This document shows positions 1 to 64,000 of a DNA stretch of 64,000 nt, piece by piece. The notes below the pieces were generated by a model. It saw only the letters and a list, made by a program, of their open reading frames with translations. It was not told where the DNA came from and made no database searches. The stretch's first letter is position 1; every line of letters begins with the position of its first letter. The position numbers were made by a program, and so were the translations under genes. This DNA is from Hydrogenophaga sp. (lineage in GTDB: Bacteria; Pseudomonadota; Gammaproteobacteria; Burkholderiales; Burkholderiaceae_C): contig NZ_JAHBZK010000015.1 in assembly GCF_019635465.1 (NCBI RefSeq), positions 1 through 64,000 on the forward strand. The letters are read 5' to 3'.

Positions 1-1
1 C

Positions 2-199
2 GATGACCCCGGCCTCTCGCGCGCCGAGCGCCGCGAACTGCAGACCCTGCTGCTGCTGCGCGGCCACGACATCGGCGAGGTGGACGGCCTGCTGGGCAGC
101 CGCACCCGCGCCGCCGTGCGCGTGGAGCAAGAGCGCCTGGGCATGGAGGCCAACGGCCGCGCGGGGCAGTTGCTGCTCAAGGCCTTGCGCGGGGGCTGA
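2..199 (+). CDS. C-terminal part of a lytic murein transglycosylase (peptidoglycan-binding domain), cut by window edge
   Basis: An open frame enters from the left edge and stops with TGA at 197-199, giving 65 residues. It reads like the C-terminal peptidoglycan-binding (PGB_1) module found at the end of MltB-type lytic murein transglycosylases: a leucine-rich helix, then RGHDIGEVDGLLGSRTRAAV, the typical repeat in which Gly-x-x-D-G-x-x-G-x-x-T-x-x-A contacts the cell wall. In that family the catalytic domain, here missing, cleaves peptidoglycan glycan strands in the periplasm. The domain call is good; which enzyme it belongs to is inference. Confidence 0.65.
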   Translation, partial: DDPGLSRAERRELQTLLLLRGHDIGEVDGLLGSRTRAAVRVEQERLGMEANGRAGQLLLKALRGG

Positions 200-234
200 C
201 GACACAACGAAACCGCCGACCGAGGCGCCCAAAC

Positions 235-257
235 AAAAACGGCCCCGAGGGGCCGTT
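235..257 (-). terminator. Rho-independent terminator of the DUF4148 gene
   Basis: Read on the minus strand, a GC-rich stem (arms 249-257 and 238-246, AACGGCCCC with GGGGCCGTT) is followed by a T run (235-239). It lies 39 bases past the stop codon of the DUF4148 gene at 296-685 and would end that transcript. Confidence 0.8.
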
Positions 258-295
258 GTGCTGGGTGCTGCCGATCAACCGATCGGTGCGCCAGA

Positions 296-685
296 TCAGT
301 TGGCGCGAACGTCGCTGGTGCCTTGGGCCACGGCGTTTTCCACGGCGCGCACACCGGCCAGGCGGATCTGTTCGGCTTGGGCCACGGTCGGCTCGGGCAG
401 CGACTCACCGCGCGGCACCAGGCCCAGGCGCAGGGCTTCGGCGGCTTCGGCGCGCACTTGGGCGCGGGTCAGGTTGCTGGCCACCACGGTGGCTTGGTCC
501 TGGCCTTCGCTGGCTTCGCCGCGGGCAATGATGTCGGCCTTGTAGGCGGGGGCCACCTGGGCCACCACTTCAGCGCGGGTCAGGGTGGAGTTGAAGCCAA
601 ACACTTCGTTGCCTTCGATCGGGCCTTCGGCAAAAGCGGCACCAGCGGAGATGGCAAGAACGAGGGGGAGCAGAGCGGATTTCAT
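296..685 (-). CDS. DUF4148-type small exported protein
   Basis: 129 residues. Residues 1-19 are a signal peptide (MKSALLPLVLAISAGAAFA, cleavage after AFA), so the protein is exported. The mature part has two copies of a short motif, LTRAEVVAQ near residue 35 and LTRAQVRAEAAEA near residue 72, each followed by an ARG or PRG turn. This repeated LTRAxVxAE pattern is the hallmark of DUF4148 proteins, which are common as small periplasmic proteins in Burkholderiales and have no known biochemical role. It is a single-gene unit with its own terminator at 235-257. Confidence 0.7.
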   Translation of the reverse strand: MKSALLPLVLAISAGAAFAEGPIEGNEVFGFNSTLTRAEVVAQVAPAYKADIIARGEASEGQDQATVVASNLTRAQVRAEAAEALRLGLVPRGESLPEPTVAQAEQIRLAGVRAVENAVAQGTSDVRAN

Positions 686-915
686 GACGGTTCCTTTGAG
701 ACAGAGTTAGAAGGTTTCCTGGTTCTGTCGAACACGTCTTGTTGTGTTCGGCATGGGGTGAACTTTAGGGTTTACCCGCACAAAGAAAAACCAGCGCCAC
801 GACAACTCACTGTTTCCAGATCGGCAATGGTCGGCCGCCGCCGCACCGCATTGCCCCTTCTGCGGTCATGGTGCTCTCTACCCCTCTCTCCCCCCACTCT
901 CCCCGCCACGGCCCC

Positions 916-1110
916 TCAGGCCACGTCCGCCTGCGCCGCGTCCTCCAGCTCCAGCACCGACACCACGCGCGGCAGCACATGCGCAGGGATCGGAAACGGG
1001 CACTCGTCGGCCCAGAGGTAAGGCTTGCGGTCCAGCCCCGCCACGCAGCTGTGAAACAGCAGGCCCTCGGCCTCACCCGGGTTCAATCCAAAAATCTTGT
1101 AGGCAATCAA
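916..1110 (-). CDS. Small unrecognised protein, TTG start
   Basis: 64 residues if translation starts at the TTG at 1110-1108, which has a GGGAG Shine-Dalgarno seven bases upstream. The sequence (MIAYKIFGLNPGEAEGLLFH...) is balanced and protein-like, with WADECPFPIPAHVLPRVVSV in the middle. The frame stays open upstream to 1392, but there the composition is arginine, alanine and proline rich and looks non-coding, so I did not extend it. No family recognised. It could also be a decayed fragment of a longer gene. Confidence 0.45.
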   Translation of the reverse strand: MIAYKIFGLNPGEAEGLLFHSCVAGLDRKPYLWADECPFPIPAHVLPRVVSVLELEDAAQADVA

Positions 1111-1216
1111 CGCAACACTCCCGGCCGACCGGCGCCGCGCGCGCGCCCGGCCTTGTGAGCCGACGCGCCACCAGCGAACCACGGGCAGCGATGGGTGAAC
1201 AACAACCAACAGCTGT

Positions 1217-1237
1217 CGGCCATCGGCCAGCGGCCAA
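1217..1237. repeat. Three tandem near-identical heptamers
   Basis: CGGCCAT, CGGCCAG and CGGCCAA follow one another directly, flanked by further GCCAACAG words (1232-1247). They sit in the 285-base gene-free stretch 1111-1395 upstream of the small ORF. No function can be read from them. Confidence 0.5.
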
Positions 1238-1395
1238 CAGCCAACAGGCCATCCCTGAGCGCAACGGTAGGGGCCGGGCTTGTCGGGGGCGTGACGGGGG
1301 TGTGGCAGTCGCTGAACGTGGCGCCTGGCGGGACAGGCGTGGTGCGCGGGGGTGATGAGCGCGTCAGGCCTTGGTCGCCCAAGGCCTGGCAACCA

Positions 1396-1764
1396 TCAAG
1401 CCTTGACTTCGACCACCGCCTCAAAGCCGCCAAAAATCATGCGCTTGCCATCAAACGGCATGGGCGGGTTGTTGGGGTTGGTCGGGTCCATGCGCGGGTC
1501 TTCCATCATCTTCTTCATGCCCGCGTCGCGCGTGGCCTTGTCCGGCCACTCCACCCACGAGAACGCCACCGTCTCATCCGCCGTGGCCTGCACCGCGCGC
1601 CGAAAGTCGGTGAGCTTGCCGTCCGGCACATCGTCCCCCCAGCCCTCGATCACCCGCGTGGCCCCCAGCTCGATGAACAAGCTGTCGAAATGCCGCGCGT
1701 GATCCACAAACTTCTGCTTGTTGGCGGTGGGCACCGCAATCACAAAACCGTCGATATAGGCCAT
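1396..1764 (-). CDS. DUF1428 family protein (YbaA-like)
   Basis: 122 residues, the normal length of the DUF1428 family (E. coli YbaA). It matches the family from end to end: MAYIDGFVIAVPTANK at the start, then WGDDVPDGKLTDF near residue 43 and the late motif DGKRMIFGGFEAVVE. The fold is a small dimeric alpha/beta barrel-like domain; the biochemical role is unknown. The ATG at 1764 has an AGGAG site 6-10 bases upstream. It stands alone: the next gene upstream is more than 390 bases away and on the other strand. Confidence 0.85.
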   Translation of the reverse strand: MAYIDGFVIAVPTANKQKFVDHARHFDSLFIELGATRVIEGWGDDVPDGKLTDFRRAVQATADETVAFSWVEWPDKATRDAGMKKMMEDPRMDPTNPNNPPMPFDGKRMIFGGFEAVVEVKA

Positions 1765-2162
1765 GCCAGAACTCCTGTTGGGTTGAACGGTCGGCGCGGG
1801 TGGGAAGGATGCGCCGACGGAGGACGACGGGTGAGGGGTGGGGGAATCGACAGGGGTGGAGATCGGACAACAACTCTCGGACAGGGTGCTTTGCAGTTCT
1901 CCTGAGCACGGGTCCCAACTCCAGCGTCTTTCCTACTGACAAGGCTACGGGCCCTCGGACAAGGTCACCGACCAACGTCCCATGAGCGCAAGTTCATTTC
2001 GTATAGCTCTTATTTGCTTGAGCCGGCTGCGAGACACTTTTCCCTGCCTTTGGCGGAGGCGTGGTCCGCCGAGGCGCCGATCCTAACGTCGGATTGATTC
2101 ACGTCCATTGACGGGCAACCACGGTCTCGGCAGGATGTGCGCGCACAAAGGGAGGGGTGGCT
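1765..2162. other. Gene-free stretch between DUF1428 gene and orphan cluster
   Basis: No convincing reading frame on either strand. It must hold the promoters for the DUF1428 gene (minus) and the zinc-ribbon membrane gene (plus). Near 2051-2078 there is an imperfect inverted pattern (GGCGGAGGC ... GCCGAGGCGCC) of unknown meaning. From about 1990 the base composition becomes less GC-rich than in the core genes. Confidence 0.5.
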
Positions 2163-2570
2163 ATGTTGATGTTCTTCTGGGTACTGTTCGCGGTCGCGGT
2201 TGGCATAAACGCCTCGAATCGAGGACGCAGTGGCGTTGGGTGGTTCTTCCTGTCGCTTCTGATATCTCCGCTCCTCGGGCTGCTCTTCGTCGCTGTGTCG
2301 AAGGACTTGTCGAGCAAACCTGGCGCCACACCATCCGCGCCCAGCGCCGCGACTCACGTCAAGTGCCCAGCTTGCGCGGAGTGGGTGTTGCCCGAAGCCA
2401 AGGTGTGCAAGCACTGCGGCTCCCAGCTCACACCGGTGACCGGATTCAAGACGGGTGAACAGCTTCAGGCAGAGAAGGAGCGGGAGGAGAGCAAGAACTT
2501 GATGATTGGAGTGATCGCCATCGCGGTCGTTATCGCCATTGCCGCCGCAGCAAGCGCTCTCGGAAAGTGA
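2163..2570 (+). CDS. Zinc-ribbon membrane protein, unknown function
   Basis: 135 residues from the ATG at 2163; a GGAGGGG site at 2151-2157 is correctly spaced for this ATG and overlaps a possible GTG start at 2157, so the ATG was chosen. Two hydrophobic helices span about residues 2-15 and 25-44. A zinc ribbon follows: CPACAEWVLPEAKVCKHCG, two C-x2-C knuckles, about residues 68-86. A third hydrophobic helix lies at the C-terminus (about 114-132) after a short charged stretch. Such proteins usually expose the ribbon to the cytoplasm. It is the first gene of a two-gene unit with the next ORF. I recognise no named family. Confidence 0.7.
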   Translation: MLMFFWVLFAVAVGINASNRGRSGVGWFFLSLLISPLLGLLFVAVSKDLSSKPGATPSAPSAATHVKCPACAEWVLPEAKVCKHCGSQLTPVTGFKTGEQLQAEKEREESKNLMIGVIAIAVVIAIAAAASALGK

Positions 2571-2572
2571 CC

Positions 2573-3253
2573 ATGGGAAAGACACGTCTCTGGATCGGCA
2601 TGGGCCTTACTGGTGTGTATGTCCTCGCGCTGGTGGTTTTAGGCGCAAAGCGTTGGAACGAGCTAGCTAACCTAGACCTCAATGCCCTGGGAGATTTTTT
2701 TGCTGGAGCCTTTGGCCCGTTGGCAATCCTCTGGCTCGTGCTTGGGTACTTCCAACAAGGCGAGGAGCTTCAGCAGAACACGCAAGCGCTCCAGCTTCAA
2801 GCTGATGAACTGAAGGCTTCGGTCAAAGAGCAGCAACGAATGGCGGAGGTCGCCGAGCAGCAACTCCAGGAGATGCGAGAGCTGGAGACAGAGCGGCACA
2901 CCCCGAGGTTCGTGCACCATGTCGCAAACGCTTCTCCGTATGTCGCGCAGCCGAACTATGTTCTGAGGCTGACGAACGAAGGGGCGTCTTGCCAAAACGT
3001 CGTGGCCAACGTGCGAATGCCCTGGGGCGTCACTCGATATGAGGTCACCGAAGTACCGTACATGGGAACCTGGGAGATTCCGCTGCCTTGGCACGACCAG
3101 CCTCCCTCGGAAGGCCCGGCGAGCGTTGTCTTTCATCTGGTCACGTTGGGCCGGGGACGCATGACCTGTGGCGTAGATATGAGCTTCAAGCAAAACGACG
3201 AGGGAAACCTCGATCTGCATATCGAGGGCATAAGACCATTCCGGCAGCGGTAA
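2573..3253 (+). CDS. Membrane-anchored coiled-coil protein, unknown function
   Basis: 226 residues from the ATG at 2573, two bases after the preceding stop; a GTG at 2567 overlaps that stop but leaves the GGAAAG site (2562-2567) wrongly placed. Two transmembrane helices (about 4-22 and 42-58) are followed by a glutamine- and glutamate-rich coiled coil (about 60-108: QQGEELQQNTQALQLQADEL...). A C-terminal beta-rich domain of about 115 residues has the look of an immunoglobulin-like or sensor fold (YVLRLTNEGASCQNVVANV). The layout resembles orphan membrane proteins of accessory regions. No named family recognised; probably co-transcribed with the zinc-ribbon gene. Confidence 0.7.
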   Translation: MGKTRLWIGMGLTGVYVLALVVLGAKRWNELANLDLNALGDFFAGAFGPLAILWLVLGYFQQGEELQQNTQALQLQADELKASVKEQQRMAEVAEQQLQEMRELETERHTPRFVHHVANASPYVAQPNYVLRLTNEGASCQNVVANVRMPWGVTRYEVTEVPYMGTWEIPLPWHDQPPSEGPASVVFHLVTLGRGRMTCGVDMSFKQNDEGNLDLHIEGIRPFRQR

Positions 3254-3288
3254 CGAACGCTCGCGCTTCTCGGTGGAGCCAAGAATCG

Positions 3289-3690
3289 CTAGTGACGGCG
3301 GATTTTCTCCAACAACACGACGATCAGAGCGTCAAGCTCCTTTGTGCGAATGTGGCCATAGAAGGGTTGGCCGACACGATCCCGCTCGTACTTCGAAGCC
3401 ATCGATCTGTATCGGGTAACCAAGCTCTCGATCATCGCCCACTCACGTTTGCCAGTCATTTGCTGCAACAGATCAAGGTCTGTGCTGTCAATGAACTTGT
3501 CCATTGGAGTCGGCCCACCATCCTGCCTTGCCTCAAGCAACCGTGCGCGAATGCGATCCACCACTTGGTTGCGCTCGCTTCGCTTGTCTCGAAGCACTCC
3601 AAACCGCAGGCCAAGCCACGCCCCCAAGACTAGGGTGACGATGGGTAAGAGTTCGCGTGCGAGCGAGACTGCCTCAGCTACCGGACTCAT
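3289..3690 (-). CDS. Single-pass membrane protein, unknown function
   Basis: 133 residues. One N-terminal hydrophobic helix (about residues 12-31, LLPIVTLVLGAWLGLRFGVL) is followed by a basic, helical cytoplasmic part with several charged residues (RDKRSERNQVVDRIRARLLEAR). It ends head-on with the upstream plus-strand gene (35 bases between stops). The start ATG at 3690 has no good ribosome site, so the true start may differ. It is 25 bases downstream of the next small membrane gene and probably shares its transcript. No family recognised. Confidence 0.6.
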   Translation of the reverse strand: MSPVAEAVSLARELLPIVTLVLGAWLGLRFGVLRDKRSERNQVVDRIRARLLEARQDGGPTPMDKFIDSTDLDLLQQMTGKREWAMIESLVTRYRSMASKYERDRVGQPFYGHIRTKELDALIVVLLEKIRRH

Positions 3691-3715
3691 GAGGCATCGA
3701 TGAACGCTATGTCAA

Positions 3716-3910
3716 TCATGGGGACTCCGCTCGTCCTGATCGCTGCTCCAAGAGATCGTTGGTCCGCTTCTGTTCCTTGATCAGGTCTCTGAGCAGGTCC
3801 TTCATGCCGAAGATTGCGAACGGCATCAGGATCCAAAGTACCGCGATCACAAGGACCAAGAGTCCCAGCAACAGCATGAAGAACCCCCCGACCGCTCCTA
3901 TTGCACCCAT
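3716..3910 (-). CDS. 64-residue single-helix membrane protein, unknown function
   Basis: A strong GGGGGTGA ribosome site stands just before the ATG at 3910. The protein has one long hydrophobic segment (about residues 4-36, GAVGGFFMLLLGLLVLVIAV...) and then a short amphipathic charged tail (LLRDLIKEQKRTNDLLEQR), a pattern seen in small membrane-associated partner proteins. It lies between the two larger minus-strand membrane proteins of the patch. No family recognised. Confidence 0.65.
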   Translation of the reverse strand: MGAIGAVGGFFMLLLGLLVLVIAVLWILMPFAIFGMKDLLRDLIKEQKRTNDLLEQRSGRAESP

Positions 3911-3988
3911 GGTTCACCCCCTTTTTTTGGTTGTCCCGGGCCGCCGGCGCTTGAGCTCGACGACCTAGCGAAAGCGTGTTCTACCGAG

Positions 3989-4678
3989 CTACCAAACGCG
4001 AGAAGCCCAACCGGTTGGATATACGTTCTTGATGTAGTCGAGAAATCTAACGCCTCGCTCGGTAAGGGCAATCAAGCCACCGTCGACATGAAGGAGCAGA
4101 CCATGTCTGACCATATAAGCCAAGAATTGGTCAATTGTCGGGGCGGTTTGCGGCGATGCCCTACTGACGTACATATCGACGAAAGACTGCAATGCGGCGG
4201 GAGGTTGAGGACCGCTCCAAGACCGAGCAAAGTCCAACGCGAGAACCTGAGACCCGAAAATTGAGCTGAACGTCCGCTCAAACTGGAGGTGCTCCGACAT
4301 CCGCAGAAACTCCTCAACCGTTGGGCCCGGATTCGCACGCACCCAAGCCAGCGCACGCCCGAGCGCTACCTCGTCATCGTTCGAAAGCTTTTTTGCCTCA
4401 GCAGAGAACTGATAGTTCGTGTCAGCTGTCGGCACAGGTGAGTCCTCAGTGGGGGGGCCGGGCAGCTTTGCATCCTCGGAGATCGCAGAAAGTTGGGTCT
4501 GATCGGCAAAATTGAACTCCTGCCCGCCTACTCGCGCCTTGGAGATGCTGGCGATCTTCTGGCGTATCTCAGGTCGGAATACCCATACGAGGACACAAGT
4601 AAGAACGAAAGCCAGAGGTGGCCAATTGAGCACGACCTTGAGGTACTCCAGCAACAGTTTCCAATCGATGGCGCACAT
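3989..4678 (-). CDS. Membrane-anchored protein with C-terminal winged-helix-like region, unknown function
   Basis: 229 residues from the ATG at 4678, chosen because a GGGGGGAG site lies just upstream; the frame is open 22 codons further but without a site. One transmembrane helix (about residues 16-34, WPPLAFVLTCVLVWVF) is followed by a low-complexity linker with several prolines (KLPGPPTEDSPVPTADT) and then a helical cytoplasmic domain. The last 45 residues (YMVRHGLLLHVDGGLIALTERGVRFLDYI) look like a winged-helix wing and recognition helix, so a DNA- or protein-binding role is possible but unproven. First gene of the minus-strand trio. Confidence 0.65.
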   Translation of the reverse strand: MCAIDWKLLLEYLKVVLNWPPLAFVLTCVLVWVFRPEIRQKIASISKARVGGQEFNFADQTQLSAISEDAKLPGPPTEDSPVPTADTNYQFSAEAKKLSNDDEVALGRALAWVRANPGPTVEEFLRMSEHLQFERTFSSIFGSQVLALDFARSWSGPQPPAALQSFVDMYVSRASPQTAPTIDQFLAYMVRHGLLLHVDGGLIALTERGVRFLDYIKNVYPTGWASRVW

Positions 4679-5132
4679 AGTCTCCCCCCTGAGTTGATAT
4701 CCCTTGGCAGACCACGCCCCTCTCCTGGCTGGGCGGGTGCGCAATCCTAGGACAAAGCGGCCCTCCCCAAGAGGCGGTTCAGGAATCCCACCGCAGGCGA
4801 GGATGCGTCGCAGGGATTCGAATCCGGCGGCTCGCTTGACCCTGCAAGCGAACTCTCCGGGGAACAGTCGGGGGTTGGACCGCCAATAGCGCCGGATGCC
4901 GCTCAGCGCCTAGCGTTTGACAGACGCCCTCACCGCTCAATCACTAATGGCGATCAGCTGTCGCGGCGAAGACTGTCGCGGCGAAGATCTCGGCTCCCTC
5001 GACTCACTCTGGCATCGAGAAGTTCAGAGGTTCCATTTACGCCAACGCTGGGCATCACCGGAACCGCCTTCGCTTTGCAGGCAAGTCCGCGTGACCAAGA
5101 GTTGTCTGGAGTGGCCCGATCTATCGACTCTC
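4679..5132. other. Gene-free stretch downstream of the TauE-like gene
   Basis: No convincing gene on either strand. It contains the promoter of the minus-strand trio (left end), a 12-base perfect palindrome GGATTCGAATCC at 4814-4825 that resembles a tRNA T-arm, and a 15-base tandem duplication at 4958-4987. Since the trio runs leftward and the thiamine unit also runs leftward into it, the region must also hold the end of the thiamine/TauE transcript, but I see no clear terminator. Confidence 0.5.
4958..4987. repeat. 15-bp perfect tandem duplication
   Basis: CTGTCGCGGCGAAGA occurs twice, at 4958-4972 and 4973-4987, inside the non-coding stretch after the TauE-like gene. It looks like a recent slippage duplication. 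Confidence 0.8.
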
Positions 5133-5897
5133 TCAAACCCACCCCATCGCCCGAAGAATCAACCCCATCCCCAACGCCCCCAGCACCACCAGCACCGCGG
5201 TGCGGAACGCCTGCGGGGCCAGGTGTTGGCCGATGCGGCGGCCGATGTTGACGCCGAGCACCACCAGCAGCACGCCGCAGGCGGAGACGGCGGCGGCGTG
5301 CAGGGTCATGAGGCCGGTGAGGCCGAGGCCGATGAACATGGCGGCGCTGCACAGGGTGAACGACTGGTTGCTGACCTGCAGAAAGCGCTCGCGCGCCAGG
5401 TCGAGCGAGAGCAGGTAGGGGATGAGGGGCATGACCTGCGAGCCGGTGAGGCCGTTGAGGAAGCCGGTGGCGGCGCCGATGGCGGGCTCGAAGCGTTGGG
5501 TGCGTGCCTCGCTGAGCCGGAAGCGCGCGTTGGTGAGGGCGAAGGCCACGTAGCACAGCAGCACGGCGCCCAGCACGGCGGCGGCGCTTTCACCGCGCAC
5601 GCGGGTGAGCGTCCACAGGCCGATGAAGATGGCGATGGCCGCACTCACCAACATGGGCCAGAAGCGGCGCGCGCTGGCCTTGAAGCCCGGCGTGGTGAAC
5701 ATGACGGTGAAGTTCGAACTCACCGAGGGGATGAGCACCAGGGGCAGTGCCTCTTTCAGGCCGAAGGCGAGCGTGAGGATGGGCAGGCAGGTGGACGAGT
5801 AGCCCAGGCCGGTGATGCCCTTGACCAGCGCCGCGATGAAGTAGGCCGCGGCCAGGGTGGCGAGCTGGGTGGCGCTGAAGGTGTCGAACAGGGACAT
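5133..5897 (-). CDS. TauE/SafE-family (TSUP) anion exporter
   Basis: 254 residues with about eight hydrophobic segments, the length and hydrophobic pattern of the sulfite exporter TauE/SafE family. The two family repeats are visible: ALVKGITGLGYSSTCLPIL at about residues 25-43 and a second, GAATGFLNGLTGSQVMPLI, at about 141-159; the glycine and proline spacing is typical. Members move sulfite, sulfoacetate or other organosulfur anions across the inner membrane. The ATG at 5897 was preferred to an upstream TTG. It lies 31 bases after thiQ on the same strand, so it may be read from the thiamine riboswitch transcript; its substrate is unknown. Confidence 0.8.
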   Translation of the reverse strand: MSLFDTFSATQLATLAAAYFIAALVKGITGLGYSSTCLPILTLAFGLKEALPLVLIPSVSSNFTVMFTTPGFKASARRFWPMLVSAAIAIFIGLWTLTRVRGESAAAVLGAVLLCYVAFALTNARFRLSEARTQRFEPAIGAATGFLNGLTGSQVMPLIPYLLSLDLARERFLQVSNQSFTLCSAAMFIGLGLTGLMTLHAAAVSACGVLLVVLGVNIGRRIGQHLAPQAFRTAVLVVLGALGMGLILRAMGWV

Positions 5898-5928
5898 GCG
5901 CGGAGTGTCGCGCAAAGCCCAGCCCGCC

Positions 5929-6573
5929 TCACCACAGGGCCCGCAGCTGCCCGCCCTGCAGCGCCCAGCCCTGCTGCGCCATGGCGCGGGCTTCGGCTTC
6001 GTCGTGCGTCACCAGGATGGCGGCCATGCCGGCGTCGGTGATGCGCTCGCGGAACTCGGCGCGCAGGTGCTCGCGCAGCGCGGCGTCCAGCGCAGAGAAG
6101 GGCTCGTCCAGCAGCAGGGCGCGCGGCTGGGTGATGAGCGCGCGCGCCAGGGCCACGCGTTGTTGTTCACCGCCCGAGAGCGTCCACACGCGTGACCGCG
6201 CATGCTCGCCCAGCCCGAAGCGCGCCAGCATGGCCTGGGCCTGTTCGCGCGCAGCGGCGCGGGGCACGCCCTGCTCCACCAGGCCAAAGGCCACGTTGTC
6301 GCGCACGTCCAGGTGCGGGAACAGCGCAAAGTCCTGAAACATGAGCGCGAAGCCGCGGCGGTGCGGCGGCAGGCGGGTGATGTCCTGTCCGTCGAACCAC
6401 ACGCTGCCGCGCTCGGGCACCTCGATGCCGGCCACCACCTTGAGCAGCGTGCTCTTGCCGCTGCCAGACGCGCCCAGCAATGCCACGGTCTGCCCGGCGG
6501 CCACGCGCAGGTTCACACCGGCCAGCAGCGGCCGGTGGTCCCATTGCAAGTGGATGTCGCGCAGTTCAAGCAT
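5929..6573 (-). CDS. thiQ: Thiamine ABC transporter ATP-binding protein ThiQ
   Basis: 214 residues from MLELRDIHLQ; an upstream in-frame ATG would add 14 residues of poor sequence. All ABC ATPase motifs are intact: Walker A GASGSGKST (about 33-41), Q-loop MFQDFALFPH, signature LSGGEQQR, Walker B ALLLDEPFSALD and H-loop VTHDEAEA. It powers the ThiP permease, and with periplasmic ThiB imports thiamine or its phosphates. Its start overlaps the end of thiP by 8 bases, indicating translational coupling. Assignment to thiamine rather than iron rests on ThiB and the upstream TPP riboswitch. Confidence 0.85.
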   Translation of the reverse strand: MLELRDIHLQWDHRPLLAGVNLRVAAGQTVALLGASGSGKSTLLKVVAGIEVPERGSVWFDGQDITRLPPHRRGFALMFQDFALFPHLDVRDNVAFGLVEQGVPRAAAREQAQAMLARFGLGEHARSRVWTLSGGEQQRVALARALITQPRALLLDEPFSALDAALREHLRAEFRERITDAGMAAILVTHDEAEARAMAQQGWALQGGQLRALW

Positions 6574-8128
6574 GGCGGTGTGGGGTTTCGTTCGGGCGTT
6601 GGCCGCGGCCTTCAATCAACACAAAGGCCACCAGCGCCAGCGCCATCAACAGCGCCGACAGCACCAGCGCGGCCTGCAGGTTGGCCTCGCCGGGGCGGCC
6701 CAGGCGTTGGTGGATGAGCGTGGTGAGCGTGACCCATTCGGGCCGGGTGAGGAAGAGCGAGATGGCGAATTCGCCCAGCATGGTGGCGGCGGCAAACGCG
6801 GTGCCGCGGCGCAGCGCGGGCCACACCAGCGGCAGCGTGATGCGGCGAAACACCCGCCACGGCGACGCGCCCAGCGTGGCCGCGGCCATGCCCAGGTGGC
6901 GGGGCAAGGCGTCCAGCGCGGCGCCCATGGCCTTGGCGATGAAGGGGTAGGCCACCAGCGCGTAGGCGGCCACCAGCAGCGGCAGGCTGGCCGTCCACTG
7001 CGGCACCAGCAGCAGCAGGCCAAAGGCCACGGTAACGGGCGACACCACAAAGGGCACAAACGCCGCCGCGCGCCACACCAGACCCCAGCCGCGCCAGGCC
7101 TGCGCCGACACCGCGTGCAGCACGCCCATGAGCAGCGCCAGCGCCAGCGCCATGGCGCTGAAGCGCAGCGTGTTCCACAGCGCGGCGTGGGTGGCGGGCT
7201 CGGCCAGCACGCGCCAGGCAGTGCCGTCGCCCAGCGCGGGCAGCGCGCGCAGGGCAATGGCCAGCAGCGGCGCGCCGGCAATCACCGCCAGCGTGGCCAA
7301 AGCGGCCAGCACGGCGGCGCGTTCGGTGCGGCGTGCGGGTGCGCGGCGCGGCAATGGGTCGTGCCGCTGGGGCGTGGCCAGGCGTTGTTCGATGGCGGCG
7401 TAGGCCAGCGCCACCGCGCCGTTGAGCAGCAGCATCCACAGCGCCAGCACACCAGCCTGGCCCAGCGCCAGCTCGTGCGCGACCAGGGTGTAGATCTCGA
7501 CCTCGGCCGTGGCCCAGCGCTGCCCGCCCAGCACCAGCGCCAAGCCAAAGCCCGAGAGGCAATACAGAAACGTGAGGCAGGACGCCGCCGCCAGCCAGGG
7601 CCGCATGGCGGGCCACTCCACCCGCCAGAAGGCGCGCCAGGGCGTGGCGCCCAAGGTGCGCGCCGCCGCCACGCGCGATGCGCTCACGCGCTCCAGCGCA
7701 TCGACCCCGGCGCGCACGATGAGGCAAAGGTTGAAGAACACATTGCCCACGATCAGCAGCCACGGCGTGCCGGACCCATCGATGCCCAGCACACCGCGCG
7801 GCCCCAGCAGGGCCAGCACGCCCATGGCCGCCACCAGCGTGGGCACCACAAAGGGCAGCATCAGCGCGCGCAGCACCAGCGTGCGCCCGGCAAAGGCAAA
7901 GCGCGCAAACACCCAGGCCAGCGGCACACCCAGCAGCACGCAAGCCAGCGTGCTCAGCCCCGCCTGCGTGAGCGACCACAGCACCCGCCCGCGCAAGTAA
8001 GCGTCGGCCCACAAGCCCCAGAAGGCCGCGCCATCCGCCCCCCACCCTTCGGCCAGCAAGCGCGCCACCGGCGCCACCGCGAGCAGCAGCAGAAAGCCGA
8101 GTGGGAGGGTGGCGAGCAGAAAAGGCAT
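6566..8128 (-). CDS. thiP: Thiamine ABC transporter permease ThiP
   Basis: 520 residues, the normal size of ThiP, an inner-membrane permease built of two fused halves. Each half carries an EAA-type loop that touches the ATPase: RVAAARTLGATPWRAFWRVE near residue 155 and MAAATLGASPWRVFRRITLP near residue 415. About twelve hydrophobic segments are visible. It lies between thiB and thiQ in one operon. The 62 bases separating it from thiB hold a strong inverted repeat (8132-8196) that may lower expression of the membrane parts relative to the binding protein. Confidence 0.88.
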   Translation of the reverse strand: MPFLLATLPLGFLLLLAVAPVARLLAEGWGADGAAFWGLWADAYLRGRVLWSLTQAGLSTLACVLLGVPLAWVFARFAFAGRTLVLRALMLPFVVPTLVAAMGVLALLGPRGVLGIDGSGTPWLLIVGNVFFNLCLIVRAGVDALERVSASRVAAARTLGATPWRAFWRVEWPAMRPWLAAASCLTFLYCLSGFGLALVLGGQRWATAEVEIYTLVAHELALGQAGVLALWMLLLNGAVALAYAAIEQRLATPQRHDPLPRRAPARRTERAAVLAALATLAVIAGAPLLAIALRALPALGDGTAWRVLAEPATHAALWNTLRFSAMALALALLMGVLHAVSAQAWRGWGLVWRAAAFVPFVVSPVTVAFGLLLLVPQWTASLPLLVAAYALVAYPFIAKAMGAALDALPRHLGMAAATLGASPWRVFRRITLPLVWPALRRGTAFAAATMLGEFAISLFLTRPEWVTLTTLIHQRLGRPGEANLQAALVLSALLMALALVAFVLIEGRGQRPNETPHRHA

Positions 8129-8131
8129 GGT

Positions 8132-8196
8132 CGTTGAGCGTTGGGCGTTTGGCGAGAGGGCATCGAGCGAACCCGCTCAACGCCCAACCCTCAACG
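8132..8196 (-). other. Intercistronic inverted repeat between thiB and thiP
   Basis: Arms 8132-8147 (CGTTGAGCGTTGGGCG) and 8181-8196 pair at 15 of 16 positions around a 33-base loop. The right arm contains the thiB stop codon. On the transcript this forms a stable hairpin directly after thiB. Such hairpins commonly protect the upstream message from 3' exonucleases or partly terminate transcription, giving more binding protein than permease. There is no T run, so full termination is unlikely. Confidence 0.7.
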
Positions 8197-9231
8197 CAGA
8201 ACGACCCGCACCCACCGGTCCTGCCAGGCGCGCAGCTGCTCGGGGCTGGGCGCGGAGCCGGTGTTGTCGAAGCGGGTGGGCTCGGGGGCGTGCTGGCGCA
8301 TCACCTCGGCGCGCGCGGCGCCGGGTTCGGCGGGGTACATCCACATGCTGGTCTGCAGGGCTTGCTGCACCGGGGCCGATCGCAAAAATTCGATGAACTT
8401 GCCGGCCGCATCGCGCGCGGCGGGGTTGCCGCCTTTCACCAGCGCCACGCCTTCGACCTGGCGGTACACGCTGCCGCGCAGAAACAGGTTGGCGGTGGGC
8501 GATTCGGTGAGCGGGGTCTTGCTGTAGAAGACCTCGGCCGCGGGGCTGCTGGCGTAGCTGACCACGATGGGGCGCGTGCCGCCGTTGCGCGTGAAGTCGG
8601 TGTAGTAGGCCTCGCTCCAGCCCTTGGCCACCTTCACGCCGTTGGCGCGCAGCTTGGCCCACCAGGCAAAGGCGCCCTCTTCGCCCAGGCCGGCGATGGT
8701 GGCTTGCAGAAAGGCCTGGCCGGGGCTGGAGGTGGCGGGGTGCTGCACCACCAGCAGGTCTTTGTAGGCGGGCTTTGCCAGGTCGTCCAACGATTGCGGC
8801 AGGGCGAGCTGCTTCTGCGCGAACCAGGCCTTGTCGATGTTGAGCGCAACGTAGCCGTAGTCCACCGGCACCACGCCGTCGCCCAGGGTGGCCGTGCCCA
8901 CACGTTGTGCGGCCGGGCCGCTGTAGGCGTCGAACACGCCGGCCTGGCGGGCGCGCGGCAGCAGCGCGTTGTCGATGCCGAAGGCGACGTCGGCGATGGG
9001 GTTGGCGCGGGTGAGGATGAGGCGGTTGAGCATTTCGCCTGCGTCACCGGCCTTGATGAGTTGCAGCTTGACGCCGGCCTCGCGCTCGAAGCCGGTGAGC
9101 AGCGGCTCGGGCAAATCAAACGATTCGTGCGTGAGCACGCGCAGCGGGGTTTGGGCCCGCGCGGGCAGCGCGGCGGCGGCGGCCAGAGCGAAGGCGCTGG
9201 CCAGGAGAACAGGGAACAGACGGCGTTGCAT
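8191..9231 (-). CDS. thiB: Thiamine-binding periplasmic protein ThiB
   Basis: 346 residues from the ATG at 9231, chosen because GAGGTGG stands 6 bases before it and the signal peptide then starts correctly (MQRRLFPVLLASAFALAAAA... AQT). The mature protein fits the TbpA/ThiB family: LRVLTHESFDLPEPLLTGFE at the start, AFGIDNALLPRARQAG, DYGYVALNID and WSEAYYTDFTRNGGTRPIVVSY. It captures thiamine or thiamine phosphates in the periplasm and hands them to ThiPQ. It is the first gene after the TPP riboswitch at 9305-9394. Confidence 0.9.
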   Translation of the reverse strand: MQRRLFPVLLASAFALAAAAALPARAQTPLRVLTHESFDLPEPLLTGFEREAGVKLQLIKAGDAGEMLNRLILTRANPIADVAFGIDNALLPRARQAGVFDAYSGPAAQRVGTATLGDGVVPVDYGYVALNIDKAWFAQKQLALPQSLDDLAKPAYKDLLVVQHPATSSPGQAFLQATIAGLGEEGAFAWWAKLRANGVKVAKGWSEAYYTDFTRNGGTRPIVVSYASSPAAEVFYSKTPLTESPTANLFLRGSVYRQVEGVALVKGGNPAARDAAGKFIEFLRSAPVQQALQTSMWMYPAEPGAARAEVMRQHAPEPTRFDNTGSAPSPEQLRAWQDRWVRVVLR

Positions 9232-9304
9232 GCGGGGCCACCTCGGTGTTGCGCCAGCGGGGCGCATGGTGGCGGAAGACACGACGGGCGCAGCAACCGC
9301 GGTT

Positions 9305-9394
9305 CACGCTCCCTACGCTGGCATGGTCCAGATCAGGTTCGTGGGGACTCTCTCAGCCCGCCGCGCTGATGGCGATGGCGGGCACCCCCGGTGA
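9305..9394 (-). promoter_or_regulatory. TPP riboswitch (THI box) controlling thiBPQ
   Basis: On the minus strand all conserved blocks of the thiamine pyrophosphate aptamer appear in order: GGGGTGCCCG (about 9390-9381), GGGCTGAGA, GAACCTGATCTGG and ATGCCAGCGTAGGGA (ending near 9307). The region lies 73 bases upstream of the thiB ATG. In the family, TPP binding shuts off translation or transcription; the short spacing to the ribosome site of thiB suggests control of translation initiation, but I did not find a definite sequestering stem. Confidence 0.95.
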
Positions 9395-9419
9395 AGGCCT
9401 GGATTGTAGGCGCCGGGGT

Positions 9420-9842
9420 TCAGCCGAGTCGCACGCCGTCGTCGCGCACCACCTCGCCGTCGGACTTGACGAAGTCCGGCAGTTGGCCCACCGGCAGCAG
9501 CGGCAATACGGCCTCGCTGGGGCGGCACAAACGCGTGCCCAGCGGCGTGACCACCACCGGCCGGTTCATGAGGATGGGGTGCTGCACCATGAAGTCGAGC
9601 AGTTGCTCGTCGGTCCACGCGGGGTCGGCCAGGTTCAGCTCGGCGTAGGGCGTGCCCTTTTCGCGCAACAGGGCGCGCACCGGCTGGCCGGTGGCGGCCA
9701 CCAGGGCGCGCAGGCGCTCTTTGCCGGGCGGGGTCTTGAGGTACTCGATGACCTCGGGCTCGATGCCCGCGTGGCGGATGAGCGCAAGCACGTTGCGCGA
9801 GGTGCCGCAGGCGGGGTTGTGAAAGATGGTGACGTCGGCCAT
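9420..9842 (-). CDS. arsC: Arsenate reductase (glutaredoxin-linked) ArsC
   Basis: 140 residues, the usual length of the glutaredoxin-coupled ArsC family. The catalytic cysteine is Cys12 in FHNPACGTSRN; family-conserved substrate residues follow in the NRPVVVTPLGTRLCRPSE stretch near residue 93. It reduces arsenate to arsenite in the cytoplasm using glutathione and glutaredoxin. No arsR, arsB or other ars gene is nearby, so it is a solitary copy, as often seen in proteobacteria. It is transcribed away from the thiamine unit's riboswitch in the same direction, downstream of the small basic gene and its terminator. Confidence 0.9.
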   Translation of the reverse strand: MADVTIFHNPACGTSRNVLALIRHAGIEPEVIEYLKTPPGKERLRALVAATGQPVRALLREKGTPYAELNLADPAWTDEQLLDFMVQHPILMNRPVVVTPLGTRLCRPSEAVLPLLPVGQLPDFVKSDGEVVRDDGVRLG

Positions 9843-9870
9843 GGCGGTTCACTCCAAACACCCAACAACC

Positions 9871-9895
9871 AAAAAGCCCGCCGAAGCGGGCCTTT
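9871..9895 (-). terminator. Rho-independent terminator after the small basic protein gene
   Basis: On the minus strand the stem GCCCGCTTCGGCGGGC is followed by a run of T (9871-9875). It sits 27 bases beyond the stop codon at 9922 and just upstream of arsC, separating the two units. Confidence 0.85.
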
Positions 9896-9921
9896 GACTG
9901 GCAGAGATGCCGTCGGGGGGA

Positions 9922-10089
9922 TCAGCCCGAACGCGCGCGCTTGCCCGGGTTCTTCTTGCTGCGCGTGGCGACGCCGCGCTCCAGGCTCACGCGCTGGCCA
10001 CGGCCGGGGGTGGGCAGCACAACGCCGTTGGCCGGCGTCGGACGGGGGGTGGCCTTGCGGTCGGCCTCGGTGACGATCTTGTTGCCCAT
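9922..10089 (-). CDS. 55-residue basic protein, unknown function
   Basis: Too short for usual gene cut-offs but well supported: ATG at 10089 with GAGGAT upstream, clean stop at 9922, and its own terminator at 9871-9895. The product is very basic and probably unstructured: MGNKIVTEADRKATP, then a glycine/proline stretch (VVLPTPGRG) and a lysine/arginine tail ending KKNPGKRARSG. The composition suggests nucleic-acid or ribosome contact, which is inference only. From memory, similar small proteins occur in other Burkholderiales, but I could not check this here. Confidence 0.65.
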   Translation of the reverse strand: MGNKIVTEADRKATPRPTPANGVVLPTPGRGQRVSLERGVATRSKKNPGKRARSG

Positions 10090-10177
10090 GGCAAATCCTC
10101 ATTCAACGGGGGAGAGAAAACCCCGTATTCAACCACACCAGGCTTGCCCGCCCCGAGCCGCGCGTAAGCTGCGCCCC

Positions 10178-12706
10178 ATGATCCGACTGCTGGCCACGTT
10201 CTCCTGGCAGGAGTTGCGCCACCACCCGTGGCGCAGCGCGGTGGCGGTGCTGGCCGTCACGCTAGGGGTGGCGCTGGCGTTGGCGGTGCAGCTCATCAAC
10301 CGCTCGGCGCTGGCCGAATTCGGCAACGCGGTGGCCGCCGTCAATGGCCAGCCCGATGCCGAACTGCGCGCGCGCCTGGGCGGGCTGGACGACGCGCTGT
10401 GGGCGCAGGCGCTGGCGCAGCCGGGCGTGGCCGTGGCCAGCCCGGTGCTGGAGGCCAGCGCCACGTTCGACGGCGACCCGGCCCTGGCGCTGCGCCTGGT
10501 GGGCGTGGACGCGCTGTCGGTGGCGCAGGTGGCGCCGGCCTTGATGCCGGTGCTGGACCCGGCGCTGGACGCCGGGCGGCTGGACCTGTTTGCGCCCGAC
10601 GCGGTGTTTCTGAACGCCGCCGCGCGCGAGGCACTGGCCAGCCGGGGCGCCACGGGCAACCGGCTGTCACTGCGCATTGGCAGCCACCAGCCCACCTTGC
10701 GCATTGCCGGGCAGGTAACGGCGCCGGGCGCGCCGCTGGCGGTGATGGACGTGGCCGCCCTGCAGGCGCTGAGCGGGCGCAGCGGCGAGCTCAGCCGCAT
10801 CGACCTGCGCTTGGCGCCTGGTGCGTCACTGGACGCGGTGGTGGCCGGCCTGAAGCTGCCGCCCGAGGTGCTGGTGCAGCGCCCGGGCCAGGGCGAAGAG
10901 CGGGTGAGCAACCTCTCGCGCGCCTACCGCGTCAACCTCACGGTGCTGGCGCTGGTGGCGCTGTTCACCGGGGCGTTTCTGGTGTTTTCGGTGCTGTCGC
11001 TGTCGGTCACGCGGCGGCAGCAGCAGCTGGCGCTGCTGGGCGTGATCGGCCTGTCGGCGCGCGAGCGGCTGCGCCTGGTGCTGGCGGAGTCGGCGCTGAT
11101 AGGCGCGGTGGGCAGCGTGCTGGGCGTGGCGCTGGGCACCGCGCTGTCGGCGCTGGCCCTGCAGCGCCTGGGTGGCGACCTGGGTGGGGGCTATTTCACC
11201 GGCGTGGCGCCGTCGCTGCGATTCAGCTGGCCACTGGCGCTGGCCTATGGCGCGCTGGGCGTGGGCAGCGCGGTGGTGGGTGGCTGGTGGCCGGCGCGCG
11301 CCGCGGCCGCACTGGCGCCGGCGCAGGCCCTCAAGGGCATGGGCACGCCGCCGGCCGGGCCGCGGCGCCACTGGCTGGCGCTGGGGCTGGTGGTGGCGGC
11401 AGGCGGCATGGCCCTGGCGCCCCCCGTGGCCGGCGTGCCGGTGGCGGCCTATGTGTCGGTGGGTCTGCTGCTGGTGGGCGGCATTGCGGCGCTGCCACTG
11501 GCCGTGGGCGCGGCGCTGGACCACATTGCGCCACGCCTGCACCAGCGCCTGCTGCCCATGCTGGCGGTGGAGCGCGCGCGGCGCCTGCGCGAGACCGCCG
11601 CGGTGGCCACCAGCGGCGTGGTGGCCAGCCTGGCGCTGTCGGTGGCGCTGACGGTGATGGTGGCGAGTTTCAGAGACTCGGTCTCGCGCTGGCTGGACGC
11701 GGTGTTGCCGGCCCCGCTGTACCTGCGCAGCGCGGGCGACGGCGCGGCCCTGCCGCCCGGCTTTGTGGCCGCGGTGCGGCAGTTGCCGGGCGTGGCGCGG
11801 GTTGACACCTTGCGCGCACAGCCGCTGCAGATCGACCCGGTGCGCCCGCCGGTGGCACTGCTGGTGCGCAGCCTGAACGCCGACCCACTGCCGCTGGCGC
11901 TGGTGGGCGAGCGGGTGGCCGTGCCCGATGGCGCGGTGCCGGTCTATGTGAGCGAGGCCATGCGCGACCTGTACGGCGCGCGCCTGGGGCAGGCCCTGCT
12001 GGTGCTGGCCCAGGCACTGGGCATGCCGGCAGACACACCCACGCGCTTCGTGGTGGCGGGCGTGTGGCGCGACTACGCGCGCCAGCACGGCAGCATCGCC
12101 ATCGACGCGGCGGCGTACGCGCGCCTGACCGGTGACACGCGTGTGAGTGACCTGGCCCTGCACCTGACCGAGGGCGTGACGCCCGAGGCAGCCGGCGAGG
12201 CCTTGCGCACCCTGGCAGAGCGCCAGGGCCTGGGCGGTGCGGTAGAGCTGGCCACGGTGGGCGAGATCCGCGCGCGCTCGCTGCGCATTTTTGACCGCAG
12301 CTTTGCGGTGACGGTGTGGCTACAGGCGGTGGCCATTGCCATCGGCCTGTTCGGCGTGGCGGCCAGCTTCAGCGCGCAAGTGCTGGTGCGCCGACGCGAG
12401 TTCGGCCTGCTGGCGCACCTGGGCCTGACCCGCGCGCAGGTGCTGGGCGTGGTGGCACTCGAAGGCCTGGCCTGGACGGTGATCGGCGCGCTGGCCGGCC
12501 TGGGCCTGGGGCTGCTGGTGAGCCTGGTGCTGGTGCAGGTGGTCAACCCGCAAAGCTTTCACTGGACCATGGACCTGGTGCTGCCCTGGCCGCGCTTGCT
12601 GGCTTTGTGTGTGGCGGTGGTGGCGGCTGGCACGCTGACGGCCTGGCTGTCGGGGCGGGCCGCGGCCTCGGCCGACGCGGTGCAGGCGGTGAAACAGGAT
12701 TGGTGA
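10178..12706 (+). CDS. FtsX-like ABC permease (AttF/AttG-type)
   Basis: 842 residues from the ATG at 10178. This is an FtsX-superfamily permease: an N-terminal helix (about 19-40), a large periplasmic domain, three helices near residues 255-430 carrying the first FtsX domain (LALLGVIGLSARERLRLVLAE), a second periplasmic domain and the final FtsX domain (EFGLLAHLGLTRAQVLGVVALEGL, about 740-830). Such proteins, with a MacB-type ATPase, act as mechanotransmitters or lipoprotein exporters rather than importers. The partner ATPase is not next to it in this window. The AttH-like gene follows 4 bases after the stop, so the pair is one operon. Confidence 0.8.
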   Translation: MIRLLATFSWQELRHHPWRSAVAVLAVTLGVALALAVQLINRSALAEFGNAVAAVNGQPDAELRARLGGLDDALWAQALAQPGVAVASPVLEASATFDGDPALALRLVGVDALSVAQVAPALMPVLDPALDAGRLDLFAPDAVFLNAAAREALASRGATGNRLSLRIGSHQPTLRIAGQVTAPGAPLAVMDVAALQALSGRSGELSRIDLRLAPGASLDAVVAGLKLPPEVLVQRPGQGEERVSNLSRAYRVNLTVLALVALFTGAFLVFSVLSLSVTRRQQQLALLGVIGLSARERLRLVLAESALIGAVGSVLGVALGTALSALALQRLGGDLGGGYFTGVAPSLRFSWPLALAYGALGVGSAVVGGWWPARAAAALAPAQALKGMGTPPAGPRRHWLALGLVVAAGGMALAPPVAGVPVAAYVSVGLLLVGGIAALPLAVGAALDHIAPRLHQRLLPMLAVERARRLRETAAVATSGVVASLALSVALTVMVASFRDSVSRWLDAVLPAPLYLRSAGDGAALPPGFVAAVRQLPGVARVDTLRAQPLQIDPVRPPVALLVRSLNADPLPLALVGERVAVPDGAVPVYVSEAMRDLYGARLGQALLVLAQALGMPADTPTRFVVAGVWRDYARQHGSIAIDAAAYARLTGDTRVSDLALHLTEGVTPEAAGEALRTLAERQGLGGAVELATVGEIRARSLRIFDRSFAVTVWLQAVAIAIGLFGVAASFSAQVLVRRREFGLLAHLGLTRAQVLGVVALEGLAWTVIGALAGLGLGLLVSLVLVQVVNPQSFHWTMDLVLPWPRLLALCVAVVAAGTLTAWLSGRAAASADAVQAVKQDW

Positions 12707-12710
12707 ACCC

Positions 12711-13835
12711 ATGATCACGCGACGCCCCTTGCTGGTTTCTCCGCTGCTTACTCCGCTGCTGTCATCGCTGACACTGACCGCCCCGTTCGCCCGCGCGGCC
12801 GACACCCTGCAGCCGCGGCCGCTGGTGTTCCCGCGCGACCACGGCAGCCACAACGACACCCGCACCGAGTGGTGGTACCTGACCGGCCAGGCCACGGATG
12901 CCCAGGGCCGCGCGTTCGGTTTTCAGGTGACCTTCTTTCGCAGCCGGGTCGAGCCCGCGCAGGCCCTGCCCGGCCGCCTGGCCGCGCGCCAGTTGCTCTT
13001 CGCGCACGCCGCCATCACCGACGTGGCCGGGCAGCGTCTGCACCACGACCAGCGCATTGCGCGCTGGAACGGCGAGCCGCCCACGGCAGCCGAGGGTGCG
13101 GTGTTTGCGAGTGCGCAGGACATGGACGTGCGCATCCGCGACTGGCATCTGCAGCGCCGCGCCGATGGCGGCTACCGCACGCAGGTGGTGGGCGAGCAGT
13201 TGCTGATCGAGCTGGACGCCGAGACGCCGCAAGCCATCCTGCTGCAAGGCGACAAGGGCTGGTCGCGCAAGGGGCCGGACGCCGACCAGGCCAGCTTCTA
13301 CGTGACGCACCCGCAACTGCGGGTGAAGGGCACGCTGGGCCTGCGGGGCGAGCGATTCGCCATCACCGGCACCGCCTGGCTCGACCACGAATGGAGCGAC
13401 GCCCTGCTGCACCCCAACGCAGTGGGCTGGGACTGGATCGGCATGAACCTGTTCGACGGCCACTGCGTGACCGCCTTTCAACTGCGCCAGGCCGATGGCA
13501 GCAAGCTGTGGGCGGGTGGCTCGTTCCGTGCGGCGGGCGATGCACAACAGCCCAATGAGATCTACCGGTTTCGCCCCGGCGAGGTGGACTTTCGCGCGCA
13601 GCGCTGGTGGACCAGCCCGCTCACGCGCACGCGCTACCCGGTCGAGTGGCTGATCCGAACGCCGGCGGACTTCTACACCGTGCGCGCCCGCGTCGACGCC
13701 CAGGAGCTGGACAGCCGCGCCAGCACCGGCGCCATCTACTGGGAGGGCCTGTCGGACCTCATCGACAGCAACGGCCGCACGGTGGGCAGCGGCTACCTGG
13801 AGATGACCGGCTACGCCAAGCGGCTGACGCTGTGA
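12711..13835 (+). CDS. AttH-like exported lipocalin/CrtC-fold protein
   Basis: 374 residues with a signal peptide (about residues 1-29, ending FARAAD). The body matches the AttH / carotenoid-1,2-hydratase-like (lipocalin-like) family: FPRDHGSHNDTRTEWWYLTG at about 43-62 is the diagnostic entry motif, later ITGTAWLDHEWSD and GWDWIGMNLFDG. The fold is two linked lipocalin barrels that bind a hydrophobic ligand in the periplasm. The AttEFGH set is an ABC-type system; here the permease (10178-12706) and the AttH-like protein are present but no ATPase. Ends three bases before the convergent PsiF-repeat gene. Confidence 0.8.
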   Translation: MITRRPLLVSPLLTPLLSSLTLTAPFARAADTLQPRPLVFPRDHGSHNDTRTEWWYLTGQATDAQGRAFGFQVTFFRSRVEPAQALPGRLAARQLLFAHAAITDVAGQRLHHDQRIARWNGEPPTAAEGAVFASAQDMDVRIRDWHLQRRADGGYRTQVVGEQLLIELDAETPQAILLQGDKGWSRKGPDADQASFYVTHPQLRVKGTLGLRGERFAITGTAWLDHEWSDALLHPNAVGWDWIGMNLFDGHCVTAFQLRQADGSKLWAGGSFRAAGDAQQPNEIYRFRPGEVDFRAQRWWTSPLTRTRYPVEWLIRTPADFYTVRARVDAQELDSRASTGAIYWEGLSDLIDSNGRTVGSGYLEMTGYAKRLTL

Positions 13836-13838
13836 GGC

Positions 13839-14120
13839 TCAGGAGGCCGGCTTCTCGGCCTCGACGCCCACCGCGTCGCGCACGCACTTGTTGGTGAAGC
13901 TGGTCTTGGCCGCGCCGGAGAGTTTCTTCTCGGCCGCTTTGTTGGTGCAGGCGGCCACGGCGTCCTTCTCGCACTTGTTGAGGAAAGAGTTCTTGGCGGC
14001 GCCCGCGAGCTTCTTGTCGGCCGAGCGGATGTGGCAGGTCGCGTCGGCGGCCTGCGCGGACATCGACAGGAAGCCCAGCGCCGCGACAGCACCGACAGCA
14101 CACAAGGTCTTGAGATTCAT
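13839..14120 (-). CDS. PsiF-repeat exported protein
   Basis: 93 residues from the ATG at 14120; an upstream ATG would add 10 residues before the signal peptide. Signal peptide about residues 1-24 (MNLKTLCAVGAVAALGFLSM...). Two PsiF repeats follow, each with paired cysteines: CHIRSADKKLAGAAKNSFLNKC and CTNKAAEKKLSGAAKTSFTNKC have the same spacing of C, K-x-L-x-G-A and F-x-x-x-C. E. coli PsiF is a phosphate-starvation-induced protein of unknown role. Disulfide formation in the periplasm is likely. It ends tail-to-tail with the AttH-like gene with three bases between. Confidence 0.8.
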   Translation of the reverse strand: MNLKTLCAVGAVAALGFLSMSAQAADATCHIRSADKKLAGAAKNSFLNKCEKDAVAACTNKAAEKKLSGAAKTSFTNKCVRDAVGVEAEKPAS

Positions 14121-14282
14121 GAAGGCGCTCCAAAATGGGTTGGAGGCCAATTGTTAGCGCGCCACTAGGTTTTGCGCTACTGGCTGCCACGCAATTGAAT
14201 GGCGCCCAAGAATCACCAATAGGCATCGACGCAACAGCGCCATCACCGCGCAGCCCGATGCCTGTCATGCCCGCACGGCAGA

Positions 14283-16076
14283 ATGCCCGCCATGGCCACC
14301 CAGCTCCCCGATCGGCCCCGCGCCACGCACCCCCGCTCGCTCTCCGGCTTGATTCCCTTCATGCGGCCCTACCGGCTGCAGATGGCGCTGGCCCTGCTCT
14401 TTCTGGTGCTGGCCGCGGCGGCCACGCTGGTGTTTCCGCTGGCGCTGCGCCAGCTCATCGACAGCGGCCTGGTGCCCGCCGGGCGCGGCGACCAGGCGCT
14501 GGCCTTGCGCGGGCACTTCGTGGCGCTGTTCGGGGTGGCGGTGGCGCTGGGCGTGTTCTCGGCCACGCGCTTCTACCTGGTGAGCTGGCTGGGCGAGCGC
14601 ATCACCGCCGACCTGCGCAACGCGGTGTTTGCGCACGTGCTGCGCCAGAGCCCGCAGTTCTTCGAGACCACGCAGACCGGCGAGGTGCTCTCGCGTCTGA
14701 CCACCGACACCACGCTGGTGCAGACGGTGGTGGGTTCGTCGCTGTCCATGGGGCTGCGCAACGCGGTCATGGGCGTGGGCGCGCTGGGCATGCTGGTGTG
14801 GTCGCACCCGACCGTGATGGTGCAGGTGCTGGCGGTGGTGCTGCTGGTGGTGGCGCCGGCCATGTGGTTCGGGCGGCGGGTGCGGCGCCTGTCGCGCGCG
14901 AGCCAGGACCGCGTGGCCGATTCGAGCTCGATCGCGGCCGAGGTGCTCAACGCCATTCCCACGGTGCAGAGCTACACCGCCGAGGCGCGCGAATCGACCC
15001 GATTTGCCACGTCCACACAGCACGCCTTTGACACCGCGGTGCGGCGCACCAAAGCGCGCGCGGCGCTGGTGGCCTTCATCATCATCGCCAACGCGGCGCT
15101 GATTCTGTGGGGCCTGTACCAGGGCACGCAGGCGGTGTTCGAGGGCACGCTGAGCGCTGGCGAGCTGGGCCAGGCGGTGCTGTACGTCGTGATCTTTGCG
15201 GGCGCGGTGGCGGTGCTGGGCGAGGTGTATGGCGACTTGTTGCGCGCCGCCGGCGCCAGCGAGCGGCTGATGGAGCTGCTGGCCAGCGAGTCGCCAGTGC
15301 AGTCGCCGGCCAACCCGGTGGCCGCCACGCCGCCGGCCGGCGGCAGTGCGCTGGCCTTCGAGAACATTCGCTTCAACTACCCCTCGCGGCCGAGCCAGGC
15401 GGCGCTGACCGACTTTTCGCTGCGCATCGAGCCGGGCCAGACCGTGGCGCTGGTCGGGCCCAGCGGCGCGGGCAAGAGCACGGTGTTCGGCCTGTTGCTG
15501 CGCTTTTACGACCCGCAGCAAGGGCGCATCGTGCTCGACGGCACACCCATCGACGCGCTGGCGCTGCAGGACCTGCGCGATCGCGTGGGCATCGTGCCGC
15601 AGGAGCCGGTGATCTTCTCGAGCAGCGCGCTCGAAAACATCCGCTACGGCAAACCTGACGCCGATGACGAGGCGGTCAAGGCCGCGGCGCGCGCGGCGTT
15701 TGCCGACGAGTTCATTGCCCGGCTGCCCGAGGGCTACGACACCTTTCTGGGCGAGCGCGGCGTGCGCCTGTCGGGCGGGCAGCGCCAGCGCATTGCCATT
15801 GCGCGCGCCATGCTCAAGAACCCGCCCTTGCTGCTGCTGGACGAAGCCACCAGCGCGCTCGATGCGCAAAGCGAGCGCGTGGTGCAGGCGGCGCTGGAAG
15901 CGGCCATGCGCGACCGCACCACGCTGGTGATTGCCCACCGGCTGGCCACGGTGCAGCGCGCCGATCGCATCGTGGTGCTGGACCACGGCCGTTTGGTGGA
16001 GCAAGGCACGCACGCCGAGCTGGTGGCGCGCGGTGGGGTGTACGCGGGGTTGGCGGCGCTGCAGTTCACCGGCTGA
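14283..16076 (+). CDS. MsbA-like ABC exporter (fused permease and ATPase)
   Basis: 597 residues (or 594 if the ATG at 14292 is used; neither has a clear ribosome site). Residues about 15-300 form six transmembrane helices of the ABC type-1 exporter fold; residues about 355-590 form the ATPase with Walker A GPSGAGKST (about 391-399), signature LSGGQRQR, Walker B LLLLDEATSALD and H-loop IAHRLATV. Such half-transporters work as homodimers and flip lipids or export drugs or peptides. The sequence resembles the ABCB8/B10-like bacterial group rather than strict MsbA. No linked gene indicates the substrate. Confidence 0.85.
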   Translation: MPAMATQLPDRPRATHPRSLSGLIPFMRPYRLQMALALLFLVLAAAATLVFPLALRQLIDSGLVPAGRGDQALALRGHFVALFGVAVALGVFSATRFYLVSWLGERITADLRNAVFAHVLRQSPQFFETTQTGEVLSRLTTDTTLVQTVVGSSLSMGLRNAVMGVGALGMLVWSHPTVMVQVLAVVLLVVAPAMWFGRRVRRLSRASQDRVADSSSIAAEVLNAIPTVQSYTAEARESTRFATSTQHAFDTAVRRTKARAALVAFIIIANAALILWGLYQGTQAVFEGTLSAGELGQAVLYVVIFAGAVAVLGEVYGDLLRAAGASERLMELLASESPVQSPANPVAATPPAGGSALAFENIRFNYPSRPSQAALTDFSLRIEPGQTVALVGPSGAGKSTVFGLLLRFYDPQQGRIVLDGTPIDALALQDLRDRVGIVPQEPVIFSSSALENIRYGKPDADDEAVKAAARAAFADEFIARLPEGYDTFLGERGVRLSGGQRQRIAIARAMLKNPPLLLLDEATSALDAQSERVVQAALEAAMRDRTTLVIAHRLATVQRADRIVVLDHGRLVEQGTHAELVARGGVYAGLAALQFTG

Positions 16077-16123
16077 GCGGCAGCGCGGGCGGCGCGGGCC
16101 GCCGCGCTGTCACGGCCGCCCCG

Positions 16124-17182
16124 TCACGGCTGCCCGTCGGCGGGCGACCACTGCCGAAAGAACTGCACCCGCGCCTCGTCGTCGGGGTGGCTGGCGATGG
16201 CGATCGGCAAGGCGTCGCCACCGCCCTTGGCGCGCCGGAACTCGCCCAGGCGCTCGAACAGCGTGGCCATGACGGCCGGCGACACGCCGTTGGCGTGCAG
16301 CAGTTCGGCTGCGCGCAGGTCGGCGCGGCGTTCGGCATCGCGCGAGTAGGACTGCGTGAGCAAGGCCGCCGGCACCGAGGCGATGAAGCCACCCATGTCG
16401 CCAAAGACCACACCCACGATGGCGCTCAGGAAAGTCGATCGCACCAGCATGTCCAGCCCGTCGCGGTGGCGCACATGGCCCAGCTCGTGGCCGAGCACGC
16501 CCATCAGCACCTCGGGGTGATCGTCCAGCAGCTTGACCAGTTCGTCGGTGACGACGATCTGCCCGCCGGGCAAGGCAAAGGCGTTGGGCCCGAGCCTGGG
16601 CGATGCGCGAAACGCCAACTCGTGCGTGGGCGCATCGCCGTTGGGAAAGGCCGCCCCCACCATGGACTGCCAGCGCTTGCGCAGCGCCGCCTGCTGGGCT
16701 GGCGGCAAGGTGCTGGGCTGCAGAAAACCGCGTTCGAGCTGGTCCATGCTTTCGGCACCGATGCGTTGCTCGACTGCGGGCGGCAGGCCGTGTGCCACCC
16801 GCTCGCTGACCCAGGGCACACCCCATTGCCAGGTGGCCATCAGCACCAGCACGGTGACACACAAGGCCACCAGCACGCCGCGCCAGCTCTGCGTCCAGCC
16901 GACGACGAACGACTCGCCCAGCTCTTGCTGCAGCCACCAGTCGTCCCAGGCGGCGGCGTCCGCGTGCTGCAGCAGACCGCCGTCGGGCAGTTCGGTCTGG
17001 CGCTGCCCGTGGGTGCGGCGCTCGGGCCAGCGCACGCCGGACAACGGGTGGCGGGTGGGGGTCGCCCCCTCTTCCAGGGGCACGACCACCAGCGTATCGC
17101 CATCGACCCACACCCGCGCCGCGCGCGCCTTGGGGCTGCGGCCGTCGAACCAGCGGGTGATCAATGGGGCGCCGCGCGGCAT
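16124..17182 (-). CDS. M48-family membrane metalloprotease
   Basis: 352 residues from the ATG at 17182, whose A overlaps the TGA of the yjgN-like gene (TGATG), so the two are translationally coupled. An N-terminal membrane helix lies near residues 100-120 ([20 protein letters not shown]). The zinc-binding HELGH motif is at about 229-233 and the third ligand in the AERRAD motif near 275, as in M48 peptidases. A second hydrophobic stretch follows the active site. M48 enzymes degrade membrane or periplasmic proteins. The yjgN-M48 pairing is recurrent in proteobacteria but its target is unknown. Confidence 0.85.
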
Positions 17183-18366
17183 CACAGGCCCAGGTCGATG
17201 CCGAAGAAGTCGCCCGCGGCGTCGCCCAGGATGCCGCTCGGCCCGCGCGCCTCGGCGCGCGCGAGCCAGCCATCGACATCGCCCTTGACCTGAAAGCTCA
17301 TGGCCTCCAGCCGCGCGCGGGCCAGGCGCACGCGCGCAAACGGCCAGTACAGGCCCAGGGTGATGGCGATGAGCAACCAGTTGATGGCGTTGACGCGGAA
17401 CAGCGTGCCAAAGCGCAGCTCGCTGCGAAAGCGGGTGTTGCGGCTGCGCGTGTTGGCCCACAGCAGGTTCTGCAGCGTGGCGGTGCTGTAGGGAACGATC
17501 ACCAGCGGCACCAGCAGATAGGCCAGCGCCACCGACGCCATGATGGCCACCAGGCTCATGCCTTTGTTGGCCGAGTTCATGGCCACGGCAACGCCCGCGC
17601 CCACCACCAGAAACACCACCAGCAGCACCACGCCACCGGTGCGCAGACCCAGGCCGTAGAAGCTGCCGGAACTGGCGCGCAGCTCGGTGCGCTCACCGGC
17701 GAATTGGTAGTTGCCGTGCTGGTAGCGCTTGAGGCGCGCGAACAGCCAGGGCAGCAGCGCCACCGTGGTCAGCGCCACCACCGCCAGCACGAGTGCGAAC
17801 TGGCGCTGCTGGTCCGCGGTGGGCTTGTCGCCCTCGACCAGGGTCGGCGCAAGAAAACCCAGCACCAGCGCCGGCACAAAGAACGGCAGCAGCGCCAGGT
17901 AGGCGCCCTTCAAATCGCCCACAAAGGCCATGCGCACGCCGCGCCAGCTGGTGTTGCGCAGCCGGAACTGCAGGGACGCGCGCCACAAGGCCGGCCAGAC
18001 CAGCGCGAACAGCAGCAGCAACCACACCGACACCTGCGGCGCCACTTCGGACAGCGTGGCGTAGGCAATGCTCATGAGCATGACCACCACGTAGCCACGG
18101 AACATCTTCCAGGGGTCGGCGTGAAAGCCGAGCGGGTCGCCGCCCACCACGGTGTTGTTCTGGAAGTAGGCGATTCGGCGCGCGCGGGCGAAGGGCCAGT
18201 ACAGCGACAGCGTCACCAGCGTGAGCAGCAGGTTGACGATCCAGATGCGGAAGTACTCGCTGCCGGACCCGGTGAAACGAATGGCCAGAGTCTGCACGCG
18301 CGGGCGTTCGCCCGTGGGGTACATGGACTCGCCCAGGGGCTTGCGTGCCCCATCCTCCAATTGCAT
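17182..18366 (-). CDS. yjgN: YjgN family (DUF898) inner-membrane protein
   Basis: 394 residues with at least eight hydrophobic helices. The family repeat FxGSGxEYFRIWxxNxLLTxxTLxxYWPxARxRxxxY is seen twice, near residue 31 ([20 protein letters not shown]) and near 330 ([22 protein letters not shown]). The start ATG at 18366 has a strong GAGGGAGGAA site upstream. The protein is of unknown function; the overlap with the M48 protease gene suggests they act together in the membrane. Confidence 0.85.
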
Positions 18367-18522
18367 GGTGATTCCTCCCTCGTAAGTCGGATGGCGGCGC
18401 CATCTCGCGGCGAGATGCTAGTCGAAAGACTCAGGAAATACACACCCCCCTGGCAGGCGTGCGCCCTGAGGACCACGCCGGGCCACCGACACCCCATGCA
18501 GCAGGCGCATGAACCCATCCTG

Positions 18523-18551
18523 AGCCGGCCTTGGACAGTCGGGGGCCGGCT
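18523..18551. other. Inverted repeat upstream of the glutamate dehydrogenase gene
   Basis: AGCCGGCC at 18523-18530 and GGCCGGCT at 18544-18551 are perfect complements around a 13-base loop, 52 bases before the dehydrogenase ATG. It could be an operator or a 5' leader hairpin; nothing else in the 237-base divergent region stands out. Confidence 0.45.
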
Positions 18552-18603
18552 TCGTACAGTGCCCGACGGTGGCCTTCGCGCCGCAACCCAACGGAATATC
18601 ACC

Positions 18604-19907
<1,304 letters not shown>

Positions 19908-19908
<1 letters not shown>

Positions 19909-20296
19909 CTCCCCCCTGCGCCGCTGCGCGGCTTCCCCCCTCTCTGGCGCGCCTGCGGCGCTTGGAGGGGGGACGACAGCTTGGCCCGGCAAAGCCGGTT
20001 CCTCGCTGTCCCTGGACGGGGACACATCGTTCGATGCGCTTGTTGCTGCCTCCCCCGGAGCGCGCGCCTGCGTCCAGAGATGCCGTGGAACCGGTTTCGC
20101 GCGGCAAAGCCGGTCCTCGCTGTCCCTGGACGGGGACACGTCATTCGATGCGGTTGTTGCAGCTCCACCCGAAGCGCGTGCCTGCGTCCAGAGATGCCGT
20201 GGAACCGGCTTCGCCGGGCCACTGGCATCGTCCCCCCTCCAAGCGCCGCAGGCGCGCCAGAGAGGGGGGAAGCCGCGCAGCGGCGCAGGGGGGAGT
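19908..20296. repeat. 389-bp repeat cassette: perfect 69-bp inverted repeat around two direct repeats
   Basis: The left arm 19908-19976 and right arm 20228-20296 are perfect reverse complements over all 69 bases. Each arm is itself built of short near-palindromes (GCGCCGCTGCGCGGC, GCGCGCCTGCGGCGC) between runs of C and G. The cassette fills the gap between the gdhA stop (19906-19908) and the DUF1178 stop (20302-20304) almost exactly. Either transcript would fold into a 69-bp hairpin, so it may serve both converging genes as a transcript end. Similar CCCCCCT-GCGCCGC words are, to my knowledge, widespread intergenic repeats in Comamonadaceae. Confidence 0.9.
19988..20217. repeat. Two tandem ~115-bp direct repeats inside the inverted-repeat cassette
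   Basis: Unit 1 (19988-20102) and unit 2 (20103-20217) start with GGCAAAGCCGG and share long identical blocks such as CTCGCTGTCCCTGGACGGGG and CCAGAGATGCCGTGGAACCG. They differ at scattered positions and one single-base gap, roughly nine in ten bases identical. No start-to-stop reading frame in them looks protein-like. Confidence 0.85.
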
Positions 20297-20301
20297 CCCT
20301 G

Positions 20302-20799
20302 TTATTGCAGGGTTTCCTTGGCAGGTGGCAGCAGGGGCAGCGGGAGTACGTCCACGCCCTCTTCGATCAGCTCCATCGCCTCCTGGGCCGATGTGCGCCC
20401 GCGGATGTTGCGGCGATCGATGTCGCCATGGTGCATGGCGCGCGCCTGCTCGGCAAAGCGATCACCCACGTCTTCGGAGCTGGCCACGATCTCGCGCATG
20501 GCGCGCAGCATGCGCGCCTGCAGGGCCGCCAGCTCGGCGTGCGCGGGGTGGTTGCTCATGGTCACCGCGGTGTTCTCGGCGGTGACCGGCACCTCGGTGG
20601 GACCGTCGGTCTTGACCTCGGCCTGTTTGCCGGCGCGCAGGTTCAGGCGCGGCGCCGACAGGCGCTTCTCGATACGCTGGTCGCCGCACAAGGGGCAACT
20701 CACCAGGCCACGCGCGAGCTGGCCAAGGTAGTCGTCTTCGGAGGCGAACCAGCCTTCGAAGACGTGCTGATGCGCACACTGCAGATCGAGAACCTTCAT
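20302..20799 (-). CDS. DUF1178 family protein
   Basis: 165 residues, typical of DUF1178. The family signature is the N-terminus MKVLDLQCAHQHVFEGWFAS with Cys8, followed by CPLCGDQ at about 35-41, giving a likely rubredoxin-like metal knuckle, and the C-terminal GDIDRRNIRGRTSAQEAMEL. The function is unknown. Its start overlaps the end of the NUDIX gene by 4 bases (ATGA). It closes the nuo-DUF2818-NUDIX-DUF1178 string and is followed by the inverted-repeat cassette. Confidence 0.85.
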   Translation of the reverse strand: MKVLDLQCAHQHVFEGWFASEDDYLGQLARGLVSCPLCGDQRIEKRLSAPRLNLRAGKQAEVKTDGPTEVPVTAENTAVTMSNHPAHAELAALQARMLRAMREIVASSEDVGDRFAEQARAMHHGDIDRRNIRGRTSAQEAMELIEEGVDVLPLPLLPPAKETLQ

Positions 20800-21377
20800 G
20801 GGGCGGGATTATCCTGCCAGTCCAGCACCCAGGCGCCGGAGAGGACGTTCTGCAGCCACAAGGCCCCCACCAGGGTCTTGCAATCGATGATGCGGCCGTC
20901 GCGGCTCATGGCCAGCAGTTCGGCAGGCGTGGTGGCGGTCACGTCCAGCGCTTCGCCGTCGTCGAGCGCACGTGCGCCCTGACGCAAGCCGCGCGCGAAC
21001 CAGATATCGATGATTTCGTCCGAGTAGGCGATCGTGGGCGCCAGCCGCCCCGCAAAGGCCCATTCGCTGGCGCTGTAGCCGGTCTCTTCGCGCAGCTCGC
21101 GCTGTGCGCAGCCCAGGCTGCCCTCGCCCGGGTCGAACTTGCCCGCAGGAAACTCCACCATTACCGCCTGCATGGGGTGGCGGTACTGCCGCTCCAGCAC
21201 CACACGGCCATCGTCGAGCAGGGGGATCACCATCACTGCACCCGGGTGCAGCACGTATTCGCGTGTGGCTTCGGACCCGGAAGGCAGTCGCACCGTGTCG
21301 CGCACCACGTGCAGGAAATGTCCGCGCAGCACGGTGTCGCGCGCCAGGGGCGCTTCCCTCAGGTGGGCGTCATCCAT
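20796..21377 (-). CDS. NUDIX hydrolase, ADP-ribose pyrophosphatase type
   Basis: 193 residues from MDDAHLREAP (ATG at 21377). The NUDIX box is complete at residues 79-101: G79, E85, R93-E94, E97-E98 and G100, with the preceding EFPAGK that is usual for ADP-ribose pyrophosphatases. These enzymes split ADP-ribose into AMP and ribose-5-phosphate with Mg2+. Placement after nuoN and the DUF2818 gene is typical of Burkholderiales; a link with NADH turnover is plausible but unproven. Its start overlaps the end of the DUF2818 gene by 8 bases. Confidence 0.85.
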   Translation of the reverse strand: MDDAHLREAPLARDTVLRGHFLHVVRDTVRLPSGSEATREYVLHPGAVMVIPLLDDGRVVLERQYRHPMQAVMVEFPAGKFDPGEGSLGCAQRELREETGYSASEWAFAGRLAPTIAYSDEIIDIWFARGLRQGARALDDGEALDVTATTPAELLAMSRDGRIIDCKTLVGALWLQNVLSGAWVLDWQDNPAP

Positions 21378-21675
21378 GGCGCTTCTTGTAGAGGTAGCGG
21401 TAGACGAAGCCCGGGAAGGCCAGGGTGGCGAACAAGGCCAGGGTGGTGGCGTAGAACTCCCAGCCTTGCGGGTAGATCTGCCCCGCGCGCTGCTCCAGGG
21501 CGAGGCCGAGGCCACCGACCAGCAGGTAGAGCAGCAACAGCTCGAGCAGGCGCGCCCACAGCGATTTGCGTTCGCCCAGGCGCACCAGCGCGAACCAGCG
21601 CTCGTTGACAAAGGGCAGGTTGGCGGCGATCAGGGCAGCGCCCAAGACCAGCCAGACAGAGACGGTTTGATCCAT
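21370..21675 (-). CDS. DUF2818 family inner-membrane protein
   Basis: 101 residues from MDQTVSVWLV (ATG at 21675). Three hydrophobic helices: about 6-25, 45-65 and 78-95; the motif NLPFVNERWF near residue 23 and the basic C-terminus KKRHG are family features. DUF2818 proteins are almost always found directly behind nuoN in betaproteobacteria, so a role in complex I assembly or stability is an attractive but untested inference. 61 bases separate it from nuoN on the same strand. Confidence 0.8.
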   Translation of the reverse strand: MDQTVSVWLVLGAALIAANLPFVNERWFALVRLGERKSLWARLLELLLLYLLVGGLGLALEQRAGQIYPQGWEFYATTLALFATLAFPGFVYRYLYKKRHG

Positions 21676-21736
21676 GGTGGGGATCAGAGCGCGCAATGCG
21701 CCACGGGTTCCATGGCGCGTCGCCCTGCGCGCTCGA

Positions 21737-23233
21737 TCAGGCGAAGAGCGCGGCCACGGCGTGCGCGCACAAGGCCATCAGGCCGCCCGGCACGATGCCC
21801 AGCACCAGCACCAGTGCGCCGTTGACCGACAGCACGGAGCGCACTTCGAGACCGGCCTCGATCGGCGCCGTTTGCGTGGGCGCATCGAAGTACATGACCT
21901 TGACCAGACGCAGGTAGTAGAAGGCGCCGATCAGCGACATGATCACCGCGAACACGGCCAGGCCCACGTGCATGGCATCGGGCGAGGCCAGCAAGGCCTG
22001 CAGCACGGACAGCTTGGCGTAGAAGCCCACCAGCGGCGGCACGCCAGCCAGCGAGAACATGCAGATGGCCATGACACCGGCGTACAGCGGGCTGCGCTGG
22101 TTGAGGCCGGCAAGGTCGGCAATGCTGTCGGACTCGAAACCCTGGCGCGAGAGCAGGATGATCACGCCGAAGGTGCCCAGGGTGGTGAGCACGTAGGTGA
22201 TCACGTAGAACATCGACGAGCTGTAGGCGTTGGCCATGTTGCCCGCGTTGCCGCCGACGCCGCCGGCCACCAGGCCCAGCAGCATGAAACCCATCTGCGC
22301 AATGGTCGAGAACGCCAGCATGCGCTTGAGGTTGGTCTGGGCGATGGCGGCCAGGTTGCCCACCAGCAGCGACACCACCGACAACACCATCAGCATCTGC
22401 TGCCAGCTCACCGCCAGGGGTTGCAGGCCTTCGACCAGCAGACGAATGACGATGGCAAACGCGGCCAGCTTGGGTGCGCCACCGATGAGCAGCGTGACCG
22501 AGGTCGGCGCGCCCTGGTAGACGTCGGGCACCCACATGTGGAACGGCGCCACGCCCAGCTTGAAGGCCAGGCCCGCCACCACGAACACCAGACCCAGGGT
22601 CAGCACCTGCGGGGAACCCTTGAGCGTGGCTTCGCCGCCGGCAATGGCCGCCAGCACCTGCGACAGGTCGAGCGAGCCGGTGGCGCCATAGACCATGGAC
22701 AGGCCATAAAGCAGGAAGCCGCTGGCCAGCGCGCCGAGCACGAAGTACTTCATCGCGGCCTCGGTGGCGGCGATGTCGTCGCGACGCAGCGCTACCAGGG
22801 CATAGCTCGATAGCGTGAGCAGCTCAAGGCCGAGGTAGATGACCAGGAAGTTGTGGCCCGAGATCATCACGAACATGCCGAGCAGGGCCAGCAGGCTCAT
22901 GGAGAACATCTCGCCACCGCGCAGCATGTCGCGCTGGCCGGCGTAGGCGCGGCCATAGACCAGGGTGGCCATGAGCGCCAGGGCTGCAAAGCACTTGAGC
23001 CAGTTGCCCATCGGGTCGCTGACGATCATGCCGCCAAAGCCCGAGATCACCTTGCCACCGCTGGCGGCCATGGCCAGCAACAGGGCCACCACGGCCAGTG
23101 TCAGCAGGGTCAGCATGTGGGTGGCCCCACGCAGCGGCGTCTTGATGGTCAGGTCGGCCAGCGCGATCACGCAGGCCATCACCGCGAGCAGGATTTCCGG
23201 GTAGGCAGCGATCCAGCTGAGTGTGTCGATCAT
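21737..23233 (-). CDS. nuoN: NADH-quinone oxidoreductase subunit N
   Basis: 498 residues, a 14-helix antiporter-like subunit in the membrane arm of complex I. The proton-transfer residues sit in the usual places, with [16 protein letters not shown] near 135-150 carrying the conserved glutamate, and [20 protein letters not shown] near 230-250 with the key lysine-equivalent region. It is one of the proton-pumping units. It is the last nuo gene, 19 bases after nuoM. Confidence 0.95.
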
Positions 23234-23252
23234 GGGAAAACTCTCGTGTTCT

Positions 23253-24728
23253 TCAGTTCAGCTTGGATTGCGCGACGTGGCGCAGCAACTCGGCCACCGA
23301 CGGGTCCATGACGTCGGTGAACGGCTTGGGATAGACGCCCATGAACAGCACCGCCAGGGCCAGCAAGGCCATCACGAGGAACTCGCGGGCGTTGATGTCG
23401 GACAAGGCCTTGACGTCGTCGTTGCCGGGTTCGCCCAGATACACGCGCTTGAACATCCACAGCGAATAGGCAGCGCCGAAGATCAGTGCAGACGCCGCGA
23501 GCAGGCCGATCCAGAAGTTGGCCTTGACCGCCGCCAGGATGACCATCCACTCGCCCACGAAGCCCGCCGTGCCCGGCAGGCCGCAGTTGGCCATGGTGAA
23601 CAGCAAGGCAAAGGCGGCAAAACGCGGCATGGTGTTGACCACGCCACCGTAGGCGGCGATGTCGCGCGAATGCACGCGGTCGTAGAGCACGCCGATGGCC
23701 AGGAACATGGCAGCCGAGACAAAGCCGTGCGCAATCATCTGCACCAGCGCGCCGGACACGCCGAGGTCACTGAAGACAAAGAAGCCGAGGGTGACAAAAC
23801 CCATGTGCGCCACGGACGAGTACGCGACGAGCTTCTTCATGTCCTGCTGGACCATGGCCACCAGGCCCACGTAGATGACCGCAACCAGCGACAGGCCGAT
23901 CATGAAGGCGGCCCATTCGTGCGAGGCGTCGGGCAGGATGGGCAGCGAAAAGCGCAGGAAGCCGTAGGCGCCCAGCTTGAGCATGATGGCCGCCAGCACG
24001 GCCGAGCCGCCAGTGGGCGCTTCGACGTGCACATCGGGCAGCCAGGTGTGCACCGGCCACATCGGCACTTTGACGGCGAAGGCTGCAAAGAAGGCAAAGA
24101 ACAGCAGCGTCTGCGGCGTGGCACCCAGGGGCAGCTTGTACCAGTCGGCCAGCGCAAAGCTGCCGCCCGACTGCACGTAGAGGTAGATCAGCGCGATCAG
24201 CAGGAGCAGCGAGCCGAGCAGTGTGTAGAGGAAGAACTTGAAGGCCGCGTAGATCTTGTTGGGGCCACCCCAGATGCCGATGATGAGGTACATCGGGATC
24301 AGCGTGGCCTCGAAGAACACGTAGAACAGCATGCCGTCCTGCGCGGCAAAGACGCCGATCATCAGACCCGACAGGATCAGGAAGGCGCCCATGTACTGGT
24401 TGACGCGCTCGGTGATGACCTCCCAGCCGGCAACCACCACGATGACGGTGATGAAGGCAGTGAGCAGGATCAGCCACAACGAGATGCCGTCCACCCCCAG
24501 GTGGTAGTGGATGTTGAAGCGCTCGATCCACAGCGACTTCTCGACGAACTGCATGGCAGCGCTGCCGACTTCGAAGCCCGTGTAGAGCGGCACCGTGGCG
24601 GCCAGACCCGCCAGTGCACCCAGCAGCGCGATCCAGCGCACCATGGCCGCCTGGTCGTCGCGGCCCAGCGCCAGCAACACGACGCCGAAGAAGATGGGCG
24701 TCCAGATGGCAAGGCTCAGCAAACCCAT
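23253..24728 (-). CDS. nuoM: NADH-quinone oxidoreductase subunit M
   Basis: 491 residues with 14 predicted helices. Conserved antiporter motifs are present: [20 protein letters not shown] near 137-156 (catalytic Glu) and [20 protein letters not shown] near 225-244 (pump lysine region). It forms a proton channel in the membrane arm of complex I. 20 bases after nuoL, same operon. Confidence 0.95.
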
Positions 24729-24748
24729 GATTGCGTTCTCTTTCTTCT

Positions 24749-26770
24749 TTACTTGGCGAGCCAGACAAACCAGGTCATGAACAGCATCACCCCGACCAGC
24801 ATCATCAATGCGTAGTGGTAGAGGTAGCCGGTCTGCGCACGGCGCACGGCCGAGGCGATGAGACCCACCAGTTTCCAGCTGGCGTTGACCACGCCGCCCT
24901 CGATGACCCCGCGGTCACCGCCCTTCCACAGGCCAACGCCCAGGCCGCGCGCCGCGCGGGCGAGGACGTTCTCGTTGAACCAGTCCATGTAGTACTTGTT
25001 CTCGAGAATGACGATGATGGGGCGCAGGGCACGCGCGATGGCGGCGGGCACGGCCGGATTGACCATGTAGCAGTACCAGGCGCTCACCGCGCCCGCGAGT
25101 GCGAGGTACAGCGGCGCGGTGCTGAAGGCGTGGGCCGCCATGGCCAGCGCGCCGTGGAACTCTTCGGCAAAGCGCTCCAGCGCCGGGTGGGCTTCGGCGT
25201 TGACCTTGATGGCGTCGCGGAAGAACTCGCCGATCACCATCGGCTCGATGGTGAAGAAGCCGATGACGATGGAGGGAATGGCCAGCAGCACCAGGGGCAC
25301 GGTGACCACCCAGGGCGACTCGTGCGGTTTGCCATCGCCATGGTGGCCGTGGTCGTCGTGGTGATCATCGTGATGTGCATCCGGGTTCTGGTCGTAGCGC
25401 TCCTTGCCGTGGAAGACCAGGAAGTACAGACGGAACGAATAGAACGAGGTCACGAAGACGCCAGCAAGCACCGCGAAGTGCGCGAAACCGGCTGCGGGCA
25501 GGTTGCTGAAATGAACCGCCTCGATGATCGAGTCCTTGGAGTAGAAGCCCGAGAACAGCGGCGTGCCAATCAGCGCCAGCGTGCCGATCAGCGAAGTGAG
25601 CCAGGTGATGGGCATGTACTTGCGCACGCCACCCATCCAGCGGATGTCCTGGTTGTGGTGCAACCCCATGATCACCGAGCCGGCAGCCAGGAACAGCAGC
25701 GCCTTGAAGAAGGCGTGCGTCATGAGGTGAAACACGGCCACCGAGTAGGCCGAGGCACCGAGCGCCACCGTCATGTAACCCAGCTGCGAGAGCGTGGAGT
25801 ACGCCACCACGCGCTTGATGTCGTTCTGGATGATGCCGAGAAAGCCCATGAACAGCGCCGTGATGGCACCGACGATCATCACCAGGTTGAGCGCGGTGTC
25901 CGAGAGCTCGAACAGCGGGCTCATGCGCGCGACCATGAAGATGCCGGCCGTCACCATGGTGGCGGCGTGGATCAGCGCCGAAATAGGCGTCGGGCCTTCC
26001 ATGGAGTCGGGCAGCCAGACGTGCAGCGGAAATTGCGCGCTCTTGCCCATGGCACCCACGAACAGGCAGATGCAGATGACGGTGATCAGCAGCCAGTCGG
26101 TGCCGGGGAACGGCATCTGGCCAAGCTCGCCGGCCTTGGCGAAGACCTCGCTGTAGTTCATGGTGCCGGCGTAGGCCACGATGAGACCGATGCCCAGGAT
26201 GAAGCCGAAGTCGCCAACTCGGTTGACCAGGAAGGCCTTCATGTTGGCGAAGATGGCCGAGGGTCGGTTGAACCAGAAGCCGATCAGCAGGTAGGACACC
26301 AGACCCACCGCTTCCCAGCCGAAGAACAGCTGCAGCAGGTTGTTGCTCATGACGAGCATGAGCATCGAGAAGGTGAACAGCGAGATGTAGGCGAAGAAGC
26401 GGTTGTAGCCGTCGTCGTCGGCCATGTAGCCGATGGTGTAGAGGTGCACCATCAGCGACACAAAGGTCACCACCACCATCATCATGGCGGTGAGGCCGTC
26501 GACCAGGAAGCCGATCTCCATCTTCAGGCCGCCGATGACCATCCACTCGTAGATGGTCTGGTTGAAACGGGCGCCGTCGATGACATCGGCCAGCGTCAAG
26601 GCCGACAGGATGAAGGCCACCAGCACACCCAGGATTGTGGCGCCATGCGAGGCCCGGCGGCCGATGACGTTGCCGCCGAAGGTGGTGCCCAGAATGCCCG
26701 CGATGGCAGAGCCCACCAGCGGAGCCAGTGGCACGGCCAGCAGCGTGGAAGCGGAAAGCGTGTTGCTCAT
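24749..26770 (-). CDS. nuoL: NADH-quinone oxidoreductase subunit L
   Basis: 673 residues, the largest membrane subunit. Antiporter core with FFGWEAVGLVSYLLIGFWFN (catalytic glutamate) near 135-154 and KSAQFPLHVWLPDSMEGPTP near 230-249; the C-terminal lateral helix that runs along the membrane arm is represented by the last ~130 residues. A histidine-rich cytoplasmic or periplasmic loop (HHDDHHDDHGHHGDG near 470-485) is unusual and may bind metal; such loops are seen in some betaproteobacterial NuoL. 6 bases after nuoK. Confidence 0.95.
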   Translation of the reverse strand: MSNTLSASTLLAVPLAPLVGSAIAGILGTTFGGNVIGRRASHGATILGVLVAFILSALTLADVIDGARFNQTIYEWMVIGGLKMEIGFLVDGLTAMMMVVVTFVSLMVHLYTIGYMADDDGYNRFFAYISLFTFSMLMLVMSNNLLQLFFGWEAVGLVSYLLIGFWFNRPSAIFANMKAFLVNRVGDFGFILGIGLIVAYAGTMNYSEVFAKAGELGQMPFPGTDWLLITVICICLFVGAMGKSAQFPLHVWLPDSMEGPTPISALIHAATMVTAGIFMVARMSPLFELSDTALNLVMIVGAITALFMGFLGIIQNDIKRVVAYSTLSQLGYMTVALGASAYSVAVFHLMTHAFFKALLFLAAGSVIMGLHHNQDIRWMGGVRKYMPITWLTSLIGTLALIGTPLFSGFYSKDSIIEAVHFSNLPAAGFAHFAVLAGVFVTSFYSFRLYFLVFHGKERYDQNPDAHHDDHHDDHGHHGDGKPHESPWVVTVPLVLLAIPSIVIGFFTIEPMVIGEFFRDAIKVNAEAHPALERFAEEFHGALAMAAHAFSTAPLYLALAGAVSAWYCYMVNPAVPAAIARALRPIIVILENKYYMDWFNENVLARAARGLGVGLWKGGDRGVIEGGVVNASWKLVGLIASAVRRAQTGYLYHYALMMLVGVMLFMTWFVWLAK

Positions 26771-26776
26771 GTCCGG

Positions 26777-27085
26777 TCAGCCCTTGAGCGTGTTGAGTTC
26801 TTCGACGCTGATCGACGACTTGTTGCGGAACAGCAGCACCAGGATGGCCAGGCCGATGGCGGACTCGGCCGCCGCCACGGTCAGGATGAAGAACACGAAG
26901 ACCTGGCCGTGCAGATCGCCGAGGTAGTGCGAGAAGGCCACGAAGTTCATGTTGACGGCCAGCAGCATCAGCTCGATGGCCATGAGCAACACGATCAGGT
27001 TCTTGCGGTTGAGAAAGATGCCGACGACGGAAATCGCGAACAGGATCGCGCCGACCGACAGGAAGTGTCCCAATGTGAGGCTCAT
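26777..27085 (-). CDS. nuoK: NADH-quinone oxidoreductase subunit K
   Basis: 102 residues with three transmembrane helices, the standard size. The conserved membrane glutamates are in [12 protein letters not shown] (about 34-45) and [11 protein letters not shown] (about 71-81), which help couple quinone reduction to proton movement. Its start overlaps the end of nuoJ by 4 bases (ATGA). Confidence 0.95.
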
Positions 27086-27720
27086 GCCTTGCCCTCCTCT
27101 GCGGCGGTTTCTGCCACGGGTGCCGCCTTGGTCACGGCGGCCATGGGCAGCACCACCAGGCGATCGCTGGCCCGCACATGCACCTGATCGCCGGGATTGA
27201 TGGCCTTGCTGTCCTTGCGCTGGCGCAGGGTCAGGGCAATGGCTGCGAGCATGGCCACCAGCAGGATGAAGCCGGCCACCTGGATCGGATAGAGGTAGGC
27301 GCTGTAGAGCAGCTTGCCCAGCTCGCGGGTGTTGGACACGTCGGGCGCCACGGCGGGCGCCTGCGCGGCGATGCTGGGAAAGCCCGCCCACATGACGGCC
27401 ATGAGCTCACCCGCCACCACCACGCCGATGAGCGCGGCCAGCGGAAAGTGCGACCAGAAGCCGCGGCGGATGGCCTCGATGTTGATGTCGAGCATCATCA
27501 CCACGAACAGGAACAGCACCATCACGGCGCCCAGGTACACCAGCACCAGGGTGATGCCGAGGAATTCGGCCTTGAGCAGCAGCCACAGCGCCGCCGCCTG
27601 CGAGAACGCCAACATGAGGTACAGCACCGCATGCACGGCATTGCGCGAAGTGACCACGCGAAATGCCGCGAACAGCAGCACCGCCGCGAACAGGTAGAAG
27701 AAGCCGGTCTGGAAGTCCAT
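27082..27720 (-). CDS. nuoJ: NADH-quinone oxidoreductase subunit J
   Basis: 212 residues from [17 protein letters not shown] (ATG at 27720). Five hydrophobic helices; [20 protein letters not shown] near 58-77 is the pi-bulge helix III region that is conserved in ND6/NuoJ. The last ~30 residues are alanine/valine rich and variable. Lies 20 bases after nuoI and overlaps nuoK by 4. Confidence 0.95.
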
Positions 27721-27740
27721 GGTGTGGTGGCTGGCAGCGC

Positions 27741-28256
27741 TCAGCGGTACTTGGCATCGGCGGCCTTGGCCGCGGCGATCTGCGGCTCGTAGCGGTCGCC
27801 CACTGCCAGCAGCATTTCCTTGGTGAAGTAGAGGTCGCCGCGCTTTTCGCCGTGGTACTCGAAGATGTGCGTCTCGACGATGGAGTCGACCGGGCAACTC
27901 TCTTCGCAGAAGCCGCAGAAGATGCACTTGGTCAGGTCGATGTCGTAGCGGGTGGTGCGGCGCGTGCCGTCGTCGCGCACATCGCTCTCGATGGTGATGG
28001 CCATCGCGGGGCAGACCGCTTCGCACAGCTTGCAGGCGATGCAGCGCTCTTCACCGTTGTCGTAACGGCGCAGCGCGTGCAGGCCGCGAAAGCGCGGTGA
28101 CAGCGGTGTTTTCTCTTCAGGGAACTGCACCGTCACCTTGCGGCGCAGCGCGTAGCGGCCCGTGAGGGCCATGCCCTTGAAGAGCTCGACGAGCATGAAG
28201 CTCTTGAAGAAGTCGCGGAAGCTGAAGGGGGCGACGGAGGCAGTGGTCGTGGACAT
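27741..28256 (-). CDS. nuoI: NADH-quinone oxidoreductase subunit I (two [4Fe-4S])
   Basis: 171 residues. Two classical ferredoxin motifs, [12 protein letters not shown] (about 72-83) and [12 protein letters not shown] (about 112-123), hold clusters N6a and N6b on the peripheral arm. The N-terminal amphipathic helix ([20 protein letters not shown]) anchors it to the membrane. Typical of the betaproteobacterial/mitochondrial TYKY type. 16 bases after nuoH. Confidence 0.96.
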
Positions 28257-28272
28257 GATCGCTCTCTCCCGA

Positions 28273-29355
28273 TCAGTGCCAGATGTTCCAGGGGGTTTGC
28301 ATCAGCACGCCCACCAGCAACAGCCACACCAGGGTGACGGGGATGAAGATCTTCCAGCCCAGACGCATGATCTGGTCGTAGCGGAAGCGCGGGAAGGTGG
28401 CGCGGATCCAGATGAACATCGAGACCACGACAAAGGTCTTGAGGCCCAGCCAGATCCAGCCGGGGATCCAGTTGAAGACGGCGCTGTCGATCGGTGGCAA
28501 CCAGCCACCCAGGAACATGAGCACCGCCAGGATGGACACCAGCCACATGCTGGCGTACTCGGCCAGGAAGAAGATGGCGAAGCCCATGCCCGAGTACTCG
28601 ACCATGTGGCCGGCCACGATCTCGGCCTCGCCCTCGACCACGTCAAAGGGGTGGCGGTTGGTTTCGGCCACACCCGAGATCAGATACACGACGAAGATGG
28701 GCAGCAAGGGCAGCCAGTTCCAGGACAGGAAGGTCAGACCCATGTCGGCGGCCATGCCACGCCCTTGCGAGCCGACGATGTCGGCCAGGTTCAGGCTGCC
28801 GGCGGTCATCACCACCACGAGGAAACAGAAGCCGATGGCGATCTCGTAGCTCACCATCTGGGCCGATGCGCGCAGCGCACCCAGGAAGGCGTACTTGGAG
28901 TTGGAGGCCCAGCCGGCAATGATCACGCCGTAGACCTCGATCGAGGTGATGGCCAGGATCACCAGCAGGCCGGCGTTCACATTGGCGAGCACCGCCTCGG
29001 GACCGAAGGGAATGGCCACCCAGGCGGCCAGCGCCGGCATGATGGCCATGATCGGCCCGAGACGGAACAGACCGTTGGCGGCCGCGCTCGGGCGGATCAG
29101 CTCCTTGGTCAGCAGCTTGAGCGCATCGGCAATGGGCTGCAGCAAGCCGAACGGGCCGACGCGGTTGGGGCCGTGCCGAACCTGCATCCAGCCCAGCAAC
29201 TTGCGCTCCCACAGCGTCAGGTAGGCCACCGCACCCATCAGCGGCGCCAGCACCGCGACGATCTTGATCAGGTTCCAGATCACCGGCCAGGCCGCGCCCG
29301 TCCACCAGGATGCCTGGAACAGGCCGAGGCCTGCGTTGTACATCGCATCGATCAT
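28273..29355 (-). CDS. nuoH: NADH-quinone oxidoreductase subunit H
   Basis: 360 residues with eight to nine transmembrane helices. The quinone-chamber signatures are clear: [20 protein letters not shown] near 54-73 and [20 protein letters not shown] near 233-252, with the conserved acidic residues in the loop. It joins the membrane arm to the hydrophilic arm. Start overlaps the end of nuoG by 4 bases. Confidence 0.96.
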
Positions 29356-31481
29356 GCGGCGACTCCTTCATCGGCGCGGGCCTTGCGGGCGTCGGCCGTG
29401 AGTTGCAGCGACCCCGCGCGGCGCACCAGAGCGTCGAGCTGGTAGATGCTGGCCACGCACGGTGCGGCCGATGCGGGCTGCAGATCGATCGTGGCGTTGC
29501 TCATGTTGTTGAGGCGGTCAGCGGCCACGCACTCGCCCGAGGGCACACCGGGCAGGGCCTTGCTCAGCACGGCTTGCGAGGAATCTGCGTCAAAGCCGGC
29601 CAGGCCCAGCAGGTTGCCCAGCACGCGCAGCACTTTCCAGCCAGGGCGGGTGTCGCCCAGCGGGCGAACCACCGCGTGGAAGCTTTGCAAGCGCCCTTCG
29701 GCGTTGACGAAGCTGCCCGAGGTTTCGCTGAACGGCGCGATGGGCAGCAGCACATCGCTGACGTCGAGGTTGGTCTTGAACGGGCTGAGGGTGACGACCA
29801 TGCCGGCGTCCTTGAGCCCTGCCAGGCCAGCGGCGGTATCGGCCGCTTCCACGTTGAGCAGCACGGCGGCCTTGAGGCCACCACCCAGCATGCGCGCGGC
29901 ATTGAGCCCGCCCTGGCCCGGTTGCGCGTTGACCAGCTGCGCACCCACGGTGTTGGCGGCCTCGGTGAGGTAGCCAACGCTGGCGCCGGTGTGCTGGGCA
30001 ATGAAGCTGGCCAGCGCGAGCAGGCTGCCCGCTTTCTCGTGGTGGGCTGCGGCGTTGCCCAGCAGCACCGCTTTGTGCTCGCCACCCTTGAGCGACGCTG
30101 CAATGGCGCGATGGGTGTCGTTGATCTCTGCTGCCACGGGCGCATTCACGCCCGCGTCGGCGGCCACGGCGGCGGCCACGCCGGCCAGCGCCGCCACCCA
30201 TTGGCGGCTGTCGGCCAGCAAGGCATGGCGCACTGTCATGGCCCAGGCGGGCGACTGCTCAAGCAGCACGCTGAGCTGCGCGCCTTTGCGCACAGCCTGG
30301 CGGATGCGTTGCGCAAACAGGGGGTGGTCCTTGCGCAGATTGCCGCCGATCACGAACGCGCGCTGCAGCGTCGACAGCTCGGCGATGGGGCGGCCCAGCC
30401 AACGTGCCTGAGCGGACGGCGCCGCGTTGCCGCTGTCCGCAGCACGCAGGCGGTGGTCGATGTTCTCGCTGCCCAGGCCGCGCACCAGTGCGCCGGCCAG
30501 CGCCAGTTCTTCCACCGTGCTGTGCGGACTTGCCAGCAGGCCGATGGCGGCAGCGCCGTGCTCGGCCTTCACTTGCTGCAGACCGTTGGCCACGTACTCG
30601 AGCGCGGTCTGCCAGTCCACCGTCTGCCATTCGCCGCCCTGCTTGAGCATGGGCTGTGTCAGGCGGTCGGGGCCGTTGAGGGCTTCGTAGGAGAAGCGGT
30701 CGCGGTCGGCAATCCAGCACTCGTTGACGGCTTCGTTTTCCAGCGGCACCACGCGCATGACCTGGTGGTTCTTGACCTGCACCACGAGGTTGGCACCGGT
30801 GCTGTCGTGCGGGCTCACGCTCTTGCGGCGCGAGAGCTCCCACGTGCGGGCGCTGTAGCGGAACGGCTTGCTGGTGAGCGCGCCCACCGGGCAGATGTCG
30901 ATCATGTTGCCCGACAGCTCGGAATCTACCGACTGACCGACGAAGGTTTCGATCTCGGCGTGTTCGCCGCGGTGGCTCATGCCGAGCTCCATGACGCCGG
31001 CGATCTCCTGGCCGAAGCGCACGCAGCGCGTGCAATGGATGCAGCGGCTCATCTCCTCCATCGAAATGAGCGGGCCCACGTTCTTGTGGAACACCACGCG
31101 CTTTTCTTCTTCGTAGCGCGAGCCGGAGCCGCCGTAGCCAACGGCCAGATCCTGCAACTGGCATTCACCGCCCTGGTCGCAGATGGGGCAATCGAGCGGG
31201 TGATTGATGAGCAGGAACTCCATCACCGACTTCTGTGCCTTGACGGCCTTGTCGCTCTGGGTGCGAACGATCATGCCCTGCGTGACCGGCGTGGCGCAGG
31301 CGGGCATGGGCTTAGGCGCCTTCTCGACCTCGACCAGACACATGCGGCAATTGGCCGCGATCGAGAGCTTCTTGTGGTAGCAGAAGTGCGGGATATAGGT
31401 GCCGGCTTTCTCGGCGGCATGCATGACCATGCTGCCCGGGGGCACTTCGACCTTCTGTCCGTCGAGTTCGATTTCAACCAT
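29352..31481 (-). CDS. nuoG: NADH-quinone oxidoreductase subunit G
   Basis: 709 residues, shorter than the E. coli protein (about 900) and typical of betaproteobacteria. N-terminal [2Fe-2S] motif with [15 protein letters not shown] (about 34-48), then [15 protein letters not shown] with the N5 His/Cys ligands and [12 protein letters not shown] plus [11 protein letters not shown] for N4. The extra cluster N7 cysteines of E. coli are absent (the region after [17 protein letters not shown] has no cysteine), as in mitochondrial homologues. The C-terminal half is a molybdopterin-oxidoreductase-like fold without cofactor. Confidence 0.95.
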
Positions 31482-31504
31482 GGGGATGTCCGTGTTCCTC
31501 GTGC

Positions 31505-32866
31505 TCAGGCCGTGGCCGTGCCCGCTGCGGCACCCGACTGGGCGGCAGCGATCTTGGCCTCGAACTCGTGGCGGAAGTGTTTGATCATGGCGCGCACAGG
31601 CATGGCCGCCGCGTCACCCAGCGCGCAGATGGTCCGACCCATGATGTTCTCGGCCACGTTGTCGAGCAGCTGCATGTCTTCGGGTCGACCCAGTCCGCGA
31701 TCGATGCGATCGACCATGCGCCAGAGCCAGCCCGTGCCCTCACGGCAGGGTGTGCATTGGCCACAGCTTTCGTGCATGTAGAAATACGACAGGCGTTTGA
31801 GCGAAGCCACCATGTCGCGCGAATCGTCCATCACGATCACGGCGCCCGAGCCCAGCATGGAGCCGGCCTTGGCGATGGAGTCGTAGTCCATCGTGCAATC
31901 CATCATGATGTGGGCGGGCAGCACCGGTGCCGAGGAGCCACCAGGGATGACGGCCTTCAACTGGCGGCCCTTGCGCACACCGCCGGCGAGTTCGAGCAGC
32001 TTGCTGAACGGGGTGCCGAGCGGGACCTCGAAGTTGCCGGGCATTTCGACGTCACCGCTGACCGAGAAGATCTTGGTGCCGCCGTTGTTGGGTTTGCCGA
32101 TCTCGAGGTAGGCCTGACCTCCGTTGCGGATGATCCAGGGCACGGCCGCGAAGGTCTCGGTGTTGTTGATGGTGGTCGGCTTGCCATACAGGCCGAAGCT
32201 GGCAGGAAACGGCGGCTTGAAGCGCGGCTGGCCCTTCTTGCCTTCCAGCGATTCGAGCAATGCGGTCTCTTCGCCGCAGATGTAGGCACCGAAGCCGTGG
32301 TGGGCGTGCAGCTGGAAGCTGAAGCCCGAGCCGAGGATGTTGTCGCCCAGCAGGCCGGCCGCCCTCGCCTCTTCCAGCGCAGCTTCGAAGCGCTCGTACA
32401 CCTCGAAGATCTCGCCGTGGATGTAGTTGTAGCCCACCGAGATGCCCATGGCATACGCCGCGATCGCCATGCCTTCGATGACGATGTGCGGGTTGAACAT
32501 GAGGATGTCGCGGTCCTTGCAGGTACCGGGCTCGCCCTCATCGGAATTGCACACCAGGTACTTCTGGCCAGGGAACTGGCGCGGCATGAAGCTCCACTTC
32601 AGGCCGCTGGGGAAGCCGGCACCGCCACGGCCACGCAGGGCCGACTCCTTGACGGTGGCAATCACCTGGTCCTGCGTCAGGCCTTCGCCGCCGTCCTTGC
32701 CCAGGATCTTGCGCAGGGCCTGGTAGCCGCCGCGGGCCTCGTAGTCTTTGATCGACCAGTTGCTGCCGTTGAGCCCGGCATAGATCTGCGGACTGATGTG
32801 GCGATCATGAAAGCAGGTCTGCACGCCGGTGGCGGCGAACTGCGCAATCACTTGTTGTGCGTTCAT
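31505..32866 (-). CDS. nuoF: NADH-quinone oxidoreductase subunit F (FMN, NADH site)
   Basis: 453 residues. The glycine-rich NADH/FMN site is seen in [13 protein letters not shown] (about 75-87) and [20 protein letters not shown] near 195-215; the [4Fe-4S] N3 ligands are in [15 protein letters not shown] near 370. It accepts hydride from NADH. The start overlaps the stop of nuoE by one base. Confidence 0.96.
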
Positions 32867-33372
32867 CAGGCCTGGCCCTCCGCAGCGCGCAAGCCATCGA
32901 CCAGTTGGTCGAGCTTGTCATCGCTCATGAAGCTGCACATGTGGCGGTCATTGACCAGCATCACCGGGGCATCGGCACAGGCGCCAAGACATTCGCTCTG
33001 CTGCAGCGTGAACAGGCCATCGGTGGTGGTTTCACCCATGGTGATGCCCAGCTTGCGCTCCAGATGGTGCAGTGCCTGCTGGCCGTTGCGCAGCTGGCAC
33101 GGCAGGTTGGTACAGACGTTGAGCTTGAACTTGCCCACCGGCCGCTGGTTATACATGTTGTAGAAGGTCGTGACCTCGTGCACCGCGATCGGCTCGACGC
33201 CGATGTAGGCGGCCAAGGCGGCTTCGGCCTCGGTGCTGACCCAGCCCTGCTCCTGCTGGATGATCGACAGGCAGGCCATGACCGCGGAGATGCGCTGATC
33301 GGCCGGGTACTTGGCAACTTCGCGATCGAAACGCGCAATGGTTGCCGGCGAAAAATCCACCGCCTTGCTCAT
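32866..33372 (-). CDS. nuoE: NADH-quinone oxidoreductase subunit E ([2Fe-2S])
   Basis: 168 residues from [15 protein letters not shown] (ATG at 33372, overlapping nuoD by 4 bases). Thioredoxin-like [2Fe-2S] protein; the four cysteines are in [10 protein letters not shown] (about 92-101) and [11 protein letters not shown] (about 133-143). The N1a cluster lies beside FMN in NuoF. Confidence 0.95.
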
Positions 33373-34622
33373 CGGTCGATCTCCCCGAAAACGATGTCCA
33401 TGGTGCCGATGATGGCGACCGCGTCTGCCAGCATGTGGCCGCGCGCCATTTCGTCGAGCGTGGCCAGGTGGGCGAACCCCGGCGCACGGATCTTGAGTCG
33501 GTAAGGCTTGTTGGCACCGTCGCTCACGAGGTAAATGCCGAACTCGCCTTTGGGATGCTCCACCGCTGCGTAGGCCTCGCCCTCTGGCACGTGGAAGCCT
33601 TCGGTGAACAGCTTGAAGTGATGGATCAGCTCTTCCATGCTGGTCTTCATGGATTCGCGTGCGGGCGGCGCCACCTTGTGGTTGTCGGTGATGACCGGGC
33701 CTGGGTTGGCACGCAGCCAGTCCACGCATTGCTTGATGATGCGGTTGGACTGCTTCATCTCTTCCATGCGGACGAGGTAGCGGTCGTAGGTGTCACCGGT
33801 CTTGCCCACCGGGATGTCGAAATCCAGGCGGTCGTAGACCTCGTAGGGCTGCTTCTTGCGCAAGTCCCAGGCAATGCCGGAGCCGCGCAGCATGGGGCCC
33901 GTCATGCCCAGGTTCAGGGCGCGCTCGGGCGACACCACGCCAATACCGACCGTGCGCTGCTTCCAGATGCGGTTGTCGGTGAGCAGCGTGTGGTACTCGT
34001 CGAGGTAGGTCGGGAACCGCTGAGTAAAGTCATCGATGAAGTCGATCAAGGAACCTTGGCGGTTCTTGTTCATGTCGTCGATGGCGCGCTGATTGCGCAC
34101 TTTGCTCGCCTGGTACTGCGGCATGGTGTCGGGCAGGTCGCGGTAGACGCCGCCCGGGCGGAAGTAGGCCGCATGCATGCGCGCACCCGAGACCGCTTCG
34201 TACATGTCGAACAGGTCTTCACGCTCACGGAACGCGTAGATCAGGATCGTCGAGCTGCCGCAATCGTTGCCGTGCGAGCCCAACCACATGAGGTGGTTCA
34301 GCAGGCGCGTGATCTCGCTGAACATCACGCGGATGTACTGCGCGCGGATGGGCACTTCAATGCCCAGCAGGCGCTCGATGGCCAGGCAGTAGGCGTGCTC
34401 GTTGCTCATCATGGACACGTAGTCGAGACGGTCCATGTAGGGCAACGACTGGATGAAGGTCTTGTGCTCGGCCAGTTTTTCGGTTGCGCGGTGCAGCAGG
34501 CCGATGTGCGGGTCGGCGCGTTGCACGACCTCGCCATCGAGCTCGAGCACCAGGCGCAGCACGCCGTGCGCGGCCGGGTGCTGCGGGCCGAAGTTCAGGG
34601 TGTAGTTCTTGATCTCTGCCAT
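33369..34622 (-). CDS. nuoD: NADH-quinone oxidoreductase subunit D
   Basis: 417 residues, the 49-kDa-type subunit, a separate gene from nuoC unlike in E. coli where they are fused. [20 protein letters not shown] at 8-27 is the family start with the quinone-site His and the derived hydrogenase-like fold; [19 protein letters not shown] near 240-258 and the conserved C-terminal DIVFGEIDR are intact. Lines the quinone pocket with NuoB. 19 bases after nuoC. Confidence 0.96.
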
Positions 34623-34641
34623 GTCGGTGTGCCTCGCGCCT

Positions 34642-35265
34642 TCAGTGCAGGCCGCCGTAGTTGTCTTCCCGGATCACGCGCGGCGTGATTTCGCGCGGCT
34701 CGATGCTCACGGGCTCGTAGATCACGCGCTGACGCTCGGCGTCGTAGCGCATCTCAACGTTGCCCGACAGCGGAAAGTCCTTGCGGAAAGGGTGGCCGAT
34801 GAAGCCGTAATCGGTCAGGATGCGCCGCAGATCGGCGTGACCTTCGAACATGATCCCGTAGAGGTCGAAGGCCTCGCGTTCGTACCAGTTGGCGCTGCTC
34901 CACAGCGGCGTCACCGAGGTCAGCACCGGGAAGTCGTCGTCGTCGCAGAACGCGCGCACACGCACGCGCTGATTCAGGCTCACCGACAGCAGGTGCGAGA
35001 CGGCAGCAAAGCGGGCGCCCTCCCAACGACCATCGCCGTACGCGGAGTAGTCCATGCCGCACAGGTCGATCAACTGCTCGAATTTCGCTTGCGGCGCATC
35101 GCGCAGCGTCTGCATAACCTTGAGGTAGTCGTTTGCAGCGACGGTGATGGTGATTTCACCGCGCGACAGATCAACCGATCGAACCATGCCCTCAAGCAAG
35201 GCACTCAGGCGATCGCGCAGGGCCTCGGGCGCAATGGCTTCATTGGAGGTGGCGTGGTCGGTCAT
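34642..35265 (-). CDS. nuoC: NADH-quinone oxidoreductase subunit C
   Basis: 207 residues from [10 protein letters not shown] (ATG at 35265; an upstream frame-start would add six residues). The 30-kDa signature [20 protein letters not shown]-like stretch is present as [15 protein letters not shown] followed by [20 protein letters not shown] (about 143-180). It is a scaffold subunit of the peripheral arm. 18 bases after nuoB. Confidence 0.95.
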
Positions 35266-35283
35266 GGTGGGCTTACCTCGCAC

Positions 35284-35763
35284 TCAAGCGCGCGCAATGG
35301 TCTGGGTGCGACGGATCTTCTGCTGCAACTGGATGATTCCGTACAGCAGGGCTTCGGCGGTCGGCGGGCAGCCGGGCACGTACACGTCCACGGGCACGAT
35401 GCGATCGCACCCACGCACCACCGAATAGCTGTAGTGGTAGTAGCCACCACCGTTGGCGCATGAGCCCATGGACAGCACCCAGCGGGGCTCGGCCATCTGG
35501 TCGTAGACCTTGCGCAGCGCAGGCGCCATCTTGTTGCACAAGGTACCTGCCACGATCATCAGATCGGACTGGCGCGGACTGGCACGAAACACCTCGGAGC
35601 CGAAGCGCCCGATGTCGTAGCGCGCGGCCGCCGCGTGCATCATTTCCACGGCGCAGCAAGCCAGACCAAAGGTCATGGGCCACAGCGAGCCGGTCTTGGC
35701 CCAGTTCACCACCGCGTCGTAGCTGGTGGTGACGAACCCTTCCTTGAAGACACCTTCAATCAT
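35284..35763 (-). CDS. nuoB: NADH-quinone oxidoreductase subunit B (cluster N2)
   Basis: 159 residues from [10 protein letters not shown]; the ATG at 35763 has GGAG 6 bases upstream, so the ATG four codons earlier was not used. Ligands of the terminal [4Fe-4S] cluster N2 are the adjacent cysteines in [10 protein letters not shown] (about 34-43), GSCANGGG near 100 and [11 protein letters not shown] near 130. It passes electrons to quinone at the NuoB/NuoD interface. 36 bases after nuoA. Confidence 0.96.
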
Positions 35764-35799
35764 GCGAAGCTCCATGACGCCCGAACGCCGGGCGCCGGT

Positions 35800-36159
35800 T
35801 CATTCCCAGTCGAGCGCGCCCTTCTTCCATTCGTAGGCAAAGCCCACGGTCAGGATGGCGAGAAACACCACGCCGGCCACGAAGCCGGTGGTGCCGATGT
35901 CGCCAAAGGCCACTGCCCAGGGGATCAGGAAAGCGATCTCGAGATCGAACAGGATGAAGAGGATGGCCACGAGGTAGTAGCGCACATCGAACTTCATGCG
36001 AGCGTCTTCGAAGGCCTCGAAGCCGCATTCATAGGGGGAGTTTTTCTCGGCGTCCGGCAGGTTGGGGCCGAGGATGTAGCCGAGCAGTTGGGGAATCACC
36101 CCGACCGCGATACCCACGAGGATGAACAGGAGCACGGGAAGGTACTGGTCAAGGCTCAT
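35800..36159 (-). CDS. nuoA: NADH-quinone oxidoreductase subunit A
   Basis: 119 residues with three transmembrane helices; the matrix-side loop [20 protein letters not shown] (about 43-62), containing the conserved ECG cysteine near the quinone site, is intact. First gene of the nuo operon, 50 bases downstream of the tRNA-Leu gene. No obvious promoter is seen in this gap, so the operon may be read from the tpiA-secG promoter, from upstream, or from within the gap. Confidence 0.95.
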
Positions 36160-36208
36160 CGTGGGTCGGTTCCGTGAGCAAGGTCTGCTGACCCTGCTTT
36201 CTAAGATC

Positions 36209-36293
36209 TGGTGCCGACGGCGAGACTCGAACTCGCACAGCTTTCGCCACTACCCCCTCAAGATAGCGTGTCTACCAATTTCACCACGTCGGC
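36209..36293 (-). tRNA. tRNA-Leu, anticodon GAG
   Basis: 85 nt including an encoded CCA (36211-36209). Acceptor arms GCCGACG (36293-36287) and CGTCGGC (36219-36213) pair fully. The anticodon stem CTATC/GGTAG encloses the loop TTGAGGG, giving anticodon GAG, which reads CUC and CUU leucine codons. A long variable arm and T-loop GTTCGAGTC are present, as expected for class II tRNA-Leu. It sits between secG and nuoA on the same strand and was probably transcribed with them. Confidence 0.95.
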
Positions 36294-36441
36294 TTGGGTC
36301 TGCGTTGTCATGCTCACGAGGGCTGAGTGAGCAATCTCGACAACCGTTGGAGTTTACCCTGAATAACACCCTGTTTCAGGAGGGCCCAACCCCTTTTTTG
36401 AAGCAACGGCGCGGCAGTCAGCGGTGCCGTTGCAGGCGTGA

Positions 36442-36858
36442 TCACTTGGCAGGGATCTCACCGGCGCCCGGCGCGGGTGCGGCAGGTGCGCTGGTGGCAG
36501 GCGCCGCTGCGGGTGCAGAGCCCGCGCCCGGAATCTGCTGCTCGGGCGTGGCCGGCGCAGCCGGCGCCGAGGGCACAGCTTCGAGCACGCTGCCCGAGCT
36601 GGCGGGCGTCTGACGCAAGTTGCCGAAGTAGGCCAGGCCCAGCGTGCACGCCAGAAAGATGCCTGCGAGCACTGCGGTGGTGCGAGAGAGGAAGTTGGCA
36701 CCACCCGACGCACCAAAGAGGCTGGCCGAGCCAGCACCACCGCCACCGAAGGCTGCGCCAGCGTCGGCCCCTTTGCCATGCTGCATCAGGATCAGGCCGA
36801 TCATGCCGAGTGCGGCCAGGATCTGCACCACAAGCAAGAGGGTCAACAAAACATTCAT
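36442..36858 (-). CDS. secG: Preprotein translocase subunit SecG
   Basis: 138 residues. Two transmembrane helices (about 1-21 and 55-76) flank the conserved cytoplasmic loop GLILMQHGKGADAGAAFGGG with the G-SLFG motif that follows. The C-terminal 55 residues are alanine/proline rich (PAAPATPEQQ...), a low-complexity tail common in betaproteobacteria. SecG assists SecYE in protein export. It lies 55 bases after tpiA on the same strand. Confidence 0.92.
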   Translation of the reverse strand: MNVLLTLLLVVQILAALGMIGLILMQHGKGADAGAAFGGGGAGSASLFGASGGANFLSRTTAVLAGIFLACTLGLAYFGNLRQTPASSGSVLEAVPSAPAAPATPEQQIPGAGSAPAAAPATSAPAAPAPGAGEIPAK

Positions 36859-36913
36859 CGCTTACTCCGGATACCAAGTCATCGGGGGCACACACGCCGC
36901 CCTGGGTTGTTGT

Positions 36914-37654
36914 TCAGTGGGCAGCGGCCACGATCTGAAGAAAATCGGGCGCCTTGAGCGATGCACCGCCAATCAGGCCGCCATCGATGTCGGGCTGCGC
37001 CAGCAAGCTGGCCGCGTTGGCCGCGTTCATGCTGCCGCCGTAAAGAATACGCACGCGCTCAGGGTGCTGGGTTGCCGCAGCCAGTTGCGCGCGCAGCACA
37101 GCATGAACCTGCTGCGCCTGCTCGGGCGACGCCGTCTTGCCGGTGCCAATGGCCCAGACCGGTTCGTAGGCGACAACGATTTCGCTGGTGCAATGCGCCA
37201 CCGCATGGATCACGGCGGCCAGCTGTCGCTTGACGACTTGCTCGGTGTCACCAGCTTCGCGCTCGGCCAGCGTTTCGCCCACGCACACGATGGGCGTGAC
37301 ACCACCCGACAGCGCCCGCTGCGCCTTTGCGGCCACGACCGCGTCGGTCTCGCCGTGGTACTGGCGGCGCTCGGAGTGGCCCACGATGGCGTAGCGGCAA
37401 CCGAAGTCGCGCAGCATGGCAACGGACACCTCACCGGTGTAGGCGCCCTGCTCGTGCGCCGATACATCCTGCGCACCCCAGGCCAGAGGGCTGGTTTGCA
37501 GCAGCGTCTGCATCTGCGCCAGGTACGGCGCTGGCGCACAAAGCGCCACGTCGGCGCCAGGTTGCCCGATGTCGGCGATCACCGCGCGCAACAGTGCCTC
37601 ATTGGCAGCAAGGCTGCCATTCATCTTCCAGTTGCCTGCAATCAGCTTTGTCAT
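36914..37654 (-). CDS. tpiA: Triosephosphate isomerase
   Basis: 246 residues from [13 protein letters not shown]. Catalytic residues are intact: Asn8 and Lys10 near the N-terminus, His93 in VGHSERR and Glu164 in [11 protein letters not shown]; the phosphate loop YGGSMNAAN follows near 208. It interconverts DHAP and glyceraldehyde-3-phosphate. The start is two bases after the stop of the oxidoreductase gene (TGAAAATG), so translation is coupled. Confidence 0.96.
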
Positions 37655-37656
37655 TT

Positions 37657-38646
37657 TCAGGACCATCGCAGCATAAGCTTGCCGATGTGGCGGTTGGATT
37701 CCATCAAGGCATGCGCCGCCGCGGCATCTCCTGCCTCGAACACCTGGTGGATCACCGGCTTGATGGCACCAGCCTCGAGCAGCGGCCACACGTGCTTGCG
37801 CAGGGACTGCGCGATACCCGCCTTGAAGGCCACGGGCCTTGGGCGCAGCGTGGAGCCGGTGATGGTGAGCCGGCGCCGCAGCACCAGGCCCGCATTGAAT
37901 TCGGCCTTGACCCCGCCTTGCACGGCGATGATGACGAGGCGTCCGTCCTCGGCCAGGCAGTCAACCTCGCGAGCCACATAGGTGCCCGCGACCATGTCGA
38001 GAATCACATCGACCCCACGGCCGCCGGTGACATCGGCCACTGCCGCCACGAAATCCTGCGTGCGGTAGTTGATGGCGTGGTCCGCACCGAGCGACAGACA
38101 GGCCGCACACTTGTCGTCGCTGCCGGCCGTGGCGATCACCTTGGCGCCCATGGCTTTGGCAATCTGGATGGCGGTCACGCCGATGCCGCTGGTGCCACCC
38201 TGGACCAGCAAAGTCTCGCCCGATTGCAGGCGGCCGCGGTCGAAGACGTTGCTCCAGACGGTGAAGAAGGTCTCGGGCAGCGAGGCCGCGGCGACGTCGT
38301 CGAACCCAGCAGGCACCGGCAGACATTGCCCCACGGGTGCCACGCACCACTGGGCATAGCCACCGCCCGCGACCAGCGCGCAGACACGGTCGCCGACCTT
38401 GAGTCCGGCCTCGGCCATAGCCGCAACGTCACCGGATTCGATGACGCCAGCGATCTCCAGCCCTGGGATATCGGAGGCCCCCGGGGGCACGGGGTAGTTG
38501 CCAGTGCGTTGCAGCACATCCGGGCGATTGACGCCCGAAGCACTCACGCGCACAAGCACTTCGCCCGCGCCCGCCACCGGCCGCGCACGCTCAGCGAGCC
38601 GCAATACATCCGGCGCACCAAACGCGCTGATCTCGACGACCTGCAT
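37657..38646 (-). CDS. NAD(P)H-quinone oxidoreductase, zinc-independent MDR family (PIG3-like)
   Basis: 329 residues from [10 protein letters not shown] (ATG at 38646, with AGGA 8 bases upstream). Medium-chain dehydrogenase fold without zinc ligands: N-terminal catalytic domain with [20 protein letters not shown] (about 41-60), NADPH-binding [15 protein letters not shown] (about 149-163). PIG3-like quinone reductases form this group. The gene lies between pnp and tpiA and overlaps neither; 22 bases after the pnp stop. Substrate is not predictable from sequence. Confidence 0.85.
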
Positions 38647-38668
38647 GCCGCGCATCCTGCGAGTGGCC

Positions 38669-40831
<2,163 letters not shown>

Positions 40832-40921
40832 GGGTTCATCTCCTGTGTGCCGCCCTTCAGGGGTGGCTTGGCGTGCAGCGATCTGCACCGTCTCCGGAGA
40901 ACGCACCCAGAACACGATGCC

Positions 40922-40960
40922 ATTCCAGAGGCGCTGCCGGATCGGCAGTGGCTTTGGAAT
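40922..40960 (-). promoter_or_regulatory. Leader hairpin upstream of pnp
   Basis: An imperfect 39-base inverted repeat: outer arms ATTCCA/TGGAAT, inner arms CTGCCG/CGGCAG around a three-base loop, with partly paired bases between. It lies about 90 bases before the pnp ATG and 58 bases after the rpsO terminator. In E. coli a leader hairpin is cut by RNase III and used by PNPase to repress its own message; the position fits the same role here, by analogy only. Confidence 0.6.
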
Positions 40961-41017
40961 GACACAGCTTCGCTTGGTGTGTGGTCTCCGGCCTCATGGA
41001 ACCGGTGTGTCAAACGC

Positions 41018-41051
41018 AAAAAGCCCGAGCCAGCGAACCAACTCAGGCTTT
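41018..41051 (-). terminator. Terminator after rpsO
   Basis: Minus-strand stem AAAGCCTGAG ... CTCGGGCTTT (one T-G pair) ending in a run of T (41022-41018), 24 bases after the rpsO stop. Likely partial, so that some transcripts read on into pnp. Confidence 0.75.
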
Positions 41052-41075
41052 CTGCATAGGCACACCCGGCTCGAA

Positions 41076-41342
41076 TTACTTGCGCAGGCCCAGTTTCTGG
41101 ATCAGGGCCAGGTAGCGGTCAGCGTCCTTGGCCTTGAGGTAGTCGAGCAGCTTGCGGCGGCGGCTCACCATGCGCAGCAGGCCGCGACGACCGTGGTGGT
41201 CCTTGGCGTGCGTCTTGAAGTGCGGGGTGAGTTCGTTGATGCGGGCCGTCAGGATGGCGACCTGGACTTCGGGGCTGCCGGTGTCGTTGGCGGCGCGGGC
41301 GTTGGCCGCGATGACGTCGGCCTTGACTTTTTGATCGATCAT
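41076..41342 (-). CDS. rpsO: 30S ribosomal protein S15
   Basis: 88 residues, the standard length ([20 protein letters not shown] start, slightly divergent from the usual MSL/MAI start). The 16S-binding motif [20 protein letters not shown] (about 41-60) and the C-terminus [20 protein letters not shown] are canonical. It binds 16S rRNA helix 22 early in assembly, and the gene can repress itself. Followed by terminator and pnp. Its leader (41343-41450) holds no pattern I can call. Confidence 0.96.
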
Positions 41343-41512
41343 GAATTTTCCTGTGGACTGGCGTCCCGCTGCAGCCAGGGCGATCCTGGGGATCACCAGC
41401 CGCGACGGGCGTGAAAGCCGCTGCGACCGCAACGGCAACCGCGCATTCTAGCTGAAGACGGCGCCAGCCGGAAATCCACTGTGCTCCTCTGAACCCGTCG
41501 CGCAGTGCCTGC

Positions 41513-42697
41513 TCACTGCGCAGTGGCCGGCGCGTCGAGCCACCGCCTCAATCGCTGAACCCCGTCGACCAGGCGGTTTGTCTCCCGGCTGGCGAAACAC
41601 CAGCGCAGCCAACCAGTAGCCTCCTGGCCGAATGCCCCGCCGGGCGCCAGTCCCAGCCCCGCTTCCCGAACCAGCCGTTTGGCGGTGCCCAGACAGTCTG
41701 GATGCCCCGGCAGGCGGAAGAAGGCGTACATGCCAGCCCGGGGCGTGGCGAGTTGAACGCCATCCAAGGCCTGCAGCAGCGGCACCAGCGTGTCACGGCA
41801 GCGGCGAAGGTGCGCCACCAGTGCGGGCGTCACCTCATCGCCGTGGGCGATGGCCGCCAAGGCGCCACGCTGCACGAACACCGGCGCGCACGAGGTGTTG
41901 AACTCAATCAGTTTGCCGACCGGCTCGGTCAGCGCTGGCGGCAGCACCAGCCAGCCCAGGCGCCACCCCGTCATGAGAAAGCTCTTGGAAAAGCTGTGGA
42001 CCACGATCAGCCGGTCGTCGGGCTCGGCCACATCCAGGAAGCTGGGCGCTGCGCCGTTGGCGGTGTCGTCGCCGTAGTACAGCCGCTCATAGACCTCGTC
42101 GGCCACGATCCAGGTGCCGGTGGACCGGCAATGGGTCAGGATGGCCTGTTGCTCGGCCACGGACAGAGAGAACCCGGTCGGGTTGCCGGGTGCGTTGATG
42201 ACCAGTACGCGCGTGTCCGCGGTCACCGCCGCCCGCAGGGCATCCAGGTCCAGTGTCCAGGCTCCGCCTTCGGCCACCAGCGGCACCGCCTTGATCCGCG
42301 CGCCCATCAGCAAGGGCTGAGCCACGAGGTTGGGCCAGACCGGCGTCACCACGGCCACTTCGTCACCGGCGTCCACCAGTGTCTGGGCCGCCAGCATCAG
42401 TCCGTTGACGCCGCCCGAGGTGACGGCGATGCGCCCGAACCAGTGGGCGGGGCCACGCCCCGGATGCAACCGGTCCGTGTAGCCCGCAATCGCCTCACGC
42501 AGTTCGGGCAGCCCCAGGTTGTGCGCGTAAAAGGTCTCGCCGGCCTGAAGTGACGCCATGGCGGCGGCGCGGATCGGCTCGGGCGTGACTTCGTCGCTTT
42601 CGCCAAACCAGAAGGCCAGCACACCCTCGCGCCCGATGCCTTCGTTGGCCACCTCCCGAATGCGAGAACCCTGCAGGTCCGCCACCACCTTGCGCAT
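41513..42697 (-). CDS. PLP-dependent aminotransferase, class I/II fold
   Basis: 394 residues. PLP-binding lysine is Lys238 in VHSFSKSFLMTGWRLGW; NAPGNPTGF (about 168-176) and the YERLYYGDD stretch are the aspartate-aminotransferase fold-type I motifs, and GMYAFFRLP at about 313 is the substrate-side segment. Members transfer amino groups between amino acids and 2-oxo acids; the specific substrate cannot be assigned. The neighbour is the binding protein at 42713, 15 bases upstream on the same strand, so they may form a unit. Confidence 0.85.
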   Translation of the reverse strand: MRKVVADLQGSRIREVANEGIGREGVLAFWFGESDEVTPEPIRAAAMASLQAGETFYAHNLGLPELREAIAGYTDRLHPGRGPAHWFGRIAVTSGGVNGLMLAAQTLVDAGDEVAVVTPVWPNLVAQPLLMGARIKAVPLVAEGGAWTLDLDALRAAVTADTRVLVINAPGNPTGFSLSVAEQQAILTHCRSTGTWIVADEVYERLYYGDDTANGAAPSFLDVAEPDDRLIVVHSFSKSFLMTGWRLGWLVLPPALTEPVGKLIEFNTSCAPVFVQRGALAAIAHGDEVTPALVAHLRRCRDTLVPLLQALDGVQLATPRAGMYAFFRLPGHPDCLGTAKRLVREAGLGLAPGGAFGQEATGWLRWCFASRETNRLVDGVQRLRRWLDAPATAQ

Positions 42698-42712
42698 CGA
42701 ATCACTCCGTCG

Positions 42713-43999
42713 TCAGAAACGCGGCATCGTACAGGTGTGGGGCATCTCGGCCTGCTGTGGGGTCAGGGCGCGGATCACGCGAAAGCCATAGCCCGAACCT
42801 TCGACATCGAACGGCACACCCGGCTCGCCCTGGCGGTCCATGACGGCCACCGCCAGCGATTGCTGGAACTGGTGGTCTGCCCCGCGCATGCGACCACGTT
42901 GACCGGCCAACACCACGTCCGCGCGTTCCAACGCCTGCGCGATGGCGCCCGACTCCACCTTGCCCGCGCGCTCGATGGCCTGCGCCAGTGCTTCGATCAT
43001 GAGGTGCATGCGCATGTGCACGTAGTCGTCGGCGGGGTTCGGGAAGCGGGCGCGGAACTGGCGGTAAAACGCCTCACTGTCGGGCGAGGGCATGTTGGGA
43101 AACCAGTCGGCCACGGCAATCACCTTGCCGATGCCCGCATCGCCAATCGCGGCGGGTGCGCCGAGCGCGTTGCCATAGAACGTGTAGAAGCGGCCGTCAA
43201 AGCCCACTTCACGCGCAGCCTTGACCAGCAGGGTCAGGTCATTGCCCCAGTTGCCGGTGAGCACGGCCTGCGCACCGCTGGCCTTGATCTTGGCCGCGTA
43301 GGGCAGGAAGTCCTTGATGCGGGCCATGGGGTGCAGCTCGTCGCCAACGATCTGCACGTCCGGGCGCTGTGCGGCCAGCTGGCGCCGCGCCTCTTTGAGC
43401 ACGCCTTGCCCGAAGCTGTAGTCCTGCCCGATGAGGTAGATGCGCTGCAGCGCCTTGTCCTCGCGCAACACGCTCATCAGCGCCGACATGCGCATGTCGG
43501 CATGGGCGTCGAAGCGAAAGTGCCAGGGGCTGCACTTTTCGTTGGTCAGCGTGGGGTCGACGGCGGAATAGTTCAGGTACAGCACGCGCCGCTGCGGCTC
43601 GCGCTCGTTGTGCTTGTTCACGGCCTCGATCAGCGCGCTGGCTGTGGCCGATGAGTTGCCCTGGGCAACGATGGTGATGCCGCGATCGAGCGCCGCCCGC
43701 ATGGCCGACAAGGCCTCTTCGGTCTGGCCTTTGCTGTCGAAGCGCTCGATCTGCAGCGGACGGGCGCCCCCCGGCAGCTTGACGCCACCGCGGGCGTTGA
43801 CGCGCTCGGCGGCCCAGACCAGGTTGCGCATGACGGCCTCGCCAGTGTTGGCAAACGGCCCCGACATGCCCTCGACCAAGGCAATGCGGATGGGCTCGGC
43901 AGCGGCAGGCGCGCTCTGAGCGTGAACGATGGACAGACCGCCAAAGGTCAGGAAGGCCAGCGCGGCGACGGCGCCGCGGCGGCGAAGGGTGTTGGGCAT
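42713..43999 (-). CDS. Branched-chain-amino-acid-type ABC substrate-binding protein
   Basis: 428 residues from MPNTLRRRGAVAALAFLTFG (ATG at 43999 with GGAG 6 bases upstream). Signal peptide up to about residue 27 (ends VHAQ). The mature part matches periplasmic-binding protein type I (Leu/Ile/Val family): RIALVEGMSGPFANTGEAVM near 39-58, VAQGNSSATASALIEAV near 112, and a late VEGSGYGFRVIRA. No permease or ATPase gene is adjacent, so it either uses distant partners or a different role. Ligand unknown. Confidence 0.82.
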   Translation of the reverse strand: MPNTLRRRGAVAALAFLTFGGLSIVHAQSAPAAAEPIRIALVEGMSGPFANTGEAVMRNLVWAAERVNARGGVKLPGGARPLQIERFDSKGQTEEALSAMRAALDRGITIVAQGNSSATASALIEAVNKHNEREPQRRVLYLNYSAVDPTLTNEKCSPWHFRFDAHADMRMSALMSVLREDKALQRIYLIGQDYSFGQGVLKEARRQLAAQRPDVQIVGDELHPMARIKDFLPYAAKIKASGAQAVLTGNWGNDLTLLVKAAREVGFDGRFYTFYGNALGAPAAIGDAGIGKVIAVADWFPNMPSPDSEAFYRQFRARFPNPADDYVHMRMHLMIEALAQAIERAGKVESGAIAQALERADVVLAGQRGRMRGADHQFQQSLAVAVMDRQGEPGVPFDVEGSGYGFRVIRALTPQQAEMPHTCTMPRF

Positions 44000-44159
44000 G
44001 TGGTTCTCCATACGGGTGAGCAAGGGCCGGGCAAAAGGCTGCCAGCCCTATGTCGCCTACGCGACAGGATGAGACTCTAATTCATAATTACGCCGATACT
44101 CCCCCGGCGGTCGGGGAAGCTGGCCAACGCAACATGCCAGGATCGCCAGGGCAACGCGT

Positions 44160-45245
44160 TCATGCCGGCGCGCCCAATTCGGTCAACGGCCAACGCGGCG
44201 CCACATCGAAATGTCCGTGCGGGCCATTGGCGGCGACCAGACCTGCCTGCACTCTCAGGCCCGCAGCCAGCGCGATCATGGCGCCGTTGTCGGTGCACAG
44301 CGCCAGCTCCGGGTAGTGCACGCGCAGGCCACGTCGCGCGGCGGCCGCGTCAAGCTGGTGGCGCAAACGGGCGTTCGCCCCCACGCCGCCGGCCACCACC
44401 AATCTTTTCAAGCCGGTCCGGGTCAGCGCCGCGAGCGACTTCTTCACCAGCACGTCCACGATGGCCGCCTGGGCGCTGGCCGCCACATCGGCCTTCTGCT
44501 GCGCCGTCAACGGATCGGCCAGGTGGCTGGTCGCCGGGCCCTCGGGCGCGGCGTGCGCCAGCCGCTTCACCTGGGTGAGCACCGCGGTCTTGAGCCCGGC
44601 AAACGAAAAATCCAGATCGCCGCTGTGCAGCAGGGGCCGCGGCAGTTTGAAGGCGTTGTCGTCGCCCTGCTCTGCCAGGCGCGCCAGCGCCGGGCCACCG
44701 GGATAGCCCAGTCCGAGCAGCTTGGCCGACTTGTCGAAGGCCTCGCCCGCGGCGTCGTCGATGGTCTCGCCCAGCAGCTCGTAGCGGCCCACGCCGTCGA
44801 CCCGCATGAGCTGCGTGTGCCCGCCGGACACCAGCAGCGCCACAAACGGAAAGCTCGGCGGGTCGGCGCTCAGGAAGGGTGAGAGCAGATGCCCTTCGAG
44901 GTGGTGCACCGAGATCACCGGCTTGCCCAGCGCCATGCCCAGCGCGTGCGCCACACCGGTGCCCACCAGCAAGGCGCCGGCCAGCCCCGGTCCGCGGGTG
45001 CAGGCCACCGCGTCAACGGCCGACAGCGCCAGGCCCGCCTGGGCCAGCACCGCGTCGGTCAAGGGCAGCACGCGGCGGATATGGTCGCGACTGGCCAGTT
45101 CGGGCACCACGCCGCCGTAGGCCTGGTGCATCGCAATCTGGCTGTGCAGCGCATGCCCCAGCAACCGAGGCACACTCGTGCCCTCGGCATCGACCAGGGC
45201 CACACCGGTTTCGTCGCAGGAGGATTCAATACCCAGGATCCGCAT
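44160..45245 (-). CDS. tsaD: tRNA N6-adenosine threonylcarbamoyltransferase TsaD
   Basis: 361 residues. [20 protein letters not shown] at the start is the ASKHA entry; the metal-binding His pair H115-x3-H119 (HHLEGH) and the later [10 protein letters not shown] and [12 protein letters not shown] motifs are intact. With TsaB, TsaC and TsaE it makes the t6A base at position 37 of tRNAs reading ANN codons. Stand-alone gene, divergent from the NIT-ANTAR gene with 72 bases between. Confidence 0.95.
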
Positions 45246-45317
45246 GAGGGCCGAGAGTGTAAGGGCGGCACATTTGTTGCTGCCGGGCTCTGGCAAGAGC
45301 CATCGACGGGAACGGAT

Positions 45318-46574
45318 ATGAAGACAGGCCTGGACTTTCTGCTGGCCGCCAAGCGCTGCGAGATCGATGGCCTGCAGCGACTGGCGCTCACCGCCACCTG
45401 GGTGGACGTGACCGCGCGCCTGGTGCACACGCTGCAGCGCGAGCGCGGGCTCTCCAACATGTACCTGGCCGCACAAGGCGAGCGCCACACCGGGGCGCGC
45501 CTGACGCAGATCGCCATGTCCCGGCAGGTCGAGGCCGACTGGCGCCAGCAGATCGAGCGTGTGGACGCCAGTGCCGCGCAGGCGGGCCCGGGGGCGCGCC
45601 TGTTCAGCCGCATCGCCTATGTCCTGCAAGGCCTGGACGGACTGGACGCCCTGCGCCAACGCATCGACGAGCGCCGCTGGGACACGGCGCAGTCCACCGA
45701 AGCCTATGTCCGGCTGATCGCCGCGCTGCTGGCGGTGGTGTTCGAGGCCGCCGACAGCGCGTCCGACCCCGCCATCTCGCGTCGACTGGTGGCGCTGTTC
45801 AACTTCATGCAGGGCAAGGAGTTCGCGGGGCAGGAACGCGCGGTAGGCGCGGCCATGTTCGGCAGCGGCCACGCCGAGCAGGCCGAGCAACAGCGGTTGC
45901 TGCACCTGATCGAATCGCAGGAGCGCTGCCTCGAAGTGGTGGGCACCTACGCACCGCCCGAGATCCGCGCCATGCTCAGCGCGCCGCATGTCAGCGCCAC
46001 GCTGGCCGACCTGGAACGCCTGCGCCGGGTGCTGTGCACGACCACGCAGGGCTCGGTGCTCAAGCCGGAACTCAGCCAGGTCTGGTTCGACACCTGCACC
46101 GCACGCATTGACGCCATGAAGGCGGTGGAAGACCGCCTGACCCAGGACCTCGGAGAGGCCTGTAGCGCCAAGATCGCCCAGGCCCAGGCCGAACTGGCCA
46201 GCTTTGGTGCAATCAGCGCCGACGCACCGCCCGACCCGCTGGACTTCTACCAGGCCGCGGGCGACGGCGCGCAGGCCGCCCAGGCGTCCAAGAGCTTCGC
46301 CCTCACGCTGGAGCGCTCGGTGCTCGACCTGGTGCACGACCAGGCCAAGCGGCTGCAGGCCATGGGCGACGAACTCGAGGCCGTGCGCGCCAGCCTGAAC
46401 GAGCGACGGGTCATCGAGCGCGCCAAGGGCCTGTTGATGGCGCACCGCCACCTCAGCGAAGCCGAAGCGCACAAGACGCTGCGCCAGATGGCCATGAACC
46501 AGAACCGGCGCATCGTCGACGTCGCCGAGGCGGTGCTGGCCATGGCCGACGTGCTGCCCGCGGCGCGCTCCTGA
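45318..46574 (+). CDS. nasR: NIT-ANTAR nitrate-responsive antiterminator (NasR type)
   Basis: 418 residues. The N-terminal two-thirds is a NIT (nitrate/nitrite-sensing) domain, recognised by the [17 protein letters not shown] helix at 39-55, with long amphipathic helices. The last 66 residues form an ANTAR domain: [20 protein letters not shown], then [22 protein letters not shown]. In Klebsiella, NasR binds nitrate or nitrite and then a two-hairpin RNA, stopping an intrinsic terminator in the nasF leader. Here two such leaders follow, before nrtA and before nirB. No DNA-binding domain is present, so the target is RNA. It is the first gene of the nitrate region; its own promoter is between it and tsaD. 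Confidence 0.9.
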
Positions 46575-46743
46575 CCCCCTCCGGCCGCTGCCCGTGCGCC
46601 ACCAATTCGGGGCGCACCACGCCCCGACATGCTGCATTGCACCACGGGTGGGCGAGGACACCAGGCGGTAGGACCCTCACCACACCTTCAGAATCTCCAA
46701 TGATTTCAACAACTTGGCATTCCACGCCAATGCCAGGAAGCGC

Positions 46744-46759
46744 TGGCACGCTTGCTGCT
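46744..46759 (+). promoter_or_regulatory. Sigma-54-type promoter of the nrtABC unit
   Basis: TGGCACG, four bases, then CTGCT: the -24/-12 pattern TGGCACG-N4-TTGCW with one mismatch, and the diagnostic GG and GC exactly 10 bases apart (46745-46746, 46757-46758). The start would be near 46770, just before the two-hairpin leader. Sigma-54 promoters of nitrogen assimilation are activated by NtrC. A weak NtrC-like half-match (GCACCACGGGTGGGC) is at 46639-46653 and a 21-base palindrome lies at 46715-46735. Confidence 0.78.
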
Positions 46760-46778
46760 TGATACGAAGCGACGGTGA

Positions 46779-46881
46779 CCAGCCAACGGCGGCGGGGCAC
46801 CCCCCGGTCAGACCGGAACAGGACAACGGCGTCCATTGCGTGTTCGCGAAAGCGGGCGCTGCGATGGACGCCATTTTTTTT
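46779..46881 (+). promoter_or_regulatory. ANTAR-type antitermination leader before nrtA
   Basis: Hairpin 1: GCC at 46782-46784 and GGC at 46791-46793 with hexaloop AACGGC. Hairpin 2: GGAC 46821-46824 and GTCC 46831-46834 with the same hexaloop AACGGC. Both loops have A at position 1 and G at position 4, the ANTAR target rule. The terminator stem (GGCGTCCAT 46828-46836 with ATGGACGCC 46864-46872, then eight T) uses the 3' half of hairpin 2, so binding hairpin 2 blocks the terminator. The nrtA ATG is 31 bases beyond. Confidence 0.85.
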
Positions 46882-46912
46882 GGCCCGATTTTTTGTCTCG
46901 CAGGAGCATTCC

Positions 46913-48283
46913 ATGACTGCATCGCCCCGCCACTTCAACCGCCGCCAGTTCACCGCCCAGGCTTTGGCCCTGGCTGGCGCCACCACCCTCGGCCTGCCGG
47001 CCCACGCACAGAAGGGCCCACGTCCCGAAAAGGAAGCCCTCAAGTTCGGCTTCATCAAACTCACCGACTGCGCCCCGCTGGTCATCGCCTACGAAAAAGG
47101 CTTCTTCGAAGACGAAGGCCTGTTCGTCACGCTGGAAGCACAGGCCAACTGGAAGGTGCTGCTCGATCGCGTGATCGACGGCCAGCTCGACGGCGCGCAC
47201 ATGCTGGCCGGCCAGCCGCTGGGCGCCTCGATCGGCTTCGGCACCAAGGCCGACATCGTCACCGCCTTCAGCATGGACCTCAACGGCAACGCCATCACCG
47301 TCTCCAATGCGGTGTGGGCCGAGATGAAGCCGCACCTGCCGATGAAGGACGGCAAGGTCGTGCACCCGGTCAAGGCCGACGCGCTCAAGAAAGTGGTCGA
47401 TGCCTGGAAGAAGGAAGGCAAGCCTTTCAAGATGGGCATGGTCTTCCCCGTCTCGACGCACAACTACGAACTGCGCTACTGGCTCGCCGCCGGTGGCCTC
47501 AACCCCGGCTACTACACCGCCAGCGACATCTCGGGCACCCAGCGCGCCGACGTGCTGCTCTCGGTCACCCCGCCGCCGCAGATGCCCGCCACCATGGAAG
47601 CCGGCACCATCCACGGCTATTGCGTGGGCGAGCCCTGGAACCAGCAGGCAGTGTTCAAGGGCATTGGTGTGCCGGTGATCACCGATCACCAGATCTGGAA
47701 GAACAACCCCGAGAAGGTGTTCGGTGTGATGGGCGAGTGGGCCAAGGCCAACCCCAACACGCACGTGGCCGTCATCAAGGCGCTGATTCGCGCCGGCCAG
47801 TGGCTCGATGCCTCCATGGCCAACCGCGTCGAGGCGGTCAAGATCCTGTCGAAGTCGCAATACGTCGGCGCCGACGCCGAGGTGATCGGCAACAGCATGA
47901 CCGGCACCTTCGAGTTTGAAAAAGGCGACAAGCGCCCGGCACCGGACTTCAACGTCTTCTTCCGCGACTACGCCACCTACCCCTTCTACAGCGACGCCAT
48001 CTGGTACCTCACCCAGATGCGCCGCTGGGGTCAGATCACCGAGTCCAAGCCCGACAGCTGGTACATGGAAACGGCCAAGCGCGTGTACCGACCCGACGTC
48101 TACCTGCAGGCCGCCAACGCGCTGGTCGCCGAAGGCAAGATCAAGGCCACCGACGTGCCCAAGACCGATAGCTTCAAGCCGGTGGACAACACCTTCATCG
48201 ACGGCGTGGCCTACGACGGTCGCAAGCCCAACGAGTACCTGTCCAAGTTCAAGATCGGCCTCAAAGAGTCCGACAAGGGGTAA
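46913..48283 (+). CDS. nrtA: Nitrate ABC transporter substrate-binding protein NrtA/NasF
   Basis: 456 residues with an AGGAG site before the ATG. A twin-arginine-like signal ([20 protein letters not shown], cleavage near residue 33 after AHA) sends it to the periplasm, typical of NrtA. The mature protein matches the nitrate/sulfonate binding family: [20 protein letters not shown] near 46-65, [19 protein letters not shown] near 180 and [15 protein letters not shown] near 240. First gene after the leader; nrtB follows 3 bases later. Confidence 0.92.
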
Positions 48284-48286
48284 GCC

Positions 48287-49258
48287 ATGGCGATCGCAGC
48301 ACGACTCTTTGGCGGCGCTGCCGCCCTGCGCAACCCGGCGGAGCTGGGCCGCAAACTGGTGATGGGCGCGGGCGTTCCGCTCGTGGCCTTCGCCATCTTC
48401 CTGGCGCTGTGGTCCGTCACGGCCGCGCGCATCCAGACCAGCCTGGGCGCCGTGCCCGGTCCGCTGCAGGTGGCCGAGCAGGCGGTCTCGCTGGTGAAGG
48501 AACACATGGCCGAGCGTGAGCGCCAGGCCGCCTTCTACGAGCGCCAGGCCAAACGCAATCAGGAGCGCCTGGCCGAAGACCCGAGCTATGAGGTCCGCAC
48601 CATCAAATGGACCGGCAAGGCCACCTACATCGACCAGATCCTCACCAGCCTGAAGACGGTCTTCGTGGGCTTTTTGCTGGCCACCCTGGTGGCGGTGCCG
48701 CTGGGCATTCTGGCTGGTACGTCCAAGGTCGTGCAGGCCGCCATCAACCCGATGGTGCAGCTGTTTCGCCCGGTGTCGCCGCTGGCCTGGCTGCCCATCG
48801 TCACGCTGGTGGTGAGTGCGGTGTACGTCACCGCCGACGAGCCGATGTTCCAGAAGTCCTTCCTGATCTCGGCCATCACGGTGACGCTGTGCTCGCTGTG
48901 GACCACGCTGATCAACACCGCCATCGGCGTGACCTCGGTCGACAAGGACCTGGTCAACGTCGGCAAGGTGCTGCAACTGCCGCTGGGCACGCGCATCCGC
49001 AAGATCATCGTGCCCTCGGCCCTGCCCTTCATCTTCACCGGCATGCGCCTGTCGCTCGGTGTGGGCTGGATGGTGCTGATCGCCGCCGAAATGCTGGCGC
49101 AGAACCCAGGCCTGGGCAAATTCGTCTGGGACGAGTTCCAGAACGGCAGCTCCGAGTCGCTGAGCCGCATCATGGTCGCGGTGTTCACCATCGGTGCCAT
49201 CGGCTTCGCGCTCGACCGCCTGATGCTGGTCCTGCAGAACCTGGTCACGCGACGCTGA
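48287..49258 (+). CDS. nrtB: Nitrate ABC transporter permease NrtB
   Basis: 323 residues with about six transmembrane helices. The first ~45 residues hold a hydrophobic anchor, then a charged stretch of about 35 residues ([20 protein letters not shown], likely cytoplasmic) precedes the main ABC permease domain ([20 protein letters not shown]...). The ATPase-contact loop is [20 protein letters not shown] near 225-245. Partner of nrtA and the fused ATPase. 3 bases after nrtA. Confidence 0.92.
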
Positions 49259-49280
49259 CATGGGCACGGGAGCCACCGCC

Positions 49281-51134
49281 ATGAACGCCATTGCCATGCC
49301 GCGCGCGATCCTGGACGTCGTCAGCGCGCACGACACCCCTGCACCGACCACCCATGCCGCCACGCAAACCGCCGCACTCGAACTGCGCAACGTCTGCAAA
49401 GGCTACGGCAGCGGCGCCTCGCGCAGCGAGGTGCTCACCAACCTGAACCTGAGCGTCGCGCCGGGCGAGTTCGTCGCCATCGTCGGCTTCTCGGGCACGG
49501 GCAAGACCACGCTCATCAACCTGCTGGCTGGCCTGACCCAGGCGGACAGCGGTGACGTTCTCAAGAACGGACAGCCCATCACCGAGCCCGGCCCCGACCG
49601 CGGCATCGTGTTCCAGAGCTACTCGCTCATGCCCTGGCTCACCGTGCGCGAGAACGTGGCCCTGGCGGTGGACCGCGTCAGCGCACACCTGAGCGCCAAG
49701 GCGCGCGCCGAGGAGGTCAAACGCTACGTGGCCATGGTGGGCCTGTCGGCCGCCATCGACAAACGCCCCTCGCAGCTCTCAGGTGGCATGCGCCAGCGCG
49801 TGTCGGTGGCGCGTGCCCTGGCCACCGATCCGGACACACTGCTGCTCGACGAGCCGCTGTCGGCGCTGGATGCGCTCACCCGCGCCAACCTGCAGGACGA
49901 GATCGTTCGCATCTGGAGCGAGAACCGCAAGACGGTGGTGCTCATCACCAACGACGTCGACGAGGCCTTGATGGTGGCCGACCGCATCATCCCGCTGGAC
50001 ATCGGACCGGGCGCCGCGCTGGGCCCGTCGTTCACGGTCGACATCGAACGCCCGCGCGATCGCCGCGCGATGAACCACGACGAGCGCTTCAAGACCCTGC
50101 GTGGCCAGATCACCGAGCACCTGATCGGTCTGGCGCACCAGCACGCCGCACAACAGGGCGGCAACGTGATCCAGCTGCCCAGCCTGACCCCGCGTGTGCC
50201 GGGCCAGTCGACATCGGCCGCCCCCGGGCCCACCCTGGCCAGCCTGCTCAAGATGCGCCACGCCGCACTGGCCGAGCGCATCGAGACCGAGGCCTTCGAG
50301 GCGCAACAGGTCACGCAGTCGATAGCCGCTGATGCCACCGGCCTGGGCGGTGACGAGCGCTTCGCCGAGTTCTCGCGCCTGACCAAGGTCTACCCCACGC
50401 CCAAGGGGCCGCAGGCCGTGGTCGAGGGCTTCGACCTCAAGATCCGCAAGGGCGAATTCATCTCGCTCATTGGCCACTCGGGCTGCGGCAAGTCCACCGT
50501 GCTGTCGATGATGGCCGGCCTGACCGACGTGACCGAGGGCGTGATCGTGCTCGACGGCCGCGAAGTGCGCGACGCCGGCCCGGACCGGGGCATCGTGTTC
50601 CAGGCCCCCAGTCTGGTGCCCTGGCTCACCGCGCACGAAAACGTGATGCTGGGCGTGGCGCGCGTGTTTCCGCACGCCAGCGAAGCCGAGCGCCGCGACA
50701 CGGTGGGCTACTACCTCAACCGCGTCGGCCTGGGCAGTGCGATGAACAAGCACGCCAGCGAGCTGTCCAACGGCATGAAGCAGCGCGTGGGCATTGCGCG
50801 CGCCTTTGCCCTGCAACCCAAGATGCTGTTGCTCGACGAGCCCTTCGGCATGCTGGACTCGCTCACCCGCTGGGACCTGCAGGAAGTGCTGATGGAGGTG
50901 TGGTCGCGCAGCCAGGTCACCGCCATGATGGTCACGCACGACGTGGACGAAGCCATCCTGCTGGCCGACCGCGTGGTGATGATGACCAACGGGCCGCGCG
51001 CACGCGTCGGCAAGGTCATGGACGTGCCCCTGCCCCGCCCGCGCACCCGCGAAGCGCTGCTCAAGCACCCCCGCTACTACGAGCTGCGCGAGGAGCTGAT
51101 CGGCTTCCTCGAAGACTGCGGCAGCCAGCACTGA
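49281..51134 (+). CDS. nrtC: Nitrate ABC transporter, two fused ATPase domains (NrtCD-like)
   Basis: 617 residues from the ATG at 49281 (GGGAG upstream); 49260 is an alternative. Domain 1: Walker [10 protein letters not shown] (69-77), signature LSGGM (166-170), Glu191 after Walker B, and Asn224 where the H-loop histidine is expected (TNDVDEA). A linker of about 80 residues follows. Domain 2: Walker [10 protein letters not shown] (398-406), signature LSNGM (495-499), H-loop His553 in VTHDVDEA. In the sandwich, site 1 would pair domain 1 Walker/H-loop with the domain 2 signature and be degenerate; site 2 keeps all residues. The usual cyanobacterial NrtC has a substrate-like C-terminus instead; this is a tandem ATPase, so nrtCD is a better label. 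Confidence 0.88.
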
Positions 51135-51188
51135 CGGTTACCCCCGACCCTGTTCCCTTCCCTCTTTCCCCATCCAAAGGAATTCACC

Positions 51189-52001
51189 ATGGCCTACCTC
51201 GCACCCACCGAGTTCGTGACCAAGATGGTTGACGCAGGCGAATCCAAGCTGCTGATGTCCACCCGCGACACGCTGATCCGCGCCTACATGGCCGGCGCCA
51301 TTCTGGCGCTGGCCGCGGCGTTTGCCGTGACCATCACGGTCAACACCGGCAACCCGCTACTGGGCGCGCTGCTGTTCCCGGTGGGCTTTTGCATGCTCTA
51401 CCTGCTGGGCTTTGACCTGTTGACCGGCGTGTTCACGCTCGCACCCCTGGCGGTGCTGGACAAGCGGCCCGGCGCCACCTGGTCGGGCGTGCTGCGCAAC
51501 TGGACCCTGGTCTTCTTCGGCAACTTCGCCGGCGCCCTCACCGTCGCCGTCTTCATGGCCATCATCTTCACCAACGGCTTCTCGGCCGAACCCAACGCCA
51601 TCGGCCAGAAGATCGGCCACATCGGCGAAGGCCGCACGGTGGGTTACGCCGCCCTTGGTGCCGCCGGCATGCTGACGCTGTTCGTGCGCGCGGTGATGTG
51701 CAACTGGATGGTGTCCACCGGTGTGGTGGCGGCCATGATGTCCACCTCGGTGTCGGGCAAGGTCATCGCCATGTGGATGCCCATCCTGGTGTTCTTCTAC
51801 CTGGGCTTTGAGCACTCCATCGTGAACATGTACCTGTTCCCCTCGGGCCTGATGCTCGGCGGTCACTTCACCTTCATGGACTACCTGCTCTGGAACGAGA
51901 TCCCCACCGTGCTGGGCAACCTCGTGGGCGGCCTGACCTTCGTTGGCGCGACGCTGTATTCCACCCACTACAAGACGGCGCCCAAGCTGGCGGCTCGCTG
52001 A
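51189..52001 (+). CDS. Formate/nitrite transporter family channel
   Basis: 270 residues, six hydrophobic helices, the length of the FNT (FocA/NirC) family. Characteristic stretches are GADAG-like positions replaced by MAGAILALAAAFAVTITVNT near 34-53, GNFAGAL near 116, and the nitrite-type channel region VRAVMCNWMVSTGVVAAMMS near 160-180 with the conserved His-equivalent region in helix 5. FNT channels carry nitrite or formate (with protons) across the inner membrane. In this cluster it most likely supplies or relieves nitrite made by NasA. Position between nrtC and the kinase gene is characteristic of betaproteobacteria. Confidence 0.85.
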   Translation: MAYLAPTEFVTKMVDAGESKLLMSTRDTLIRAYMAGAILALAAAFAVTITVNTGNPLLGALLFPVGFCMLYLLGFDLLTGVFTLAPLAVLDKRPGATWSGVLRNWTLVFFGNFAGALTVAVFMAIIFTNGFSAEPNAIGQKIGHIGEGRTVGYAALGAAGMLTLFVRAVMCNWMVSTGVVAAMMSTSVSGKVIAMWMPILVFFYLGFEHSIVNMYLFPSGLMLGGHFTFMDYLLWNEIPTVLGNLVGGLTFVGATLYSTHYKTAPKLAAR

Positions 52002-52067
52002 GCGATCGGGGCCTTGTCCCTGGCGAGCCCCGCTGCCAGCGCGCACGGGGCTCGTTTCGCATCTGCC

Positions 52068-53804
52068 ATGACAAGCGAACTCTCGGTGAGCGTGGGTCAG
52101 CACAGCGACAAGGGTCGCAAGCCGCTGAACCAGGACTTCCACGGCCTGTGCATTCCGAGGCAACCCTTGCTGGGCGCCAAGGGCATCGCCGTCGCACTGG
52201 CCGACGGCATCAGCAGCAGCGACGCGGGCCACGTCGCCAGCGCCTCCGCGGTCCAGAGCTTCCTGGACGACTACTACTGCACCTCGGACGCGTGGTCGGT
52301 GAAGACGTCGGCGCACCGTGTGATCGAGGCGGCCAACGCCTGGCTGTATGCCCAGACCTTTCAGGGTCAGGGACGCTTCGACAAGGACCGCGGTCATGTG
52401 TGCACCTTCAGCGCGCTGGTGCTGCGCTCGACCACGGCCCACCTGTTCCATGTGGGCGACGCGCGCATCTACCGGGTGCACGCGCAATCGCTGGAACAGC
52501 TCACCAACGACCACCGCGTCCACGTGTCGCGCGAGGAGAACTTCCTCAGCCGCGCGCTGGGCATCGCGTCCTCGGTCGACATCGACTACCAGGCGCAGCC
52601 CCTGGCGGTGGGCGACACCTTTCTGCTCGCCACCGATGGCGTGCATCAACACGTGGGAGCGGATGTTCTTGCGGCCACCATCCAGGCGAACGCCGCTGAT
52701 CTGGACCACGCAGCCCGCACCATCATCGATGAAGCGCTGCACAACGGCAGCCCCGACAACCTCACGGTGCAGATCGTGCGCGTGGACGCCCTGCCCGATC
52801 CGAACCGGCACGAGCTGCCCCTGCAGGCCGGCGATCTGCCGCTGCCACCACCGCTGTCCGCACGCGCCGAGCTCGACGGCTTTCGCATCGAGCGCGAACT
52901 GCATGGCAGCAGCCGCAGTCACGTCTATCTCGCCACCGACCTGGCCAACGGCAATGAGCTGGTGATCAAGACGCCCTCGGTGGACCTGCAGGACGACAAG
53001 GCCTACCGCGAACGTTTTCTGATGGAGGAATGGGTGGCCAGGCGCATCCACAACGACCACGTGATGCGCGCCTACCCCTCATGCCGCCAGCGCACCTGCC
53101 TCTACACCGCATTGGCCTACGTCCCCGGCCAGACCCTGGCGCAATGGATGCGTGACCACCCGACGCCCGATCTGGCGCAGGTGCGCGACATCGTCGAGCA
53201 AGTGGCCAAGGGCCTGCGCGCCTTTCACCGCATGGAGATGCTGCACCAGGACCTGCGCCCCGAGAACATCATGATCGACCCGCAGGGCACGGTGTGCCTC
53301 ATCGACTTCGGCTCGGTCGCCGTGGCCAGCCTGGCGGAGACCGCACCACCCGACGCCGCGTCGGCCATCCCTGGCACCTTGCAGTACACCGCGCCCGAGT
53401 ACTTTCTTGGCCAAGGCGGCAGCGCACGCGCCGACACCTTCGCCCTGGCGAGCATCACCTACCAGATGCTGACCGGCCGGCTGCCCTACGGCCTCGGGCT
53501 CACGCGCGTGCGCCAAGGTCAGGACCTCAAGCGCCTGTCGTATGAACCGATCCGTTTGCGCCAGCCGCACATCCCCGTCTGGGTCGACAAAGCCATCGAG
53601 AAGGCCGTGAGTCTGGACCCGCACCGACGCCACGACGAGGTCTCGGAATTCGCCTGGGACCTGCGTCACCCGAACCGCGCCTACCTGCGCGATCGCGAGC
53701 CGCCCCTGGTCGAGCGCCACCCGGTGGCGTTCTGGCAAGGGGTGTCTTTTGTCCTGCTGTTGCTCCTGCTCGCCGTGCTGGCCACGCACCATGCGCCGCA
53801 CTGA
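52068..53804 (+). CDS. PP2C phosphatase-serine/threonine kinase fusion, membrane-anchored
   Basis: 578 residues from the ATG at 52068; a TTG at 52014 would add 18. Residues about 1-250 are a PP2C domain: NQD (21-23), ADG (45-47), VGDARIYR near 138, ATDGVHQH and SPDNLTVQIVR. Residues about 270-550 are a Hanks-type kinase: Lys301 in VIK, HQDLRPEN with Asp395 (HQD rather than HRD), DFG with Asp413, and APE-like APEYF. A transmembrane helix at about 555-575 anchors the C-terminus. Homologues occur beside nitrate assimilation genes (for example in Pseudomonas), but their substrate is unknown. The gene lies between the FNT channel and the nirB promoter. Confidence 0.85.
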   Translation: MTSELSVSVGQHSDKGRKPLNQDFHGLCIPRQPLLGAKGIAVALADGISSSDAGHVASASAVQSFLDDYYCTSDAWSVKTSAHRVIEAANAWLYAQTFQGQGRFDKDRGHVCTFSALVLRSTTAHLFHVGDARIYRVHAQSLEQLTNDHRVHVSREENFLSRALGIASSVDIDYQAQPLAVGDTFLLATDGVHQHVGADVLAATIQANAADLDHAARTIIDEALHNGSPDNLTVQIVRVDALPDPNRHELPLQAGDLPLPPPLSARAELDGFRIERELHGSSRSHVYLATDLANGNELVIKTPSVDLQDDKAYRERFLMEEWVARRIHNDHVMRAYPSCRQRTCLYTALAYVPGQTLAQWMRDHPTPDLAQVRDIVEQVAKGLRAFHRMEMLHQDLRPENIMIDPQGTVCLIDFGSVAVASLAETAPPDAASAIPGTLQYTAPEYFLGQGGSARADTFALASITYQMLTGRLPYGLGLTRVRQGQDLKRLSYEPIRLRQPHIPVWVDKAIEKAVSLDPHRRHDEVSEFAWDLRHPNRAYLRDREPPLVERHPVAFWQGVSFVLLLLLLAVLATHHAPH

Positions 53805-53839
53805 GCGCTACCCGAATTGAGGCATGGCACGCGCGGCAC

Positions 53840-53854
53840 GCACCACCCTGGCGC
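53840..53854 (+). promoter_or_regulatory. Candidate NtrC binding site upstream of nirB
   Basis: GCACCACCCTGGCGC matches the NtrC consensus GCACC-N5-GGTGC with one base changed (GGCGC). Its centre is about 85 bases upstream of the predicted start, a normal enhancer distance for sigma-54 promoters. Confidence 0.55.
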
Positions 53855-53905
53855 AACGACGGGGTCGCGATGGCGCAAAACACCGGGAAATGGCCTGTTT
53901 TGTCG

Positions 53906-53921
53906 TGGCATGCAACTTGCG
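53906..53921 (+). promoter_or_regulatory. Sigma-54-type promoter of the nirBD-nasA unit
   Basis: TGGCATG, CAAC, TTGCG: the -24/-12 pattern with GG (53907-53908) and GC (53919-53920) exactly 10 bases apart. The predicted start is near 53932. The -24 box (TGGCATG) and -12 box (TTGCG) each differ from TGGCACG and TTGCW by one base. Confidence 0.78.
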
Positions 53922-53958
53922 AACACAACGCGCAAACGGTCCGAGTGACCGTGACGGC

Positions 53959-54049
53959 CGCCAACGCAACGAGGCATTGGCGACCAACCGGACAAAGGCG
54001 TCTACACATGCGCGGCCCACTGGGCTGGCACTGTGCAGACGCCTTTTTT
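53959..54049 (+). promoter_or_regulatory. ANTAR-type antitermination leader before nirB
   Basis: Hairpin 1 (53959-53982): CGCCAA/TTGGCG outer stem, GC/GC inner pairs and hexaloop AACGAG. Hairpin 2 (53990-54003): GGAC and GTCT with hexaloop AAAGGC. Both loops carry A1 and G4. The terminator stem (AAGGCGTCT 53995-54003 with AGACGCCTT 54037-54045) is followed by T to 54049 and shares bases with hairpin 2. The second hairpin is nearly identical to the one before nrtA. An extra hairpin ACGGTC/GACCGT is at 53936-53952. The nirB ATG is 34 bases after the terminator. Confidence 0.85.
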
Positions 54050-54083
54050 GTTTCTTCAGACCCGACTGACCGATGGAGCTGCA

Positions 54084-56561
54084 ATGAACAAACCCAGACT
54101 TGTGATGGTCGGCAACGGCATGGCCGGTGTGCGCACCCTCGAAGAGCTGCTCAAGCTGGCCCCCGAGCTGTACGACATCACGGTGTTCGGCGCCGAGCCG
54201 CACCCCAACTACAACCGCATCCTGCTCTCGCCAGTGCTTGCGGGCGAACAGACGCTTGAGCAGATCGTGCTCAACGACTGGGACTGGTACCGCGACAACC
54301 ACATCACGCTGCACACCGGTCGCCGCGTCACGCGCATCGACCGCGTGCGCCGCGTGGTGGTGGCCGATGACGGTCAGGGTGATGTGATCGAGGCGCCCTA
54401 CGACCGCCTGATCCTGGCCACCGGCTCCAACCCCTTCATGCTGCCCATCCCGGGCAAGGACCTGCCCGGTTTGATCGCCTACCGCGATATCGCCGACACG
54501 CAGGCCATGATCGACGCGGCCAAGGCGCACAAGCACGCGGTGGTTATCGGTGGTGGCCTGCTGGGGCTGGAGGCCGCCAACGGACTGATGAAGCGCGGCA
54601 TGGACGTGACGGTGGTCCACGTGGCACCCTGGCTCATGGAGCGCCAGCTCGACGAGACCGCGGCCAAGCTGCTGCAGCAGTCGCTTGAGGCGCGGGGGCT
54701 GAAGTTCCTCATCGGCGCGCAGACCGAATCGCTGCTCGGCACCGATCGCGTGAAATCGGTGCGCTTCACGGACGGCACCGAAGTGCCCGCCGATCTGGTG
54801 GTGATGGCGGTGGGTATTCGCCCCAACACCGCGCTCGCCGAATCGGCCGGGCTGCACGTCAACCGCGGCATCGTGGTCAGCGACACGCTGCAGACCGTCA
54901 CCGATGCGCGCATCTACGCCGTGGGCGAATGTGCGGCGCACCGCGGTATTGCCTACGGCCTGGTGGCCCCGCTGTTCGAGCAAGGCAAGGTGCTGGCCAA
55001 CCATCTGGCCGAGTTCGGCATCGGCCGCTACAGCGGCTCGCTCACGTCGACCAAGCTCAAGGTCACCGGCATCGACCTGTTCTCGGCCGGCGACTTCATG
55101 GGCGGCGACGGCACCGACACCATCGTCATGAGCGATCCGGCCGGCGGCGTCTACAAGAAGCTGGTGCTCAAGGGCGACCAACTGGTGGGTGCCTGCCTGT
55201 ACGGCGACACGGTCGACGGCAGCTGGTACTTCAAGCTCCTGCGCGACGGCCGCAACCTGGCCGACGTGCGCGAGCGGCTGATGTTCGGCGAGCACTTCAG
55301 CACCAGCGCCATCGGTGACGTGGGCCACCAGGGCCAGAGCAAGGCCGCGGCCATGGCCGACAGCGACGAAGTCTGCGGTTGCAACGGCGTCAACAAGGGC
55401 GCCATCTGCAAGGCCATCCGCGACAAGGGCCTGTTCACGCTGGATGAGGTGCGCAAGCACACCAAGGCCAGCGCCAGCTGCGGCTCGTGCACCGGCCTGG
55501 TCGAGCAGATCCTGATGTTCACCGCTGGCGGCGACTACTCGGCCACGCCCAAGACCAAGGCCATCTGCGGCTGCACCGAACACGGCCACCAGGCGGTGCG
55601 TGATGCGATCCGCACCAACCGCCTGACCACGCGCGCCGCGGTGTTCAGTGGCCTCAACTGGCGAACGCCCGACGGCTGCGCCACCTGCCGCCCCGCCATC
55701 AACTACTACCTCATCAGCACCTGGCCCAAGGAAGCCAGGGACGATCCGCAGAGCCGCTTCGTCAACGAGCGCATGCACGCCAACATCCAGAAGGACGGCA
55801 CCTACAGCGTGATCCCGCGCATGTGGGGCGGAGAGACCACCGCCGACGAACTGCGCCGCATCGCCGACGCGGTCGACAAGTACCAGATCCCCACCGTCAA
55901 GGTCACCGGCGGCCAGCGCATCGACCTGCTGGGCGTGAAGAAGGAAGACCTGCCCGCGGTGTGGAAGGACATCGGCATGCCCAGTGGCCACGCCTACGCC
56001 AAGGCACTGCGCACGGTGAAGACCTGCGTGGGCAGCGAGTGGTGCCGCATGGGCACGCAGGACAGCACTCAAATGGGCAAGGACCTGGAGCGGGCCATGT
56101 GGCGCATGTATGCGCCGCACAAGGTCAAGTTCGCCGTCAGCGGCTGCCCGCGCAACTGCGCCGAGGCCGGCATCAAGGACGTGGGCATCGTCGGCGTGGA
56201 CAGCGGCTGGGAGATGTACGTGGCCGGCAACGGCGGCATCAAGACCGAGGTCGCCCAGTTCCTGGTCAAGCTCAAGACCGCCGAGGAGGTGATGGAATAC
56301 ACCGGCGCGTTCATGGAGCTGTACCGCCAGGAAGGCTGGTACCTGGAGCGCACCGTCCACTACGTGGCGCGCGTCGGGCTCGACCACGTCAAACGCCGCA
56401 TCCTCGACGACGCCGAAGGTCGCAAGGCGCTGTGGGCGCAGCTGCAGTTCGCCCTCGACGGCGAGCCCGATCCCTGGTTCCAGCACCAGGCCGCTGCCGT
56501 CGACACGCGCCAATACATTCCGATTCACGCGGCGCCCGTCGCCGAAGGGAGCCTGGCATGA
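54084..56561 (+). CDS. nirB: Assimilatory nitrite reductase large subunit NirB
   Basis: 825 residues. Residues about 1-300 are the NAD(P)H/FAD domain (MVGNGMAGVRTLEELL start, ATGSNPFMLPIPG, GGGLLGLEAANGL); BFD [2Fe-2S] clusters start near 430 (CGCNGVNKGAICKA) and 494 (CGCTEHGHQ). The siroheme-[4Fe-4S] site is CVGSEWC (near 647) and SGCPRNC (near 685). It reduces nitrite to ammonium with electrons from NAD(P)H. GGAG is 6 bases before the ATG; nirD overlaps the stop (ATGA). Confidence 0.96.
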   Translation: MNKPRLVMVGNGMAGVRTLEELLKLAPELYDITVFGAEPHPNYNRILLSPVLAGEQTLEQIVLNDWDWYRDNHITLHTGRRVTRIDRVRRVVVADDGQGDVIEAPYDRLILATGSNPFMLPIPGKDLPGLIAYRDIADTQAMIDAAKAHKHAVVIGGGLLGLEAANGLMKRGMDVTVVHVAPWLMERQLDETAAKLLQQSLEARGLKFLIGAQTESLLGTDRVKSVRFTDGTEVPADLVVMAVGIRPNTALAESAGLHVNRGIVVSDTLQTVTDARIYAVGECAAHRGIAYGLVAPLFEQGKVLANHLAEFGIGRYSGSLTSTKLKVTGIDLFSAGDFMGGDGTDTIVMSDPAGGVYKKLVLKGDQLVGACLYGDTVDGSWYFKLLRDGRNLADVRERLMFGEHFSTSAIGDVGHQGQSKAAAMADSDEVCGCNGVNKGAICKAIRDKGLFTLDEVRKHTKASASCGSCTGLVEQILMFTAGGDYSATPKTKAICGCTEHGHQAVRDAIRTNRLTTRAAVFSGLNWRTPDGCATCRPAINYYLISTWPKEARDDPQSRFVNERMHANIQKDGTYSVIPRMWGGETTADELRRIADAVDKYQIPTVKVTGGQRIDLLGVKKEDLPAVWKDIGMPSGHAYAKALRTVKTCVGSEWCRMGTQDSTQMGKDLERAMWRMYAPHKVKFAVSGCPRNCAEAGIKDVGIVGVDSGWEMYVAGNGGIKTEVAQFLVKLKTAEEVMEYTGAFMELYRQEGWYLERTVHYVARVGLDHVKRRILDDAEGRKALWAQLQFALDGEPDPWFQHQAAAVDTRQYIPIHAAPVAEGSLA

Positions 56562-56953
56562 GCGCCGAACAACCCGCCTGGCTCGCCATCTGCTCGGTCG
56601 ACGACATCCCGGTGCTGGGCTCGCGCACCGTGCCGCGCGAGCGCGGCGTGGACGTCGCCATCTTCCGCAACGCCGAGAACGAGGTGTTCGCCCTGCTCGA
56701 CCGCTGCCCCCACAAGGGCGGCCCCCTGAGCCAGGGCATCGTGTTCGGCCAGCGCGTGGCCTGCCCGCTGCACAACTGGACCATCGGCCTCGACAGCGGC
56801 CAGGCCCAGGCGCCCGACGAAGGCTGCACCCCGCGCTTTGCGGTGCGCGTGATCGAAGGGCGGGTGCACCTGGATGCGCACGAGCTCGCCACGCTGGGCA
56901 CCGACCTGGCCCGTCCCATCGCCGGCCCCGCTCGCCGCAAGCCACAGCCATGA
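56558..56953 (+). CDS. nirD: Nitrite reductase small subunit NirD (Rieske type)
   Basis: 131 residues. Rieske-type [2Fe-2S] site: CPHKGGPL (about 50-57) and CPLHNW (about 69-74). It pairs with NirB in nitrite reduction. ATGA overlap with nirB and with nasA on its other end, so the three are translationally linked. Confidence 0.94.
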   Translation: MSAEQPAWLAICSVDDIPVLGSRTVPRERGVDVAIFRNAENEVFALLDRCPHKGGPLSQGIVFGQRVACPLHNWTIGLDSGQAQAPDEGCTPRFAVRVIEGRVHLDAHELATLGTDLARPIAGPARRKPQP

Positions 56954-59718
56954 ACGACACCCGCTCCACCTGCCCTTACTGCGGCGTGGGCTGCGGGGTC
57001 ATCATTGAAAGCGACGGCGCGCGCATCACCGGCGTGCGCGGCGACCCCGACCATCCGGCGAACTTCGGGCGCCTTTGCAGCAAAGGGGCAACGCTGCACC
57101 TGACCGCCAGCCCCGCCATCACGGCGCAGGCGCGACTGCTGTACCCCATGCAGCGCGCCAGCCGCGGCGCACCGGCGCAGCGCGTCGGCTGGGACGACGC
57201 GCTCGACACGGCGGCCAGGCGGTTCAATGCCGTGATCGACACCCACGGCCCCGACGCGGTGGGCTTCTACGTGAGCGGCCAGTTGCTCACCGAGGACTAC
57301 TACGTCTTCAACAAGCTGGCCAAGGGCCTCATCGGCACCAACAACATCGACACCAACTCGCGCCTGTGCATGAGCAGCGCGGTGGCGGGCTACAAGAAGA
57401 CCCTGGGCGCCGACGCGCCACCCGCGTGCTACGACGACGTCAACCACGCAGACTGTCTGTTCATCATCGGCAGCAACGCGGCCTACGCACACCCGGTGCT
57501 GTTTCGCCGCATTGAGGACGCCAAACGCGCGCGGCCCGACATGAAGGTGATCGTGGCCGACCCGCGACGCACCGACACCGCCGGCCTGGCCGACCTGTAC
57601 CTGCCGCTGCAGCCCGGCACCGACGTGATGCTGTTCCACGGCCTGCTGCACCTGATGCTGTGGGAGGGCTGGACCGACAACGCCTACATCGCGCAACACA
57701 CCACCGGCTTCGATGCCTTGAAGCAACTGGTGCGCGACGCCACGCCCGCGCGTGTGGCGCAGGTCTGTGGCCTGCGCGAAGAAGATCTGTTGACCGCCGC
57801 GCGCTGGTTCGCCCTGTCGCCAGCCACGCTCAGCCTGTACTGCCAGGGCCTCAACCAGAGCCGCAGCGGTACGGCCAAGAACGCCAGCTTGATCAACCTG
57901 CACCTGGCCACCGGCCAGATCGGCAAACCCGGCGCGGGCCCGTTCTCGCTGACGGGTCAGCCCAACGCCATGGGCGGGCGCGAGGTCGGTGGCCTGGCCA
58001 ACCTGCTCTCGGCCCACCGCGACCTCGCCAACCCGGCCCATCGCGCCGAGGTGGCCGCGCTGTGGGGCGTGCCTGACGTGCCCGCCAAGCCCGGCCTGAC
58101 CGCGGTTGAGCTGTTCGAGGCCGCCGCCGACGGCGCCGTCAAGGCCTTGTGGATTGCCTGCACCAACCCCGCGCAATCCATGCCCGACCAGGCCACCGTG
58201 CGCCGCGCACTGCAACGCGCCGAGTTCGTGGTGGTGCAGGAGGCCTTTCTCACCACCGCCACCGCCGACTTGGCCGACCTGCTGCTGCCCGCCACCACCT
58301 GGGGCGAAAAGGACGGCACCGTCACCAACAGCGAGCGCCGCATCACGCGCGTGCGCCCGGCGATCCCGGCACCGGGCGAGACGCGCCACGACTGGCGCAT
58401 CGGCGTGGACTTTGCACAGCGCCTGCGCCCGGGCAACGTCCTCTTCCCCTACCACACGCCCGAATCGGTGTGGAACGAACACCGCGAATCCACGCGTGGA
58501 CGCGACCTGGACATCACCGGCCTGAGCTATGCCCTGCTCGAGCAGCAAGGCCCGCAGCAATGGCCGTTCGCGCAAGGCGCATCGCAAGGCCGCGAGCGCT
58601 TGTACGAAGACGGCGTGTTTCCCACCGCGGACGGGCGGGCCCGCTTCGTGGCCACGCCCTATCAGCCCGTGGCCGAACCACGCCAGAGCAGCTTTCCCTT
58701 CTCGCTGACCACCGGCCGGCTGCGCGATCAATGGCATGGCATGAGCCGCACCGGTACGCTGGGCCGTCTGTTCGGCCACGTGGCCGAGCCCTGCGTCGAA
58801 CTGCATCCGCAGGAGATGGCGCGCCTGAGCCTGGCCAACGGCGATATTGCAGAAGTCACCAGCAAGCGCGGCACGCTGCGCCTGCCCGCCCGCGCCAGCG
58901 AGTCGGTCGCGCTCACGCAGGCCTTCATTGCCATGCACTGGGGCGCCGAGTACCTCAGCGGGCGCGGCAAGGATGGTGAACCCATTGCCGGCATCAACGC
59001 CATCACCACCTCGGCGCACTGCCCTGACTCAAAGCAGCCGGAACTCAAGCACGCCGCGGTGCGCATCGAGCGCGCCGAGCAAGCCTGGACCTTGCTGGCC
59101 ATGGCCTGGCTGCCGGAGGCCAACGCCATCAGCGCGCGCGAAACCTTGCGTCAGCTGCTGCCCGAATTGCCCTTTGCCCTGTGTGTGCCCTTCGGGCGCG
59201 AGCGCAGCGGTGTGCTGCTGCGCGCGTCGGCCGCCGAGGCGCCTTCACCCGACCTGCTCGCGCGCATCGAAGCGGCGCTGGGCCTGAACGACAGCGGCGC
59301 GCTGCGCTACGAAGACGCGCGGGCCGGGCAACGCCGGGTGGTGCTGCGCGAGCAGCGCGCCGACGGCCAGCCCGGGTTGCGGGCCTTTCTGATCGCCGGC
59401 GACACACGCGCGCAAACCTGGCTCAAACCCCTGCTCGAAGACGAGCAACCGCTGGCCATCGACGCCCGCCTGCTCCTGCTGCCGGGCGCCCAGGCGCCCG
59501 TGGCCATGCCCGCGCGTGGCCGCCAGGTGTGCACCTGCTTCGACGTGAGCGAAGACGCGATTCAGGCCCACCTGGCCCAGGCCGACGGCGACGACGCCGA
59601 GCGGCTGGCCAGCCTGCAGGCCACGCTGCGCTGCGGTACCAACTGCGGCTCCTGTGTGCCCGAACTGCAACGCCTGGTGCGCCTGAGCGCCCACCCGGCG
59701 GCCGAGGCCACCATATAA
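56950..59718 (+). CDS. nasA: Assimilatory nitrate reductase catalytic subunit NasA
   Basis: 922 residues, a molybdenum bis-MGD enzyme. N-terminal [4Fe-4S] ligands are Cys8, Cys11, Cys15 and Cys43. Mo-cofactor binding stretches (NLHLATGQIGKPGAGPFSLT, TTWGEKDGTVTNSERRITRV) are present. The C-terminus holds a BFD-type [2Fe-2S] domain with VCTCFDVSE near 860 and CGTNCGSC near 895-902, typical of proteobacterial NasA. No twin-arginine signal, so it is cytoplasmic. Reduces nitrate to nitrite for NirBD. Confidence 0.95.
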   Translation: MNDTRSTCPYCGVGCGVIIESDGARITGVRGDPDHPANFGRLCSKGATLHLTASPAITAQARLLYPMQRASRGAPAQRVGWDDALDTAARRFNAVIDTHGPDAVGFYVSGQLLTEDYYVFNKLAKGLIGTNNIDTNSRLCMSSAVAGYKKTLGADAPPACYDDVNHADCLFIIGSNAAYAHPVLFRRIEDAKRARPDMKVIVADPRRTDTAGLADLYLPLQPGTDVMLFHGLLHLMLWEGWTDNAYIAQHTTGFDALKQLVRDATPARVAQVCGLREEDLLTAARWFALSPATLSLYCQGLNQSRSGTAKNASLINLHLATGQIGKPGAGPFSLTGQPNAMGGREVGGLANLLSAHRDLANPAHRAEVAALWGVPDVPAKPGLTAVELFEAAADGAVKALWIACTNPAQSMPDQATVRRALQRAEFVVVQEAFLTTATADLADLLLPATTWGEKDGTVTNSERRITRVRPAIPAPGETRHDWRIGVDFAQRLRPGNVLFPYHTPESVWNEHRESTRGRDLDITGLSYALLEQQGPQQWPFAQGASQGRERLYEDGVFPTADGRARFVATPYQPVAEPRQSSFPFSLTTGRLRDQWHGMSRTGTLGRLFGHVAEPCVELHPQEMARLSLANGDIAEVTSKRGTLRLPARASESVALTQAFIAMHWGAEYLSGRGKDGEPIAGINAITTSAHCPDSKQPELKHAAVRIERAEQAWTLLAMAWLPEANAISARETLRQLLPELPFALCVPFGRERSGVLLRASAAEAPSPDLLARIEAALGLNDSGALRYEDARAGQRRVVLREQRADGQPGLRAFLIAGDTRAQTWLKPLLEDEQPLAIDARLLLLPGAQAPVAMPARGRQVCTCFDVSEDAIQAHLAQADGDDAERLASLQATLRCGTNCGSCVPELQRLVRLSAHPAAEATI

Positions 59719-59755
59719 CGACAAGTCATCAACCCTCACCCACAATCCGCCACCC

Positions 59756-60673
59756 ATGGGCATCAGCCAGTACATCAAGGAGATCGGCCGCGGCAAGGAC
59801 GGGGCCCGTGCCCTGACGCGCGCGCAGGCCGCCGACCTGATGGGCCAGGTGCTCGACGGCACCGTGGGCGACCTCGCCCTGGGTGGCTTTTGCCTGGCCA
59901 TGCGCATCAAGGGCGAAACACCCGAGGAGATGGCCGGCTTTCTGGACGCCACCCATGTGCGCCTGCAACGCATCCCCGGCAACCACAAGCCAGTGGTGGT
60001 GCTGCCCAGCTACAACGGCGCGCGCAAGCTGCCGCTGCTGACCCCTTTGCTGGCGCTGTGGCTGGCGCGCCAGGGCGCCGCCGTGCTGGTGCACGGCACC
60101 CCCACCGAGGACAAACGCATCACCGCCGACGCGGTGTTCGCGGCGCTGGGCATCGAGCCACTCACCCAGGTGCGCGCCATCGCCCCCGGGCAGTGCGCCT
60201 TTGTGCCCACCGAAGCGCTGCTGCCGGGCCTCAAGCGCCTGCTTGACGTACGCCGAAGCGTCGGCCTGCGCAACCCGGGCCACAGCCTGGTCAAGCTCAT
60301 GAACCCGGTGGCAGGGCCAGCGCTCATCGTCGGCAGCTACACCCACCCCGAATACGCGGTGAGCATGGCCGAGACCTTTGCACTCACCGGTGCTCACGCG
60401 CTCCTCTTGCGTGGCACCGAAGGCGAACCCGTGGCCGACGCGCGCCGCCAGCCACGCATCGAAGCCTTTCGCGATGGCGAGCGCCGCGAGCGCGTGCCCG
60501 CGCAGGAAGGCCCGCTGGTGCAGCTGCCCGAGCTGCCCGCCATCGACGCCGCCGCCACCGCGGCCTACACTCGCGCCGTGCTCGACGGCGCGCTGCCCCT
60601 GCCGGCACCCATTGCCCGGCAGGCCGACTGCATCCTTTCGGAGGTCAACTCCCATGAACTCCTCGCCGTCTGA
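59756..60673 (+). CDS. ybiB: YbiB-like (TrpD2) protein, phosphoribosyltransferase-fold
   Basis: 305 residues. Fold is that of the anthranilate phosphoribosyltransferase (glycosyl transferase family 3), starting with MGISQYIKEIGRGKDGARAL and with VGLRNPGHSLVKLMNPVAGP near 178-197. In the YbiB/TrpD2 class the substrate-site residues of TrpD are lost and E. coli YbiB binds DNA. It starts 37 bases after nasA and its end overlaps cobA by 20 bases. Why it sits among nitrate genes is unknown; the arrangement recurs in betaproteobacteria to my memory. Confidence 0.82.
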   Translation: MGISQYIKEIGRGKDGARALTRAQAADLMGQVLDGTVGDLALGGFCLAMRIKGETPEEMAGFLDATHVRLQRIPGNHKPVVVLPSYNGARKLPLLTPLLALWLARQGAAVLVHGTPTEDKRITADAVFAALGIEPLTQVRAIAPGQCAFVPTEALLPGLKRLLDVRRSVGLRNPGHSLVKLMNPVAGPALIVGSYTHPEYAVSMAETFALTGAHALLLRGTEGEPVADARRQPRIEAFRDGERRERVPAQEGPLVQLPELPAIDAAATAAYTRAVLDGALPLPAPIARQADCILSEVNSHELLAV

Positions 60674-61442
60674 CTTTCGGCCCGGCACCGTCACCCTGGT
60701 GGGCGCCGGCCCGGGCGACCCGGAACTGCTCACGCTCAAAGCCGTGCGCGCCATTGGCGCGGCGACCGTGTTGCTGGTCGACGACCTGGTCAACGACGCC
60801 GTGCTGGCGCACGCGCGCTCCGACGCCCGCATCGTTCACGTGGGCAAGCGCGGGGGCTGCAAGAGCACACCGCAGGCCTTCATCGACCGTTTGATGGTGA
60901 TGGCCGCGCGCGAGGGCGAAACCGTGGTGCGCCTCAAAGGCGGTGACCCCTTCGTCTTTGGCCGTGGTGGCGAAGAAATCGAGCACCTGCAGGCCGAGGG
61001 CATTGCGGTGCAGGTGGTCAACGGCATCACCTCGGGCCTGGCCGCCGTGACCTCGCTCGGTGTGCCCCTCACGCACCGGGACCACGCACACGGCGTGGTG
61101 TTCATCACCGGCCACGCCAAGCCGGGCGACGCCGGCACCGACTGGCGCGCACTGGCCGCCACCGCGTACGACGCCAGATTGACGCTGGTGATCTACATGG
61201 GCATTTCGGGTGCCGCACACATCCAGGACGAACTGCTGCACGGCCTGCCCGCGCACACGCCACTGGCGGTTGTGCAGCACGCGTCCTTGCCGCACCAGCG
61301 CCACGCCATCACCACACTCGGCCAACTGCAATCCACCATCGAGTCTGAAGGCCTGGGCAGTCCGTCGGTGATCGTGATCGGCGACGTGATGCAGGGTCTG
61401 CTTTCACTGGCCATGACCGATCGCACGGCGCGCGTGGCCTGA
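60654..61442 (+). CDS. cobA: Uroporphyrinogen-III C-methyltransferase (siroheme synthesis)
   Basis: 262 residues from MNSSPSDFRPGTVTLVGAGP (GGAGG upstream). SUMT signatures are GAGPGDPELLTLKA at 17-30, VVRLKGGDPFVFGRGGEEI near 87-105 and GITSGLAAVTSLGVPLTHRD near 120-140. It methylates uroporphyrinogen III to precorrin-2, the first step to the siroheme used by NirB. It is the stand-alone SUMT, not the CysG fusion, so the later siroheme steps must be elsewhere. Overlaps the end of ybiB by 20 bases. Confidence 0.93.
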   Translation: MNSSPSDFRPGTVTLVGAGPGDPELLTLKAVRAIGAATVLLVDDLVNDAVLAHARSDARIVHVGKRGGCKSTPQAFIDRLMVMAAREGETVVRLKGGDPFVFGRGGEEIEHLQAEGIAVQVVNGITSGLAAVTSLGVPLTHRDHAHGVVFITGHAKPGDAGTDWRALAATAYDARLTLVIYMGISGAAHIQDELLHGLPAHTPLAVVQHASLPHQRHAITTLGQLQSTIESEGLGSPSVIVIGDVMQGLLSLAMTDRTARVA

Positions 61443-61481
61443 CGCAACCGCGCCACCCGCGTGGCGCAGCGATTGCTTGTG

Positions 61482-62186
61482 ATGCGCATGACGTCCATTG
61501 CCGCACCACTTTCGCCCAACCCGGCCGCGCACTCAGCCGGGCCAACACCCCCGCACATCGCCGGCCTGTCACTCGTCAATCTGGCCGCCCGCCAGCGCAT
61601 GCTGTCGCAGCGGATGATCCTGCAGACGGTGCTGGCCGCGCAGGGTGACGGCGCACGCTTGCAGGCCGCGCAGCGCAGCCTGCGCATGTTCAGCGAAAGC
61701 CAGCAACACCTGCAGGCCACGGTCGCGCAACTGGATGCCGACGGCGCACAACGCATACGTGACACCTACGAAGGCACGCACCGGATCGGCCCGCTGGTGG
61801 CCGGCTTCGTACAGCTCATGCAGCAGGCGCTGACCCAGATCGAAGCGGGCAACCCCAGGGCAGGCGATACCGTGGCCGAGGTCGTTGCCCATACCGACCG
61901 GGTGCTTGAGGCGCTCAACACCGCCACCACCGCGTTCGACGAGATCGCGCGCACCCGCGCGGATGCACTCATGAAAGAGCTCACCGGCATCGTGGGCGAC
62001 ATTCAGGGCGTCGCCAAGGAGGCCAAGGTGGTGAGCTTCAACGCCCAGGTCATGGCCGCACGCGCAGGCGTTCACGGGCGTGAATTCGCCGTAGTGGCCA
62101 ATACCTTGTCCGACATCACCACCGAAATCGACCAGCTCTCTCGCAAGGCGGGCGAGCTGGCCGAGCGCAGCCGGCGCGCCGGCTGA
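61482..62186 (+). CDS. Soluble P-box/PilJ-type sensor with short chemoreceptor tail
   Basis: 234 residues from the ATG at 61482 (GTG 61461 and ATG 61488 are alternatives; none has a clear ribosome site). No transmembrane helix. The N-terminal half has a PilJ/NarX-type sensor helix, SLVNLAARQRMLSQRM near 30-45, the P-box-like motif seen in nitrate sensors and pilus chemoreceptors. The C-terminal ~60 residues are a shortened methyl-accepting signalling tip (VVSFNAQVMAARAGVHGREF, FAVVANTLSDIT). A role in sensing nitrate or nitrite fits the position after cobA, but no chemotaxis genes are near. Inference only. Confidence 0.65.
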   Translation: MRMTSIAAPLSPNPAAHSAGPTPPHIAGLSLVNLAARQRMLSQRMILQTVLAAQGDGARLQAAQRSLRMFSESQQHLQATVAQLDADGAQRIRDTYEGTHRIGPLVAGFVQLMQQALTQIEAGNPRAGDTVAEVVAHTDRVLEALNTATTAFDEIARTRADALMKELTGIVGDIQGVAKEAKVVSFNAQVMAARAGVHGREFAVVANTLSDITTEIDQLSRKAGELAERSRRAG

Positions 62187-62226
62187 TTCGCCCCACTACA
62201 CTGCGGCCCCAACAAGAGGAGGTCGC

Positions 62227-63354
62227 ATGCTCGACAAGCTGAATTCACTCGCCGAAGGTCACGGCGCACTGCGCACAGGGCGCGGGCTGGTCACCGGCGT
62301 GATCGCCCTGGTGCTGGCGGTGCTGTGCTTTCTGGGCGTAATGGCTTTTCACTTCCCCGAGTACCTCACCACGCCCGAGTTGCGGCGCCAGTACGACGTG
62401 GCCTTGATGCGCCAGATCCTGTTCTGGTCGCTGGTGCTGGCCGGCGGCCTGAGCCTGATGAACCTGGTGGCCCGGCGCGCACCGTGGCTGGCGGGTTCGG
62501 CCTTTGCGTTGGTGCTGCTGTCGGCACTGCTCGGTGGGCACGCAGTCGAGGTCGACCCGAATTTCCCGGACCACACCCCCTATGTGGGCCTGGACTGGTT
62601 CATCCTCGATCTGCTGGGCTCGGCGCTGCTGTTCATCTTCATCGAGAAGCTGTTCAAGCTGCGCAAGGACCAGCCGGTGTTTCGTCCCGAGTGGCAAACC
62701 GACTTCCACCACTTTCTGGTCAACCACATGCTGGTGGGCTTCATGCTGCTGCTCACCAACCTGCTGGTGCACCGCATCTTCGGCTGGGTGCCCACGCAGG
62801 GCGTGCAGGGCTGGGTCGCCACGCTGCCGTTCTGGGCCGCGCTGCCGCTGTGCATCCTGGTGGCCGATCTGGCGCAGTACTGGACGCACCGCGCGTACCA
62901 CGAGGTGCCCTTGCTGTGGCGGCTGCACGCGGTGCACCACAGCACCGAGCACATGGACTGGCTGGCGGGCTCGCGCCAGCACATCCTCGAGACCGTGATC
63001 ACCCGCACCGCCGTGCTCGGCCCGATCTTCCTGCTCGGCTTTTCCAAGCCGGTGATCGACGCCTACATCATCGTGGTCGGCTTTCAGGCGGTGTTCAACC
63101 ACGCCAACGTCAGCGTGCGACTGGGGCCGCTGCGCTACCTGATCGTCACACCCAACTTCCACCACTGGCACCACAGCCAGGACCAGGAAGCGCTGGACCG
63201 TAACTACGCCGCGCACTATGCGTTCCTCGACCACCTGTTCGGCACTGCGGTCAACAGCCCCAAGGTCTGGCCGGAGCGTTACGGGGTGCTCGGCGGCTAC
63301 GTGCCCAAGGGCTTTCTTCGCCAGTTGGCCTTTCCCTTCACCTGGAGGGGCTGA
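62227..63354 (+). CDS. Sterol desaturase/fatty acid hydroxylase family membrane protein
   Basis: 375 residues, four to five transmembrane helices and a strong AGGAGG site before the ATG. Three histidine boxes of the di-iron hydroxylase superfamily: HRAYH (about 222-226), HAVHHS (about 237-242) and HHWHHS (about 317-322). Such enzymes hydroxylate or desaturate lipids in the inner membrane. Substrate unknown. Last complete gene in the window; the HI0933-type gene follows 3 bases after its stop. Confidence 0.85.
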   Translation: MLDKLNSLAEGHGALRTGRGLVTGVIALVLAVLCFLGVMAFHFPEYLTTPELRRQYDVALMRQILFWSLVLAGGLSLMNLVARRAPWLAGSAFALVLLSALLGGHAVEVDPNFPDHTPYVGLDWFILDLLGSALLFIFIEKLFKLRKDQPVFRPEWQTDFHHFLVNHMLVGFMLLLTNLLVHRIFGWVPTQGVQGWVATLPFWAALPLCILVADLAQYWTHRAYHEVPLLWRLHAVHHSTEHMDWLAGSRQHILETVITRTAVLGPIFLLGFSKPVIDAYIIVVGFQAVFNHANVSVRLGPLRYLIVTPNFHHWHHSQDQEALDRNYAAHYAFLDHLFGTAVNSPKVWPERYGVLGGYVPKGFLRQLAFPFTWRG

Positions 63355-63357
63355 GCC

Positions 63358-64000
63358 TTGAGCGGCGCCATCCGGGACGCGGTCTGGGACGCGGTCGTCA
63401 TCGGCGCCGGTGCTGCCGGCCTGTTCTGTGCCGGCTTGGCGGGACAGCGCGGTCGCCGCGTGCTGCTCATCGACCACAGCGCCAAGGTGGCCGAGAAAAT
63501 CCGCATCTCGGGAGGCGGCCGCGCCAACTTCACCAACCGCGACATCGACGTGCGTGCGCCGCAGAAGCACTTCGTTGGCGAGAACCCGCACTTCTGCCGT
63601 TCCGCGCTGTCACGCTACACGCCCGCCGATTTCATCGCACTGATGGACCGCCACGGCATTGCCTGGCACGAGAAGCACAAGGGCCAGCTGTTCTGCGACC
63701 GCTCGGCCGACGACCTGATCCAGATGCTGCTGCGCGAGTGCGACGCCGGCGGCGTGACGCGCTGGCAACCCTGTGCGATGGCGGACGTGCGCCAGAGCGG
63801 CAGCGGCAACTATGAAATCGACACCGATCGCGGCACGGTTCAGGCCGCCAAGGTCGTGGTGGCCACCGGTGGCCTGCCGGTACCGCAGATCGGGGCCACG
63901 GATTTCGGCCTGAAGCTGGCCACCCGGTTTGGCCTGCGTGTGGTCGAGCCACGACCTGCCCTGGTGCCGCTGACCTTTGACGGCGCTCACTGGGCGCCCT
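63358..64000 (+). CDS. HI0933-type NAD(P)/FAD-dependent oxidoreductase, runs off the window
   Basis: 214 codons from a TTG at 63358 (GGAGGGG 9 bases upstream) to the right edge; no ATG is available in frame before the FAD motif. The dinucleotide motif VVIGAGAAGLFCAG (about 12-25) and the family hallmark ISGGGRANFTNRD (about 50-62) are typical of HI0933/YhiN flavoproteins, whose substrate is unknown. The start follows the sterol-desaturase stop by 3 bases, so the two are probably co-transcribed. Confidence 0.85.
   Translation, partial: MSGAIRDAVWDAVVIGAGAAGLFCAGLAGQRGRRVLLIDHSAKVAEKIRISGGGRANFTNRDIDVRAPQKHFVGENPHFCRSALSRYTPADFIALMDRHGIAWHEKHKGQLFCDRSADDLIQMLLRECDAGGVTRWQPCAMADVRQSGSGNYEIDTDRGTVQAAKVVVATGGLPVPQIGATDFGLKLATRFGLRVVEPRPALVPLTFDGAHWAP

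Follow-up and report, generated by a model that had tools for sequence, protein, structure and literature searches.

The locus studied here places a gene for a NIT-ANTAR protein upstream of two groups of nitrate and nitrite genes, one opening with nrtA and the other with nirB, and it raises the question of whether a single such protein controls both groups through RNA leaders. We analyzed the whole stretch of 64,000 nucleotides in which it lies (hereafter the window; Table 1). An earlier note had read the protein as a NasR-type antiterminator and had seen the same device before nrtA and nirB, namely two hairpins and a terminator overlapping the second, with four six-base loops that all carry A at position 1 and G at position 4; these readings hold up here. 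The protein matches the Pfam NIT (E 4.2e-54) and ANTAR (1.1e-19) models, and phmmer against Klebsiella oxytoca NasR (4akk) gives E 3.8e-47 over residues 5-409. Judged by these matches it is a full-length NasR relative that joins sensing and output in one protein, and it carries the sole ANTAR domain detected in the window's own genome (88% complete). Three residues reported as RNA-binding in K. oxytoca NasR, R340, K347 and N373 (PMC7496416), align with identical residues in the window protein, and the position of R340 is Arg in all 24 aligned proteins. K345 is replaced by Arg, a change reported as tolerated in K. oxytoca (PMC7496416); W362, needed for RNA binding in K. oxytoca, is replaced by His (His in 19 and Tyr in 5 of the 24), and E359 by Ala. 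An NCBIfam search at 1e-20 returned no match for NasR or nrtA. The 56950..59718 product is probably the assimilatory nitrate reductase, a name that rests on context because every closest NCBIfam model falls under its cut-off.

Table 1. Genes, promoter elements and leader parts at the nasR-nrtA-nirB locus (positions in the window).
Feature	Position	Strand	Basis
nasR, NIT-ANTAR nitrate-responsive antiterminator protein, 418 aa	45318..46574	+	Pfam NIT and ANTAR; phmmer to K. oxytoca NasR 4akk
sigma54-type promoter box TGGCACGCTTGCTGC, before nrtA leader	46744..46758	+	perfect match to TGGCAYGNNNNYTGC
nrtA leader P1, GCC-AACGGC-GGC at 46782-46793 (3 bp), mismatch, then 2 bp	46779..46796	+	sequence reading, descriptor; P1 covariation in long class
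nrtA leader P1 loop AACGGC	46785-46790	+	sequence reading
nrtA leader linker mini-hairpin Pm, CCGGT-CAG-ACCGG, 5 bp	46804..46816	+	folds in 69-nt leader piece
nrtA leader P2 antiterminator hairpin, GGAC-AACGGC-GTCC	46821..46834	+	sequence reading, descriptor
nrtA leader intrinsic terminator, T8 tract at end	46828..46881	+	folding z -7.33; terminator covariation; R1 match
nrtA, nitrate ABC transporter substrate-binding protein, NMT1_2 family	46913..48283	+	Pfam; name from context
nrtB, ABC permease	48287..49258	+	Pfam; closest NCBIfam model ntrB, under its cut-off
nrtC, ABC ATPase with two ABC stretches	49284..51134	+	Pfam; start codon provisional
nirC, formate/nitrite transporter family	51189..52001	+	Pfam
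PP2C phosphatase / Ser-Thr kinase fusion, between nirC and nirB leader	52029..53804	+	Pfam; start codon provisional
possible NtrC site GCACCACCCTGGCGC	53840..53854	+	one mismatch to GCACCA-N3-TGGTGC
sigma54-type promoter box TGGCATGCAACTTGC, before nirB leader	53906..53920	+	perfect match to TGGCAYGNNNNYTGC
nirB leader 5' hairpin P0, ACGGTC-CGAGT-GACCGT, 6 bp	53936..53952	+	folding
nirB leader P1, GCCAACGC-AACGAG-GCATTGGC at 53960-53981, one internal mismatch; C-G extension 53959/53982	53959..53982	+	sequence, fold, descriptor
nirB leader P1 loop AACGAG	53968-53973	+	sequence reading
nirB leader P2 antiterminator hairpin, GGAC-AAAGGC-GTCT	53990..54003	+	sequence reading, descriptor
nirB leader intrinsic terminator, 5' arm common with P2, T6 tract at end	53996..54049	+	folding z -6.07; R1 match
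nirB, NADH nitrite reductase large subunit	54084..56561	+	TIGR02374 4.4e-281, above cut-off; Pfam
nasA-type molybdopterin oxidoreductase	56950..59718	+	Pfam

Two ANTAR-type antitermination leaders are present, one before nrtA and one before nirB. In both, P2 and the intrinsic terminator are mutually exclusive, as seen from their common bases, the folds and the covariation described below; in the nrtA leader the terminator's 5' arm has bases in common with the P2 loop and the P2 3' strand. RNA folding, which the earlier note had proposed, supported the terminators, whose pieces are much more stable than their shuffled versions (z -7.3 and -6.1 for nrtA and nirB, with 0 of 200 shuffles reaching either), but not the P1-P2 pieces, which taken by themselves show no such advantage (z -0.35 and -1.35). 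In the whole-leader minimum-energy fold the terminator replaces P2, and P1 is retained. A descriptor combining P1, P2, an overlapping terminator and at least five T found exactly these two leaders on the two strands of the window, compared with 2 matches in 100 dinucleotide shuffles, no single one of which held two. Its first version required at least three contiguous P1 pairs and missed the nirB leader, because just two pairs adjoin the loop of that P1; it was loosened once, after the miss was noticed. The covariance search had a divided outcome: at the gathering level, Rfam release 15 reported a TPP riboswitch and a tRNA in the whole window and neither leader, but our own covariance model R1, built partly from the two leaders themselves, recovered them in the window's own genome (nirB 3.0e-8, nrtA 2.1e-7, and an antisense echo at 0.05). 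A generic promoter and terminator scan of the window listed neither leader terminator. R1 is incomplete, giving two matches in one genome (G020) where the descriptor gives three, and at least one R1 match resembles an ordinary terminator (G150 C14).

Leaders collected from relatives bear on the stems. From 133 distinct cores with a T-run we retained 119 true cores, of which 101 have a P1 loop motif within 45 nt and 18 do not; the window's nirB leader is among the 18 because AACGAG, its P1 loop, departs from that motif, and it is thus absent from the P1 counts, which cover 97 leaders (61 long-linker and 36 short-linker) after duplicates were merged. Locus counts are redundant, because some genomes occur in two collections (for example L035/L103, L036/L115, L064/L157). 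When 42 long-class leaders, selected by eye from the 58 listed, are aligned with MAFFT by sequence alone, P1 reaches a covariation score of 0.524 compared with 0.205 in shuffled alignments (0/500) and at most 0.190 when slid; 8 pairs have both sides changed versus 6.5 in shuffles (9/500 reach this). P1 pairing is supported too in the 61 long and 36 short leaders, which were selected by loop sequence and not by stems. The terminator, aligned in 48 leaders (45 of 78, plus 3 enterobacterial), scores 0.450 versus 0.173 (0/500; slid at most 0.117), with 9 pairs changed on both sides versus 7.5 (30/500 reach this), and the change of loop-2 base 3 from C to A is coupled with a change of its terminator partner from G to U (CG in 25, AU in 20, other in 3). 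By these alignments, P1 and the terminator are maintained by compensatory change; the covariation that the earlier note had called for is thus found in these two stems but not in P2, which is nearly invariant in relatives and yields no such evidence. The loop rule has exceptions: among 37 related leader places found by R1, loop 2 has G4 in all 37, but A1 in 32, with G in the other 5; one of these 5 belongs to a NasR genome (L041) whose ANTAR domain is the only one there. That all 119 collected P2 loops fit A1/G4 follows from the pattern, which demanded it. A short-class alignment, A3 (28 of 36 leaders), placed the P1 of nirB-type and nrtA-type leaders in different registers, and no model was made from it for that reason.

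Across 200 genomes of the family, R1 matches occur in 97, and 96 of these encode an ANTAR domain; a match was found in 1 of the 45 genomes without one (Fisher 2e-14), and in 59 genomes an ANTAR domain occurs without a match. Of the 53 NasR genomes, 50 have a match and 3 do not. Since R1 was built partly from NasR genomes, we rechecked the association with all 53 removed, and 46 of the remaining 47 matches still fall in ANTAR genomes (Fisher 2e-8). Genomes with several leaders are not rare (20 of 200), and in selected cases separate pathway genes have leaders of their own, including nirC about 545 and 590 kb from nasR (L223, L224), an MFS transporter (L222, L035) and nirB.

Sigma54 boxes follow the consensus TGGCAYG-N4-YTGC, with transcripts starting about 12 nt past the GC of the box, and NtrC sites follow GCACCA-N3-TGGTGC. 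The window contains two perfect matches to TGGCAYGNNNNYTGC, one at each leader. The box is weak on its own, because a search with one mismatch gives 11 window matches versus 14.3 expected; among the 119 collected leaders, however, a sigma54-type box precedes 106, compared with 1 of 2380 letter-shuffled segments. The candidate NtrC site is likewise weak alone, because up to two mismatches give 16 window matches versus 8.9 expected, and at that level none lies just before nrtA. Transcription of both leaders may start from sigma54 promoters under NtrC.

The two leaders differ in geometry. From the inner P1 stem to P2 the linker measures 27 nt in the nrtA leader and 14 nt in the nirB leader, and across species the leaders we aligned fall into two such classes that track the downstream gene. 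All 13 nirB leaders, which come from 11 distinct genomes, have A as loop-2 base 3 (AAAGGC in 12, AAAGAC in 1), whereas nrtA leaders have C in 61 and A in 18 (duplicates between collections included); 8 further nrtA leaders, affected by a wrong-frame call, split into 4 C and 4 A. Because class and base 3 go with the downstream gene, the leaders look old and separate, and the earlier suggestion that the switch had been duplicated is not supported. The unequal linkers and two additional hairpins had gone unmentioned in that note. One of these is P0, at the 5' end of the nirB leader: in the window its shuffle test alone gives p 0.08, and P0-type hairpins of the short class combined give p 8e-9 over the 19 segments tested (19 of 38 short-class 5' segments were used, 8 being too short and the remainder similar to others; 2 of 58 for the long class). 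The other is the linker hairpin Pm of the nrtA leader, considered below.

We consider it very probable that one NasR-type protein controls both transcription-antitermination leaders, with NasR binding and nitrate dependence argued by analogy with its relatives. Without nitrate, NasR would be autoinhibited, and polymerase starting from each sigma54 promoter would make a short leader and stop at the terminator, whose 5' arm would be the 3' half of P2. With nitrate, a NasR dimer would grip the A1/G4 hexaloops of P1 and P2, and polymerase would read through because P2, held closed, could not lend its strand to the terminator. Opening leader 1 would give access to nrtABC-nirC-kinase, and opening leader 2 to the genes from nirB to nasA and beyond; since leader 2 lies on the same strand downstream of leader 1, read-through out of the first operon could be gated at the leader 2 terminator as well. 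The nrtA linker, about 15 nt longer, could fold into Pm and leave roughly the same unpaired length as the nirB linker.

Other readings of the locus have to be weighed against this one. The nirB leader might obey another ANTAR protein, such as NasT with NasS: ANTAR domains in shorter frames (about 210-260 aa, a NasT-like size) adjoin leaders with the same core elsewhere in the family (for example G135, G040), and 47 of the 97 leader genomes have no NasR match. The single ANTAR domain detected in the window's own genome, which is 88% complete, makes this quite unlikely here. Recent copying of one leader from the other is still less probable, for although the two P2 cores differ by two letters only, linker class and loop-2 base 3 each follow the downstream gene across species. 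We give almost no credence to the idea that both segments are plain intrinsic terminators with P1 and P2 hairpins that arose fortuitously; the stems are short, the P1 of nrtA is weak, with only three contiguous pairs, and the P1-P2 pieces fold unexceptionally, but P1 covariation, loop conservation, co-occurrence with ANTAR domains and a sigma54-type box at a similar distance all argue against accident.

The role of Pm is more evenly contested. In EutV, a 20-nt extension of the eutP linker was reported to abolish antitermination in vitro (PMC8934654), and for that reason Pm may be a spacer. We propose, as an evenly balanced judgment, two ANTAR-leader architectures under one protein: a compact form, in which P1, an unpaired linker of about 9 nt and P2 would often be preceded by P0, and an extended form, in which Pm would take up the surplus linker and so hold the unpaired distance between the two NasR contact loops nearly constant, at about 8-9 nt. 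After 61 long linkers were merged to 52 distinct ones, 48 have some predicted hairpin, and Pm-type hairpins give a combined dinucleotide-shuffle p of 5e-11, over linkers that are not independent. Their covariation score is 0.267 versus 0.160 in shuffles (0/500; slid at most 0.105), in a register chosen from the alignment, and linkers of 20-23 nt leave 8.9 nt unpaired versus 13.1 when shuffled. Only somewhat less probable is that Pm is no spacer and has a job of its own (a pause site, a folding guide or a second contact), or that long GC-rich linkers simply fold. Linkers of at least 45 nt keep on average 19.2 unpaired nt versus 9.6 in shuffles (n = 4; L062 26, L074 23), those of 12-19 nt show little or no folding effect relative to shuffles, and two of five covariation measures do not rise above shuffles (259/500 and 132/500 reach them). 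Taken singly, the Pm of the window does not reach significance (p 0.13 in dinucleotide and 0.07 in mononucleotide shuffles) and is missing from the whole-leader minimum-energy fold, where 46776-46780 pairs with 46806-46810, enclosing P1 and breaking Pm; it was also counted mostly as unpaired in the covariation analysis, because MAFFT misregisters it relative to most relatives. Large linker hairpins with other loop-2 letters (L164, L170, L236) suggest that Pm may have arisen more than once.

The closest known counterpart is the Klebsiella nasF/NasR system (K. oxytoca, as described in PMC7496416, and the K. pneumoniae region), which shares with the window an upstream NIT-ANTAR protein, a sigma54-type box, P1 and P2 with A1/G4 hexaloops, a P2 that overlaps the terminator, and nrt-nir genes downstream. 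The nirB leader has the nasF geometry, with a short linker and loop-2 AAAGGC, whereas the nrtA leader differs in loop-2 AACGGC, its longer linker and Pm. K. pneumoniae has one leader in the 19 kb examined, compared with two in the window, whose NasR is distantly homologous (35% to K. pneumoniae). Several leaders under one ANTAR protein are reported for EutV of Enterococcus faecalis (eutP, eutG, eutS and eutA), with a dual hexaloop motif and a P2 that competes with the terminator, but EutV, unlike the window's NasR, is described as a two-component receiver protein (PMC3369931, PMC8934654). The eutP extension that abolishes antitermination (PMC8934654) differs from the longer nrtA linker, which is natural and foldable. 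NasS-NasT, as reported, resembles the window in nitrate-responsive ANTAR antitermination of nitrate and nitrite genes including nirBD, and more than one leader hairpin is predicted in Bradyrhizobium; in those systems, however, the ANTAR protein NasT is distinct from NasS, which holds it, whereas NasR joins NIT sensing and ANTAR output (PMC6759348, PMC12830290). The ANTAR motif of Ramesh et al. 2012 (PMC3369931) has the same dual hairpin, variable linker and overlapping terminator, and multi-leader regulons including nitrate/nitrite transporter and nitrite reductase genes were predicted there; the part of that paper available to us describes no conserved linker hairpin and no split into linker classes. 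The two leaders are new members of a known mechanism, and the nrtA leader with Pm is probably a new architectural variant.

If the spacer reading is true, Pm would act as an RNA ruler, freeing leaders from the tight limit on linker length that was measured for EutV. Leaders with a linker hairpin are a natural experiment on how exactly P1 and P2 have to be spaced if an ANTAR dimer is to hold both, and they supply a simple rule for detecting leaders to which a model with a fixed linker might give low scores. Overall, NasR control, known from one Klebsiella operon, would extend to an apparent distributed regulon in Burkholderiales, in which nrtA, nirB and at times nirC or an MFS transporter each appear to have an RNA switch of their own.

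We found that the two ANTAR leaders in the window, both assigned to one NasR, belong to different classes. An earlier note, made from the sequence alone, had placed such leaders before nrtA and nirB, and their parts (the hexaloop hairpins P1 and P2, and a terminator that shares bases with P2) were all read where it had put them. It had also called the protein at the head of the gene region NasR-type, which is borne out by its NIT and ANTAR domains (4.2e-54 and 1.1e-19 in the domain search) and by an alignment with Klebsiella oxytoca NasR (4akk) over its full length (E 3.8e-47); the closest named relative found is Hydrogenophaga borbori (75% identity), which makes a Hydrogenophaga-like member of the Burkholderiales the probable source of the window.

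Features of the window around the nitrate assimilation genes, with one further riboswitch
Feature	Position	Strand	Detail
nrtA leader P1	46779-46796		loop AACGGC
nrtA leader P2	46821-46834		loop AACGGC
nrtA leader terminator	ends 46881		
nirB leader P1	53959-53982		loop AACGAG
nirB leader P2	53990-54003		loop AAAGGC
nirB leader terminator	ends 54049		
sigma54-type boxes	46744, 53906		perfect matches to TGGCAYGNNNNYTGC, one before each leader, the sole two in the window
nasR, nrtA, nrtB, nrtC, nirC, PP2C-phosphatase/kinase fusion, nirB, nirD-like frame, nasA-type reductase	45318-59718	+	gene order; nirD-like short frame named by eye only
NasR	45318-46574	+	NIT-ANTAR protein
NasR residue 385	46470-46472	+	His
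PP2C-phosphatase/Ser-Thr-kinase fusion	52029-53804	+	between nirC and the nirB leader
Short MCP-signalling protein	61464-62186		downstream of the nir-nas-cobA genes
TPP riboswitch	9292-9399	-	

A strict descriptor of P1, P2, overlapping terminator and T-run, whose P1 rule was relaxed after a first version failed to find the nirB leader, had these two leaders as its sole matches across the two strands of the 64 kb, and gave 2 matches in total on 100 dinucleotide shuffles. When folded, the terminators stood out clearly (z -7.3 for nrtA, -6.1 for nirB), whereas the P1-P2 pieces alone were no better than shuffles (z -0.35 and -1.35). The minimum fold of the whole nrtA leader has a helix (46776-46780/46806-46810) around P1 in place of Pm, the mini-hairpin of the nrtA linker. 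With one mismatch allowed, the sigma54-type box was no commoner in the window than chance (11 found, 14.3 expected). R1, a covariance model of P2 and terminator trained on 48 leaders that include both of these, found the two leaders in the window's own genome (3.0e-8 and 2.1e-7) and, beyond them, just an antisense echo of one (0.05). This genome shows one ANTAR domain; since the assembly is 88% complete, further leaders or ANTAR genes elsewhere may have been missed. The observation and the assignment of ANTAR leaders under NasR hold.

Relatives of the region provided 132 loci (the window and 131 others, some representing one genome twice), of which 106 had at least one descriptor match, some by chance. 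Of the P2 cores with a T-run after them, 133 were distinct and 119 of these were true cores, and a sigma54-type 15-mer lay 30-110 nt upstream of loop 2 in 106 of them, compared with 1 of 2380 letter-shuffled segments. Compensatory change was seen in P1, both in leaders selected on the sequence of the loop rather than the stem (61 of the long class, 36 of the short) and in 42 long-class leaders aligned by sequence only (score 0.524 vs 0.205 shuffled, 0/500; slid at most 0.190), and in the terminator (48 leaders; 0.450 vs 0.173, 0/500; slid at most 0.117). Pair-counting measures were weaker, with both-sides changes reached by shuffles in 9/500 (P1) and 30/500 (terminator). The P2 stem hardly varies among the relatives and so yields no covariation signal. 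The proposed loop rule of A first and G fourth survived in part: at 37 places found by R1, loop 2 kept G at position 4 in all, while position 1 was A in 32 and G in 5. The loop-2 sequence GAAGGC, with G where A was thought essential, occurs at L227, L231, L235, L236 and L041; three such leaders precede nirB and one precedes nrtA. In an AT-rich genome of another family, two leaders (L189:5039 and L189:8537) have the exact GGACAAAGGCGTCC core, with no obvious P1 by the P1 motif.

Loop 2 and the linker separate the classes. In the long class, loop 2 is AACGGC (61/61) and the distance from the P1 loop to P2 is 27-34 in 55 of 61; in the short class, loop 2 is AAAGGC in 33 of 36 and the distance is 13-20. 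All 13 nirB leaders (11 distinct genomes; one AAAGAC) have A as base 3 of loop 2, and nrtA leaders have C there in 61 cases and A in 18; a further 8, listed under a wrong-frame call, divide into 4 and 4. The terminator partner of this base covaries with it (CG 25, AU 20, other 3, in 48 leaders). The earlier note had read one switch duplicated; we reject this reading, as the nrtA leader of the window is of the long class and its nirB leader of the short class. The K. pneumoniae nasF-type leader is also short (P1 CGAACC-AATGGC-GGTTCG, 9-nt linker, P2 GGAT-AAAGGC-GTCC); judged by sequence, it is therefore the nirB leader that has the classical form and the nrtA leader that deviates.

A hairpin is predicted in 48 of 52 distinct long-class linkers (Fisher-combined p 5e-11 against dinucleotide shuffles, the linkers not being independent); 15 are significant alone, and the window's own is not (p 0.13). 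In the Pm register GTCT/AGAC, chosen by hand from a 42-leader alignment, covariation was 0.267 vs 0.160 shuffled (0/500; slid at most 0.105), while both-sides pair changes (reached by 259/500 shuffles) and pair types (132/500) showed no excess. The hairpin leaves a median of 8 nt of linker unpaired, near the 9-nt median of short-class linkers. Across 117 distinct linkers from leaders having P1, P2 and a sigma54-type box, 49 of the 51 of at least 20 nt fold. The unpaired remainder did not differ from shuffles at 16-19 nt (11.7 in both), and was 8.9 vs 13.1 shuffled at 20-23 nt, 9.5 vs 11.2 at 24-29 nt, 7.8 vs 8.6 at 30-44 nt and 19.2 vs 9.6 at 45 nt or more (n=4). By these bins, linkers of 20-29 nt follow a constant-spacing rule and the longest do not. 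A role for Pm as a spacer would be attractive, since EutV antitermination was abolished in vitro when the linker was lengthened by 20 nt (PMC8934654, excerpt). In the short class, P0, a 5' hairpin at the predicted transcript start, folds in all 19 segments tested (combined p 8e-9); 8 further segments were too short, as the 5' segment of the long class mostly is.

In a family survey of 200 non-independent genomes, the window's own included, 97 had an R1 match, 155 an ANTAR domain and 53 a NasR match. An ANTAR domain was present in 96 of the 97 R1-positive genomes, and R1 matched in 1 of 45 ANTAR-less genomes (Fisher 2e-14); 59 ANTAR genomes had no R1 match. R1 matched in 50 of the 53 NasR genomes and was trained partly on these, so the test was repeated without them (46 of 47 R1 matches in ANTAR genomes, Fisher 2e-8). 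Next to the leader, some of these 47 have an ANTAR frame that is shorter and similar in size to NasT. One leader match without a detected ANTAR domain (L238 in G027) lies near a contig end, and the assembly may therefore lack the gene. At least two R1 matches occurred in 20 genomes, 18 with NasR and 11 with a single ANTAR domain, although such counts are rough both ways (2 in G020 against the descriptor's 3; one G150 match resembles an ordinary terminator). At 22 leader places, the first gene was nirB (7), nrtA (6), nirC (2), an MFS transporter (2) or unlabelled (5). The two nirC leaders (L223, L224) have long linkers and share a contig with nasR, at ~545 and ~590 kb from it.

Two neighbouring genes drew our attention. 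The phosphatase/kinase fusion may be a member of nitrate assimilation, since in Pseudoalteromonas (L181) a bifunctional kinase/phosphatase adjoins a formate/nitrite transporter and a nasR homologue. The short MCP-signalling protein, whose PilJ-like N-terminus scores just below the family cut-off, possibly serves nitrate taxis.

The mechanism that we propose is modelled on NasR and EutV systems, as described in excerpts of PMC7496416, PMC8934654 and PMC3369931. Nitrate would free NasR from autoinhibition, and the dimer would grip loops 1 and 2 and keep P2 closed, so that the terminator could not form and polymerase would continue into the genes. The sigma54-type boxes suggest NtrC-dependent starts, and both operons would therefore need nitrogen limitation and nitrate together. 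Both are also required at Klebsiella nasF. Lying past the nrt operon and on its strand, the terminator of the nirB leader could in addition halt nrt read-through. A point against simple carry-over of the Klebsiella picture, at the level of sequence, is the His at NasR residue 385: its K. oxytoca equivalent is W362, replacement of which by alanine abolishes RNA binding, and 24 related proteins have His (19) or Tyr (5) there. Multi-leader ANTAR regulons are not new, having been predicted in 2012 (PMC3369931, excerpt). Within the open-access literature searched, what seems new is a several-leader NasR regulon in Burkholderiales, together with the linker-hairpin class.
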